Source: Norana najaformis
Lineage: Eukaryota; Annelida; Clitellata; Crassiclitellata; Hormogastridae
DNA length: 64,000 nucleotides
Direction of reading: 5' to 3'
NCBI GenBank assembly: GCA_964023275.1
Contig: OZ029914.1
Location: 43,422,219 to 43,486,218, forward strand
Positions 1 to 64,000 of the stretch are shown here, in pieces. The first letter of the stretch is position 1; every line of letters starts with the position of its first letter. The notes beneath the pieces were generated by a model. That model worked only from the letters and a program-made list of their open reading frames with translations. It made no database searches and was not told the origin of the DNA. The position numbers and the translations under genes were made by a program.

Positions 1-147
1 CTGGACATTTATATAACGACTTTAGGGAACCTTTTACAGACGTTGTTTGCCGATCCTAAAAACTAACAATTATCTATCAAAATTAAGGAGATACGCAGAC
101 ATCAGCCATCTTGGCCTCAGGTGACCTAGCGAGTTTGGCGGCTGTCA

Positions 148-368
148 TGAATTTTTAGCATTAACATATTACCTAGTATACAAGAATTGGCAAATGACAA
201 CTACATATAAATAATATTAACCTTCCTCCCTTCTCCTCCTCGTCCTCCGCCTCCCCTTCATCCTCCTCCTCCTCCTGTTGATGACTCGTCCTCTGACGGA
301 TCCCTGGACCTCTATCTCACGTTGTCTCCGACTTCTGACTTCGGTTACAGAGTCTAATCTTTAAACCA
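148..368. repeat. 220-bp dispersed duplicate, copy 1
   Basis: This segment matches 6076-6294 almost base for base, starting near TTTTTAGCATTAACATATTA and ending at GTTACAGAGTCTAATCTTT. It contains a pyrimidine-rich CTCCTC stretch. I see no coding capacity. It may be a non-autonomous mobile element or a local segmental duplication. Copy 2 ends exactly at a splice acceptor. Confidence 0.8.
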
Positions 369-489
369 ATATGCAATATATGAAGAGGGTCTGGTTCTAT
401 CAACCATGGGTTACTTTACTTTGTAATTCTTCCGTTCATCTGTCGCCTTTACACCCAGCTACATGAGTACACCCGCCGAACAGATCCAC

Positions 490-760
490 CCTTAGAAATG
501 TCTCTAGTTCCTTGTCTATCCACCTATCTTTTCCATCCGCCGTCTTCCACACATCTATTCATCATTCCAGCAAGCTCGCGGCGTCCCCCAAATCCATCCA
601 TCAACCGACCCTCCGACTGAACTTTCCATCCACCCATCTATCAACGATTCATTCATCAATCGACTCATCCGTCCATCCATCCGTTCGTCCGTCCATCCAT
701 CCGTCCGTCCGTCCGTCCGTCCATCCATCCATCCATCTAGTTCCTCTCGATATAAGCGGT
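490..760. repeat. Degenerate CCAT/CCGT simple repeat
   Basis: Imperfect ATCC/GTCC tetranucleotides, denser towards 660-745. The open frames here on both strands are repeat artefacts with Ile-His-Pro-Ser or Trp-Met-Asp-Gly periodicity. Confidence 0.85.
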
Positions 761-949
761 CAAAGATAGACAAAGGTATTCCCGAGTTTGGAACCACTAT
801 ATGTCGCCTTGGACCTTGTATGCTCTTTGATGAAGATCTACCGATGAGGTTGCGGCCCATTTCAACTCTCGGTTCAGGTTCTGCTTTTCCGAACTGCGCC
901 ATATCAGGGTCAATTTCTCATACGACGCAGCAGTGACCCTTGTTCACTG

Positions 950-1440
950 TTTCATCATGACTCGTCTAGACTATTGAAATGCAGTCCTTGCAGGCGTACC
1001 TAAGTTTCGAATTTGCCAGCTTCAGTCTGTCCTCAAACCCGTCGACTGGATACTGGCCAAAGTGCCTAAATTTTCGCATATTTCTAACTATACTCCAGAT
1101 ATACTGCATTAGCTTCCAGTTGAGAAGAGAATTCAAGATTCTCTTCACACGGTGGACATTCATAGCCGGCTCTACCCCGAAAAACATCAGGGAGCTGCTC
1201 ATTCCTGCTGCCAGCGAACAGGGTCGACAAACTTTATGTTTGGCAGGCCATGCAGATCTTATAGCTCCACGCTTCCGTGGGACGGCACGGACACACAGTG
1301 CTATCTCGTGTGTTGGGCTGTCCTTCTGGCACCGTCTTCCTCGGGAAATTCGAACTCTTCCTCCTCAAACGGCTCTAGAAGCATACTTGGCCCATCTTAA
1401 GATGCACCCTTTTGGAACTGATAGATAGCCATGCCACAGC
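950..1440 (+). mobile_element. Degenerate CR1/L2-like LINE, reverse transcriptase C-terminus
   Basis: Conceptual translation gives the C-terminal signature of CR1/L2-type retrotransposons across frame breaks and stops: TRLDY-stop-NAVLAGVPK, then LHWLPV-like text, RELLIP, APRFRGTARTHSA and FWHRLPREIRT, ending in a LAHLKMHPF-like segment. The 3' end reads GCGCTATATAAG and runs into a tetranucleotide tail, as is usual for these elements. It is a dead 5'-truncated copy; the family call rests on motif recognition. Confidence 0.75.
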
Positions 1441-1477
1441 ACCTTTGAGAGGGAAATGCGCTATATAAGTTTTTGGA

Positions 1478-2003
1478 TACATGCATATATACATATATAC
1501 ATACATACATACATGTATACATACATGCATACATACATACATACATACATACAGACAGACATGCATACACACATACATACATACACATACATAGATACAT
1601 ATATACATACACCCATACACACATACATACATACACACACATACATACATACATACACACATACATACATACATACACACATACATACATACATACACAC
1701 GCATGTACATATACATATATACATACACACACATACATACACATACATACATACATGCATACACACATACATACATACATACACACATACATACATACAT
1801 ACATACACACGCATACACACATACATACTTACACACATACACACATACACACACATACACACACATACACACATACACACATACATACATACATGCATGC
1901 ATACATACATACATACATACATACATGCATGCATACATACATACATACATACAAGCATGCATAATACATATATACATACATGCATACATAAATGCATACA
2001 TAC
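1478..2003. repeat. (ACAT)n microsatellite
   Basis: More than 500 bp of ACAT/ACAC tetranucleotides, directly following the LINE 3' end at 1440. It may have grown from the element's tail. All long open frames here are repeat artefacts. Confidence 0.95.
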
Positions 2004-3050
2004 TTCATTCCGCAATAGCTTTATTTAGTTAATAGTTCGTTTGTTGATTGCTTTTTAATCTCTCTCTTCATTCAATCCTTTGCAATTTTTCCTTCCATCC
2101 TTCAGTCATTTTCTTATTATTGTTTAATACACCGATATGCCTGTCTGCTCAACCTCTATTCTTGTCGCGTGTTGCTGTGCGATAAACATAGCATTTCGTC
2201 TGTTCTCCCATTCACTGCTTTGTCGTTCGCCTTCGTTCGGGTCACGCCTCGTCTCGCAAATATGGACGCCCTCAGAGCCCCCCCCCCCCCGGAGGGGTTA
2301 CCATTCTTATTGGTCATAATGAGTTCTTTGAGAAAATCAGTCTTAACAGGCAAATATGGAAGTCTGCACTCACGTCAACAACCATTGAACCTTCTGTGAC
2401 TAGAGATGAACTTTTGGGCCAGAATTCACGCACTCATGATTTTCCAAAGCAGTCCGAAGCTTTTGTCGACAGTCATTATTCAGCGTTGACCCTTTAAATC
2501 TGTGCGAGTGTTATGCGTTTGAAAGATCGTTGTTGTTGAATATCAACTATAATTAAGTTTAATTCATTAACTACAAAGATCAGCTTTAATTTATTAAGTA
2601 TACGAAGATCAAATATAATTTTTAACCCTCAGCAGATCATCTGAGAACTTGTCGAATCCCGGGCATATTTTAGCGCCAATAACTTCTGAACGCTAAACGA
2701 TGCGCATAAATATTATGGGATTTTATATAGGACTACATTTCAAGGAGTGCCTTGGCTAGAAATTTGAGTGACTGGTGTAATTATAGTCTATATTTGGTTT
2801 TACACCCATAATTAGACGTTCTTAAAAGAATATATCATCGTCTAATTCGAAATCGGTTCTTTCATGTCACCGCGATCACTGTTTCAAATAAGAGATTTGA
2901 AGGAGAATGTTTGAGTGTAAAATGTATAGTGTATCGACGTGCTTAAGTTAAATTAAATGCTGTACTTTGAAAACTCAGCAATCACTTTTGATGACTATAG
3001 AATAGCTTAAGATTTTTTTCCTTAAAAGAACATAAATATAGACGGTTAAC
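2004..3050. other. No gene seen
   Basis: AT-rich DNA with a C homopolymer near 2280-2290. I found no convincing exon, RNA gene or named repeat. Confidence 0.5.
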
Positions 3051-3220
3051 GGTTAAAATAATAATGACAATTGTCACTATGGTTAAAATAATAATGACAA
3101 TTGTCACTATGGTTCAAATAATAATGACAATTGTCAGTATGGTTCAAATAATAATGACAGTTGTCACTATAGTTCAAATAATAATGACAATTGCAACTAT
3201 GGTTAAAGTAATAATGAAAA
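3051..3220. repeat. 30-bp tandem repeat, about 5.7 units
   Basis: Units begin at 3051, 3081, 3111, 3141, 3171 and 3201. The unit is close to GGTTAAAATAATAATGAC followed by AATTGTCACTAT, so most units carry the palindrome GACAATTGTC. Divergence rises towards the last units. Both strands stay open, but this is periodicity, not a gene. Confidence 0.92.
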
Positions 3221-3674
3221 TTCATCATTATTACATAATACAGCAACCATAAAACCAAATAATATTAATAAAATAAAAAATTATTAAAATAAAATGATGG
3301 TATATATCTTAGTGCTATATACATAAATGAATTAGGACCAATTCATTTATTTTTATCCCAGGAGCAATGACTTCTCAAAATGAAAATCATTTTCATTATT
3401 ATTGTTGTCATTGTTACTGTTGTTACCGTCATCAGTAACCATGCTTACATTTATAACGGTACATGAGCCCTTCCTATTTGTGACAGTTGTCTGCGAAATG
3501 CTTCCTTAAACAGCTCTTCATGTCTTGACGAATAGTCAAGCAACATTTACACTATAGTTGCAAGGGCCAACACGTGTGTCCAGAGATCTCAACACAAACA
3601 TAGAAATTCCACCTTGCCTTAGATGAGGACTCGCGTCGAAAACTTCAAACATTTATAATAGGCTATGTAAACGT

Positions 3675-3745
3675 TGCGACTGATACACAGGTATATTTGC
3701 CGAAAATTTTTGTATTCACTAGCCCATACCTGTATATCAGTCGCA
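3675..3745 (-). ncRNA. miRNA-like hairpin (candidate only)
   Basis: Arms of 20 nt at 3675-3694 and 3726-3745 are complementary at 19 of 20 positions and enclose a 31-nt loop. On the minus strand the single mismatch becomes a G-U wobble, so the whole stem pairs. Size and shape fit a microRNA precursor, but there is no evidence of expression or conservation. A decayed terminal-inverted-repeat element is an alternative. Confidence 0.3.
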
Positions 3746-4199
3746 TAGTTTTGGGTGCAACAGAAATTCTGTACCGATGTTCTGTGGCTTTTGAACAGAA
3801 GTCAAACATCTCCCTCTTCAAACTTTATAGTCCTGTACATAGCGATCACTTTTGGGGAACGTGACAAAAAGAAAAGGAGAATTATAGTGACATTTACGGG
3901 CCTGGAAAGCAAAGTAACCTAGGGCCTATTGTGTGTACAAAGAGGCGTCGGCTTAAGAGTGCAATGAAACTCAGTAAGATTTATGTGACTTCATTTATGA
4001 AGAAAGAGTTTAGACGATGTAGCATTTTTAAACCACCCGACGTCAAGCAGTTTATTATGTTTTGACTATAACCTCCGCTTGATACCATTATTTGGCCCCT
4101 GCTACCTTTATAAGTCTTCAGTTGTTCAACAACTCTGCAATTGTTCAACCAGTTTCACGACCTATGCTCAACCACCGTTGGTATTATTCAGCTTCGTTC

Positions 4200-4345
4200 C
4201 CGCATAAGGACAACATTCATTCTTCCATCCATCCATCTATCCATTCATTCATTCATTCATCCATCTATCCACCAGCCTTTCATTCATCCATTTTCCATCT
4301 ATCTGTTCTTTCATTCATTCATTCATTCGTCTATTCATTCAGCCA
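4200..4345. repeat. CATT/CCAT simple repeat
   Basis: Imperfect tetranucleotide tract of CCAT and ATTC units. It is non-coding despite open frames. Confidence 0.85.
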
Positions 4346-4399
4346 TCCTCATTCCATTCACCTACCCATCCTTTATTCCTGGGCACTGGGCATTCCACA

Positions 4400-4665
4400 G
4401 CAACTTAAATTTTTTTAATGGTTTAAATCTCCAAAACTGGGTGATTCACTTGTTGAGTTGACTGATGCTGCTCGTGACCTGGACATTGTTTTTGATTCTA
4501 CTTTGTCTCTCACCGACCATGTAATTGGTATCTGTAAATCGTCTTACTGGCCGATCTTCTGGGTATTGACCTGATTGAGGCTTGGCTTTGGTGCGCTATC
4601 GGTTGAAGCATTGTGCATTAGACAATGTCGCGATCGAAGTTACTAATTACAATTACAAGTAGTTG
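4400..4665 (+). mobile_element. CR1/L2-like LINE reverse transcriptase fragment
   Basis: Translation across a frame change gives SPKLGDSLVELTDAARDLDI then VFDSTLSLTDHVIGICKSSYW. This is the conserved LGVxFDSTLSxxDHV-CKSxYY block found downstream of the catalytic palm in CR1/L2 reverse transcriptases. The copy ends in an AATTACAATTACAA-type tail. It is short and inactive. Confidence 0.78.
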
Positions 4666-4984
4666 TTCGTTCAATTCTAGTTTCGCTCAAACCTGAAAAT
4701 ATCTCACCTCCTGCAGTCCTATGTAAGGCAACACTACCCAGTAAGAACCACTCTTCTGAAATCGGGTAACAACATCTGATACTTGTTCACTTAGTTACAT
4801 AAACCTTGCGCCCTAACAGTAGGCGTTTCTGAATATTTACCCCAAATGGTTCCAATACTATTAGTCGATTGTTCCGTGGACAACAACGCATTGATTTACT
4901 CAGCGGAAGTCTGAATTCTGGCAATTTTTGTTTGTCATACATGCCTTTCTATATAACATTTCTGTTGACAAACATAGCCGAAAC

Positions 4985-5160
4985 CGGTTGTAGGGAGCTC
5001 AGTGGGGTGTCCAACCGGTTAAGACACTTCTAACATATGCTTAGTAAGTAACTCATCTATTTAGACTGTATTATGATTAACTTAGTTCATGTTACGCGCC
5101 TTCGTGCAAGACGTTTTGTTTAAGCGCGCTATAAATGCTATCTTACTTATTTACTTACTT
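4985..5160 (+). mobile_element. Retroposon 3' tail with TTAC repeat (possible)
   Basis: Ends in GCGCGCTATAAATGC followed by TTACTTATTTACTTACTTAC, the same GCGCTATAAA-plus-microsatellite design as the LINE and SINE tails elsewhere in the window. The upstream part has a weak tRNA-like look (GAGCTCAGTGGGG, CCGGTTAAGA). Confidence 0.4.
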
Positions 5161-5410
5161 ACTCCAAGGCGCCGCACATTACGGGTATTAAGACGCCTCT
5201 GTGCGTGAGGACGCCGGTTCGCATACCGATCGTGGCTTATTTCTGAGATTTGAATCTCAGGCTAGCACGGTCCTTACACAGCGACCATAAATGGCATGGC
5301 GCCCATTCAAACAGGCAGCGGTGTTGAATGATCTCACCTGATAAATCCATTGCAAAAATGAGCAAGGTACAGCTCATACTATTGTTATAGAAAACCGTGT
5401 AAATTTACAT
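5160..5410 (+). mobile_element. SINE-like repeat family E, copy 1
   Basis: Shares with 11350-11600 the ordered blocks GGACGCCGGTTCGC/ATGCCGTTTCGCGT, GAGATTTGAATCT, GCTAGYACGGTCCTT, AAATGGCRTGGCGCCCATTC, GGCAGCGGTG and GATCTCACC. It ends in a (ACATTT)n-like tail. The GGTTCGCAT block resembles a B box, suggesting a tRNA-derived head. Confidence 0.65.
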
Positions 5411-5879
5411 TTACATTCTAACTGGTCTAGACACTTGCGCTTTGAGGATAGGCAGAAAGTGTAGGTCCAATGAAACAGTGGGTTAAAGGGGGAGATTACA
5501 GTTTCTTACTATCTAGTTATGTTTACTTAACCGCTTATTAAGAGGAAATTTTAGCAACAAATGTTTTACTAAATCTAACATGTGTAGCCATATGTGTGTT
5601 GCTTGCGCTATGGTGTGATCCTCCAAATCATTGTTCCTTTCTAGTTGTATGCATGAATGTCGTTTCAGTTATCTACATGATTCGGTTTCAGTTTAGTGCC
5701 AGTTTTCAGTGGAATTCCTTTCCAGATGCTGTCGTTTGCACAGGTTTTCCTTGGCGTACTTTCCATCTCTGATGTCTTACACTCCACCCATCTAGCAAAA
5801 ACCTACCCTAAGCCAAATTAACCCCATATTTGAATAACCCCCGTCCATACTCAACAGAACGCTGGCACCAAAAATTACC

Positions 5880-6075
5880 ATCCATCCGCCAGTCCTTTCG
5901 TCCATCAATCAATCTTTCCATATATCTATTCAATCATACATCCATTCATCCATTCACCCACCTCCCCATTCACCCACTCATCCACCCACCCCACCCACCC
6001 ACCCACCCATCCATCCATCCATCCATCCATCCATCCATCTATCCATTCATCCATCCATCCATTCCATCCATCTAT
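5880..6075. repeat. (CCAT)n microsatellite
   Basis: Degenerate then regular CCAT/CACC units. It abuts copy 2 of the 220-bp duplicate. Confidence 0.9.
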
Positions 6076-6294
6076 TGATTTTTTAGCATTAACATATTAC
6101 CTAGTACACAAGAATTGGCAAATGACAACTACATATAAATAATATTAACCTTCCTCCCTTCTCCTCCTCGTCCTCCACCTCCCTTCATCCTCCTCCGCCT
6201 CCTCTTGATGACTCATCCTCTGACGTATCTCTGGACCTCTAGCTCACGTTGCCTCTGACTCCTGACTTCGGTTACAGAGTCTAATCTTTTAACC
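6076..6294. repeat. 220-bp dispersed duplicate, copy 2
   Basis: Near-identical to 148-368. Its right end (TCTAATCTTTTAACC) forms the pyrimidine tract used by the acceptor at 6297-6298, so the repeat appears to supply part of a splice site. Confidence 0.8.
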
Positions 6295-6298
6295 GTAG

Positions 6299-6568
6299 AA
6301 CCAAAGAAGTCTTGCAATTCTTCAATCTACTTCCACTCACCGATAACAACTCAATCGTTACTCCGTGGGACCTGCCCGTAATACACGGACGAATGGCATT
6401 TCTACTGCCTGGTCCTCGAGGTCACCACGGGGCAGTGCTGCCTCCGCACTCTGTCCACCAGGCACAAACAACGACACCGACAACGACCACTGTTATCAAC
6501 TTCAGCAACGACTGGCGTCATCATCCTCATCAAGTCGACAACGACAACGCCTACAAAAACAATCGGAG
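6299..6568 (+). CDS. Unknown RS-like gene, first exon seen
   Basis: Acceptor TTTTAACCGTAG, donor CGGAG|GTTAGT, entry and exit both in phase 2. It reads TKEVLQFFNLLPLTDNNSI then IHGRMAFLLPGPRGHHG and ends in a Thr run and NDWRHHPHQVDNDNAYKNNR. An in-frame ATG at 6393 is a possible alternative start, but its context is weak. Confidence 0.62.
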
Positions 6569-9500
6569 GTTAGTTTTTAATCACGCACCATGCATGAACG
6601 AAAATTGGAGACTTGATTGGCTGCCCTTTGCATTCTATAAACTTCTATTCTTCTTTTTTCTGTTCTATCGTTCTATTTTATTTCATTCCATAAATGTTTA
6701 TTGATCTCTTATTAGGCGATATCTTCAGGAAGTAGACTGGAAATAGACAAGTCTGACTATCTTCAAACAGTCGTATTACGATTTACCATTAAGTGCAAAT
6801 TCCTGTAGCTTTACGATCAAAGCCTGCGTTAGCTAAAGGATTAATCACCATAAATAAATGACTAGTTGACAATACAAGCATTAGATCAATGTTCGCCATG
6901 CATCGTGACTATCTCTAGGTATCTGGGCGTCTATTGCACCATGGGAAACAAAATATTCTTAACGGATATACGAGCCTAGACGTAGAAAGAAACGATAACC
7001 GTGGGGCATCGTTTGTTGAAAGAAATTTTTGTATTTTATGCGCATTCAACCGCAATTAGAGTCATTCCGATGACCTATTTAACAATGTATTGCCTTTGTA
7101 CAACGCAATCGATACTTGATATGGTGCTTTTAATTGTTTTGGTACCTTTTAGTATTGTTGGCTTACGTTATCCCGTCAGTAGGCCTACCTCAGTAGTTTC
7201 TATAGCCTACGACCCCTGCAGTAATTTGGTCTCTCTTACCTTTCGCTGCCTTACCTCGTTCTCCCATATCTTTTTCTAACTCATGTTGTTCTCCCCTACC
7301 TTGTTCTTTCTTACGTTTTTCTTTTACCCTTTTCTACCTTACCTTGTTTTCCCTTACCTTTGCTATCTTACCTTGTTCTTCTTTATCTTTTTTACCTTAC
7401 TTTGTTCTTTCAGAACTTTTTCTACCTACCTTATTCTTCCTTACCTTTTTCTACATTACTTGTTCTTTATCTTTTTCTACCTTACCTTTCCTTGCCTTGT
7501 TCTTACTTATTTTTCTACCTTATCTTTTTCTACCTTACCTTGTTCTTCCCAACCTTTTTCTACCATTCCTTGTTCTTCCTTACCCTGTTCTTTCTTACTG
7601 TTTTCTGCCTTACATTTTTCTGTCTAACTTTGCAGTTCTTTATCTTTCTCTGCCTTATCTTTTATATTCTTACATTTCTCTGCCTTATTTTTCTGTCTTC
7701 CTTGCTCTTCCTTACCTTTATTCTTCCTTACCTTCATCTGCCGTAACTTGCTCTGTGTTAGGCTGACCTTATAGTTTGCATTACCTCAAAACTACTTGGG
7801 TAACATTGATTTGCCTTGCAGTAAACGTTTTACTTTACACGTTACTGAAATATATATCAGACCTTCCTTCACATTAGCAATGCATCCGCGTTCTGTGAAG
7901 TATCGCCAGTTACAGTTCGATAAATTTATCTTCTTGTGCCCATAACACTTAAGCTCAGTCAATGTTTGTCTCATCTAGGATATCTTTGTGCATAAATAAA
8001 GGCCAAAGCCTCTTTGCTTCACAAGAGGTTGACTCTTCACCACACTGCTTGCAAAGAACTGGCCGATAACTTCTTTGTAAACACAGTTTTTTGCCATAAA
8101 ATTGTATTTGCACAGGCCACTGTATTTGATTCTTATATAATATTAACATTAATAAAATATTAATGTTAATACATGCATGTATACTTTCCGTCTAGCGCTA
8201 ATGTAATATTAGCATAATTCCCCATGTCTGCTCAAATAAGCATAAAGCATAAGCAAATAAGCATAAAGGGAGGTAAATTGTATCAAAATCGCAAATAAGA
8301 TCTTTTATGCCCTGCCTAGGTAAAAATCGCCGTAGGCCTGTCATAACATTCGATGTAGGTGGTATCTTCAATCCGATCAAAATAGGCCTATAGCTCACTT
8401 ACTACGCAGTTAGCTTTTGAGAGAGCATGAAAATTTGTGAAAGGGACTTAATGCAGCCAGGATTAAATTAGGGAGCGGCTTTAAGCGCATGCGCTGAAGC
8501 GTTACTTCGTTTTATTCGTGGTGCGAACCTAGAGGGGTAGGCATCTTTCCGACGTTCTTGAGCCCCGCAGGGGTAGTCCACAACAGAAGCCAACTCATGG
8601 GACGAGTAGCTGTTGAGGAATTTCTGGGTGGAACACCGAGTTGGATGAATGAGGGTCAAAAAGAAATAATTGAACAGTGTCAGAACTCGTCTTGCATAGG
8701 ACTAGAAGGTAGGCTTACGCACAGGGTCAGGCCAAAGAGCCACAAGCATGGGCAAAATGTTTGAATTACAGGGTTTAAAGTAAATACAACTGAAGTTAGA
8801 TTTAAAGGCGTGAGTATATATTTACAATATATAATGTAATAAGATGTAAAGGTGGGAGCATATATATATATAAATATAAAAGACCACCCATGCTTGGGGC
8901 TCTTTGGCCTCATCCTGTGCGTAAGCCTACCGTCTAGTCCTATGCAAGACGAGTTCTGACACTGGTCAATTATTTCTTTATATATATATATATATATATA
9001 TACATACATAATATTCATAATTAAATTGATGTAAGCGCGTTTGACACACCTTATATTATGAGAAACACCGTCATGACAGGCACCCATAAAAGGTGCTATA
9101 ACGGATGTATAGATATATACAATTACTAATTATCTTTTTATTATTACAGTCACGGTCGTTTTAGAGTTGAATTTACAACCAATGTTCATTCACAGCATTT
9201 ATATAATGCCCGTTAAATGTACCCAACCGAGGCGCTATGCAATTAAAAGCACAATGGAAATCCGGAAATCGTCACAAACTGTGTTGGATCTACCACAAGG
9301 CTTATCGATAAATAGGTTTTTTTAAAAAATAAATAACAAGTATTTTATTTTAGTGATGCACGGATTATACAATATTTCATATCTAAGTTGTTCAGTATGT
9401 TTAGTTTATTTCTAATATTTCAACGATTTTTGTTTTCATTCAGGTTAATAATTATGTCCTTGTTTCTTTGCAACCAGTACAGACTACGACCGCCACATTG

Positions 9501-12500
9501 ACCACAAATTTTGTCTTTAATATTACAACCATTAGCGTCAACGGTATTTACCTCAATCACATCAACAGAAATATCTCAACAGACTTTTCTTTAATGTTGG
9601 AAGGGTATCCATTGCTACTCAACGAGCTACTTGCAACGGAAAACTTGTCCTCTCACTTATTCAGCCCGTTCCCAGTATCGGTAGCTAACTAATTCCTACC
9701 ACATAGTCTCTTTCTCCACAGCTTCATCATATAAATCGCAACGAATTTTAAAACAACTGGCATCCTTACCAACAACTAAATTTGCCCATAATGCGACAGA
9801 ATACTCCTACGCTTACCACATAACTCTTTCCACTATCAGTTATCAAAATATTTCCCTCAAACAGCACAATTAATTACTGGAATTACCTTCGTGAAATTCA
9901 TTTCACTGCATAATTATTATAGGCACTTACCGTCATCATAATAGTCTATTTCAGTCTTCTGAGACTGCCTCTACCGACATTACTATTATAAAAATTACTA
10001 AAACACTTCGTTTACAAAATATTCCATTATCGCCAAATACGAAGTCTTCTTTCAATGTTTAATACTATTCCTCCATCTGTTGACCTCCTCCGCGAAATCA
10101 GTGGACGGTAGCATCCAGCTCCTCGTGTAGATGGCATGGGGCTGCTCTAGTCTTGAAACCAAGTCCTTCGCTTTGTTTGGTTCAACGCTCTGCCTCTTCC
10201 TTTCATGTTAACTGCATATAGCATAGACAACTTCTAGAAGAAAACTTCGGCCTCAGCTTACAAGGGTGATATGTTGCACTTGCAGAGCTGTGGGACCGAG
10301 TCTTGGACCGCGTGCACCTAAAGATCCCCCTGGACCATGGCATAGAGGTCCCTATCCGCCACCGCCGTTCAATTCCAATCCCGCCATCCAGGCCATGCCA
10401 CTCAAGTGCCTTCCTGTCCCTGACTATAGCAAACCTCCTCCAAATCTATTCCAGCATCCACCGCCAGTGAATTTCTATCAATCGCCAGGACAAGAAAGCG
10501 ACAGTCTATTCTCTGAAGGATCTTCGATGACGTCTTCGAAGCACCGAGAAGAGGGGCCGAGTCACTGGGTAGGTACGCAGCAGCGCTTGATAGGTCAATT
10601 CTGCTAATATATTTCAGGTTTAGGTCATTGAAATCTTTCTTTCACATCACATCTCTTCGTTCTTTCCTACACGATTACTTCTTTATTTCCTTTTTTCCTT
10701 CATTCATAATTTCACGTGTTTTGTTTCATTTATATTTTTTCGTTATTCTTTGTATTTCTCTCTTCCTTCCTTCTTCCTTCCTTCCTTTATTTCTTCTTTC
10801 TTCTTTAGTTCGCTCTTTCGCACGTTCATTCGTCCACTGTTTCTTTTTCTTTTTCTCTTTTCTTTTTTTCTTTCTCTCTCTCTTTTTCTTTATTCATGTA
10901 TTTAGTCTTTCTTTCTTTTTTCTCAGCAATCCTTTGCAAAAAGGATATTTCAGTTTCGCTGCCTATATTTTGAAATTCATCCACGAACACATTTCAATTA
11001 AGTTGTTCATCATTCATGACCTTATCTCTCCTTTCCATCAATTGGGGGTTTATTTGTTCTGCTACGTATGCTGTGCTTATGCCCAATATTCGTCTGCATG
11101 TTACTTCTGCATTTATTAAGCGCCACTCTCTGATGACTAAGCATCAAATGATGGCGCTGAGCACTTGTGAGTGAAGAACTTGCTCAAGGTCCTACACAAT
11201 AATCGTCTCAGGGGAGGCTCGAACCCGTACTCTGCGCGTTACAAGCTGAGCGCTCTATCCAATCGGCCATTGTGTCCCTTAAATTAAGGTTATATAATAC
11301 AAAGTAATGACGAAAATTTATATATATATATACATATATGTATATATATATATGGTTAATGCGTACGTCAAGGAGCTTCCAAGCTTGAGGATGCCGTTTC
11401 GCGTCCCGGCCGTGGCTGTATTTCAGAGATTTGAATCTAGGGGCTAGTACGGTCCTTGCACGGGGACCTTAAATGGCGTGGCGCCCATTCAAAGGGCAGC
11501 GGTGGTAAAGGATCTCACCCGATCAGTTCATTTAAAAACGAACAGGGTCGAGACCATACGGTCGCTGTAGAAAAACACATACATTTGCATTTGTCCAAAC
11601 AAATTACGTGTCCCATGTAATTTGATCATCTCTTTATGATGACATTCTCTCTATCCTCTTGTTATATTCGGCCACTAGAGTTGAAGAAGTGCATGTCTGT
11701 GTCTAGGACCAAGGATCGGACTCAGCCAAAGGCTCCACTCCTCTCCTCGAGGACCAGGACTCCTACTGGAAAACACCCCACTGGACCGGAGCACCACCCC
11801 CATTCTGGTACCCACCAGTACCCGGTACTTCGTCGTACCCCTGCGGCACCGACACAGGGCCTCTAAGCGCCACTGAATGTCGAGGGCCTCAGGTCGAACC
11901 TGAAGACTGGGCTGACCACAGCAGCGTATTTGCCGACTGGGACCAATACAAATTACTCGATGAAGAGGAGGAAAGGCCCGGGGAGAAGAAACGGGAGGAC
12001 TTCGAGAGGGACTGTAAGGATGTCGTCGACATGGAAATCTGCTCTATAGCATCCGGAAGCAACGACGAGGGCGCCGGAAACAGGATACAACCAGCACAGG
12101 AAGCCAATGCATTCTCCGAATCCGACAGACTTACAGACTCCCAGGTAATATTTAAACCACAACACGAAATTAATTTACTCCGCCACTGCCGTGTTCTGGT
12201 GGTGCCACTCCCAAGCCTGGATAAAGGGGGAGAGCCTGCTCATTTTTAATGAGGTAATCGGGTGAGATCCTTAGATTAGCCATATAGTCCCTATAAAAAC
12301 GTGTACATTTACATTTACTACAGAGGAAAAAATTGAGTTAAAATTGACCATAACTCTGACCTCACTTAATCCACTTTGCCTCGGGTCGTCAATTTTAACG
12401 AGTGGAGTAAAATCCAGCGAATTCGTGAGCCTTTGAGGTAGTCGTCAATAAAATCTAAAAAATACTGGTTAAGAAACTATTTACGACATGTTCATTTACA

Positions 12501-14989
12501 TAATAATCGATGAACGTGACTAATGGATGTACATGACTTCAAGTTAGGGCACCAGAGGACATGTTTAATGAAGTGTTTGCATCACGGTATCATAATAAAA
12601 ATAAAAATGCAAAATGCTTAGCGAAGCTGTACACAAAGACTTATAGTTGACAGATAACGCAACAAGGAATATAAAAACATTGTATTCGAAGAACTCATCT
12701 TGACCCATTTATGCTTCCTTGCATTCTGAACGCGATTCTCGCAAATGTACTTTTTCGACTTTATGAGTCGACTTTGTGACTCATGCATGGACACATGCAA
12801 TTATGCTAAGCAATTTTCTAGGTATTCGTTGCTCATTAAAAAAACTTTAAAACAAGACCCTAAATTTTTACTGAGGACTCGTTTTCATATGTTGCTTACA
12901 GTTTACTTTTACTATGCACGGCTAAAAACTCCAGCTATTGAAAACTCATAGTCACTGAAAACTGATCGCTAAGGTTTCAAAGTACATTCTTAAGTTAATT
13001 CAAACACGTATCACGACACATTACATATTTTACGTTTAAAATGCTAAAGATAATTAATAATCTTTGAAAAGTGACTGTAAAGACTTATTTTATTGACATC
13101 GAAATTGAATTATGCGACGAAAAATTCATTTAAAATTTTAATAGGCCTACAGGTCTAAGCGTAATATATACTAATGTAAAACGACAACGATATAAGTAAT
13201 TGTAATTGTAAGTAAGTAATGCATATAGCTTATAGCTTAAAGTAACGTAAGTAGCGAGCTACTTTTTGTCACATGCATGCGTACATACACACATGGAAAC
13301 ATACAGGCATATGCTTAAATACACGCATACATGCATAGCATTGCATATATGCGCATGTACGGCATACATAAATGCATGCATAGGCCTACATATGCATGCA
13401 TACATACATACACCCATTCATACATGCATGTACATAAATACATGCATTCATACACTCTTACATACATACATACATACATATATGCAAACGTACATACATG
13501 CATGCATAAGTCTTCATATATACATAAATACATACATATAACAATGCATACATAGCCTACATCCATTCTTACATACATACATATATATTAAGGCTTGTCG
13601 AAGTTAATTTACCACTGTCCTTATTAGTTAGGCTCAGTTTACAATTATGATAGGAGTTGTTAGGCATTTGATCAAAATGCTTAATGATTAATAAGTTTTC
13701 ATGAATTTATTAATTAATTTGCTGTAACAAGAACTTGGGTCTTGTTCTCTGTTTATTATTTGGGGAGTCTGCCTATTTCTGTCTGCAGATGTTGAGTCTT
13801 TTAAGGCATCTATCGACGCCAAACAAACACAACAGCACCAGCAAGCACATCTGCCACACCATCGAACTCTTCTTAACTCTTCTTCCCGTCCAGGTGAGTC
13901 AAAACTAGAAATCAGTCAACCGTGTCATTTTTTATCTGTGTGAAAACATCCAGTTAAGGCCATGGTGCATAGGTTGCTATGCACGCGATCTTGATCACGC
14001 TTACTGTCGACATTTGTTATGTATTACTATTATATGCGCTATTGCCTTTCAACAGTGGTGACTCAGGAGAGTACTGCGCATCTCTATACGGCTCACGTCA
14101 CGAACGCGAAGGTCTGTCTACGCACGACAATTGCCTGATTCATCATACGAACTCATCATCACTTCAACTCTTGCAATCTCTGTGCAGGTCTTCCACTAAA
14201 AATTTAAAACACTCCTCTGCCGCTTGTTCTATCCTGATTCCTCTTCTTCCCTTTATCTATCCTGCAGTTCCAAACACCACCCACCGTAGCATTCTGACTG
14301 GACTCTTGGATTTTGACCTGGAACGGAACCTTTTCTGCCTATTGATTTTGTTTTGACCGAGCACCTGTAATTTAGCTTTCTTTTGGACTCTGTAGAAATC
14401 TCGAGTTTATGATTACGATTTCGATTATGATGAACATCCCAGTTTTTTGGACACATCGCGCGTTGATGCAGTGAACAGGACCATGCCAGAGCTCTGGGAA
14501 CTGATACCCTGTCCGCCAAGAGGTTGAAAGATACCAGCAGGACGCCCTCGCCACTCATGGGCAATAGAGTCAATAGCGATAGAGTCTTCATGGCACTGAT
14601 GTCGAATTAGACGACAAAATTCTTGCTGAACCCTCATGCCAGAAAATATGGCATTCGATACTTCGACTCTTGCTGTACCATGTACCAGAAAACTGTTGGG
14701 GTCTCAGGCCTTCTCGGTGGCATGTCCAAGGCTTTGGAATTCCCTGCCAAGTTCTGTGCGCCCTGTTGGTTCTCTGGTAAGACTGACCCACTGCGTGGAA
14801 CAGTCTTCCTGACAATGTGACGAGTGTCCCATCCTTGGACACATTCAAGTCACGACTCAAGACACATCTTTTAAAGATATCTTATGACTGTAGTTGATTT
14901 TTGAACTCATGAACAGCGACCTTTTCTTCGGCATCGGCTATATAAATCGTATTATTATTATTATTATTATTATTTATTTATTATTATTA

Positions 14990-15071
<82 letters not shown>

Positions 15072-16977
15072 TATTATCGATCCGATCTAAGCTTAACACG
15101 CATCTGTTTCAGCTTGTCTACCCGCCATAGCTTGACTTCTGGTTCCTCTGATCTATTGAATTTCAACCTGTCTTCTCTAAAGCATCATGGTTTCGACTGC
15201 GAGTTCACTTGAAGCGCCATCCATTGATGCTTTACCTGCTATGGTAACGGCGCTATAGAAGTGATTAAATAAGAAAAGAGTCTGATCTGCGACCGTTGAA
15301 TTTCTGACTGCGTTTGGCCTGGAGAAGAACCAAGAACAGAGATGGCTGGCAATATGTTGTGGAAACGGCAACGCTCCAGAAAGGGGCACGCCATAGACAA
15401 TGATATAGTCTGAATAGTTGTAATTGTAATTTGAGATTTATAAAGCGCCTCTAGGAGGATAAACTCAACAGAGGTGCTTCCGACCCGAAAAAGTAAAATC
15501 ACTGTTAAACAGTACAGTCTTCAGGCGCCTGCGGAACACTAAGAGGGGGGAGAAAGGAGCTCAAGTCGCAATTCTCGAGGGAGACGATTCCAGCAAGTGG
15601 GACCAACGTAGGCGAAGCTTCTGGACTGGACAGTAGCGGTTTGCATGCGAGGGACAAACAGGAGATCCTGAGTGGCCGAGCGAAGGTTGCTACGGCCGGG
15701 CAACGAGGAGACCAAAAAGCTTACATTAGATCCGCAACTGAATATTCGCTTACTAGCTTATTAGTATTAAGCGCGGAGACGACCTGTTTGGGTGCTCATG
15801 CGTAACGTTTCCTGTTTTCCAGTTGCAAGACGACACAGTGGAGCTTCGCAAAGCATCGATGTCGTCCAACCAGAGGCAGATATTCGAGTTGCTGCAGAGC
15901 AAGGCTCCGTGGGTGGTCGACGAACAGATTATGCGATCGATGGATCTGCTGCCTTTCATTCTCAAACGCATTCTGACGATAGAACTCCCTCCGGGAGCTC
16001 ACCCTCCTCCATCTTCCAGCGATCAGGCTCCCCGGAAGTCGGAGCCCAGGGACCACCACCACCACTGTCAGCACCACCACCGCCGACGACGACACAGTCC
16101 CCGAAGAACAAGGTCCTCGTCGGTCCACCGTCGAAGGCGGAACAGGAGTCGATCCCCCGCCAGGCACCACGAATCCCGTCGTGATTCGCCGCCTCCCCGA
16201 GAAACCAGGGATTCCCTTCCGTCCACAGCTGCGCCCCAGTCGCCTCCGAAGAGGAGGGCCTTCCAATGCAAAGGCTGGGGACGCAACGTCTTCAGAAGAT
16301 CATCGGAATCCAACGATGACGACGACGACGATGACTGTTCTCGAACGAACTCTCGCGCAGCCGAGACCAGGCCAGGCCGAGGACGCCGAGCCAAGGCCAC
16401 GGTGCGACTACAACACATCGAGGGAGAAGAGGAGGAACAATTGACCGAGGCCAGGATAGCGAGAGGATCCGAGGCCAACGCAGCCGATCAAAGACAGCCC
16501 AGGAAGCGTCTCCCCCTATTACCCAGGCGACTGCAGACGAGATGGGCTGATGCCAGTGGAACAAAGAACGGACTGGAGACATTCAAGAAGCGCAGGCGAC
16601 GACCCGCCATCTTGCGCAAGACTTTCCTGCGCCGGAAGAAGCCGACGACTCTCGCCCAGAAGAAGAAGCGACTGGCCGACGGCAAGGCCCCTTCTCTCCT
16701 GACCCTGTCCTTGCCACCTTTGTCCGTTCTCCAGCAGGCGACAAAGCCGACTGTCATAAAGAAACAGGGGATCGTTCAACGTCGCCAACCGCCTTCCTTC
16801 CTGACCGCTAAGGTTCCTCTGTTGGCCGTCGCACCGCCTGGACTCATTACCTCTATGCCTCTTGCGCAGATGACATCCCATCGGGGACTACTTCCGGATC
16901 CAGGAAGCCAGGAACACTCAATGATCATCGGGATGGAGACGGTCAGTCGTCTTGGACTTCAGACGAAGTTTCGCTGA
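6299..16977 (+). CDS. Unrecognised Pro-rich / RS-like protein gene, 5'-incomplete
   Basis: Five exons join in one reading frame: 6299-6568, 10286-10568, 11707-12144, 13789-13893 and 15823-16977 (stop included). Junction phases are 2, 0, 0 and 0, and all donors and acceptors are GT-AG. At least 749 residues are visible. In order they are: a hydrophobic/Thr-rich start (LLPLTDNNSIVTPWDLP), a Pro-rich segment (GPYPPPPFNS, NLFQHPPPVNFYQ), an acidic stretch (YKLLDEEEERPGEKKREDFE), a predicted helical block (ICHTIELFLTLLP, QIFELLQSK, LPFILKRIL), a His/Arg/Ser RS-like tract (HHHHCQHHHRRRRHSPRR, RNRSRSPAR), a DDDDDDD run and a Lys/Arg-rich tail. I do not recognise a family. The composition suggests a nuclear RNA- or chromatin-associated protein, which is inference. 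Upstream exon(s) are expected because the first exon enters in phase 2. The gene converges on the SCAF gene. Confidence 0.72.
7219..7745. repeat. Pyrimidine-rich minisatellite, TTACCTTxTTCT units
   Basis: About 525 bp of degenerate tandem CTTACCTTGTTCTTC / CTTACCTTTTTCTAC units, strongly C+T on the plus strand. Three long open frames here are Phe/Leu/Ser-rich artefacts. It lies in the first visible intron of the unknown gene. Confidence 0.88.
8660..8979. repeat. Long inverted repeat (foldback), 92-bp arms
   Basis: The arms at about 8660-8752 and 8887-8979 are reverse complements with about five mismatches in 92 bp (roughly 95%). The 134-bp spacer contains AT dinucleotide runs, and (TA)n follows arm 2. 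It lies in an intron of the unknown gene, so the transcript would carry a long hairpin. It could be a foldback or MITE element or a hairpin-RNA source. No coding capacity is visible. Confidence 0.9.
8980..10285. other. Intron sequence, no feature resolved
   Basis: AT-rich and largely unstructured. Near 9180-9240 (ATTTATATAATGCCCG... GAGGCGCTATGC) there is a weak minus-strand retroposon-tail resemblance. The 74-codon frame at 9468-9692 resembles nothing I know. Confidence 0.4.
10286..10568 (+). CDS. Unknown RS-like gene, Pro-rich exon
   Basis: Acceptor ATGTTGCACTTGCAG, donor CACTGG|GTAGGT; enters in phase 2 and exits in phase 0. It encodes AVGPSLGPRAPKDPPGPWHR, then PYPPPPFNSNP and SKPPPNLFQHPPPVNFYQ, and ends EEGPSHW. 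The 283-nt length fits the flanking phases exactly. Confidence 0.78.
10640..10930. repeat. T/C-rich low-complexity tract
   Basis: Imperfect TTTC/TTCC runs on the plus strand. The Phe/Ser-rich open frame across it is not a gene. Confidence 0.8.
11106..11282 (-). mobile_element. tRNA-derived SINE, family B
   Basis: Read on the minus strand it begins TGGCCGATTGGATAGAGCGC (A-box-like), then GGTTCGAGCCTCC (B-box-like), GACCTTGAGCAAGTTCTTCA, and ends GTGGCGCTTAATAAATGCAG. Other copies lie at 26392, 29795, 35478 and 61095, with 3' fragments at 56076 and 56230. Confidence 0.85.
11350..11605 (+). mobile_element. SINE-like repeat family E, copy 2
   Basis: Shares the block order of 5160-5410, including CACGGGGACCTTAAATGGCG, GGCAGCGGTGG and GATCTCACCCGATCAGTTCA. 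It ends in ACACATACATTTGCATTTG, about 100 bp upstream of the next exon's acceptor. Confidence 0.65.
11707..12144 (+). CDS. Unknown RS-like gene, acidic exon
   Basis: Acceptor GTCTGTGTCTAG, donor CCAG|GTAATA, phase 0 at both ends, 146 codons. It encodes DQDSYWKTPHWTGAPPPFWY, then EDWADHSSVFADWDQYKLL, an EEEE acidic patch and DVVDMEICSIASGSNDEG. The Trp- and acid-rich composition is preserved only in this frame. Confidence 0.8.
12180..12320 (+). mobile_element. SINE family E 3' fragment
   Basis: Contains CTGGTGGTGCCACTCCCAAG, CTGGATAAAGGGGGAG and GGGTGAGATCC, and ends ACGTGTACATTTACATTTAC. A related fragment lies at 43085-43165. Confidence 0.5.
12321..13255. other. Intron sequence, nothing recognised
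   Basis: AT-rich, without a persuasive exon. It ends in GTAATTGTAATTGTAAGTAAG-type short repeats near 13190-13220. Confidence 0.4.
13260..13590. repeat. (ACAT)n/(GCAT)n microsatellite
   Basis: Degenerate tetranucleotide repeat with TACATACATGCA variants. The open frames are His/Ile/Tyr-rich or Cys/Met/Val-rich artefacts. Confidence 0.88.
13789..13893 (+). CDS. Unknown RS-like gene, 35-codon exon
   Basis: Acceptor CTATTTCTGTCTGCAG, donor TCCAG|GTGAGT, phase 0 at both ends. It encodes MLSLLRHLSTPNKHNSTSKH then ICHTIELFLTLLPVQ, an amphipathic helix-like stretch. A second frame is also open, but it would break phase with the preceding exon. Confidence 0.75.
14140..14435 (+). mobile_element. L2-like LINE 3' end, family A
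   Basis: Carries CATACGAACTCATCATCACT, GCAATCTCTGTGCAGGTCTT, ATCCTGATTCCTCTTCTTCC, CACCCACCGTAGC, GATTTTGTTTTGACCGAGCA and TAGAAATCTCGAGTTTATGA, with an ATTACGAT tail. It is one of nine related copies or fragments in the window. Confidence 0.8.
14600..14945 (+). mobile_element. CR1/L2-like LINE 3' end, degenerate
   Basis: Frame-broken translation contains WNSLPSSVRPVGS and then SLDTFKSRLKTHLLKISYD, the usual last motifs of CR1/L2 reverse transcriptases. It ends CGGCTATATAAATCG, followed directly by an (ATT)n tail. Confidence 0.78.
14946..15076. repeat. (ATT)n microsatellite, LINE tail
   Basis: About 130 bp of nearly perfect ATT trinucleotides, continuous with the LINE 3' end. The poly-isoleucine open frame is an artefact. 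Confidence 0.93.
15415..15715 (-). mobile_element. Retroposon 3' end with TTACAA tail
   Basis: On the minus strand the segment ends GGCGCTTTATAAATCTC then AAATTACAATTACAA. It has a different body from family A but the same tail design. It sits just upstream of the last exon of the unknown gene. Confidence 0.5.
15823..16977 (+). CDS. Unknown RS-like gene, terminal coding exon
   Basis: Acceptor CCTGTTTTCCAG, phase 0, stop TGA at 16975-16977, 384 residues. It begins LQDDTVELRKASMSSNQRQI with a predicted helical part (VVDEQIMRSMDLLPFILKRI). Then come His6-like and RS-like tracts, SPPKRRAFQCKGWGRNVFRR, a seven-Asp run, and Lys/Arg-rich text (FKKRRRRPAILRKTFLRRKK). An overlapping frame to 16184 is also open, but it would require a phase-1 entry and conflicts with the upstream exons. 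Confidence 0.78.
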   Translation: MQDDTVELRKASMSSNQRQIFELLQSKAPWVVDEQIMRSMDLLPFILKRILTIELPPGAHPPPSSSDQAPRKSEPRDHHHHCQHHHRRRRHSPRRTRSSSVHRRRRNRSRSPARHHESRRDSPPPRETRDSLPSTAAPQSPPKRRAFQCKGWGRNVFRRSSESNDDDDDDDCSRTNSRAAETRPGRGRRAKATVRLQHIEGEEEEQLTEARIARGSEANAADQRQPRKRLPLLPRRLQTRWADASGTKNGLETFKKRRRRPAILRKTFLRRKKPTTLAQKKKRLADGKAPSLLTLSLPPLSVLQQATKPTVIKKQGIVQRRQPPSFLTAKVPLLAVAPPGLITSMPLAQMTSHRGLLPDPGSQEHSMIIGMETVSRLGLQTKFR

Positions 16978-17150
16978 GGAGTCATACTGACGACTCAAAC
17001 AGTTTCAAAGGGATACAGCTGCTAACCATACTTCCAAGATAACGCAAGCATAGTCTGAAGAGTTAGCTCCACTGTTCACAGTTTTATCATTGCTATTGCT
17101 GTCATTGGTTGCTGTTGCGCAAATTCGTATTAGATGTGTTAATATTTTTT

Positions 17151-17156
17151 ATTAAA
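17151..17156 (+). terminator. ATTAAA polyadenylation signal (candidate)
   Basis: ATTAAA 174 bases after the stop codon of the unknown gene, followed within 40 bases by T-rich sequence. It is a common variant hexamer; use is inferred. Confidence 0.45.
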
Positions 17157-17159
17157 CAT

Positions 17160-19180
17160 GTAAACTAGCAGTAGCTTTTATTATTTTTCCAGTAGCTTAA
17201 TGCACCTAGAATTAGTAATTTATCTTTAACTAATTATTATTGGTTTATGCTGGTCTAGTTCTTATTCTCACTTCGTGGTGCTTTAAATTCCAAAGCGTTG
17301 CAATACATGTGCGTGCATCCGATTTGTGCTATCCTCAACAAACGATTCCTTTAAACCGAATGCGCTTTTTGGTTGGCAGCAGTGAGAAAAAACTGGTGGA
17401 TTTGAATAAACTCTATGGGGAAAATGTTTCGTCATTGGAAGAAAACCTTATCCAGTCTTCGTGTAAGTTTCACCTCCCCTTCAAATCGCATCGAGGTTTG
17501 ATAACCCCAATATTTCTATTACAAATTCGATAAACCAGAGAAGTCTTTGGCTTGTCATTCGACCCCATTTATCTTCAGAGAGGCTGCGAGGGCGCGTAAA
17601 GCATTGGGGAACCTATATTTGTACTCTTCCAATAGCCGAAATGAGTATTCGCCAATACAAGCCTATAGTGATACTTCTAATGCGCCAGTGTCTAATGCAC
17701 AAGGCATCAACCGATGGCCATTAATCAATAGAGGCCTTCATTGTATACGCGAAGTCCCAACAACCGAAGTTTCAGAAGTGTGATTCAGTAAAGCGTCATA
17801 TAAATGTTTGCATTGCATCTATATCCTCCAACATTCTTAAATTTTGCATTTAGCGTCGTGGCCAGTTAACCTAATAACCTCAGAATTCAAGAAATGTGGC
17901 ATTCTGGTTTAAAATATTCTATCACTTACGGGTAGTTAATTGTTTAAAAATTATATCAAATGTTGAGTCAAATCTTGCAGGCAATTAATATTTTAACATA
18001 TCTTCTCAAATTGGTTAATTAGCCTACTGTGTCTTCTATATGTCTCTAAAACAGACAGGTTAAGATGTTTTGGTCGCCATTATTACTGTCTTTGTGTTTT
18101 ACGCCAATGTAGGCTTATAGTTTGATCGCTTTCTCGTAAGTACATGGTGTTGACATCTCATTTTTTGACATCTTGTTTTAACCTTTAATTGTTTCCTTCA
18201 GGCAATTTAAAAACTTCAATTAAAAGAGATTAATTAGGCATACTCTAGGTCGTGTCTGCCCGACTAACGCAAGCACAGCATTTTATTTAGACCATAAATC
18301 CCCTAAGCCCTCACAAAATTGCAATCTGTTGAATCTATCAAGCGCTAGTTTGACGGCATACCTACCCACCAGTCATACTGAGTCGTACTGGGATCGGTCC
18401 GCGTTTTGTGGGGACGATACGGTTCTTTTCCTGCGGGCCAATCATCCTACCCCACCAGCTTGTTTACCTTTCTATGCAATATATATCTTTTAAAGTACAC
18501 TGCGAGCTAGTATCGGTATAGGCCTACGCCCGGTTTTTATGACACTGTGGCGTGTAATGGCCTACGCCCAGGCAGAGATATGAGTGCCTGTTGAATATTT
18601 TCGTGTATGTCTCACAGAGAATTTAATCATACAAAATATAGATATATGTTGGTAAGTATGCGCTATATCCGTAAGCGTGACGTGTAAAGGTAGCCGGGCC
18701 TATTATTAAGTCAAGACGACAGCTAAGGTACGAAGATTCTCAGTCGTCTAAAACGTGACAAGCCAGATGGGTGACAGCCATCGCTGATTTATTGCAAATC
18801 TACAAAGAATTTACGTGATGTAATAGAATGAGGGATTGCGCGTCTAGACCTAAATTCTACACAGTCTTGCAAAATATCTAATTGTTACTGCGCATGTCTT
18901 GCCAAAATTTTCGACATGAGAAGGTGCGATAAAAATTTCTGTCCCATCAAACTCAACCAAACATGAATTACATCAGATGTAGGGCTTGATAGAAATATTA
19001 CAGTCGTATACATAGGTTATTATACCCAAACCTGTTTATCATACCTAGGCCTGTAAGTTATATTAATAATAATATTATTATTTTTCCCGAGGTACATATG
19101 ATCCATCGGCATATGAAGACTTTTTGGAGAAGAGGTGAAATTGCATTCTGAACCTATAGTCGTTTATTATTAATATTATT
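17160..19180. other. Intergenic, no gene seen
   Basis: AT-rich. The 97-codon frame at 17240-17533 and the 78-codon frame at 17547-17783 resemble no family and have no splice context. Two palindromic TAGGCCTA octamers occur nearby, at about 18519 and 19456. Confidence 0.45.
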
Positions 19181-19181
19181 A

Positions 19182-19199
19182 TGATCATCATGATGATCA
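19182..19199. repeat. Perfect 18-bp palindrome
   Basis: TGATCATCATGATGATCA is exactly self-complementary and sits in a longer ATGATC-rich stretch (19178-19207). It could extrude as a small cruciform; it may equally be simple ATG/ATC repeat chance. Confidence 0.6.
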
Positions 19200-19719
19200 T
19201 GATCAGTCCCTGACGCCAGTCATATGGCGGCAATGGCTGCAAATAAATGATCTCCATTCTTCTCAGTCAGTTGTCAAATTCAGTGCTTTTCTCATATTTA
19301 GTCCAAGTCTTCTTATTTCTTCGCTGATATTGTCTATCCACTGCTATCCACTGTCATTTATTCCTATCGATTTTATTGGTATTACTGTTATTGGTATCAA
19401 TGTCACTCATGTTAACCTATTGTTATTTGACTATTTTTGCCATTGTTTAGACGTATAGGCCTACTATTGTTATTGCTATTGCATAGTATTGTTAGAGTAG
19501 GATTTCTTTCTTGCTCTGGTTTTGTATAATTAATCAGACGTTGCCGCAAAGCCTTTCAGTGGCCTTGTACGATTCAGTGCACATTCCAGAATATTCTGTA
19601 CATAGTTCTTTATAAAATGTCTTTTTCATTCAGCGCTGTAAATTGTCTTGAATGTAAGCACCACACAGGATATTGCTATGTCTGCTCATGTGTAGTCGCA
19701 CCATGTATATTTCCAGCAC

Positions 19720-19890
19720 AGGTATACATACATACACGCATACATACATACAGTACATACATACATACTTACATACATACATACATACAAACATACTTAC
19801 AGATACATATATACAGACATACAAACAGTATATACATACAGTACACCCGTACATACACGCACCTCTACAAACATACATATACACTATCTA
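19720..19890. repeat. (ACAT)n microsatellite
   Basis: Degenerate ACAT/ACAG tetranucleotides with several interruptions. Confidence 0.85.
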
Positions 19891-20685
19891 TCCCTTTCAA
19901 TAAAATGCATGAAATGATGTGTTTCAGGAGCAATTTGGTTGAATTTTTGGAAACTCGAGTTAAGCCCATTATTTGCTCGAAACATTTGTCTTAATCTGAT
20001 GAACAATGAAACCAAAACGCACACAAATAACGAATTTGATCATCTGGTATTCACCAGATATTTTGGTTTTATAATGACTACAATATTTTCCTCGGATATT
20101 ACCCCACGTCCTCCTTTTAACGAAGACCTAGACCCAGAAACGATCGTTAATAACCCTTTCATAAAAGACTTGGGTCTACTCTGAACCGCTTTCAAAGTTT
20201 ATTCAGCGATTTTTACAAGGTTTAAACTGCTTTTGATGTAAAGACTTCGGCCTAAGAGCCCAGTGACGGACTAAACTTTCTCTGTAGCATAATCTGGTTA
20301 ATATATGCATAACTAAACTTGTAAATATATATTAGATTTCTGCATATTGAAGTATATTGAAGTAAGTAAGTTTATTGCTCCAAAGAAGAACTGAATAAAA
20401 AACATTACAAATAATAAAAAATACACTTGTTTGGATGCAAAGGTCTACCCAAGAGGAGCCGAGATCCCGCTAATTTATGGCAGCCTATAACACAATAATA
20501 TAACAATGGCTAATGTCTAATTATCGAGCAGCTAATCAGTTCTTAACTAAAATGAGAACAACATCTGTCCATAAAGAAAGAAATAGCCTATTACTTATTA
20601 TTATATAAATGTATGCTTGTACTAGAAATGGTATATATATTTAACATAGATATATGTAATATGTATAAATGTATTCTTGTACTAG
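19891..20685. other. Intergenic, no gene seen
   Basis: A short frame at 19939-20184 lacks recognisable motifs. Two near-identical short blocks, TATAAATGTATGCTTGTACT and TATAAATGTATTCTTGTACT, at about 20605 and 20663 show a local ~58-bp duplication. Confidence 0.4.
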
Positions 20686-20689
20686 AAAT

Positions 20690-20745
20690 AGTATATATAT
20701 ATATATATTATATATATATATGTGTGTGTGTGCGTGTGTGTGTGT
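20690..20745. repeat. (AT)n then (GT)n microsatellite
   Basis: Compound dinucleotide repeat, TA runs followed by TGTGTG. Confidence 0.9.
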
Positions 20746-20919
20746 AAAAGGCATTGCTAAATTCTTGCTGTAAACTTCTGCACACAGGATGTCTATTATC
20801 AGTACAGGATTTAATACAATTACGATTTGCATTTCTATTTAAATTCTAAATCAAGTTGCTCAAGTTGATATCGTTTTATTTCACATGTAACTTTAACCCG
20901 ACTTCAATCCTCAACTCCC

Positions 20920-21020
20920 AACGATTTACATAGGCTACCTACTACCAGTCGTAATCGTAATACCGAGATTTCCACAGCGCCCAACGAAAGCCACGTCACG
21001 GGGACCAGCTTATTCACAGC
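20920..21020 (-). mobile_element. L2-like 3' end, family A fragment
   Basis: Contains CGTAATCGTAATACCGAGAT, then CAGCGCCCAACGAAAGCCACG and GGGACCAGCTTATTCACAG, the reverse complement of the family A 3' end with its TTACGA tail. Confidence 0.75.
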
Positions 21021-21514
21021 TCCCGCCATAAATGCACGTGCGCCTAACGCACATACGTACGACCTGGATGCATATAAATATTTCATAAGCGGTTTCAGAT
21101 ATGAATATTCATGAACAATGAAGTCTTGCCGGTGATTGGATGCTAGGCTAATAAATATTCATAAGTAATTACGTCACTGCTGTTGATTTCAGACCAAAGG
21201 AAGGTGAATCTATCGTGAATAACGTCATATCTTAAACCGGGTATGAAATGGTAATAATGGTAATATACGACTGGGATGGGCGTAAATCCCTGGGCACCTA
21301 ACTCGATATATATATATATATAAAATTCACAACGTACGCCTCCCGCTCATGAATTAGGCTATTTATTTAAGGAAACCCTTGTAGACGAATTGGTTAGTTT
21401 ACCGTGAGAAACAGCCTAGACCACAGAATGCCAAATGCCCCTTCCGAATTGGTACCCAAGGGCGGATAAGGAATGGGGTTCTGCCCAGTACGAACGTATG
21501 CAGCTAAACTTATG

Positions 21515-21640
21515 ACAATTATCCCATCATACGAACTCACCAACACTTCACTTCTTGCATTTTCTGTGCAGGTCTTTCATTAAAAACTGAAAACATTCCT
21601 CTTCCACAAAATGCACTGCGCCTAATAAGTTAACGGATAC
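21515..21640 (+). mobile_element. L2-like family A fragment
   Basis: Matches the family A block CATACGAACTCACCAACACT, TTCTGTGCAGGTCTTTCATT, AAAACATTCCTCTTCC, then is interrupted at CACTGCGCCTAATAAG. Confidence 0.65.
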
Positions 21641-21901
21641 GAACTGGAGAGAGCTTTAGAAACGGTAACTCACGCATATGAGACCGTGAGTTTATGTATT
21701 CAACATAAATCATAAAAATTCAACAGATGCATCCAATCAGCGTCGTGTTACACTCTGATGAATATTCATTAGATGTATCAAAAGAATACGCGTGCACATC
21801 ATATACATACTCTCACACGCCTTAGGTTACCTAATAAACATGACCTCGTGTATCAGATGAATACCAATGCGCACCACTGGTATTTAGTGACATATCCATT
21901 T

Positions 21902-22456
21902 AATGAATATGCATCAGATCTAATCAATTAATATTCATCAGATATATTTAATTAATGATCCTGCTCCCATATATTCAACTGATGAATATGCATCAGAGGT
22001 ATAATTTAATAAATGAATATGCATAAGCTACGTCCAACTATGCATATTAATTGTTGACTCTTCATCATATGTATTCAATTGATGAATATGCATCAGATGC
22101 AATCAATTAATATTCATCAGATATATTTAATTAATGATCCTGCTCCCATATATTCAACTGATGAATATGCATCAGAGATGTATAATTTAACAAATGAATA
22201 TGCATAAGCTACATCCAACTATGCATATAATTGTTGACTCTTCATCATGTGTATTCAATTGATGAATATGCATCAGATGCAATCAATTAATATTCATCAG
22301 ATATATTTAATTAATGATCCTGCGCCCATATATTCAACTGATGAATATGCATCAGAGATGTATAATTTAACAAATGAATATGCATAAGCTACATCCAACT
22401 ATGCATATTAATTGTTGACTCTTCATCATGTGTATTCAATTGATGAATATGCATCA
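21902..22456. repeat. AT-rich satellite, three ~180-bp units
   Basis: Units start at about 21902, 22081, 22261 and (partial) 22442, a period of 179-181 bp with high identity between units 2 and 3. Each carries repeated ATGAATATGCATCA, a TTAATATTCATCA block, TTAATTAATGATCC and ACTATGCATATTAATTG-type text. The dense ATGCATAT/TAATTA content resembles POU and homeodomain recognition sites. It lies 0.4 kb past the SCAF stop codon. Confidence 0.92.
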
Positions 22457-22843
22457 GCCAGTCCACTTGTGGCTCCGATGTATTCAACCACCAGCAAAGA
22501 CTAATAAAAAAGTCCAAGAATTTACAACCAGACCATTCAAGAAATTCATGCTCTCCTTGCAAATTTAAAATCTGGGAACAAGAACAATTCAGACAGCTCA
22601 AAAACTAACCATTCTTAACAAGGACCAAACCCTAGATTACTGTCCGTTGTTTGGTTCATCCTGTCAAGTCCGGGGGGACCAGCTCTTACGCCGAGCGACG
22701 CTTAGTACATGAAAACAAAACTCGAAGCAGAGAATAGCTGTTTCTTCGAAGGCAAGTAAACTGCCAAACTCGGTCCATCGTGTTTTCGTCAAGAATGGTC
22801 TGATCAGTGGAGAGCACGCCCTAAAACGTTTACAGTTTTAGTC

Positions 22844-24075
22844 TTACTCAGCTACTGTTGGTTCTGCCATTGTATTACTAGTGAGTTCATTGGGTTGCGG
22901 TTGGGTTTCGTTGGCTAACGACATGCTTTCCTGCAACAACTGAGATGCTTCGACAACCACCTGTTCCAACTCCGCCGCCGAGACTTCGGGTTGTTCCGAA
23001 GCAGGCTGGTTGATTGGTTCCGCGCTGCTCCATCTGGTTTTCCTTGGTTTCTTTTCCACTTTGTCCACGACAGGCTGCTCCGGCTCTTTCGCCTCGTCGA
23101 ACCTGACAGCCTCTCCAGTTGTGTTTTCGAAGAATTCGCCCCAGGCCGATTTGGGGCGTCTCCTCTCTTCGCTGCTCCATCGGCCTCGCTTTGGACTTGG
23201 CTCCTCGTCACCCGCATCTCCACTCTCGGCCCACTGCCTTCGGTTTTCCTGGCCACTCCGGTCCCTCGCCTCTCCATCCTCTTGCCGCCACTGGCCCCCT
23301 CGTCTCCTGCCACCAGTCTCCTCATCATCACGGTTCCCTCTGTTCTGGCCACCCCACCTTCCTCCTCCTCTTCCTCTGCCATCCTCCCATTCCCTCCTGT
23401 TTCCACCGCCCCATCTACCACCCGACTCCACCTCGTCGCTTCCCACCCTATTCCTGTCACTGCCCCTCCATCCCCTCCGACCATGTCCCTCGTCCTCAGC
23501 TTCGTTCTCTCCCCTATGACTATCGCCTCTCCAGCGTCCTTGCCTCCGACCAGATCCAGCCGCTTCCTCATCCTCTTTCCCTTCTTCGGGCCACTGTTCT
23601 TCGTCCTTTTCAGTGCCTTCATTCCAACCCTCTGCAGCAGTCTCCCCTTCACCTTCTCCCAGATCAGGATTCTCCTCAAAATACTCCTCGTCCATTGCAT
23701 CCGGATGGTAGCCAAAGTCAGCACGACCCCGGGGGAACAGCGGCCTTGGTCCCCTTCCCGGGAAGGGTGGCCGACCAAACGGAGGCTCCATCGGAGGGCG
23801 GAAGTTCGGCATGCCTGGACCCCTTGGGGGGAATGGCGGCCTGCCTCGGAAGCCCTGAGGGGGCCCGTTGAAGCGAGGGTCATCTCCCATCAGTCCAGGA
23901 TGAGGTCCTCGAAGCCTGAAAGGAGGCGGCCGCATGCCCATCCGAGGATCTTCAAATGGAAACCGTGGCATCCTCATGCCAAGGGGGCCTGGTGGTCCCC
24001 GTGGTCCAAACCATGGCGGTCGACCGCCTCGCATCGGGGCACCAAAGCGTGGAGGGAAGCCTCGATTATTCGGAC
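22844..24075 (-). CDS. SCAF8: SCAF4/8 exon 18, terminal coding exon
   Basis: Acceptor TTGTTCTTGTAG, phase 1, stop TAA at 22844-22846. Pro/Gly-rich start (GFPPRFGAPMRGGRPPWFGP), a long Arg/Gly/Glu/Trp region (GGRWGGGNRREWEDGRGRGG) and a terminal RRRPKSAWGEFFENTTGEAV motif. The opposite strand has long mirror frames without homology. Confidence 0.93.
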
Positions 24076-27000
24076 CTACAAGAACAAAATACAAAGCATA
24101 TTAGAAACAAAACAGAACAACACTAAAGAACTTCCACAATCCTCAGACAAACATTGGTAAAACTAAAACTATTTTATCACGCTGATTATCCTAAATACTA
24201 AATACTAGAATGGGACAAAAACAAGTCATCAGTGAAACCACAGAGAATCCAGGAATGGTCTTATAGCTGAACTTCTGACCTAAAAACCAGTCTTGCATGT
24301 GTTCGTTCTGTCTGTATTTAGACATACTACAGGAGGCTTGTAAAGAAAGACCTGCAGTTTAGAGAGGTGCTTCATAGGCACTAGCTACATAAATCCAAAC
24401 AAACATACCACAACAAGCTAGTAATCAAGACACTTGAAATGGTTTGGCTACTGAACTGAGAAAGGAAGACTTCACGAGATTGGAGGCCTTTGAAATGTGG
24501 ATTTGATGGAGCATGGAAAAAGTTGGTCAGATGTCGAACGTATCAAATGAACAGGTGCTGAAGAGTTGGGGAAGGAGATCTATGATAGCTACAATAAAGA
24601 GGTGAGAGAGAAAATGGATTGGTCACATACTGAGAGGGGACTCACCCCTGAGGGCAGAATGGAGGGAAGGAGGACAAGAGGAAGACCCAGACAGATGCTG
24701 CTGGACTGGATGATGACGGATGGACACAGCAGACTGAAAGAAGAAATTAATCACCGAAAGGAGTGGCGTCATTGGACTTTTGAACCTGTCCGAGAGCAGA
24801 GAACCAGAAGAAGAGAAGACTGAACTGCGATGTGCAATTTGCCATCATTACACTACACTTTTATTACACTGCACAATACTTGATTAGATTGCCTACCCTG
24901 AAAGCCAAGTTCCTCCTCTCCGCCAGGTCCAGCCTCCATCTCCACTTCCCCACCAGTGTGTTCAGACTCCTCTCCTTCAGGAAGTTCCTCCAAGTCGCGC
25001 CTTCCCATTCTGCCTCCGGGCATCCGAGGCGCTCCACCGACAAAACCTGGCGGCCCAAACGGCGGCCTCGGCCTCATGGCCATAAAGTCGGGCCTAGGAC
25101 CACCATGTGGGCCACCCATTCCCCCAGGAGGCCACGGCTGTTGTGGGACTCCCTCTGGAGGTGGTGGCACACCAAGATCTGTCTCGCTGTGCTCTTCTTT
25201 TTCGTCCAACTCCTCGGGTGCTTTGGCTCCTGGCTCCGTCTTTGGCTCGCTATCTGGATTTTCTGCTTCGTCCCTCAGATCACCCGAGCTGTGAAAACGT
25301 GGTGGCGCAGGAAGAAAAGGCATTCTTCCAAAGGCGTTTGGTGGCAGGAACGGCATGGGTGGAGGTCGGAATGGCATCATTCCGGGTCTCATGTTGGGAG
25401 GCATTGGCCAAGGGTAGGCCATGCCGGGTGGAGCCGGCGGAAGCACGCCTTCCAAGGCAGAGCTCGTAGCAGTTGTTTCTGACCCTTTTTCTGACTCGCT
25501 AGTAGCTGGATCCTCCTGTAACAAAAATATCAATTCGATCAAACTAATAATTTTCCACTGGTAAATATAAACAAAAGAAACCTCATTCAAGGCTAAATTT
25601 TTATCAAAACCATCTACACCTGGTAAGGGCTTAGAGCTAATTATTACTCAGGAATCATTTTTTGCTGATCTGAAGACACATTTTCAGACCAGTAAGATGC
25701 CCATGCTTCTGAAAGGCTCTCAAAAAGCAATACACAGATGTTGAGCTACCTGCACAAAATCATACACGAATTTTTAATTAAATACCTCACAATTACATTA
25801 TTGAATATACCAACCTTACATCAACAGCCCTCTTCAGTCTAGAAACACAAGGATCTCTTTACCAGTAACAGCAATTCAGTAATCATCCAGTCCTTCTCCT
25901 TTCTCTGTGAAAAACCCAATATTGCATAACACCGTTGGAATCCCGGCACAGTATTGAAGGGTGACTAAGTGACAATGACACTATGCAATCAACTTCTCCA
26001 AGTGGACTCAGAACAATACAATCAGTACGAATACAAGGTTTTCATAAATACATATTTCCTTACTGATGATGCTGTAGAGCCAGGGGGCATGCCAGTTCTG
26101 GGTGGTGGAGGGAGAAGACCGCTACTCATTGGTGGCATCATTCCATGGATTGGTGGTGGTGGCATTCTCATCATTGGAGGCACGCCACCCGGAACCATCA
26201 TCGGCCGCAAGAAACCTTCAGAAAGAAAATAAGGGCTAGATTTTGCATATCCAGAAACAAAAGAAGGAAATGCTAAAAATGAGCAATATAATGTGGTTTC
26301 ACAAATGGTACAGTAAAATGAAATGCATCATTGATTACATGTCAACAATTGTAAAGAGGGCCTGAGGCTGAACTTATTTTGGTTAGGTTCAAATATGGGG
26401 CATGGTGGCCAACTGGATTGAGCACTCGGCTTGTAACGTGGAGTGTATGGGCTTGAGCTTCCACTTAGACGGTTACTTTGTAGGGACCTCGAGCAAGTCC
26501 TTCACTCACAACTACTTCGTGCCTCAGATTCAGATTTACTGACATTGTGCACGTAATAAATGCAATAATAATAATAATAATAATTCTGACTCAACAACTG
26601 GAAATCCACTCTTTAAACATTACAGTCATATGAAATACAAGTTTTTTATAAGATGCACCTGGTCTCAACTCCAGACACAGAGATGAACGTCTCGTGTCTT
26701 ACCAATTTGACCACCCTACCATTGCACTGAATTGCGAGGAATTCTGCTTTCAGCAGGACATAACGGAAAGGGAAAGTCAATTGATATCTAAAGTCAATTC
26801 AAATATTCAACTACAAGTTTATCAGGATCTGAGTTATATTTTTGTTTCACCAGCCCTAGTCCAAAGGTGTAAAAAACAGAATTTCAGGGCACTGAACCAA
26901 GAGTCACAGCTGTGTGTCTTGCATAGCTGAACAATAATTTATAGAAAGTTCGATTCAATGTCGACGAATTAAAGCTTACCGTGTGGAGGGGGCAGCAGAG

Positions 27001-30000
27001 GAGGCATAACTCCAGATGGCAGACCTGTCATGGGTGGTGGTATGGGTAGAGTGGGTGTGCTGTTTTCTGCTGCTGTCTGGCTGTTAGTAGCACTGGCGGC
27101 AGTGCTATCAGTTGCACTGATCGGGATTCCCGGCCCTGCTTGGGAATTTCCAGCAGTGGCATTTTCCTTCTCCTTGGTTCGCTCCTTCCTTGCACCTGGA
27201 ACAAAAGATGATGGAGTTTGTTATAATTTACTTGTGCACATGCTTTGGATTTCAGAAGGCACACTTACAGATGATGATGGCCGCCTAGCTTACATACAAT
27301 GCGATCAGTCAATTTCACTCTACAGGCCCAGGATTAAAACCCATGTTGCAGAGGTGAAAAGCTGTAGCATTAGCCACTTGAGCAACTCCAGGATTTCCTA
27401 ATGACCACGGGAATATTAATCGTCAAGCCTGCAATTTTAATTAATATTAAGGTACCAACAGTTACAAATACCTGCATGTCAGCAACGCCAATGTATTATT
27501 CGTTTACTGATCCCAAAAAGAAACTGAAAACAACTAATATACAAGTTTAACATGAAACATTGTCAGGTTATCAGGAACAAGCGGCATACCCAGAAGGGAC
27601 CAAAGTCCCGGTTAATTAGGACCACCAATTAATATGCAATATGGCAATGTTGTTATACGTACAATTTATCTACAACGTAGTGGTGTATGATGGTCTAGCG
27701 TTTAACATGCCCGACTGTCTACATAGGTTGGAGATGTAAATCCCAATAACAAAAGGCCATTTCAAAATGTCTGTTCACTGCAATAATGTCTTCTAGCAAA
27801 CGTGGCAACACATGAGTACACTGACTGTGCACTGATCAGCTAGTGAGGATGCAGACTGACATATGCCAAGGCAAAGAAAACAAAGTAGTCACACTTCACA
27901 GCTGCATCTTGTGATCAAATACACAGGTCAAATACACAGGTCAAATACACAGGTCAAATACTCAGGTCAAATACACAGGTCAAATACACTGGTCAAATAC
28001 GCAGGTCAGAACACAGGTGGACTGCTTCACTTCGTGCATACTTACTCTTGACCTGCTCTGGAAGTGAGTCCTCGTCCAAGAATCCTCCCTCGGCAAGATC
28101 ATCCACATTTTCCGGAATTCTGTTCCAAGGAATGTAGGACACTCCTTGCTCAACGTCCCACAGGTCCTTCAAATCAGACTCTTTCATTCCAACACCCATC
28201 GCCCATGCCACCTGAAGGAAACAGATAAAAAGACAAAGTTGGACGATTTAGTCATCTCTTGTACATAGCTATTTGTTTCTATAGCTTCCAAATAAATAAC
28301 AGAATTCAATGACTCGTGTGACCTGTATTTGACCTGTGTTCTGACCTGTGTATTGGACCTAAGTATTTGACCTGTGTATTTGACCTGAGTATTTGACCTG
28401 AGTATTTGACCTGTGTATCTGACCTGAGTATTTGACCTGAGTATTTGACCTGTGTATTTGACCTGTGTATTTGATCTGTGTTCTGACCTGTGTATTGGAC
28501 CTGAGTATTTGACCTGAGTATTTGACCTGAGTATTTGATCTGTGTATTTGATCTGTGTATTTGACCTGTGTTCTGACCTGTGTATTGGACCTAAGTATTT
28601 GACCTGAGTATTTGACCTGAGTATTTGACCTGAGTATTTGATCTGTGTATTTGACCTGTGTTCTGACCTGTGTTCTGACCTGTGTATTGGACCTAAGTAT
28701 TTGACCTGTGTATTTGACCTAAGTATTTGACCTGAGTATTTGACCTGTGTATTTGACCTGTGTTCTGATCTGTGTATTTGATCTGTGTATTTGACCTGTG
28801 TTCTGACCTGTGTTCTGACCTGTGTATTGGACCTAAGTATTTGACCTGTGTATTTGACCTAAGTATTTGACCTGAGTATTTGACCTGTGTATTTGACCTG
28901 TGTTCTGATCTGTGTATTTGATCTGTGTATTTGACCTGTGTTCTGACCTGTGTTCTGACCTGTGTATTGGACCTAAGTATTTGACCTGTGTATTTGACCT
29001 AAGTATTTGACCTGAGTATTTGATCTGTATATTTGACCTGTGTTCTGACCTGTGTATTGGACCTAAGTATTTGACCTAAGTATCTGACCTGAGTATTTGA
29101 TCTGTGTATTTGACCTGTCACCAGCAGTGATGTTTTTATCTTAATTGTTTTTCTAATGTTAATCTGTAGTTCTCAGCCACTGTTGGAAAATATAAAAGTG
29201 TTAAATACCATAACACGGTAATTATTATTGTTATTCTTATTATTTTTCCTCTTCTTATTCTTCTTACTATTGGCTATATTTACATAGCAACACAACCTAA
29301 TAAGCAAACATCACTCAAATAATTTTTTGTTCAATTTCCAGACAGACTCTCAAAAGTCTCAAACCCCGATTCTCTGCATGAAAATGCAAGCCTTCGATAA
29401 AATGTGATACTGCAGTGGATAATGTCTGAAACATTCGATTCCGACCCAGCATGGTTTAAAAGTTAAGGGTTGAGATAATATGTCTAATGACTCATCATCA
29501 TTTCACAGACAATCCGCTGATGATGGTGACTAGGAAACGACATTTACTATACGGGATAAACTCATCTAGGACACACACACACATGTTGGCATCGAATGGG
29601 AACCTGGTTTCACAGTTACAATAAAATCCAATTTAGCTGACCTTAATAGCATTTCCAGAAATTTTTGAGCCTTTCAGTTTGTCGAGAGCGCGTGACGCGT
29701 CCTTTCTGCTGCTGAATGAAACATACGCACAGCCACGCGGAGGAATCAACTGAAACCACCAACACATAACGTAAGGAAATGTACCATTATTTCCCCATTT
29801 ATTAAGCGCCATTAACAACTAGGCACCTGATTGCTCAAGGCCTCTCCCTACAAAGTAACTGCCTCAGGGGAGGATCAAACCCTTACTCTGCGTCACAAGC
29901 TGGGCATTCTAACCAATCGGCTACCATGTTGTAATGTAAGAATCACAGTTCTGTAATATATAATCTTAATGTAAGTACTACGTACATAAAGCTTGACCTC

Positions 30001-33000
30001 TTGATCACACGCAAGTAATATATGTAAAGTTTGCAAACTAATTAATTAATTAATTAAAATGATTCTAAGTAACTTACAAAGACGGCTGTATGCAAGAACA
30101 TAACATGCAATCAATCACAATATTTACAATTTTGCTCAAACACCCATGTTCACAAATTTCAAAACTACTAATAATGTAACAAATGCTCTCAGTCAGCTCT
30201 TACGTAAAAATGACCACGAGTGTATCAAAATCTTTTCTGCATTATTTTCTGCACACACTATTCATCGTCTGCTGAAACCGAAACTGAATATTAGTTCTAA
30301 AAGCAAAGTAACGTAAACACTTGGCTCCTGCACTTACATTGAAGGAGGTGATTTCTCCATATTTCAACATTTCCTCTTTCAGTTCATTTTCTTTGGTGTG
30401 CTTGCTAAGGTGTCCGATCCAAAGAGTGGTCGAACATACTAAGGACAAACAAACATATAACCCATGAACAATTCCATGACGAAATCATCCTAATCTTTGA
30501 AGTTATGTTAAAAATTATCAAAGCTTTGTCACTGAAAAAGATGCTACAAAGTACATGTGAATTAGGCGTAACCTGGACCTACCATACCATCATGCAGATC
30601 CATCACCCTTTACCACAACGTTACCCAACTGCACTAAAAAATCTTTCCTATACAGAGCACAAACTGAAGTTCTGCTTTATTTTTGTCAAAGGTAAGTTTG
30701 ACACAAGAAAGTCTATATAGTCTATGAACAGCGGCAATACGCAAAACAGATAAAGTAAGGTAATCTCTATCACAAACAGGCCACAGTAATTGGGAGTAAT
30801 TACTTCTGAGAAGTGATCACATTTGAATGCATGTCACAGCACATCAAACCTGAACACAGCAGCATGGTTCCTTGCATGGCTTGCCAACAACTGTCACTTT
30901 AAAATCCTTCCTTCTTGAAGTCCGTTCTTTTGCATTGACTGCACATCTCAACCTGTTTTGACCATTCAGTTATGCACGTCACCATCATCACTGACATCCG
31001 TCCACTGCACGTGTAGTCGTTTGTCAGTTTCAAACGTATAAATTAGTGTATAACTTAACTTGTTCAACAAGTAGGAAGTCAGACAAGTTAGCCAAGTCAC
31101 TGACCACAAAGATTGTTCTCTAAGAGCGGTGGTATTCCACGACTTCGTCTATCTCGATCTCGTTCTCTTCTTTCCCGATCTCTAATTCGATCTTGTGATC
31201 GAGACCTACAACCAGATAAAGCCGTTGTTTAAGGACAACTGATTAACTAACACCTTAACCATGAATCACACCAAAGCTCCTCTTCATGTGTTTCTCAAAA
31301 AGTTCTGCTCACAAGCCCAAGTTCTGTTAGAGTACGTTAAGAACAGCAAGTTTATCATTAATAAAATAAAAACAGGCTTTCAAGTAGAATCGAACTATCA
31401 CTAGTCATAAAAATGTTTAAACAATTTAGACTCTGCCTCTTGTTGATGGCCGATCACAACAGGATATTGAAGGCTAATTCACTTTTATCAAACTATAAAA
31501 CTATTTAAAATCCTCAGTGTCATTGTAAATGACAATTTATATCGAGTTTTACATCTGCTAGAAGTTAACCACGTGACACTTTAGCAAATAACACCTAATA
31601 ACATTACCTGTACATTGATTTACCTTGAACGACGACTACGATCTCGAGATCTTGACCTTCTTCTTCGATCCCGTGATCGAGATCGCCTAGATGAATCGTT
31701 TCGTGAATGTCCACGTCGACGTGGAGACCTGAATAGGAAAAAATTAAAAAATATAAATTACTATTGTTGAACAACACTGAACACTAGAAACTATTTACAG
31801 ATGTGAGGTTTCCACAGTTAACCAGTTACGAATTGTAGATCCTTGGTCATACTACAGCGTACACTCAAATATGATCAACTTTCGCACATTTACTTCCATT
31901 TTCTTCTATTTGTGTAGCACTGAAAGTTTCTAAGAGGCATTGTAAAATTTGTTTTTCTCACTATTATTTTTTAAAATTTTATTTTAATTATTTTAAATAA
32001 TTTTTATTATCATTACCGATTAGAAACTCTTTCACACCAATGTCTAATGCACAAGGCAACAAATGATGGCACACCAAAGCTAAGCCGTAATCATGTCAAT
32101 ATTCAAAAGGTCAGTCATGTACTGGTATTTGTCATTTCACAGGGTACTTCTTACAGAACAAAATGCCAAACACAATACAGATACATGGGAAATTTTTACA
32201 AGCAAAAATACACAAAGCATCAATCAGTTATACCAAGCACATGGCGGCTACTCTCAGTGCCACCACAAAACCCTTCAACATACAATTATGAGGATTAAGA
32301 TAACACATGGTTACAGCCTCTACAGAATTTCTTCAGACTACCAACGTCAAAAGATCATTTGGCTGAGACACCAACACAACCATAGCCATCCAACAACAAA
32401 ATACGTTCTGCCTGATGCGCAGATGAATTTAATTTAATTGAGTGCAGAGAAATAAAATCGCTTGACCTATCACGTGATCTTCTTCTTCTCTTGTCATCAT
32501 GCTCTCTGAAGCGGTTTCTGTCACGCTGCTGACTATTCTCCTCGTAATCCTGACGATAACGCTGGTCATCAGCTTGTTCTCTGTTCTCGAACACAGAATT
32601 CTACATCGAGAATTAACACAACACTCGTCAGATGACATCCTATTCAAATTCCATTACCAGTTCAGTTATTATTATTATTAACCTCTATATTTAAGATGCA
32701 TTATCAATTATTATTATTATTAACCTGCCTATTTAAGATGTGTTAACAATTATTATTATTATTAACCTCCCTATTTAAGATGCATTGCAACATCCCATGA
32801 GAAATCAAGGATGAATTATATAAGATACAGATTTTTACAAACATACAAAGCCCTACCAGGAACATACACAATGTAGTGAAAATGCATAACGTGAAGGTGA
32901 AGATGGCTTTGTAACATCTTTCTACATACTTGGACGCTCACAAAAGGAACTAGACATTCAGAACAACATGAACTAAATGAAAACGAAAATCCTCAACTAA

Positions 33001-36000
33001 AACATACATGACATGGGAGGACATTCTCATTTGCTACTAAATGGGAACCTTGAAGAGACACAATGTAAATTTAATGCACGAACGAATGACGTAACAAGAT
33101 GACTTAACTGTTATCTCACACAAACTAAAACACTACACACAGGAAAAATAGAAATTATGTAGCCTCGTACACAAGTTTGTAAGAACATAAGAACAATCTT
33201 CTTATTCTAATATTGTGTTCTGTACGTCTAATGCATTTGTGTGAGCTTCTACTTACTTCCTGTTCTTGCCACATGTTCTGTTGCATCTCGTAGCTCCCTT
33301 CATAGCCCTGTTCGTAGTCGCTTTCATTTTGCCATGCAGGTGGCTGCTTCCCATGGAAGTAGTCATGCCTTTCCGCTTGTTCTTCCGGTTGTGGCGGAAA
33401 CAACTGATTAGGATGGAGCTGCTGCTGCTGGAGCTGTTGGTGATAAGGCTGCTGAAGCTGTGGAATATCTGGTGCCGCAGATGCCATGTGGTATGACTGA
33501 AGCCCAGAGTTTTCAAGTGCATGCGGATGGAACTTGTGGTTAGGAAACATCGGCTCATCTGCTTGTGACTGAGACCTACAGGAGTGAAAGCCAGCTGACA
33601 CTTAATGCAAAGAATAAGCTATACATTGCAGACTTAAGCACCGTAAATTATTTATCTGCACTTCAACTTCGTGTAATGACCCTGGCCAATTTGTTTGCTC
33701 ACAAGTGCCTCTGTCACCAAGCAGTATTATTTGGTACCGGCATCAGCTAGGAAGTAAATGGCAAGTCCTGCGACGCACTGGCCCCATATCCAGGACCATG
33801 GGATTTGTCCAATGCTGGCTCAATGGCCTAAGAAAAGGAAATGAGCTTCTCCCTACATTCCTCATGGGACATGAGAGATTTACTTTACTTCAAATGGTTT
33901 AGGGCCATTCCGAGAGACTAGACCAAACACATAAAAGCCTAAATGCATCACAGAAAGACTCAGGTGCAGCATCTGGGAACATTCAGTACAGAATACAACC
34001 TCCTTATAGGAAAACATAATCATTAATGTTTACAAGTAACATTTGTATATATATATATGGTGTGAAAATTGGACAATTCACAAGATTCATAAAACACTAT
34101 TTGAGTACATAGTTTAGATAAATTTAACTTGAAATGGAGGGACATCAAACTACTCAAATTAAAGGACAATGGAAACAGAAACAAGTGGATAGAAAGGATC
34201 CACACAGCTGACCTCTCTCCAGGAAGGATTAATTCCAGCTAGAAAAAAAGGGATAGATGAATAAAACTCACAATTCTCATAAAATCTGAGATCCTACCTC
34301 ATTTCTTCTTCGACCCGACCTGACCGAATTCCTTTTCGGTTATCTTCGTCGTCCGATTCATCATAATCGAACTCAAGTAGACTCTACAATACAAAATTTC
34401 TTGGGAATTCAAGTATTGTCATCGCAACTTATTGGGCTTAAACTGTACCTTGCTACACATGAGCATCAATAAACTAGAACAAAATAAACAACAGGCACAA
34501 TGGTAAAACATTCAACTAAACTCTAACAGTAGAGGTAACAGCATCTAAACACATTACACTCAAAACCAATTTCCAAGCAACAGTAATAAGCTCATAGGAC
34601 AGAGCAACAAGAGCAAGGTAACAGTCACAAGCTATACAAGACACTCTCAATTTCATTCATTTGTTCATTCATTCATTCATTCAGAACATTTATATAGTGC
34701 CCCTTCAAGCAGTGTACCCCGAGGCGTATTTCAAATACAGGAACAATGCACCAAGAACCCAGTAAAAAGTTACAAGCTTATACAAGAAATGGATCCTGAT
34801 ACTGACATTGTGCGTGTTACAAGTGCTTTAATAAATAAAAATAAATAAATTAAACACCAAGACAGTGAACAATAACAGCTCTACAAAAACACAGATATAC
34901 AGCAAGACAGACAGATAAGTTGTACGCAACGGCAAAAAAAGAAATAGTAAACTATAAGACAGCTGCACAACAGCGTATGTACACGATAATACAAAAAAAC
35001 ACTGTACAAAGAGCTTGGTATGCAACAAGATATCTTGACAAAGAAACTGATATAAAACAGAAGCCACAGCGGCCTTCAAAAGAAAAGGACCAGAAGCAAG
35101 ACCTTGTTAAACAATGGCTCAGATTCCTGTGAGTTTTCCTCCGATCTCCGATCAAACTGTGATGCAGCGCTTCTGAGCATCTCGGTCTGAGGCTGTGGCT
35201 GTTCCATCTGCTGTTGCTGTGGCAAAGGAAGCGTTGGCTGCACCTGTGGAGGAGGAGGCTGAGATGGTAGTGGCACTGCAGACACGGCCGCGGATGAGGA
35301 GGAATTGGGTTGATTAGACAGCTGCTGCAACAGTTGCTGTGGCAACGACAGCGACCCTAGAGGCTGAGGCAACTGCTGTAGAAGTTGGTGCTGCAGCAGC
35401 TGAGTTATTGGCTAAAGATAGAACAAATTACAGCTGTGTGAAAGATCTGTCAAGTGTGGCACAGAGCCACATCAGTAAGGCACGGAGCCTATTGGAGAGA
35501 ATGCTCAGCTTGTAACACAGAGAGTATGGGTTCGAGCCCCCATGATCGAGGTGGTTACTGTGTAGGGACCTTGAGCAAGTCCTTCACTCTCAATTGCTTG
35601 GCGCCGTCGACTGATGTTGTCGTTAGATAGTGGCACCCAATAAATGCAGAAATAAAAATCATGGCTGATGTTTAACTTTAGATACATTTTAAAGTTTCAC
35701 TGGATCACAGCAAAGTACATAATCAAGTACTTCAAATCTACGTTCAAGATTCCAACTTGTCATAAATAACACATCCCTAGAATGCATGACAGTCTAGTGG
35801 CTACTGTGCTGCACCATCGATCGAGGTTTCAAACTCCCATCAGAGCAGAAAGGTATTTCAAGCTTTATGTTCCACTAGCACCATCTAGCAAACTCAGCTA
35901 TAAAACAAATACACTGACCGTACACTGGCAGTGAGAAGATCAGGCAGCAAGGGAGAGGACAGCCCACCCACACTCATAAGCTGACGTTAAGAAAATTAAG

Positions 36001-39000
36001 TCAATAACCCAAAATCTCCAAGCAGTCTATGTAGCTTTCAGTTTTATATTAAGTTTCCATTAAAAAGTAAAAAATTACTAGCCAACCTGTTGAGATGACT
36101 GAAGAAGCTGGACAACTGCAGTCAACACATCCGTCTGGACATTTGTCCCTGTCTCTGTACCATTACCAGGCGCTGACTGAGATGCGGCAGCAGAGGCTCT
36201 GTCGCCAATCTCAGCAAAGCTTCTGCCTTTCGTCTTTTCCGTCAAAGAGTCGTTCGTTGGTTCCTGGGCTGCTGGCAAAGATGAGTGGGCCATTTCTTCT
36301 TCATTTGAAGCCTCCGAGTGCTGCGAGTTCTGATTTTCTCCAAAAGACTCGTCTACGAACACAAACAGGTTTATCAGCTTAATTTAGTCATGCAGTGGCA
36401 CAACGGCACATTCACAACTGGTAATAATATGGGTTTTCATAACTACATAGCTAACTAGAACAGTCACTGACTGCTCCATGATGGCATAAACACGTGATGC
36501 TTTCTTGTGCATTGGATCGTCCAACTGGAACAATAGTAAAGTATCCCATATCCCGCAAGTGAGATGTGGGGAGGCACTTATTTCCTTTTCTTTAGGCCCT
36601 TGAGATGGCAATGGATAATACCCAAGGTCCTGGACAATGGGCCAGCGCATCACAGGACTTGCCGTTTACTTCCCAGCTTACACCGGTACCAAATTATATT
36701 GCTCGGTGACAGATTCTGGAACAGTATGCCGCTAAAAATACATATCATCCATATAGCTTAAGAAACACTTTCAACCTACCTAGGTCACATCTTATTACAA
36801 TTTTAGACCTGTCTGATAGCCAGACATTGTTAAAAGGCTCTATATAAATAATCAGCTCCATGTACATTTATACACACATGTTGTACATTTTTTTAAAAAG
36901 AAACCCAACAGAAACGAACAACATACTTCATCTGTCCAATTGCTCCTCAAAGCAAAAATCTTAAACAGAAACTACTTACCTCCAGTCGTAGCAGCAGCAG
37001 AAGATGCAGCTGTGGTGCCGCTATCATCATTCGATTCTGTCATGCTGAAGAGCTGCTGCAGTATCTCCGGTTGGAAGACACTATTCTTTTGCCAGAGATG
37101 CAACACTCGTACGATTTTGTTCTGGACCAACATTAGAAAAACATTACAAAAAGTAATGCAACACAAATTTGTGACTTAAGCAGAGTCTTCAAAGGCATTG
37201 CTTTTTGTTAAAAACTACTTTTAGTTACAAACTTTTAGTTTTTTAAAACAAATTACACCAAGGCATTAAACATTAAGCTGAATCGAAATGGTTTTAAACT
37301 AATGATTGAAATAAGTTCACAGAAGTTCATTTCACTGAAATATTACATTAACTTAAACTTAGTTAACTTAAATTCCTAAAATTACACACCACGTTAAAGC
37401 CAAGTGTATTGAATAAAGTGATAAATTACAAAAATTCACATATTTGGTGCTATTTAAACTTACTAGAAGCTACAGAATAAAACAGTTAGTCATAATTACT
37501 ACAAATTAATTCACTTACCAGATTAAGTTTCACGAAACTAATATGGTCTAATCTTGTACAAAGATCTTACTAAAAAATGAGTATAGCAGTACTAACATCA
37601 TTGAATGAGTGAAATTGGGATTGCTAGTACTCACCCTCTCATCTTCTGGGCAGGACACCAGATTCTGGAATGTGGCAACGATGTTCTTTGAAAAGCGCTG
37701 GGCAAAGACGTCTTTTTCGACCCCGAACTGATGACGAGACTGGCGGACAATCGAGTCGATGACGTACAAACCAGGAACTTTGTATTCAGCCCGACACTGT
37801 GACAAAAACAACCAGACATGAACTTTATACCTACCATACGATTATGAATTTTGACCTGCAACATACAGTTTTGGAAACTTTGCAAACTACATAAAAAGCC
37901 TAATCTAATGATCTCTATGGTTCTCTAATCATAATGTACAAGGCATCAACCAGTGGTTGCTTTATCATGATATCGTAATCGTAAAATTTCTACAGCGCCT
38001 AATGAAAGCTAAGTCACCGGAACCAGCTTATTTACAGGCACTCGGTCAACACAAAATTGGCAGGCAAGAAGGGTTTGGTTCCAAATCAAGATCCACGATT
38101 CAGGCAGGCAGGCAGGCAGTCAGACGGCTACAGTGGGTGGTATCTGGAATTGGATCTGCAGAGTAGACAAAGGGAAGAAGAGGAATAAGGGTAGAATCTG
38201 CAGAAGACGAGAGTTTAAGTTTTGATTGAAGACCTTTAAGAGCAGAATGCGTGGAAGTGCGACACCTTTACGAGCCACACAGCATATACTAAACTGAAGT
38301 TCTTAAAATGTGCTGCATAAAAGGTCCTAACCAATACATACATAAACGTATGCACATATAACGTCGGAAGTGACAATACAAGAACCAGTTTGAGCATTCC
38401 TACTTTTAAGATGAACTTTTCTACACTCTGGACGACATGCTTGTAGAACTTGACAGCCTTGATCGCACTCTTTGTGATGCGAGCCATCTTCGCCCGTGAT
38501 ACCGGCGGCTTTGACTCGTACAATGACGACAACTTAAATAAAGAAAACCATCAACCTACCATTTACATTCTAGATACGAGCAGTTCTGCATATTATTTGC
38601 AGGTCAGAAATTTAGCTTCAAATTTCATATTTACTATATTTTTTATTATTTATTTATTAAAGAACTTATCATGTGCACAATGCCATGGGTTGTTCTGCAT
38701 GACTCACTTACTTATTAACTGGGAGTTTGTGACCGCACTCTAATTTCTCTCCGTCTGCAGCGGCAATATTGTTTTTAAGTAGGGCGAGTGCGAGCGGTCG
38801 ATTCTACGGGTTTACCCAAGTTCGCACAAGCTTTAAATGCCTTCAACAAAAAGCTGTAACTTCATATAAGCTACAGATTTGATTTCCAGGCCATAATGTA
38901 TTGCTAAAACTGCAAAAGGGATCCAGATAGTTACTTCGTTTATATGTAATCGTTAAATAGATATTTTGAATTTTAGCACTCATGTAAGGTAATGTAACAG

Positions 39001-39295
39001 TAAATGCTCTTTTATTATTATTACACGTACATAATTTGGTTACTATTCTATTCATTAGCTATATTTTTGACAATGAGTCAAGTCCAGAACGATTTTCAGT
39101 CGCCGTGCCATATTTCGCTCTGCGTTTTAGGCCGATCAGCGGGACTCATAAACGCATAACCAATTTCGATGCATACTTCAATGGCGATGTAAAGCACAAC
39201 AGCGCCATGCATGGGCCCAGCGAACGCAGACCCACTATCACGCGAAACATAGTTAAAATACGTACCTCATTATTAAACGCTTTGACAGCTTCCAT
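22844..39295 (-). CDS. SCAF8: SCAF4/SCAF8-type CTD-interacting splicing-related factor
   Basis: Eighteen phase-consistent exons run from ATG at 39293-39295 to TAA at 22844-22846 and encode about 1458 residues, somewhat longer than the vertebrate proteins (about 1150-1270). Domains in order: CTD-interacting domain (about residues 1-140: MEAVKAFNNE, KFYKHVVQSVEKF, YKVPGLYVIDSIVRQSRHQF, RVLHLWQKN), Ser/Gln-rich linker, acidic YDESDDEDN, RS region (about 560-620), one RRM (CSTTLWIG as RNP2-like, RGCAYVSF as RNP1) at about 628-700, the family-specific LWDVEQGVSYIPW block, and a Pro/Met/Gly-rich then RG/acidic tail. Family members bind the phosphorylated RNA polymerase II CTD and nascent RNA in the nucleus and prevent premature use of early poly(A) sites. 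Invertebrates commonly have a single gene ancestral to SCAF4 and SCAF8, so the symbol is a family label. It converges on the unknown + strand gene. Confidence 0.95.
24440..24840 (+). mobile_element. LINE reverse transcriptase C-terminal relic
   Basis: Frame-broken translation gives LRKEDFTRLEAFEMWI, ATIKR-ERKWIGHILRGDSPL and MEGRRTRGRPRQMLLDWMM, then KEWRHWTFEPVRE. This is the classic C-terminus (RGRPR ... MLDDLM ... WRNW) of abundant non-LTR retrotransposon proteins in animal genomes. It is antisense in the last SCAF intron and inactive. Confidence 0.82.
24897..25515 (-). CDS. SCAF8: SCAF4/8 exon 17, Pro/Met/Gly-rich
   Basis: Acceptor TTTTTGTTACAG, donor AGG|GTAGGC, phase 0 in and phase 1 out, 206 codons. 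PPNMRPGMMPFRPPPMPFLP and an acidic EELDEKEEHSETD stretch. Confidence 0.92.
26064..26215 (-). CDS. SCAF8: SCAF4/8 exon 16, Pro/Met-rich
   Basis: Acceptor TTTCTGAAG, donor TCA|GTAAGG, phase 1 in and phase 0 out. Reads MMRMPPPPIHGMMPPMSSGL, typical of the low-complexity C-terminal half. Confidence 0.9.
26392..26585 (+). mobile_element. tRNA-derived SINE, family B
   Basis: GGTGGCCAACTGGATTGAGC (A-box-like), GGGCTTGAGCTTCC (decayed B box), GACCTCGAGCAAGTCCTTCA and CGTAATAAATGCAATAATAA. Intronic in the SCAF gene and antisense to it. Confidence 0.8.
26980..27195 (-). CDS. SCAF8: SCAF4/8 exon 15
   Basis: Acceptor TTTGTTCCAG, donor ACG|GTAAGC, phase 1 at both ends. Lys/Glu-rich start, Ala/Thr/Ser middle, then PTLPIPPPMTGLPSGVMPPL. 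Confidence 0.9.
27318..27392 (-). mobile_element. tRNA-like SINE head
   Basis: On the minus strand AGTTGCTCAAGTGGCTAATG resembles an A box and ATGGGTTTTAATCCTGGGCC a B box. There is no clear acceptor-stem pairing, so it is read as a SINE or tRNA pseudogene. Confidence 0.45.
27665..27860 (+). mobile_element. SINE-like family D, copy 1
   Basis: Shares with 35780-35960 the blocks GTCTAG(C/T)G, a central GTTnnAnnTnnAATCCCA-like segment, TCTAGCAAACnnnG, TACACTGACnGTnCACTG and GATCAG. It has a tRNA-like head. Confidence 0.5.
27914..28020. repeat. 13-bp minisatellite array 1 (CAAATACACAGGT)
   Basis: About eight units of CAAATACACAGGT, ending GGTCAGAACACAGGT. It is the reverse complement of the larger array at 28316-29118 and lies 25 bp beyond SCAF exon 14 on the donor side. 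Confidence 0.93.
28046..28211 (-). CDS. SCAF8: SCAF4/8 exon 14, post-RRM signature
   Basis: Acceptor TGTTTCCTTCAG, donor AGA|GTAAGT, phase 0 in and phase 1 out. Encodes VAWAMGVG, LKDLWDVEQGVSYIPWNRIP and LAEGGFLDED, diagnostic of SCAF4/8. The flanking introns hold 13-bp arrays in inverse orientation (27914-28020 and 28316-29118). At 166 nt, skipping it would shift the frame. Confidence 0.96.
28316..29118. repeat. 13-bp minisatellite array 2 (TATTTGACCTGTG)
   Basis: About 800 bp of TATTTGACCTGTG/TATTTGACCTGAG units interspersed with TTCTGACCTG and TATTGGACCTAAG variants. Part shows a higher-order period of roughly 125 bp (28680-29060). It starts about 105 bp upstream of SCAF exon 14, in the opposite orientation to array 1. 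Confidence 0.95.
29642..29749 (-). CDS. SCAF8: SCAF4/8 exon 13, RRM second half
   Basis: Acceptor GTGGTTTCAG, donor AAG|GTCAGC, 36 codons in phase 0. IPPRGCAYVSFSSRKDASRA includes RNP1; SKISGNAIK closes the fold. Confidence 0.95.
29795..29940 (-). mobile_element. tRNA-derived SINE, family B
   Basis: Reverse complement of TGGTAGCCGATTGGTTAGAA, GGGTTTGATCCTCCCCTGAG and GGCGCTTAATAAA. Intronic between SCAF exons 12 and 13, in the same orientation as the gene. Confidence 0.8.
30338..30438 (-). CDS. SCAF8: SCAF4/8 exon 12, RRM first half
   Basis: Acceptor TTTGTCCTTAG, donor AAT|GTAAGT, phase 1 in and phase 0 out. VCSTTLWIGHLSKHTKENEL contains beta-1/RNP2 of the RRM; KYGEITSFN is beta-2. Confidence 0.95.
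31105..31205 (-). CDS. SCAF8: SCAF4/8 exon 11, RS domain end
   Basis: Acceptor CTGGTTGTAG, donor GTG|GTCAGT, phase 2 in and phase 1 out. Encodes RDRERRERDRDRRSRGIPPL, matching the KKGLPPI junction just before the RRM. Confidence 0.88.
31624..31728 (-). CDS. SCAF8: SCAF4/8 exon 10, RS domain
   Basis: Acceptor TTTCCTATTCAG, donor AAG|GTAAAT, phase 2 at both ends. SRRSRSRDRRRRSRSRDRSR is a canonical RS tract. Confidence 0.9.
32467..32600 (-). CDS. SCAF8: SCAF4/8 exon 9, start of RS region
   Basis: Acceptor CTCGATGTAG, donor TAG|GTCAAG, phase 0 in and phase 2 out. Charged NRFREHDDKRRRRSRD leads into the RS domain. Confidence 0.83.
32660..32790. repeat. ~55-bp tandem repeat, about 2.5 units
   Basis: Repeats of TTATTATTATTATTAACCT, then CTATTTAAGATGCATTA and CAA, in the SCAF intron between exons 8 and 9. 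Confidence 0.85.
33257..33575 (-). CDS. SCAF8: SCAF4/8 exon 8, Gln-rich
   Basis: Acceptor CACTCCTGTAG, donor GAA|GTAAGT, phase 2 in and phase 0 out. Gln/Pro/Tyr-rich, with YHQQLQQQQLHPNQLFPPQP and YEMQQNMWQEQE. Confidence 0.88.
33655..33905 (+). mobile_element. SINE family C
   Basis: Contains CGTGTAATGACCCTGGCCAA, GGTACCGGCATCAGCTAGGA, AGTAAATGGCAAGTCCTGCG, CACTGGCCCCATATCCAGGA and GAAAAGGAAATGAGCTTCTC, and ends TTTACTTTACTT. Other copies lie at 36560(-), 42015(+), 43230(-), 52800(+) and 56760(-). Confidence 0.82.
34298..34383 (-). CDS. SCAF8: SCAF4/8 exon 7, acidic motif
   Basis: Acceptor TTGTATTGTAG, donor GAG|GTAGGA, phase 0 in and phase 2 out. SLLEFDYDESDDEDNRKGIR corresponds to the conserved acidic FDFGEDSE motif of the family. 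Confidence 0.85.
34645..34730 (-). mobile_element. Retroposon 3' tail with GAAT repeat
   Basis: On the minus strand: CGCCTCGGGGTACACTGCTT, GGGGCACTATATAAATGTTC, then (TGAA)n. This is the same tail design as the other CR1/L2-like ends. Confidence 0.6.
35103..35411 (-). CDS. SCAF8: SCAF4/8 exon 6, Gln/Pro-rich
   Basis: Acceptor TTCTATCTTTAG, 103 codons in phase 0. Encodes ITQLLQHQLLQQLPQ, a PSQPPPPQVQPTLPLPQQQQ tract and SEPLFNK. Donor AAG|GTCTTG is weak; it is chosen because FNK joins exon 7 as in the homologous FNKKLMDRFDFGED region. Read-through would add ten residues and stop. Confidence 0.82.
35470..35662 (+). mobile_element. tRNA-derived SINE, family B
   Basis: GAGCCTATTGGAGAGAATGC, GGGTTCGAGCCCCC (B box), GGGACCTTGAGCAAGTCCTT, and end CCCAATAAATGCAGAAATAA. 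Antisense in the SCAF intron between exons 5 and 6. Confidence 0.85.
35780..35960 (+). mobile_element. SINE-like family D, copy 2
   Basis: ATGACAGTCTAGTGGCTACT, GAGGTTTCAAACTCCCATC (B-box-like), ACCATCTAGCAAACTC and TACACTGACCGTACACTGGC, related to 27665-27860. Confidence 0.5.
36087..36352 (-). CDS. SCAF8: SCAF4/8 exon 5, linker
   Basis: Acceptor TGTGTTCGTAG, donor CAG|GTTGGC, phase 1 in and phase 0 out. Acidic/Ser-rich, ending in TDVLTAVVQLLQSSQQ, equivalent to the AAVAQILQS segment of vertebrate SCAF8. Confidence 0.9.
36560..36740 (-). mobile_element. SINE family C
   Basis: Reverse complement of the family C core: GGTCCTGGACAATGGGCCAG, CAGGACTTGCCGTTTACTTC, CAGCTTACACCGGTACCAAA. Intronic in the SCAF gene. 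Confidence 0.8.
36980..37121 (-). CDS. SCAF8: SCAF4/8 exon 4, end of CID
   Basis: Acceptor TTGGTCCAG, donor GAG|GTAAGT, phase 0 in and phase 1 out. NKIVRVLHLWQKNSVFQPEI ends the CID; a Ser/Ala/Thr-rich linker follows. Confidence 0.95.
37635..37796 (-). CDS. SCAF8: SCAF4/8 exon 3, CID
   Basis: Acceptor TTTTTGTCACAG, donor AGG|GTGAGT, 54 codons in phase 0. It encodes EYKVPGLYVIDSIVRQSRHQ, then EKDVFAQRFSKNIVATFQNL, the most conserved part of the domain. Confidence 0.96.
37965..38215 (-). mobile_element. L2-like 3' end, family A
   Basis: Begins with ATCGTAATCGTAAAATTTCT, the reverse complement of the family's TTACGA tail, then CAGCGCCTAATGAAAGCTAA, GGAACCAGCTTATTTACAGG and CAGTCAGACGGCTACAGTGG. 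In the SCAF intron between exons 2 and 3, in the gene's orientation. Confidence 0.82.
38404..38532 (-). CDS. SCAF8: SCAF4/8 exon 2, CID helices
   Basis: Acceptor TTTATTTAAG, donor AAA|GTAGGA, 43 codons in phase 0. It carries SKPPVSRAKMARITKSAIKA and VKFYKHVVQSVEKFILK, the core of the CTD-interacting domain. Confidence 0.95.
39266..39295 (-). CDS. SCAF8: SCAF4/8 exon 1 (start codon)
   Basis: Encodes MEAVKAFNNE, matching the first ten residues of vertebrate SCAF8 almost exactly, then donor GAG|GTACG. This fixes the translation start. The exon's 5' non-coding part is not delimited. Confidence 0.92.
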
Positions 39296-40590
39296 AGTTT
39301 CCGAAATATAAAATAAACTTTTAGTGATAGTAAACAGTCCAGAAACTAATCAATAATGTTTGTTTCAAACATGATAAACACGAAACTAGAATGCCAAAAT
39401 GGAGGAGAATTCATCTATTCGCTTGTTATTGTTCTTTCAATCGCAATCATCAAACCCAGGTGCGGTGGTCAAACGACGCTAAATTCGATTTATTATTAAA
39501 ACTTGTAGCACTATAATTTAATTGAGGTAACACAATAATTAGACACCGACGACCGTACCTTGAAAGAGAAAAACGCAGGTAATTGCTAAGGAGGGCCATA
39601 AAATGCGGAGTCCCCCACGGCTTTATTCTCCGCCCCTTACGTACGGAAATGAAACGATAGAAGTGTGATAGTGGGAAGATGCGATGCCCAGCATACATGT
39701 GCCTAGGTCAAAAGGACGCAGAGCCTTGTCATAAGACTTCCCTGTCCCATGAACTGAGAACGGCTGGTGTCACAGAGTAATAGCTGTAGAATGGTGGTGA
39801 AGACGAAGCCCGTGGTTAAGAAGGCACAAGGAAAGGGGTCGACTTCCTACTGATGGTAAAAGAACGAGCCCTGTTTTGAGAAAAGTCCATCCTCAGGACA
39901 TACTTAACTATCATGCGACCACGGATGCTACCGAAATAGAACTTTATAGTACTGTCTTTCCTAGGGAAGCGGCCAATCATGATACTTGTTGCAGAGAACA
40001 GTCATTGTGGTCAGAGGTGGTAGGGAATGGCCAATTTTTTGTTGAAAGTAGAACGAACAGTCATGTTAGTGACTTAGCGTAGAACTGGCCCGGAGTCACC
40101 CCCGCTCCGCGAAGTTAGATACAGACTAGGCCTACAGACCGTGACCGCCAAACTGTAATATTAGTTAAACTGAAGTATGGGGGAGGTACGTCTATCCATT
40201 ATGTTACCACGTGTTCACGAATGTGCACTTTTATCGACAGAACATAATTCGATGAATAGCTGACGACCTCTGATGAAATAGAAAAACAAGCCCTTGCATG
40301 AGCGGCAGATTTTATAGTTAATGTTATATTGCATCAACGACACCTGCAGACTGTAATTCTCTTTAAAATCTCACTTTTTGCTTCAATAAAGTCTATAATT
40401 AATTGCAAAATCGTAACTTTTGACCTTCGGTTATGTATTTTTGCTCATATAGGCTACAATTTGCCTCTTTTTAGTCTTTAGTTTATAGTGAGGTGTAATG
40501 TATTTTGGTAATAATTTTGGCATGTGTAATGCGCTCTTGCTTCCTCGTAGGACGTTATGGCTCACCATAGATGGACATTTATAATAATAG
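39296..40590. other. SCAF upstream region, no gene seen
   Basis: Contains the SCAF 5' UTR and promoter, which I cannot delimit: no clear TATA box or CpG-rich block stands out. The 68-codon frame at 39876-40082 resembles nothing I know. One TAGGCCTA octamer lies at about 40129. Confidence 0.4.
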
Positions 40591-40780
40591 CAATAATAAT
40601 GATGATTATGATGATGATGGTGGGGGTGGTGATGATGATGATGATGATACCAATAATAATAATTTGTTCTCTCCTAAATGATCATATGTACCTCGAGTAA
40701 CAAATAGCCTGCTACTACTACTACCACCACCACCACCACCACCACCACCACCACCACCACTACTACATCTACCACTACTC

Positions 40781-40831
<51 letters not shown>

Positions 40832-40970
40832 ATAATAATAATAATAATAATAATAACAATAACAACAATAATAATAATAATAATAACAACAACAACAACA
40901 ATAATAACAACAACAACAATAATAATAATAACAAAATAGTGATAATAAAACAATAATAATAATATTATTA
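40590..40970. repeat. Compound trinucleotide repeat block
   Basis: Successive GAT/ATG, (CCA)n, (CTA)n and (TAA)/(CAA)n trinucleotide tracts, about 380 bp with a nucleotide-step pattern along the block. Homopolymer-like peptide frames on the minus strand are artefacts. Confidence 0.92.
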
Positions 40971-41569
40971 AGAAAGCTCTCAGTTCATTTATATAATATA
41001 TATATATAGTGGTTGAGAGTTTGTAATTCAAGTTGTGTAGATCCATGGTAGGTGTTTTATGCAAACAAAAGATGAGAAAAAAGTATCATGACGTCTTCTT
41101 TTTGTATCATGACGTCTCCTGCTGTTAACCATGGGTGCCTTTCAAACGCAGGAAGCCAACACTTTGCAGGAAGAGCCGGCGAAGGTCATCTGGAAATAAA
41201 TCGTCAGTTCCTCCGTTGCAATATTAAGGCCCGCAGATGCATGGTTTAGCGTTTTCTTAATTTAAAAGTCACTGACAGAAAATTATTCAGGTGCTGAGGG
41301 CACACCATTGAACCCATACCGATCTATGCCAATTATAATCGCCAGACCCTTCTTGAAATCTTATCTAATACAATGAATTTTATAGCGCAACCGTTTAATC
41401 CTCGATACATCAGTCGATGGTCCCTACCAAGCGAATTGGTTAATACAGTCAAAGTCAAGGGCGTACGCATTTACCGATGAAGACCAGATGAAATCAGAAT
41501 CTTAACTATTCAGTCGAATCGTTATTTAATGCATAACGTTACCAGTTATTTATAATGTTGTTGTTATAG

Positions 41570-41660
41570 TTTTTGATGTTGATGATGATGATTATGATGA
41601 TGATTATGATTATGACGGTGATGGACAATTATGATGATAAATTCGACGATGATGATTAAA
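41570..41660. repeat. (GAT)n trinucleotide repeat
   Basis: Imperfect GATGAT/ATGATT repeat. Confidence 0.8.
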
Positions 41661-42014
41661 ATAGCTTGGAGTTTAATTGAGTTAACTCCACGGAAATTGT
41701 TCGAACAACCTGGTGATATCCCAGAAAGTCGGCCGCCATTTTGAAAACAGCGAAGCATTTAGAAATATTGATTGATTGATTGAAATCGACAATTAGGCTA
41801 ATGAAAACAATATACCGGATACCGAAAATAGCTTCATCAATACAAGAATATTGAATACCAATCGAACGACGATCGATACAGTAATAAATAGACCGAAGAG
41901 AATTCCGATCAGTTGTTCTATAGTCGGATCTAGTTCAGGCGTGACCTGATGAGCACTGAGCGACACCTGTGCTTGATTTCTACAGTTGTCTGTGATTTGT
42001 GATAAGGTGACCAC

Positions 42015-42262
42015 ACCTGACCTGTAATTCGACGATTGCAAGTTCGAGACTGCTCAGTGAATTCCGTGTAACGACCTTGGACAAATTGTTCGCGCACGTT
42101 TAGGCCTATCTCTTTCCCCAATTCCCTAGAAGTATGCCGGGAAGTAAATCATCCTGCGATGCAGTGGTTAGCGTCTTGAAGGACTTTGGGATGCGTTTAT
42201 TGCAGGCTCAGGAGTCGAAGAGCAGGAAATGAGCACCTCCTAATCGGGGAGCTTTACTTTAC
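42015..42262 (+). mobile_element. SINE family C, overlapping GPCR 3' end
   Basis: CCGTGTAACGACCTTGGACA, GGGAAGTAAATCATCCTGCG, CAGGAAATGAGCACCTCCTA and GAGCTTTACTTTACG. The terminal TTTACTTTAC also occurs at the 33655-33905 copy's end and overlaps the GPCR stop codon on the other strand. It is the most diverged copy. Confidence 0.68.
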
Positions 42263-42987
42263 GTTTACTGTGATGTCCTTTTCTTCACAATCGTCTGCCA
42301 TCTCGTCGCCCTCCTTTTCGTCCTCCTCGTCTCCATCGTGCGTTTCCTCGCGGGCTCTGGACAAGAGACCCAGAGGAGCCCTCGATTGCTGCAATTCCTC
42401 TCGAAGATAGGCGGCCATCGACGTTGGCGAACACGACATCATCTTCTCGCTGGCATCGCTCACTTCGTCCACTTCCGTTACGAACGTCGACTTCCGGGCA
42501 ATCACCGGAAACAACCCATCACTCCCGAATCGAAGCACTCCATCCCTTGCGGCGCCTCTATTTCCTGACTCCGTCCTCCAGGTCAACTGTTTCCTCTTCC
42601 ACGCCATCTCCAGTCGCTCCCTTAGGCACCGCCTCCACCCCATCTCATAGCTTATCCCCCTGGACAGTTCACCCGCAGCCGCCGGCCCCTCTCGTTGTCT
42701 CCGTTCACCCGTCTTAACGCACGACGTCCGTCTCAGAGAGGCCGCTGTCCAGAGCAGTCCAACTGGACCCTGGCTCGTTCCGGGTCCCTCTCCAAGGCCC
42801 AAGGGAATCTGGAGCGACGTCCCGGAGAATCGGCTCTGTCTACGCACGGTGTTCTTTCGTCGGGAGGCCGACAGGGTGCGCGAATCGGAGGCAAGGCAGA
42901 GGGTATCGCGAAACGCCTGGCGATACTTGTACGACATCAGATTGTACAGGATCGGATTTACAGTTGAGCTAACGTAGTAAAGCACAC
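42254..42987 (-). CDS. GPCR terminal exon, TM7 and C-tail
   Basis: Acceptor GATCATGTTTTAG, phase 1. [20 protein letters not shown] holds the NPxxY motif and helix 8 ([10 protein letters not shown]). A tail of about 210 residues follows, Arg/Ser-rich then acidic ([12 protein letters not shown]). The stop codon lies at the edge of a SINE-like tail. Confidence 0.92.
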
Positions 42988-45379
42988 CTAAAACATGATC
43001 AAACAAACGTATTAACGGATCAACTGTTAAGGTGATGTAGTAAATAGCAGGGTCAAAGGGTACATAGGATGAATGTATCAGCGATTAAACAAACTCCGCC
43101 GCTGCAGTGTTCGGGTGGTGCCAGTCCCAAGCCCGGATAAAGGAGGAGGGCGATGCAATTCATCTTTGTTATGACACAGTGTCCTAAAAAGAAACAACAA
43201 AGTGATTAAGTAGTAAAGCTCACAGATTAACTTGGGGAGGCGCTTTAATTTCCGCTCTTCGGCACTTGGACACGGAACCGGTGCATCTCAGGACTTGCTG
43301 TTTACTTCCCAGGAGGAAATTCTCCCGCTTGGTAACAGAGGCACGTGCGCGCAAACAACTTGTCCAGAGTCGTTACGTGTTGTCCGCTCAGACCCAGTAG
43401 GATCAAAAGATGCATCAAGACGAAAGCATCGACGTGCCGCAGACGAACACTGTGCGTGATGTTTTGTGCGTTACAAATTTCAGAAATAATAATGAAATAT
43501 CGAGATAAAATAATGCACAATTTAGGGTTAGGCTGACGGATTAATGAAGCCAAAAGATTCAGGCAATCGTGGCATTTCGGTCAGAGTCCACCTGGTTCCG
43601 GCATGAATGCAAAAGATACAATGACGACCATCGATCGATTCCGATTGTGTATTGTTACAACAGCGCTGTGCAGGCACGTAGATTGGATTAGAACGGCGCT
43701 AGATAAATGGCACTTCTTATCCACTGAATTTAAAGGGTCACGAGCAGTCAAAAATGAATTCCGCGCATGCGCCAAGATGGCCGTCGGTTTTGCCTCTCGC
43801 CGCATTTCAATGCATTAGTTTTTCATTTGCGGAAGCTGCTTGATGTTTCTGTTATGTTACGAATCCTGCTGTGTCTCAGCCTGCGTTTATAATAGCTGTA
43901 TCTGGTGGACCCTGGAGTCAAACCTAGGTAGCAGCAGTGAGAGGTCACAGTCTTAATCACTTAACCACTCTGCCGCCACCATTCAGGTCAAGCTCTGCCA
44001 TGGAAGACATTAATAGCATCCGAAGCAGAAGATGTGCGGGATCCGCTCTCGTCTGCTGAAAGTGGCACTCTGCTTTGTATTTGGTTCTAGACATTTTTCT
44101 AGCGCATTTTGAGGGCTTCTCAAAGTCGATGTCTCAAAAAGCCGCACGGATATTGGACGCTTAAGCATCAAAGTCGAAGCTTCAGACAGATTCCGTGAAT
44201 GCGGCCCACACACACACACATAGACACCAATCCACAGCCCGTTGTTCTTTTTCATTATCAAAATTGTCTGATTTTCTACTGGAGCCTGCATGAATCATGC
44301 ATAAGTATAACCATATTCTCATATTGTATCGTCATGAACATTGATTTAATTGAATTCTAGAAATGGAGAACCTGATGAAACGCAAACTCGTTAGAAAGCG
44401 ATGCTTAATAAGACTGCTAATGACGTCATTATAGAGCGACTTCAATGTGTGGAGTATATATCGAAGCATAATGGCTACAATATCTATTATGTTAATAAAT
44501 TAATAACTATAATGAGAGCAGCTTTATTTAAACCTCAAATTCACATTGTTGTGTGACTTTGTTCGAGTTACAAATATTTCGTAATGATACGTACATCGTG
44601 CTTTTAAATCTAGTAAAATTTCAGACTTAAATTGCGATAGTTGTTAGGTCTAAGCCTTCGAGTAGGCCCTATGCATAAGAAATTTTATGATATTGGTGTA
44701 ATAGTAGTTTTTTTCACACCTATTTTAAACTTCAGTAAAATAGCAAGGCTGGGTAATATAGACCTCTTAGTAGCTGTAGCCTATAGGATTCAAAATGAGG
44801 CTAATCGTACACGATGTAAATAGCCTGGAGCACGCATAGCCAACAGATCTGCAACTCGTGTGTCTGTAAAATGACAGATTAAAGAAAACCCCGATAAAAG
44901 GGCAATGGGTCATTGATCTGCGTAAGTGCAGGCAGAGGAAATAAATGTGGCGCTATATGAAGCTAGGGCGGCTCCAGGGGATGCAGTACAGCCATTGCCT
45001 CCATTTAATAATGGGGCACATCACTGAGTTGAATGGATGAATGGGTGGATGAAAAGTGGGTGAGTAGCAGGATGTATGGATGGATGGATGGGTGGATGGA
45101 TGAATGGGTGGGTGGATGGGTGGGTTGGTTGGTTGGTGGAAAGGTTGGTGGGTGGATGGAAGAATGAATGAATGGATGTATAGTTGGATGGACGGATGGA
45201 TGGCGCACCGGATATGTAGAAGAGGTTGCTCTGGAGTTCGATCATCGTCGAGGTCCACTGATCGTCTGGAATGCAGACCGTCATGATTCGCTGGATGTGG
45301 AAGGGAGCCCAACAGATGAAGAACATCACCAACACAGCAACTATCAATTGAAACAAAACAAACACCATTATTATTATTG

Positions 45380-45471
<92 letters not shown>

Positions 45472-48400
45472 ATGTATGTATGTATGTATGTACGTACGTA
45501 CGTATGTATATATGCATATATGCAAGTATGTATGTGTGTATTATTGTATGTATGTATTTTTGTATGTATTTATGTATGTGTGTATGTTTGTATGTATGTG
45601 TGTGTATGTTTGTATGTGTGTATGTTTGTATGTATGTGTGTATGTATGCATGCATGCAGGCATGCATGTATGTATGAATGACAATAAACATAAGTATGTA
45701 TGCATCAATACACTTAGTGTAGCTCACATTAAGTATGTTACAAATTCTGTGAGCTGTGTTCTGTCGTCAACAGTGGCTGTTGTCCTAGACATCACTTTGA
45801 AGTGGGGGCATTTGTCTGCCGCGCAGGAACGAGTGTGGCTCTAATTTCAATTTGCATTCTAATGACTTTCGTGGGCCACTTGGCACCTTCCATCTCAACA
45901 GCATCCGTAACCGCTGACAGCAGCTTAGGGCATAAGGGTCTATATCCGGGCTCTTTGGCTATTCCCGCAGAACTACTGAGCATCCCCCCAGGGACCTGCT
46001 ACAGCCGACAATCCTCCCTGGACAGGGACCCTTTTGGTGTGTATGTATGGACCCATTTCAATCATGCAAGGGGCCCCAGGCCTGACCTAGTCCATAAAAT
46101 TCAGCAATAGACCAATTAATTTATTTTAAGCATGTCCTGCACATAATAAACTAATTATAATATAAATAATAATAACAATAATAATAAGAATACATCACCA
46201 GCAGCCAACAAGAGCTTTGGTTATTATTCCTCATTCTATGCCACAATCAACAATGCTACGGTTGGTGTTAGTGACAGACTGGCCATTGTGCCCATGGGCC
46301 GTGGTCCCACATGGGTCGTGGTTCCTCATGGGCCGTGGTCCCACATGGGTCGTGGTTCCTCATGGGCCGTAGTTCCACATGGGCCGTGGTCCCACATGGG
46401 TCGTGGTTCCTCATGGGCCGTGGTCCCACATGGGTCGTGGTTCCTCATGGGCCGTGGTTCCACATGGGCCGTGGTCCCACATTGGTCGTGGTTCCTCATG
46501 GGCCGTGGTCCCACATGGGCCGTGGTCCCACATGGGTCGTGGTTCATCATGGGCCGTGGTCCCACATGGGCCGTGGTCCCACATGGGCCCCTTTGGTTAA
46601 AAACAATAACAGCAATGTTTGAGGCCTGTCATTCTTAATAGTATTATTTAGAAGAGAAAAAGGACGATTAAGAGGCAGCAGGAGAATAAAAACACGAGTG
46701 GGAGGAGAGGAAGAAGAGTAGGGGTGGAGTATGAACAAGGAGAGAAGCAGGAAGAAGAAGAAGATAAGAAGAAAAATAAAAAAAAGAAAGAGAAGAAGAA
46801 GAGGAAGAGGAAGTGGAAGAAGAGGAAGAAGAGGAAGAGGCAGGGACAGAGGAAGAGAGGAAGAGGAACAAGAAGAAGAAGAAGAGGAAGTGGAAGAGGC
46901 AGAGACAGAGGAAGAGGAAGAAGAGGAAGAGGAAGAAGAAGAGGAGGAAGAGGCAGAGACAGAGGAAGACGAATAAAAAGAAAAGGAAGAGTAGAAGAAG
47001 TCGAAAGAAGAAGAGGAGGAAGAAGAGAAGGATACGGAAAAAGAGAAGGAGAGCGAAGTTAAGTGAGACGGTTCCGGAAGGAACCCGCTTTCACTTCGAC
47101 GGACTTACATGCATCGCTTAAGCCGATGTATCGTTTTGTGTTTGATGTTCTTTTTGTTTTGTTCGTTTTCTTCTTTAATGTTCGGTGTTCCCGTCAGGTG
47201 GAGGCTTCGGTCGTTTGATTGGCAGGGGTCTTTAGTTGTCATCGATCGCATCATCTCGCTAGCCTCCTCTTGCATCCCTAAGCTCCTTTAGGCTTCCTTA
47301 GATGACTTTAGACTACTTTGGGCTTCCTTAGACCACTCGCCGCTGCGAACGAAGCGCAGGAAGTGTCGACAGGAGGTCAGCTACCGAAGATCAAATGCGA
47401 TTTCCACGTCGCCGACTTCCTTTGATCTATGCCGCCTGCCTAGGTGTTCAGGTCAGTCGAAGCTGACAGTGCGCGTGTATAAGTCTTGGTGCTTATCTTA
47501 TCTCGTCTTCAACCGTTCTTGACCCCAAGGAATGGCTGCACCGCGGACAATTTTGTGCCATCTGCTTCTGTCCCTCGTCTCTTGTAATAACTGGTCAAAC
47601 GATAGTTCAGTCCACGACTTGATGTTGTCTATCCATGTCATCTTGGGTCTTCCCCGAGCTCTGGGTCAAGGAATTGTGCCTTCGATGAGCTCTTTCTCTA
47701 GGCAGTCTCCCCTCTTCCGTAGCACGTGCCCGAAGTATGAAGTATTGGAGGTTTTTGGTGCATTTGATCCCTTTTATAACGCAGTCATTTCGACTGCATC
47801 ACATACAGTTACATGTCGTGGTTCTGTTTTAATTGTTTTAAGTGATCTTCAGCTGAACTAACAGTTGGGTTTCACGTTTTGGACGGAGTTGTAAACGTAA
47901 GCTCTGGATTTCTTCAGCTCCCAAAAATCTAAGCAGTAATCCTATTCGTAAACTCGAGATTTCTATAGCGCCCAATGAAAACAAAGCTTATTCAAAGGTG
48001 CTCGGTAGATACAAAATCGATTGCTAAGAAAGGTTCAGTTCTGGGTCTAGATCAAAGAGTTAGGCAGGCGGTCAGATGGCTACGGTGGGTGGTGTTTGGA
48101 ATTGCATCTGCAGGATAGATAAGGGGAAGAAGAGGAATCAGGGTAGTCTCGTGATAAAGAGCTCATTCATAGGCAAATACAAAAATCGATGAGGTAGGTG
48201 TGATCACGTTCGGTTGAAAGTGCAGAACCTAATGACCTTTAGCCTGGAAACAACCAGGATGTTTGTGGATGGTGCTTGGTATTGAAGTTGCGTGAAAAAG
48301 ATAATAACAGGGGGCGTTTTCATGATGCATGTTATATGAAAGGGCAGACTTCAATCGTCGTGGGACTGAAGGACATATCCCTCCCTATCTAGCTTAGACC

Positions 48401-51400
48401 TGTTCAATTCTAAGGTGGCTGTAATATCTCCATCCTACCCAATTGCAAACCAGTACTAACCATCACCCTAACTATACATAATCCAGGCTAAATATGCCCA
48501 ACGTTGACCTTTAACTTATTCCTGTATCACACATCTTGATAGTAAACGAGTCTGTGTATCTGTGATATCATGTAGCCATGTTTCAGCGCAGTTGTGGCTG
48601 CTGGATTACTTGCGTGGGGGCAAGAACATTTCCAGAGGGGCGCCACATTTTGTCAGTCCACCAGGTCTGGTGAGAGTTTTCGGCATATAACCAAGAGGGG
48701 TGGGGGCGAACGGCCCCTCACGCCTACTGTTTCAGCGGCTTTTATAGGTTCTCAAAGGCTCTATATTAATGTCCCAGTAAGTGTAGTGCACGATGCCGCA
48801 GCTTCCGCGACGTCATTTACTCTCGTGAGCTCTATACTCTACGTTATCTCTATACTATCTCTATGTTATACGAGAGTATAACGTAGGTATGAAACATTAA
48901 CAGTACTTATTCTGTGACGCAACACATGTGCTATCAGAGAGCATCAAAACTTTCGACAATGTACGTAGAGTGAACGCAGAATAATATCAGAGATGGAAAC
49001 TAACATTTGAATCTTGCAGTCTGTATTTACTGCCTTTCCGCTTCTTTCGGTTTCTTATTTTCGGTTTTTGGCATTTTTTGGGGTTTTTCCGAAAACCGAC
49101 TCCGGTGTAGGTTTCGGTTTTCTGAATATCGTGACATCGGCCCAGTATCCCAATCAACTTTAATTGAATCTAGTCTCAATGGCTGGCGAAACAAACAATC
49201 TACTCTACGGTTCGTCATAAGTAGACTCTAATTTTCGAGTACTCGAGTACTCGTTAAGCTAATCGCAAATTACTCGAGTATCCAATTACTCGAATAGCGG
49301 GACCCTTAAAATATGCATGCATAGTCTCCATATAGTCTCGTTACTACCTCAAAATACGGATGAAAAGAGACTCTGCCAGATGTCTGGCGTCACAGGTGAC
49401 CGTCCATCCTCTCTTGCTCCCTCCAATTCTTTCTTCATGTCTTCCTAATTCTTGTGCTGAGTTGAAGTTATGCGTCGTTGGAATACGTAAACACAGAATT
49501 AGGTAAAAGATTTGGCGTGCCAGTCTGTCGCTAGGTGACGCCAGATGCGTCCTGGATTGAGATTGGAGGACGTCCATTTATTAGGAACGGACGTCTGTTA
49601 GTCGCCGATGGAAGACGAGGATCAAGAGTGGGAGGACTGGAGGAGTAGTAAGAGGAAGAATGGGAAAAGGAGGAATACGAGGAAGAGGAAAAGAAGGAAA
49701 AGCAGGATTTAAAGGAGGACTTTTGATGCTCTCTGATAGCACATATGTTCCGTCACTGAATAAATACAGTTAATGTTCCATCTCTATGTTATACTACAGT
49801 AAATAACGCACAACTAGTATAAAGGAGGAGGAGATGAAGAGTAGGATAAGAGGAGGAGGAGGAGGAGGAGGAGGCGAGAAAAGGGGAGGAGGAGGAGGAG
49901 GAGGAAGTATTGATAGGTAGAAAGAGAAGCAAAAGATGGGGATTTCTGAGGCTGAAGAAGGAGAGTAGCAGGATGCTGGATGTGACGAGGGCAAGATGGA
50001 TGGAAAGAAAAGACGAGGTGACGGTGCAGTAGGGGTAGTGGCGGATTTGTATTGAAGAAAGGAAGGCAAAGAAAGAGGAAGAGGAGGAGCCGTAGGAGGA
50101 GAAACGGGAGGAAGTGATGGTCCTGTAGGAGGAGGAAGAGGAGAAAGAGGAGGAGCAGACGAGAGAGGAGAAGGGCCTTGGCCGGTCTAAGTAGTAATCG
50201 ATGGAAGCATACGAGGCAAATTGAAATAAGTTTCTACGCTTTGCTCTGCAAATGAAGACGAATGGGACGAAGTCGCAGAACTCGACTTCACCCAAATGTT
50301 GTCGTCGATCGTGAGGAGTAGTCAATCCTCTTCCTCAAATCCTGTCCTCATTCCTCTTCTTCCCCTTATTTATCTCCCTGATCCGATTCCACACACCACC
50401 CACCGTAGCCGTCCGACTGCCTGACTCTTGGGTCTTGACCTGCAACCGAACCCTTCTTGCCAATCGATTTTGTTTTGACTGAGCGCCTGTGATAAGCTGG
50501 ATCCCGCGACTTAGCTTTCGTTCGGCGCTGTATAGATCTCGTGTTTACGATTACGATAGCTCGGTTTAGTAAAAGTAATTATACGCATGTCGCAGCAACA
50601 AACATGCCAGAAGTAATAGGCCTACATAGTTCACTGAAAAGAGTTTACTTTTTTCTTATCGTAATCGTAATCTTGAGATTTCTATAACGCTCAGCGAAAG
50701 CTAAGTCGCGGGAACCAGCTTATTCGCAGGCGCTCAGACAAAATAAAATCGATAGGCAGAAATGTTTCGGTTCCAGGTCAAGATCCAGGAGTCAGACAGG
50801 CAGACAGTCGGACGGCTACGGTGGATAGTGAAGCGAGAAGAGAGAAGGGGAATAAGAAGAATCAGGATAAGATTTTTAGAAAAGTAATGTTTTTCAGTTT
50901 TGAGTGAAAGATCAGCACAGAAATTGCAAGAGGTGAAGTGTTGGTGAGTTCGTATGAGTTCTACCGATCAAATTGTGTATGTTAATTAAGTATAATTCTA
51001 ATATGAAGGCATATTGTCAGCATAAGTAATTGTGGATGAAACACAGGAATCTAACTGCAATGGGTATACTTGGCAAAAGGGAACTACTTGTAGCTGTAAA
51101 TTTTGTTGGCGAAGATCAGTATACATGAGCGAATCCTGTGATGAATTTGCATCGCAGTAGAGATACCATTAGATGGCGAGGTAGGAATTTTCCACCTTTT
51201 TCTACATCCTAGAAGCAAGCCACTGCACGTGGTAGAGCTGATTTATTCCTGGTGACAGCTGAACTGGAAGATCACATGCCAATAAGTATGCATGAATGCG
51301 CTGGCGGTTCTTTTAACTCTGATAGGTGACGTTTCTTAAGAAATTGACTCAGACGTCGTTCGTCGAATAAGAAAAAGAGCTAACGAGAAAACAAGTGACG

Positions 51401-52433
51401 TCACTCCAATGTTAATAAACCAGTCTATTACTCACTTACTCACTCACTCACTCATTAACTAACTAACTAACTAACTCACACTCACTCACTCACTCACTCA
51501 CTCACTCAGACTCACTCACTCACACTCATTCACACACTCACTCACTCACTTACTTACTTATCCGAATGGTTCGCAGATTGGCTAACAAAAATAATCAAAT
51601 GTCACATCTCAGGCGATTATAGCGCCACACAGCGACCATTTCTGGGTTGAACGAGAACAAAAAGTGCAAATGAGATTCGTGCGCGTGACGTCATCTCACG
51701 ATTCGCATGGGCCTCGGATTTTATTATGTTTGCGTCAAACCACAAACATAAAACGAGCATATTATAACATAATTAGAATGCAATACATATGTACATATAT
51801 TATATATACATATAGATCCTGTGTGTCGCGCATAATCCTCTTTCCGGAGATGAGGCCTGAATAGGTACGCATGCATAATTTAACGCAGTCAAAATATGCT
51901 GCCATAAATGTACATCCTGTTTTAATATTCATATGCAGTTCATTTAATCATACATGGCCTCCTGAACACGTAGCTTGTTTTGATTCCCCTCTGCATTTAG
52001 GAAGATTATATATATATATATATATATGTATAATGTCTAGGCGTGTGTGTGTGTGTGAAAGGTGTGTGTGTGTGTGAAAGGTGCATGTGTGTGAGAGAGA
52101 GAGAGAGACAGAGAGAGACAGAGAGAGACAGAGAGAGACAGAGAGAGACAGAGAGAGACAGAGAGAGAAGGAAATAAGGCAAGGAAAGAGAGAAACAGAC
52201 AGAGGGTGGAAGAGATAGATAGATAGAGAGGGGGATTTTGGAAGATTTAGAGGAAGTGCACTAAGGCGAAGAAATAGGTCAATGGAGGAAGGTAAGCTAG
52301 GTGGAAAAAACGAATATAGTTAAATTGAGAATTGGACGAGGAATGACAAAAAGTCATAAAGAGAAGTGGCTGAAAGGAAGAAATGAGGCAGAGAAGTTGA
52401 CTGAAGCAGAGAGAGAGAGAAAGAGAGAGAGAT

Positions 52434-52475
<42 letters not shown>

Positions 52476-55400
52476 AGGGAGGGAGAGAGAAAGAGAGGGA
52501 GAAAGAGAGAGAAAGAGACAGACAGACAGAGAGACAGGCAGAGACACACAGAGAGAAAGGGGGATGCAGAGAAGCAGGGAGCAACGAAAGGACAAGACAG
52601 AGGCAGGAAGCGGTATTCACCGCAGTCTATATTGCGTTCCTTCGCCGCCGACCTAAGAAATTTCTCTTCCGTAGACGATCGAAGGAATTGAACGATTTAC
52701 ATCAGCACACGTGTCATCAACTTCGAATACGAGCAATTATTGTCAATTAATCGCATTAGGAAATTATCAAATCGCATCGATCTCATGAGCTTTGCATTGG
52801 AACAAGTGCGGTATGGTGGTCTATCGCGTTTGGTGAACATGCAGTCGCGGGTTCGACTCCGTGTAACGACCCTGGGCTAGATGGTTGCGAATACCGTGCC
52901 TCTGTCGCCAAACTATAATTTGGTACTGGCCTAAGCTGGGAGGTAAATGGCAAGTCCTGCGATGCACTGGCCCCATGTCCAGGACCTTGAGATTCATCCA
53001 TTGCCGGCTCAAGGGCTAAGAAAAGGAAATGAGCGCCTCCCCTACGTCTCACTTTTGAGATGTGGAATACTCTACTTTTTTGCACCGCATCTTAAATAAA
53101 CTCAGAAGGTAGGCATCGATGGATTCTTCAGTGATGCTACAGCTGCAGAATCTGAGCGCGATTGCCACAAATCCATCCATCCATCCATCCATCCATCCAT
53201 CCATCCATCCATCCATCCATCCATCCATCCATCCATCCATCCATCCATCCATCCATCCATCCATCCATCCATCCATCCATCCATCCATCCATCCATCCAT
53301 CCATCCATCCATCCATCCATCCATCCATCCATCCATCCATCCATCCATCCATCCATCCATCCATCCATCCATCCATCCATCCATCCATCCATCCATCCAT
53401 CCATCCATCCATCCATCCATCCATCCATCCATCCATCCATCCATCCATCCATCCATCCATCCATCCATCCATCCATCCATCCATCCATCCATCCATCCAT
53501 CCATCCATCCATCCATCCATCCATCCATCCATCCATCCATCCATCCATCCATCCATCCATCCATCCATCCATCCATCCATCCATCCATCCATCCATCCAT
53601 CCATCCATCCATCCATCCATCCATCCATCCATCCATCCATCCATCCATCCATCCATCCATCCATCCATCCATCCATCCATCCATCCATCCATCCATCCAT
53701 CCATCCATCCATCCATCCATCCATCCATCCATCCATCCATCCATCCATCCATCCATCCATCCATCCATCCATCCATCCATCCATCCATCCATCCATCCAT
53801 CCATCCATCCATCCATCCATCCATCCATCCATCCATCCATCCATCCATCCATCCATCCATCCATCCATCCATCCATCCATCCATCCATCCATCCATCCAT
53901 CCATCCATCCATCCATCCATCCATCCATCCATCCATCCATCCATCCATCCATCCATCCATCCATCCATCCATCCATCCATCCATCCATCCATCCATCCAT
54001 CCATCCATCCATCCATCCGAAGCAAATCAGCCGCAGCAACCGCTGACCCCAACAGCAGCTATACGCAGCATCATGAAAAATGACTTCATTACGGCCTCCG
54101 ACGCGGACTAATTCCTATAAATAAAATGACACCAAACACAAGACACGCGCACCCTCATCCGCACCCACGCACTCACACACGCACAGTGCATACGAACAAA
54201 GCACACACAACAGCACACGCATACAAACTCAATAAATAGAAGGAAGGGGTAATTAGGAGCTATGTATATATTATATATGCAGATGTAGCCACTATTACAC
54301 ATATATATATATAATACTTTCCACATATATGTTCAATATTAGTCCATATATATGAACTAATATCGAGCGTATATATATATAACATCATACTTCCACATGT
54401 ATATTTGATATTAGTCAATATATGGACTAAACTCGAATATGTATGTGAAAAGTATGATATCGAGAGAGATAAATATTTAATCGTAATCGTAAGTCGTAAG
54501 CTCAAGATTTCTACCGCGTCCAACGAGAGAGCCAGCTTATTCACAGATGCTCAGTCAAAACAAAATCGATAGGCAGGAAGTTTTATACTAGGCGATTATC
54601 GAAGAGTCAGGCAGGCAGTCAGACGGCTATGATGGATGGTGTTTGGAATTGAATCGGAAAGTGCGATAAGGAAAAGAGAAAGAATCAGGATAGGATCTTT
54701 GGAAGAGGATTGTTTTTTAGTTGAAAAACCGGTGCAGAGATTGCATAACGTGAAGTGTTGGCGAGTTGGCATGATGGATGAGATAATTGTCGTAATTCTG
54801 GTGGGAGTTTATTCCAGAGGTAGCCAGGACTGTGAAGCGATTTCCAAATTTTAAGAATGAGGTGACGGGAGGGCGGAGAAGTGTTATTGAGTTCATTTAG
54901 AGTAATTGATGGCGTCGTTTGTAGAGTAAAAATGCAATGACTAAAAGTGTGCAAATCTGTGCTTATGTTTGCTAGGTTTAGCCAGGAACTCTATGTCTGA
55001 GTCTGCCTCTTTATCTAGCTCCTTTATCTGTCCTAATCAGACACCTAGGCGTAATTGGTTTTGTCTGTCTGCCGTTGTCTCTGTGTCTCTGATCAGTTTG
55101 TCTGTCTGTGTGTACGTGTGCGTGACTCTGTCTCTGTCTGTCTGTCTGTCCCTTTGTCTCTGCGTCTCTGTGTCTTTGCTCAGTTTGTCTGTCTGTGTGT
55201 AGGTGTGCGTGAATGTGTCCGTCTGTCTGTCTGTCTCTTATCGGTCCCTCTGTAATATTATATCACTGTCTTTTGTCGGATCAAGTAGCATTACAGGAGC
55301 GCAGTCGAAAGTTAGCAAACGCTGCCGGCGCTATATAAATAGCCAAGTATAGCATTTATGTTGATAACATTACTAATGAGAGCCTGAAACGACTTAATTA

Positions 55401-55575
55401 GTTTAAAATGGCACGTAGGTCTATTGTCAGCTGTAACTTAATCAGGCGCCTGAAGTAAGTACGGTTTCTGTCCGTCTTTTATTGGAACCCTTCATTCATC
55501 CCTCCATCTGCCCGTCCATCCATCCATCCATCCATCCATCTATCTATTCATCCATCCGTCCATCCATCCATCCAT

Positions 55576-55610
<35 letters not shown>

Positions 55611-57997
55611 ACCTACCAGCCAGCCATCAATCCATCCATCCATCCATCCATCCATCCATCCATCCATCCATCCAACCTACCATCCATCCATCCATCCATC
55701 CATCCATCCATCCATCCATCCATCCATCCATCCATCCATCCATCCAACCTACCATCCATCCATCCATCCATCCATCCATCCATCCATCCATCCATCCATC
55801 CATCCATCCATCCATCCATCCATCCATCCATCCATCCATCCATCCATCCATCCATCCATCCATCCATCCATCCATCCATCCATCCATCCATCCATCCATC
55901 CATCCATCCATCCATCCATCCATCCATCCATCCATCCATCCATCCATCCATCCATCCATCCATCCATCCATCCATCCATCCATCCATCCATCCATCCATC
56001 CATCCATCCATCCATTCACCCATCCATCCATTCATCCATCCATCCATTCATCCATCAATCAATTCATCCATCAATTTGGAACCTTGGGCAAGTACTTAAC
56101 TCAGCGCGATCGATTGATGCTTAGTCATTAGATAGTGGCGCTTAATAAATTGCAGAAACAATAGCAGCTCCGTTCCTCCGTGTTCCCGCCTGCCCATCCA
56201 TCCATCAATCCACCCATCAATCAGTCAATCAATTTGGGACCTTGAGCAAGTTCTTAACACAGTTTCTCAGCGCGATTGACTTATGCTTAGTCATTAGACA
56301 GTGGCGCTTAATAAATGTAGAAATAATTGCATCTATTCTTCTTTCCTTTTGTCCATGAAACCACCTAACCTTCCATCCGTCCGTCCGTCCGTCTATCCAC
56401 CCAACCCACCCACCGTCCCCCCAAAACCCACCCACCCGTCCGTCCGTCCGTCCATCCACCAGTATATTCATCCGTAATAAGTAATTATAAATTATTTATA
56501 CTTAGCACTTGCGATGCCAACTGATATTGTAAAAACACTCTAGAATTAACTCCATATTCATAATGCGATATAAATTGTCGTTTATACAACTGCAATTACA
56601 AATAAAATATCAATTACAATTACATTAGTATTGTAGAAAATGTCAAACGATTATATCTTAAGTTGCCAGAATGTAATTGGTATTGACTGCAGATACCCGA
56701 AGAGGTTCCTAAAAGGCTTTGTATAAATAACCAGATTATACGATCGATGCATAGTATTCTGAGAACTTTTACCCTTTTCTTTGGGCCCTTTAGCCGGCAA
56801 TGGATGAATCCCAATGTCCTGGACAGGGGGCCAGTGCATCGCAGGACCTGCTGTTTACTTCCCAGCTTACGCCGGTGTCAAATTCTACCGCTTGGTGACA
56901 GAGGCACGGTGTGCGCAAACAACTTGCCGAGGGTCGTTGCAGGGAGTCGAACCCGCAACCGCATGATCACTGATCAAACAGCGTTACCGATAGACCACCA
57001 TGACGCACAAAGGTTACAAGGAAGTAAGTAATATTGATAGTAGATACTAAAAGTGCCTACTATTCTGAGAACACATTAAACGGATGCCTCAAGTTACTAG
57101 GATGTAATAGGTATTGATAATAGATGCTATACGTGTCATTGATATAGATAGATAGTAGATACTATACGTGTAATTGATATTGACAGAAGATACTATACGT
57201 GTAATTGATATTGATACTAGATACTATACGTGTAATTGATATTGATACTAGATACTATACGTGTAATAGGTACTGATAGTAGATACTATACGTGTCATTG
57301 ATATTGATAGTAGATACTATACGTGTAATTGATATTGATACTAGATACTATACGTGTAATTGATATAGATGGTAGATATTATACGTGCAATTAGGTATTG
57401 GTAGTAGATACCATACGGGTAATTGATAATGATAGTAAATACTATACGTGCCTAGTATTCTGAGAACGGCTCTGCGGGAACTGGACAGGACTCCCCCTCC
57501 AGGCAGCGAACCGGAAGAATCGAACGAGTGTGATGCCATGCGTGACTTGCGAACCTTCATCCAGATACGCAGGTAGAGGAAGGTCATGAGCGACATGGGC
57601 AGGACGAAGAGGAACAGCGTCGACAGCTGGAATATGTAGCGCATCTTTGGCATCCAGTGCAGTGGAATGTTACACACGAGTGAATCCGCAATCGGGAGCC
57701 TCGTCAGGGGATCGTAGACATAGTAGTAGGTCCGCGTGTGCAGGGGGTAGGGCAGGGCAGTGATGCTGGCCACTGCCCAGATGACGAGGATGATACGGAC
57801 TGCCCGAGAGAGGCTTGACATGACTTGGGCGCGTAGCGGATGACAGATGGCTACGTAACGCTCGATTGTGAATGCTGTAATGGTGAGGATCGACGCTGAA
57901 GACATCACCTCTGTCACGAACGTCTTGAAGAGGCAGTAGGGCTCGCCGAAACGCCACGGATACGCCTCCCAGATGCTGTACAGCTCAGGAGGGAGTC
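42254..57997 (-). CDS. PRXamide/neuromedin-U-type neuropeptide GPCR, 5'-incomplete
   Basis: Three coding exons in phase: 57452-57997, 45209-45340 and 42254-42987 (stop TAA at 42254-42256). They give about 468 residues of a class A receptor from extracellular loop 1 onward: [20 protein letters not shown], the TM3 cysteine (PYCLF), [11 protein letters not shown] (E/DRY), TM4 [17 protein letters not shown], the loop-2 cysteine in SLVCNIP, TM5, TM6 [14 protein letters not shown]7 NPILY and a long Ser/Arg/Glu-rich tail. The GLP-YPW loop, [15 protein letters not shown] and NPILYN best fit the neuromedin-U / capability / pyrokinin (PRXamide) receptors, which act at the plasma membrane through Gq and calcium. 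TM1-TM2 exons are absent and are expected beyond the window. The first visible intron appears to use a GC donor. Confidence 0.9.
43085..43165 (+). mobile_element. SINE family E fragment
   Basis: GTGTTCGGGTGGTGCCAGTC, CAAGCCCGGATAAAGGAGGA, related to 12180-12320. Confidence 0.45.
43230..43385 (-). mobile_element. SINE family C, partial
   Basis: GGACACGGAACCGGTGCATC, CAGGACTTGCTGTTTACTTC, CCGCTTGGTAACAGAGGCAC, GCAAACAACTTGTCCAGAGT; reverse complement of the family C core. Confidence 0.78.
43908..43982 (-). mobile_element. tRNA-like sequence (SINE head or tRNA pseudogene)
   Basis: On the minus strand GGCGGCAGAGTGGTTAAGTG has a strong A-box/D-arm look and CTAGGTTTGACTCCAGGGTC a B-box/T-arm look, about 75 nt overall. 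The Ser/Leu-like D-arm would normally come with a longer variable arm, and acceptor pairing is poor, so I do not call a functional tRNA. Confidence 0.5.
43986..45060. other. GPCR intron, nothing further resolved
   Basis: Short CA run at 44210-44220. AT-rich elsewhere, with no convincing exon. Confidence 0.4.
45062..45200. repeat. (GGAT)n / (GGTT)n microsatellite
   Basis: Imperfect GGAT/GGTG/GGTT tetranucleotides, adjoining the donor side of the GPCR TM6 exon. Confidence 0.88.
45209..45340 (-). CDS. GPCR exon, TM6 to start of TM7
   Basis: Acceptor TTTCAATTGATAG, donor CCG|GTGCGC, phase 1 at both ends. [20 protein letters not shown] is TM6 with the CWxP motif; LQSNLFYIS opens TM7. An (AAT)n array lies 25 bp upstream and a (CCAT)n array directly downstream. 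Confidence 0.93.
45366..45470. repeat. (ATT)n microsatellite
   Basis: About 100 bp of nearly perfect ATT, immediately upstream (in gene orientation) of the GPCR TM6 exon's acceptor region. Confidence 0.93.
45471..45682. repeat. (GTAT)n microsatellite
   Basis: GTAT/GTGT/GTAC tetranucleotides continuing directly from the ATT tract. Confidence 0.9.
45690..46285. other. GPCR intron, unidentified sequence
   Basis: The stretch 45770-46110 is more GC-rich and open in both directions (about 100 and 63 codons), but I recognise no domain and see no splice signals. It may be an unknown repeat. Confidence 0.35.
46289..46592. repeat. 17-bp minisatellite, CCACATGGGYCGTGGTY
   Basis: About 18 units alternating CCCACATGGGTCGTGGT and TCCTCATGGGCCGTGGT. 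ATG and Trp-Ser-His codons make spurious 73-116-residue frames on both strands. Confidence 0.94.
46645..47062. repeat. Purine-rich (GAAGAG)n tract
   Basis: About 400 bp almost purely A+G on the plus strand. Such tracts can form triplex (H-DNA). Lys/Arg/Glu frames are artefacts. Confidence 0.9.
47490..47870 (-). mobile_element. Non-LTR retrotransposon C-terminal relic
   Basis: On the minus strand, translation gives [20 protein letters not shown]-like text, then [36 protein letters not shown] and RGAAIP. This is the GRPKxxWxDNI ... R-x-W C-terminus of LINE polyproteins. Sequence down to about 47110 may be its 3' UTR. Confidence 0.8.
47930..48165 (-). mobile_element. L2-like 3' end, family A
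   Basis: AATCCTATTCGTAAACTCGA, ATAGCGCCCAATGAAAACAA, GGCGGTCAGATGGCTACGGT and GGGAAGAAGAGGAATCAGGG match the family on the minus strand. Confidence 0.8.
48170..49600. other. GPCR intron, no gene seen
   Basis: Contains a 10-bp stem GAAAACCGA...TTCGGTTTTC near 49090-49120 and a TACTCGAGTA-rich patch at 49235-49290. No exon, RNA gene or known element is recognised. Confidence 0.4.
49605..50170. repeat. Purine-rich GGAGGA tracts
   Basis: Two AG-rich blocks (49605-49720 and 49825-50170), on the plus strand, with ordinary sequence between. Ser/Pro-rich minus-strand frames are artefacts. Confidence 0.85.
50325..50560 (+). mobile_element. L2-like 3' end, family A
   Basis: CCTCATTCCTCTTCTTCCCC, CACACACCACCCACCGTAGC, GATTTTGTTTTGACTGAGCG, CGACTTAGCTTTCGTTCGGC and a TTACGATTACGAT tail. 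It faces the copy at 50655-50890 tail-to-tail. Confidence 0.85.
50655..50890 (-). mobile_element. L2-like 3' end, family A, inverted partner
   Basis: TTATCGTAATCGTAATCTTG, CAGCGAAAGCTAAGTCGCGG, GGAACCAGCTTATTCGCAGG, GACAGTCGGACGGCTACGGT. It forms an inverted pair with 50325-50560 across about 95 bp. Confidence 0.85.
50891..51415. other. GPCR intron, nothing recognised
   Basis: No exon-like or repeat structure that I can name. Confidence 0.4.
51420..51562. repeat. (TCAC)n microsatellite
   Basis: ACTCACTCACTCA tetranucleotides with TAAC and TTAC variants. Confidence 0.9.
52008..52240. repeat. (TA)n, (GT)n and (GAGACA)n compound repeat
   Basis: TA then GT dinucleotides, two GAAAGGTGTGTG copies and a GAGAGAGACA array. 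Confidence 0.88.
52400..52570. repeat. (GA)n-rich microsatellite
   Basis: GAGAGA with GGGA and GACA variants, purine-rich on the plus strand. Confidence 0.9.
52800..53075 (+). mobile_element. tRNA-derived SINE, family C, most complete copy
   Basis: A tRNA-like head (GGTATGGTGGTCTATCGCGT as A box, GCGGGTTCGACTCCGTG as B box), then ACTGGCCTAAGCTGGGAGGT, AAATGGCAAGTCCTGCGATG, CACTGGCCCCATGTCCAGGA and GAAAAGGAAATGAGCGCCTC. This copy ties family C to a tRNA origin. Confidence 0.88.
53171..54018. repeat. Perfect (CCAT)n array, about 212 copies
   Basis: About 848 bp of seemingly uninterrupted CCAT tetranucleotides. All frames are open in both directions (Ile-His-Pro-Ser / Trp-Met-Asp-Gly), producing spurious 300-residue frames. 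The true length may differ, since such arrays collapse or slip in assembly. Confidence 0.98.
54478..54960 (-). mobile_element. CR1/L2-like LINE 3' end, family A with RT terminus
   Basis: The longest family A copy. Minus-strand translation includes [20 protein letters not shown], the WNxLPxxLR motif ending CR1/L2 reverse transcriptases; the 3' part matches the other family A tails with TTACGATTACGA. This identifies family A as non-LTR LINE 3' ends. Confidence 0.85.
55065..55250. repeat. (TCTG)n-rich microsatellite
   Basis: TCTGTCTG/TCTCTGTG tetranucleotides, including a duplicated ~110-bp block (CAGTTTGTCTGTCTGTGTGT at about 55095 and 55181). Confidence 0.88.
55490..56070. repeat. (CCAT)n array with CCAACCTAC interruptions
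   Basis: About 560 bp of CCAT with interruptions CATCCAACCTACC at about 55610, 55672 and 55744, showing internal block duplication. Confidence 0.96.
56076..56165 (+). mobile_element. SINE family B 3' fragment
   Basis: GGAACCTTGGGCAAGTACTT, CAGCGCGATCGATTGATGCT and GTGGCGCTTAATAAATTGCA, the 3' half of family B, directly after the CCAT array. Confidence 0.75.
56230..56335 (+). mobile_element. SINE family B 3' fragment
   Basis: GGGACCTTGAGCAAGTTCTT, ATGCTTAGTCATTAGACAGT and GGCGCTTAATAAATGTAGAA. Together with the preceding fragment and its short CCAT run, it looks like a tandem duplication. Confidence 0.78.
56372..56465. repeat. CCGT/CCAC simple repeat
   Basis: CCGTCCGTCCGTC and CCACCCAACCCACC stretches. 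Confidence 0.8.
56760..57005 (-). mobile_element. tRNA-derived SINE, family C
   Basis: Full-length-like reverse complement including GGAGTCGAACCCGCAACCGC (B box) and TACCGATAGACCACCATGAC (A box). Intronic in the GPCR gene, same orientation as the gene. Confidence 0.88.
57055..57450. repeat. ~31-bp minisatellite at GPCR exon edge
   Basis: Units of about TACTATACGTGTAATTGATA plus TTGATACTAGA, roughly 11 copies, running up to the GPCR exon boundary at 57452. A block CTATTCTGAGAACACATT at 57059 resembles the exon end GTATTCTGAGAACGGCTC. Confidence 0.9.
57452..57997 (-). CDS. GPCR exon, loop 1 to intracellular loop 3
   Basis: Acceptor GTTCGTTTGCAG, phase 1 in and phase 1 out, 181 codons plus split codons. 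Encodes TM3 ([20 protein letters not shown]), TM4, TM5 ([20 protein letters not shown]) and basic loop 3 ending RRAVLRIL. The only phase-compatible donor is TAG|GCACGT, a GC donor; the nearby GT site would shift the frame. Confidence 0.88.
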
Positions 57998-58074
57998 CTG
58001 CAAACGAACAAACAACCCTTGAATCACAACGTTACGTCTGACCTTTCGTCGCAAATTTCATCAGAGTTCGACTG

Positions 58075-58410
58075 ATGCTCTGAGCCATCTTACGAACTCA
58101 CCTTCACTTCACCCCTTGCAATCTCTCCGCAGGTCTTCGACTCAAAATTGAAAACACTCCTGTTTCGCAGATCCTATCCTGATTCCTCTTCTTCCACTTA
58201 TCTATCTTGCAGATCCGATTCCAAACATCACCCACCTTAGCCGTCTGACTGCCTGCCTGCCTGACTCTTGGATCTTGATCTGGAACCGAACCCTTTTGCC
58301 TATCGATTTTGTTTTGACTGAGCGCCTGTGAATAAGCTGGTTCCCACGACTTAGCTTTCGTTGGGCGCTATAAAAATCTTGAGACTGCGAATACTATTAC
58401 GATTACGATG
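58075..58410 (+). mobile_element. L2-like 3' end, family A
   Basis: ATCTTACGAACTCACCTTCA, GCAATCTCTCCGCAGGTCTT, ATCCTGATTCCTCTTCTTCC, CTGACTGCCTGCCTGCCTGA, CCTATCGATTTTGTTTTGAC and GGCGCTATAAAAATCTTGAG, with an ATTACGATTACGAT tail. Good consensus-like copy. Confidence 0.88.
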
Positions 58411-58799
58411 TCTTTTACGCATTAGTCTGATTTTTACAAAACAGATTAATTTGAAGGATCATATTACAAATTTCAACAGATTTCTATGTATGTCTTTTAC
58501 ATATTACTCATAGTGTACATATTTTTAACATCGCTACAAATGTATTTTTAACATCGCTACAAATGCATTTAAATATTACTCGCATATTTCTACATCTTTC
58601 TGCAGACGTCTTTTACGTATTACTCGCTTTTAAAACAATTTCAACATATTTCGGCAACATTTCAATAGTGTTTCAAATGTGAATGAGAGAACTGTAAATG
58701 TTTTAGTTAAAGTTCTAGTTTCCTTTAATGTAGTTGGAAAATATTTCTTATCTATTTATTACGTTTATAAAGCCCTACCTGATTGCTAGTCAGTTAACC

Positions 58800-59490
58800 T
58801 AGAGCATCACTTATTCGGTGGAGTACTACTTATTTCCTAGGGCATTACTTATTTCGTTAGGGCATTACTTATTTCGTTAGGGCATTACTTATTTGGTGAA
58901 GTATTACTTATTCGCTAGAGCATTACCTATTCTGTGGAGTACTACTTATTCCCTAGGGCATTACTTATTTCGTTAGGGCATTACTTATTTGGTGAAGTAT
59001 TACTTATTCGCTAGAGCATTACCTATTCTGTGGAGTACTACTTATTCCCTAGGGCATTACTTATTTCGTTAGGGCATTACTTATTTGGTAAAGTATTACT
59101 TATTCGCTAGAGCATTACCTATTCTGTGGAGTACTACTTATTCCCTAGGGCATTACTTATTTCGTTAGGGCATTACTTATTTCGTTAGGGCATTACTTAT
59201 TTGGTGAAGTATTACTTATTCGCTAGAGCATTACCTATTCTGTGGAGTACTACTTATTCCCTAGGGCATTACTTATTTCGTTGGGGCATTACTTATTTGG
59301 TGAAGTATTACTTATTCGCTAGAGCATTACTTATTCTGTGGAGTACTACTTATTCCCTAGGGCATTACTTATTTGGTAAAGTATTACTTATTCGCTAGAG
59401 CATTACTTATTCGATCAAGTATTACTTATTCGGTGGAGTATTACTAATTCGTTAGGGCATTACTTATTTGGTAAAGTATTACTCGCTATG
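58800..59490. repeat. Minisatellite with ~95-bp higher-order units
   Basis: Basic ~15-19-bp variants of GGGCATTACTTATTTCGTTA, GAAGTATTACTTATTCGCTA and GGAGTACTACTTATTCCCTA form a higher-order unit recurring at about 58921, 59018, 59113 and 59229. Non-coding. Confidence 0.93.
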
Positions 59491-60010
59491 GCATCACTTA
59501 TGCTTTAGACATGATCAAATTACTCTCAGTATAGATGTTGGTGAAGGGTGGATCGTCACTAAGGAAAGAAGTAGGCCTATAGCACATGATTCTTTGATAA
59601 TCTTCCAATTTTCTATAGTATTGTTGGAATATACTGATTAAATCCAGGATTCCGTGGGATTAACATTTCGGTTTATATGGCACTACATTTATTGTTGATT
59701 TATTCGCATTTGTGACAACAAGACATAAAAAATCACTGGCACTGAATGGTCAGAATCTTCGGAACCTTTACTGTAGTTTTAACCCTGACATCATTGGTGT
59801 AATATGTGACCCTGGTGAGGGAGAGGGAAGGGACTAGAAAAATTGTGGGAGAGGAGGGGAGTGAGAGGGGAGAGGAAGAAACAGGCAACAACAGGGAATT
59901 TTCTCCAGAAGAGAAACTGCCGAACTAGCGGGCTGATGTTCTTCTCAGAATAGTCTAGTTATATTATGTTTATGATTTTAGGTTCACATTTCTGTGTGAC
60001 TTTGAGCGAT
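59491..60010. other. Upstream GPCR intron, nothing recognised
   Basis: A G/A-rich patch at 59815-59885 (GGGAGAGGAGGGGAG). No exon-like sequence. Confidence 0.4.
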
Positions 60011-60014
60011 ACAA

Positions 60015-60053
60015 ATTTTTATAATAATAAAAATAAATAAAAATAATAATAAC

Positions 60054-60095
<42 letters not shown>

Positions 60096-60150
60096 TATAA
60101 TAATAATAATAATAACAACAACAACAACAATAATAATAACAATAATAATT
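60015..60150. repeat. (TAA)n/(CAA)n microsatellite
   Basis: AATAATAAT with CAACAACAA interruptions. Confidence 0.92.
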
Positions 60151-60285
60151 ACAAAGAATGAAAGTAACTTATGAATATGTATTTGCATGGAAATTGAAAC
60201 GCATGCTCGTAATAAATCCCGTTTGCAAGTGTTGATTCATCCCTCGGTCTACCCGTGAAACTGCTATGCGGGTGAACAGCCGACC

Positions 60286-60531
60286 TCACTAGCGCCATCT
60301 AGTCGCTGCGAGGAAATTGCCAAATTTGTAACACGACGCAATTACCCAACCTGGCGGCAGCGCACAGATGGCGCCCAAATTGGTCCGGCCGGCGTGGACG
60401 CCATCTGACCGGCATCTGTTTATTTGACGCCATTACATTCGGCGCGATTCCGGGAAGCGCAGTGGAATATGATCCGTTCCTTCCTGACGTTGTCACATCT
60501 GATTTAAATCCGGTGGTCGCTAGATGGCCGC
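60286..60531. promoter_or_regulatory. Cluster of four CTCF-like AGATGGCGC sites
   Basis: GC-rich patch with ACTAGATGGCGCT (minus, 60289-60304), ACAGATGGCGCC (plus, 60364-60375), GTCAGATGGCGTC (minus, 60397-60410) and GCTAGATGGCCGC (plus, 60519-60531). The bilaterian CTCF core is close to CCASYAGRKGGCRC. The cores also contain the CGCCATCT element bound by YY1. Binding is inferred. Confidence 0.4.
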
Positions 60532-61090
60532 GTAAACTAAGCTTCATCGCTGCTGTTTATTGGTGGCATTTGACGAAATTGACCCGATTCAATATCGTGG
60601 ATTTTGTGGAGATTGAGAGAGCAGTGAAGACCGCACGTAAACGCTTTTAAAAGTAATGTCTTCTGTGAGCAAACACTAGTGTGACTTGAGCGGTCATTGA
60701 CTTAGGGGTCACCCATCAAGGGAGTGCACAAAGAAGGTTCACCCAAATGCGGGCAAAAGAAGAGGTTAAGTCCGCATGTAAATTTGTTAAAAAGTACCCC
60801 GCCTCGTAGCATAGTTAGTTCTGCAAGATCAGCAGTATACCGTAATCTAGGCCTTAGTACTCCGCTGGATTGCGGATGTCTGCTAAGAGATGGAGGGAGG
60901 GTAAAGTCACACGTGGACAAATGAGGACAAGGGGAGAAGTAGGGGTCCAAGCAGGTCACTTTTGGTGGTCACCCTTTACGAGCTTCCCCTTAAACTGTTT
61001 TCAAAGAACATTCATTCAACGTCACCGGCTGCAAGACAATTTTGTAAAATTACTTTAAAGGGCAGAGTTACTGCTGCGCTATATAAGTCA
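60532..61090. other. No gene seen
   Basis: Short open frames (60-85 codons) on both strands, none recognisable. I looked here for the missing TM1-TM2 exon and did not find it. Confidence 0.4.
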
Positions 61091-61094
61091 CAGT

Positions 61095-61285
61095 GTGGGA
61101 TATGGTAGCCTAATTGATAGAGCGCTTGGCTTGTAAAGCGTAGAGTACGGGTTCGAGCCTCCTCTGCGACGATTGTCATGCAGAGACTATGAGCAAGTCC
61201 TTAACTCACAATTGCTCAGCGCCATCGATTGATGCTTTGTCGTTAGATAGCGACTCTTAAAAAACAGAATTACAATTACACAGTG
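61095..61285 (+). mobile_element. tRNA-derived SINE, family B
   Basis: TATGGTAGCCTAATTGATAG (A-box region), TACGGGTTCGAGCCTCCTC (B box), CTATGAGCAAGTCCTTAACT and CAGCGCCATCGATTGATGCT, with an AATTACAATTACA tail. Confidence 0.85.
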
Positions 61286-61769
61286 ACTGTGCATTACTAT
61301 CAGACAGTGGTGCATATAAGAGCGTTTTGGCCACAGTTATGTTTGCTGTTTCTAGACATTACTTTGACAGAGTAGAAGCGACATGTTGACGCTCATAAAG
61401 AGATATGGAAGGCAATAAACGGAGAGACCGTTGTGATCAAAGTTCGTTTTGTAATGGCTGAACCGTATGATTAATGTCTGTTTGTGAAGTGATTGTGTGA
61501 ATTGCTCAGGCGCGGAATGGAGCTGATATTCTGAAGAATGACGTCATTTGGAAGGTCATTCAGGTGCAGTTCACTCCAAGTGCAAATCAACTCACTTTTC
61601 GGTTCAACTCAGTAAGTTCATCCTTCAGTTCTAGGTCACGGCACTCGGCGACGAAGCTATGGTGATTTACATCAATAAGCTACAATTATGATTGATCGCA
61701 GACTCACTAAAAGCAGGCACACATTTAAAAGGTGCTATATAAGAAGCCAGATTTATGCATGCATAACCA

Positions 61770-62190
61770 AACATCCATCCATCCATCCATAGATACATGT
61801 ATACACACATACGTATATACATATAATTATGCATACATATATATGATTATGCGTACATATTTCACAATTACATACAAGCATGCATCCATGCATGAATACA
61901 TACAGTACATACATGCATACATAAATATATACATCCATGCATGTATACGAATATACATGCACAAATAAATAAATAAACACATACATACATACATATACAT
62001 ACATATATACATACATACACGCATACGTACATACACACATCCATCCAGCCGTCCATTCATCCATCCATCCATCCATCCATCCATCCATACATACATACAT
62101 GCATACATACATACACATATACATACAAGCATACATACATACATACACACATACACACATACACATATACATACATACATGAACACACAG
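61770..62190. repeat. (ACAT)n and (CCAT)n microsatellite
   Basis: Interleaved ACAT, GCAT and CCAT tetranucleotides, preceded by AAGGTGCTATATAAGAAGCC at 61730, a retroposon-type 3' end. Confidence 0.9.
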
Positions 62191-62429
62191 CTACATACAT
62201 TCACGGACCGTGTTTCACTCAGTGCAAGTTACATTCTGTTCCTACCTTAAGGCAGGCGAGTCATTTGTAGGTATGAGACAGCTACTGTATGTACAGAGCG
62301 CTTTTGACTGCTCCTAAAAGGCGCTAAAATAATGTTCGTGGACGTGCATCTACAAAGCCAACTATATCACACTGTCAATGATGACCTTTCCTGGTATCTG
62401 AGCATTGTTTGTTTACTGCTTACTTACTG

Positions 62430-62765
62430 CACTCTCTCTTTCTCTTTCTTTCTTTCTTTCTCTGCCTGTTTTTGTCTCTGTCTGTATCTCTGTCTGTATC
62501 TCTCTCGTTCTGTCTTTCTTTCTTTCTCTCTCTCTCTCTCTCTCTCTCTAGCTCTGCCTCTGTCTGTTTCTCTGTCTGTTTGTCTGTCTGTTTTCCTTCT
62601 CTCTTTCTTTCTCTCTTTCTTTCTTTCTGTCTCTGTCTATGTGTGTCTTTGTCTGTCTCTCTGTCTGTCTCTCTGTCTCTGGTTCGCTCTCTCTCTCTTT
62701 CGTTCTCTCTCTCTCTTTCGTTCTCTCTCTCTCTCCCTCTCTCTCTCGCTCTCTCTCTCTCTGGT
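62430..62765. repeat. CT-rich TCTC/TCTG/TTTC microsatellite
   Basis: About 335 bp, almost purely pyrimidine plus G on the plus strand. Open frames on both strands are artefacts. Confidence 0.92.
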
Positions 62766-62769
62766 CTTC

Positions 62770-63285
62770 TGGCAACTGGACTTGTTCTTCACATGGAAGT
62801 TCTTCACATGACATCTTTGGGCAACCCCTCTGACTAGACGCAGCGCTCGTGAATAGTAGAGCTTTAGAAATGTTGAGCTTACTATTATGATTACTGGTGA
62901 ATTTTTGTTCTTAATGAACTTTGACACAACTTAGGTTAGCGAGTTCAACGCTCCCATTCTGCTGCTGGCATCGAAAAGGCGCTATATTATGTGACTATAT
63001 TGACATATATATGCATTTGTTTTCATCATATTCAATAGATACTGTATGACCCCACGCACTCACTGACAGTCCAGTTCATTTGTAAGTCGAGCTGATTGTA
63101 ATCAGGTAGAACCGAACCAATCAAGTCTATACATTCACAGGTCGTTCGTTCGACGACCCTTCTCAATATCTCACTCGACTTAATTACGGTCAATCCAAGT
63201 CTAATGGCGTTTTTGATTGACATTACATATCGCTTCCATAATACTACCTCCCTCCCTTTCTTCTTTCCTCCCTCCTCCCTGTTCT
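62770..63285. other. No gene seen
   Basis: GGCGCTATATTATGTGACTA near 62980 is a possible retroposon tail. Nothing else is recognised. Confidence 0.35.
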
Positions 63286-63287
63286 GT

Positions 63288-63545
63288 CTGTACTTTTGTC
63301 TCTGTGCTTCTGCCTGCGCTTCTGTCTCTGTCTGTGCTTCTGTCTTTGCTTCTGTCTGTGATTCTGTCTCTGTCTGTGCTTCTGTCTTTGCTTCTGTCTG
63401 TGATTCTGTCTCTGTCTGTGCTTCTGTCTTTGCTTCTGTCTTTGCTTCTGTCTGCGCTTCTGTCTCTGTATATGCGTCTGTCTTTGCTTCTGTCTGTGCT
63501 TCTGTCTCTGTCTCTACTTCTATCTCTGCTTTTGTCTCTGTCTCC
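63288..63545. repeat. CTTCTGTCTSTG minisatellite
   Basis: 12-bp-like units (CTTCTGTCTCTG, CTTCTGTCTTTG) with a longer ~48-bp period at 63318-63440. Confidence 0.9.
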
Positions 63546-64000
63546 ACACGAGCGAGAACACGTATCCAAGAAATTGTTTACAACACACAGCTAAGCGCGG
63601 AAGTCCTCTAATTAACGTCTTGCCGGCTAAATAAGAATACAATTTAAACTGTGTTTACGACCATCTGACCGTTGATTGAAAATATGACCTACTTACAAGT
63701 CTCTGCAGAAATATTCTGCATTTAATTGTGTTGTGAAGAAAGATATATGTATAGAAAGATGTATACAGTCAGGTATTTTGAACTATAGAAATTTTGCAAC
63801 ATACAGATATTACATGTATCTAAAATCTATATATCATGCAGAATATTTATATTCTATATTTAATAAAATCTTCTGTTTATAATTGAGCCCCAATTATATC
63901 TTTTATTCTCGGCGAATCAAAATGTTTTTAATTAGGCCGACGTGACGTCAATAATACGGGCGTGATCGTGCTTTCCGATGTTGTTGTTGCTGACGATGAC
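63546..64000. other. Window edge, no gene seen
   Basis: AT-rich. Ends with ATTAGGCCGACGTGACGTCAAT (contains TGACGTCA, a CRE/ATF palindrome, at about 63942-63949). Confidence 0.35.

Follow-up and report, generated by a model that had tools for sequence, protein, structure and literature searches.

The SCAF4/8 gene and its 166-nt exon

The window, by which we mean the whole 64,000-nucleotide stretch of Norana najaformis DNA that was analysed, is part of contig 2 in an assembly of 17 contigs and 608 Mb and carries a SCAF4/8 gene on its minus strand. We assigned the gene to SCAF4/SCAF8 because it begins with a CID that resembles those of SCAF8 and SCAF4: this domain matched 3d9i, which is named RNA-binding protein 16, with an E value of 7.1e-62, and SCAF4 (6xkb) with an E value of 1.5e-57, and it also matched the Pfam CID model. 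The chain 2diw, which is similar to 3d9i, bears the name SCAF8. Known SCAF4 and SCAF8 proteins have an RRM after an RS-rich stretch. The partial gene model includes an RS-rich block at 31727-31622 and an RRM (Pfam RRM_1, E value 6.9e-13); the RRM exons, when joined, encode 67 residues, and the RRM_1 match ends at residue 67. The exon that follows is 166 nt long, with its limits (28211-28046) set by an acceptor and a donor taken from the sequence. The donor pairs well with U1 (-7.5), and the acceptor was assessed by eye. Within 22000-40000, Rfam gave no match at the gathering score.

Features around the 166-nt exon of the SCAF4/8 gene, in window coordinates
Feature	Coordinates	Strand	Remarks
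Upstream exon, encoding the latter half of the RRM	29642..29749	-	Donor AAG/GTCAGC
Array 2, some 62 units of the array 1 repeat in reverse orientation, with 140-bp higher-order repeats	28324..29118	-	Upstream intron
Exon-proximal stretch of array 2	28332..28435	-	Where array 1 fits best without gaps (8 mismatches in 104)
Bracketed SCAF exon, 166 nt, phase 0 in	28046..28211	-	Residues VAWAMGVG...EQVK(S); immediately follows the RRM
Array 1, 8 units of the 13-bp CAAATACACAGGT	27914..28020	+	Downstream intron of the pre-mRNA
Downstream exon	26980..27195	-	Out of frame if joined straight to the RRM exon

Two arrays of one 13-bp repeat flank the exon in opposite orientations

The original prediction held that inverted 13-bp arrays lie on either side of the exon at 28046-28211, and both tandem-repeat detection and strand-wise matching of the unit confirmed this. 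TRF reported array 1 at 27915-28018 (period 13, 8.1 copies, 91% matches) and array 2 at 28324-29118 (period 13, 62.1 copies, 85%, with a 140-bp period as well). Array 1, taken as 27914-28020, lies 25 nt downstream of the exon's 5' splice site. Array 2 proper runs from about 28324 and not, as had been given, from 28316. When up to two mismatches were allowed, the unit matched seven times on the plus strand in array 1 and 48 times on the minus strand in array 2, with six scattered matches in the rest of the window and no units of opposite orientation inside either array.

The inverted arms, 27915-28018 with 28332-28435, are 92% complementary over 104 nt; among the 25 of 76 pairs listed, other registers extend over 70-98 nt at 88-95%, and seven ungapped registers between the arrays attain 85% identity. 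Three unit types are common to both arrays. One of them is the 12-bp variant CAGAACACAGGT, which occurs once in array 1 and 11 times in array 2, and which had rightly been predicted to be shared. Comparison of array 1 with array 2 gave a score of 89, fairly low among the scores obtained when segments of array 2 were compared with the remainder of array 2 (85-104), so the two arrays look like one lineage. As a separate observation, the repeat unit contains AGGTCA, the nuclear-receptor half-site (6 copies in array 1 and 46 in array 2); within the 13-bp unit these copies form direct repeats spaced by 7.

The sense strand of array 2 also contains dozens of CAG/GTCA sequences, which raises the possibility that the array draws U1 away from the 5' splice site upstream of it as a decoy, competing for U1 or promoting intron retention. 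We counted 41 such pseudo-donors, 12 of the form CAGGTCAGA (U1 duplex energy -6.9) and 29 of the form CAGGTCAAA (-5.6), and these equal or outdo the RRM exon's own donor, AAG/GTCAGC, which is a GTC donor and scores -5.4. The intron starts GTC AGC TAA, so a long-exon product would stop at once, at an in-frame stop (IKVS-stop) immediately past the upstream donor. However, GTC donors are a weak class, the duplex energy over 11 bases of U1 is a crude score, and the commoner class of pseudo-donor (-5.6) falls short of the strongest 5% of random GT sites (5th percentile of 122 sites, -6.2). We consider a decoy function improbable.

The repeat is almost confined to this locus

A search of the 608-Mb assembly with a two-unit pattern, allowing up to three mismatches, returned 45 matches, of which 44 lie at this locus and one on contig 7. 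The same dimer read backwards, which served as the control pattern, gave no match anywhere in the genome. With 44 of 45 matches at one place, the arrays are local relatives, as opposed to two members of a dispersed family that happen to lie close together. The genome-wide pattern speaks for a local event, and on this ground we rejected an origin by chance or from a dispersed repeat. The repeat had no exact match in viral contigs, a result that carries little weight for an animal repeat. We also rejected a transposon carrying the arrays: the stretch between them is single copy (one match in the genome), and 100-bp comparisons of the array flanks revealed no likeness above chance, as 172-346 of 500 shuffles equalled the four scores. 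Array 1 probably arose when the end of array 2 nearest the exon, where its best register lies, was duplicated locally in inverted orientation; we counted that position in favour of the explanation preferred below. A short-range template switch could have produced this arrangement, as could two inversions, and in either case no trace is left in the flanks.

To gauge how common such arrangements are, we used a comparison set of 20 stretches (200 kb in all) placed at round coordinates on six contigs and not drawn at random, each 10 kb long so that some 3-kb flanks were cut off. Together, window and stretches held 37 non-microsatellite arrays (14 and 23, respectively), after 11 further arrays classed as microsatellite-like had been left out. 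An inverted partner within 3 kb was found for only one of the 23 arrays in the stretches, an 8-bp TTCACTCA array, at 70%. In the window there were four of 14, namely arrays 1 and 2 plus two low-complexity arrays with partners at 84% and 80%. Four microsatellite-like arrays in the 264 kb had inverted partners of lower identity. Inverted pairs other than minisatellites are not rare: seven other pairs of at least 60 nt and no more than 3 kb apart occur in the 264 kb. One of these is inside the SCAF gene, where 33710-33858 is inverted relative to 36564-36713 (150 nt, 81%), and it encloses coding-looking blocks near 36380-36080 and 35410-35080.

The arrays are predicted to pair across the exon

Pairing over about 100 nt had been suggested as possible for the pre-mRNA, and RNA folding had been proposed as a check. 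Folding, which yields equilibrium predictions for naked RNA, gave 98-99 expected pairs between the arrays, a cross-exon duplex of about 98 bp that was abolished by flipping array 1. In a fold of the exon with both introns (2446 nt), 98.0 of the 99.7 paired nucleotides of array 1 partnered array 2. The figure was 98.8 or 98.5 when the base-pair span was limited to 600 or 1200, respectively, and fell to 37.9 nt at a limit of 400. After array 1 was flipped, the expected cross pairs numbered 0.0 in the 2446-nt fold and 1.1 in a 1.26-kb fold, and the minimum free energy of the 1.26-kb fold changed from -358.4 to -213.7; five mononucleotide shuffles of array 1 left 18-68 expected cross pairs and energies of -231 to -247 in this fold. 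As neither array contains reversed units, neither harbours an internal competitor for this pairing. The 5' splice site was predicted unpaired at 0.86-0.92 in the native sequence; in the flipped one, the value was 0.34 at a span of 600 and 0.76 without a limit. In the SCAF pre-mRNA, the arrays would thus pair as a stem of about 98 bp that loops out the exon together with its two splice sites.

A duplex of this length could also be a long double-stranded RNA substrate of ADAR or Dicer, giving rise to edited introns or endogenous siRNAs. Since just one of the 45 dimer matches falls outside the locus, such siRNAs would apparently find nothing to target other than the SCAF pre-mRNA, and we think this role very unlikely.

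Skipping of the exon would shift the reading frame

Complementary sequences in both introns flanking an exon, here 104 nt at 92% with 98 expected pairs, are also what defines the reverse complementary matches (RCMs) of C. elegans, and through the RCM mechanism the predicted stem would favour a degree of back-splicing at the 166-nt exon as well as a degree of skipping. An exon circle would measure 166 nt. A frameshift right after the RRM had been predicted for the skipped form, and the reading frames agree: joining the flanking exons connects ...NAIK to VQGRSEP..., and 55 shifted residues are followed by a stop (TGA at 27030-27028), with another 48 nt of the downstream exon still to come. Coding-looking blocks, identified by eye, lie further downstream, so by the usual rule NMD of the skipped mRNA is to be expected; the frameshifted message should be prone to this fate.

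Passages from published papers, cited here by accession, place the proposed mechanism among known systems. According to PMC8330042, when one RCM arm was deleted in C. elegans, six of six circRNAs fell to extremely low levels or could no longer be detected, and RCMs promote exon skipping too, which supports the claim of the original prediction that inverted intronic matches promote circularisation or skipping in general. The RCMs described there (zip-2 and others) resemble the present case in having complementary sequences in both introns around one or more exons; in contrast, tandem arrays form the arms here and can pair in several alternative registers, and any product is a prediction. Inverted Alu pairs in humans (PMC11263572) are similar in that one repeat lies in opposite orientations in adjacent introns and its copies pair across exons, but Alus are a dispersed family, whereas the SCAF array repeat is essentially confined to one locus, and the dispersal that an Alu-like inverted pair would entail was not seen (44 of 45 dimer matches at the locus). 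According to a passage of the review PMC12703386, circRNA formation is aided by inverted tandem repeats within introns, for which about 35 bp is enough, and over-stable pairing can make circles less likely. We liken these repeats to the SCAF arrays, though the term may be loosely used, as one of the two references given there for over-stability concerns dinoflagellate tandem genes. In S. pombe, circularisation depends strongly on exon length, and the authors of that work remark that inverted repeats are insufficient in mammals (PMC4479058); because the 166-nt exon is short, we counted the length effect against our preferred explanation. A human circular RNA, circSCAF8 (PMC9163066), takes its name from the homologous gene. 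In the titles and abstract openings of part of the literature on tandem repeats, VNTRs or inverted minisatellites in circRNA biogenesis, we found no minisatellite pair bracketing an exon, and a search of the mollusc circRNA literature for 'flanking introns' found nothing. The mechanism, a known cause of back-splicing and exon skipping, would be ordinary and the arms unusual, a minisatellite that is private to the locus and occurs there once in either orientation.

The best explanation, which we would neither back nor bet against, is that a locus-private minisatellite in both orientations forms a cross-exon stem and thereby causes some back-splicing and some skipping. The arrangement has the right anatomy, which does not assure a product, and the chances that a circle or a skipped product is detectable are about even. 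We also counted in favour of this explanation the single inverted partner among the 23 comparison arrays, and against it the drop in pairing at a span of 400, the cross pairs left by shuffled copies of array 1, the risk of over-stable pairing and the inverted partners of other arrays. Its main competitor is a neutral minisatellite, that is, a local inverted intronic copy with no measurable effect whose introns are spliced before pairing or despite it. That account has a substantial chance of being right, short of probable. The array is private and has 140-bp higher-order repeats, the donor of the 166-nt exon pairs well with U1, compensatory change was not seen, and a further inverted pair (81%) lies in the SCAF gene with six more elsewhere in the 264 kb. 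Against neutrality, the predicted duplex is long, close, free of reversed units and very stable. The private variants of array 1 are uncompensated mismatches in the best registers, so selection on pairing is not visible.

An off-switch had also been proposed, a reading that needs regulated skipping. The good U1 pairing of the exon's donor and the lack of a sign of selection on the arrays did not bear it out, and a selected switch is unlikely. Taken with the shortness of the exon and a duplex that may be over-stable, these same observations point to a low-level or neutral by-product; if the circle or skipped form is made at all, it is probably at low level and not as a selected switch. A more far-reaching version begins from SCAF, an anti-termination factor. 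In it, a minisatellite duplicated into both orientations would have built a length-variable RNA switch in one step, the copy number of the arrays (with the 8 units of array 1 as the limiting side) would set the share of SCAF mRNA diverted to the circle and the skipped form, and alleles differing in repeat length would thereby adjust premature 3'-end formation transcriptome-wide. We regard this as a long shot. The string 'autoregul' has no occurrence in the portion of PMC6579486 that forms its main text.

If the hairpin acts, this locus would be a clean natural case for the origin of exon-bracketing complementarity, with a private repeat, a local inversion, an exon and a testable product, one of each, and cross-exon hairpins would not need to derive from dispersed transposons. 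If it is inactive, the locus would be a useful negative control in which about 98 bp of predicted complementarity is ignored by splicing.

Other features of the window

Three further features lie elsewhere in the window. A perfect (ATCC)212 microsatellite occupies 53171-54018 (848 bp, 100% matches), and a 17-bp array of CATGGGCCGTGGTCCCA, whose unit is apparently partly self-complementary, occupies 46293-46589. On the minus strand, open frames at 58031-57351 and 43084-42257 resemble, by eye, pieces of class A G-protein-coupled receptors.
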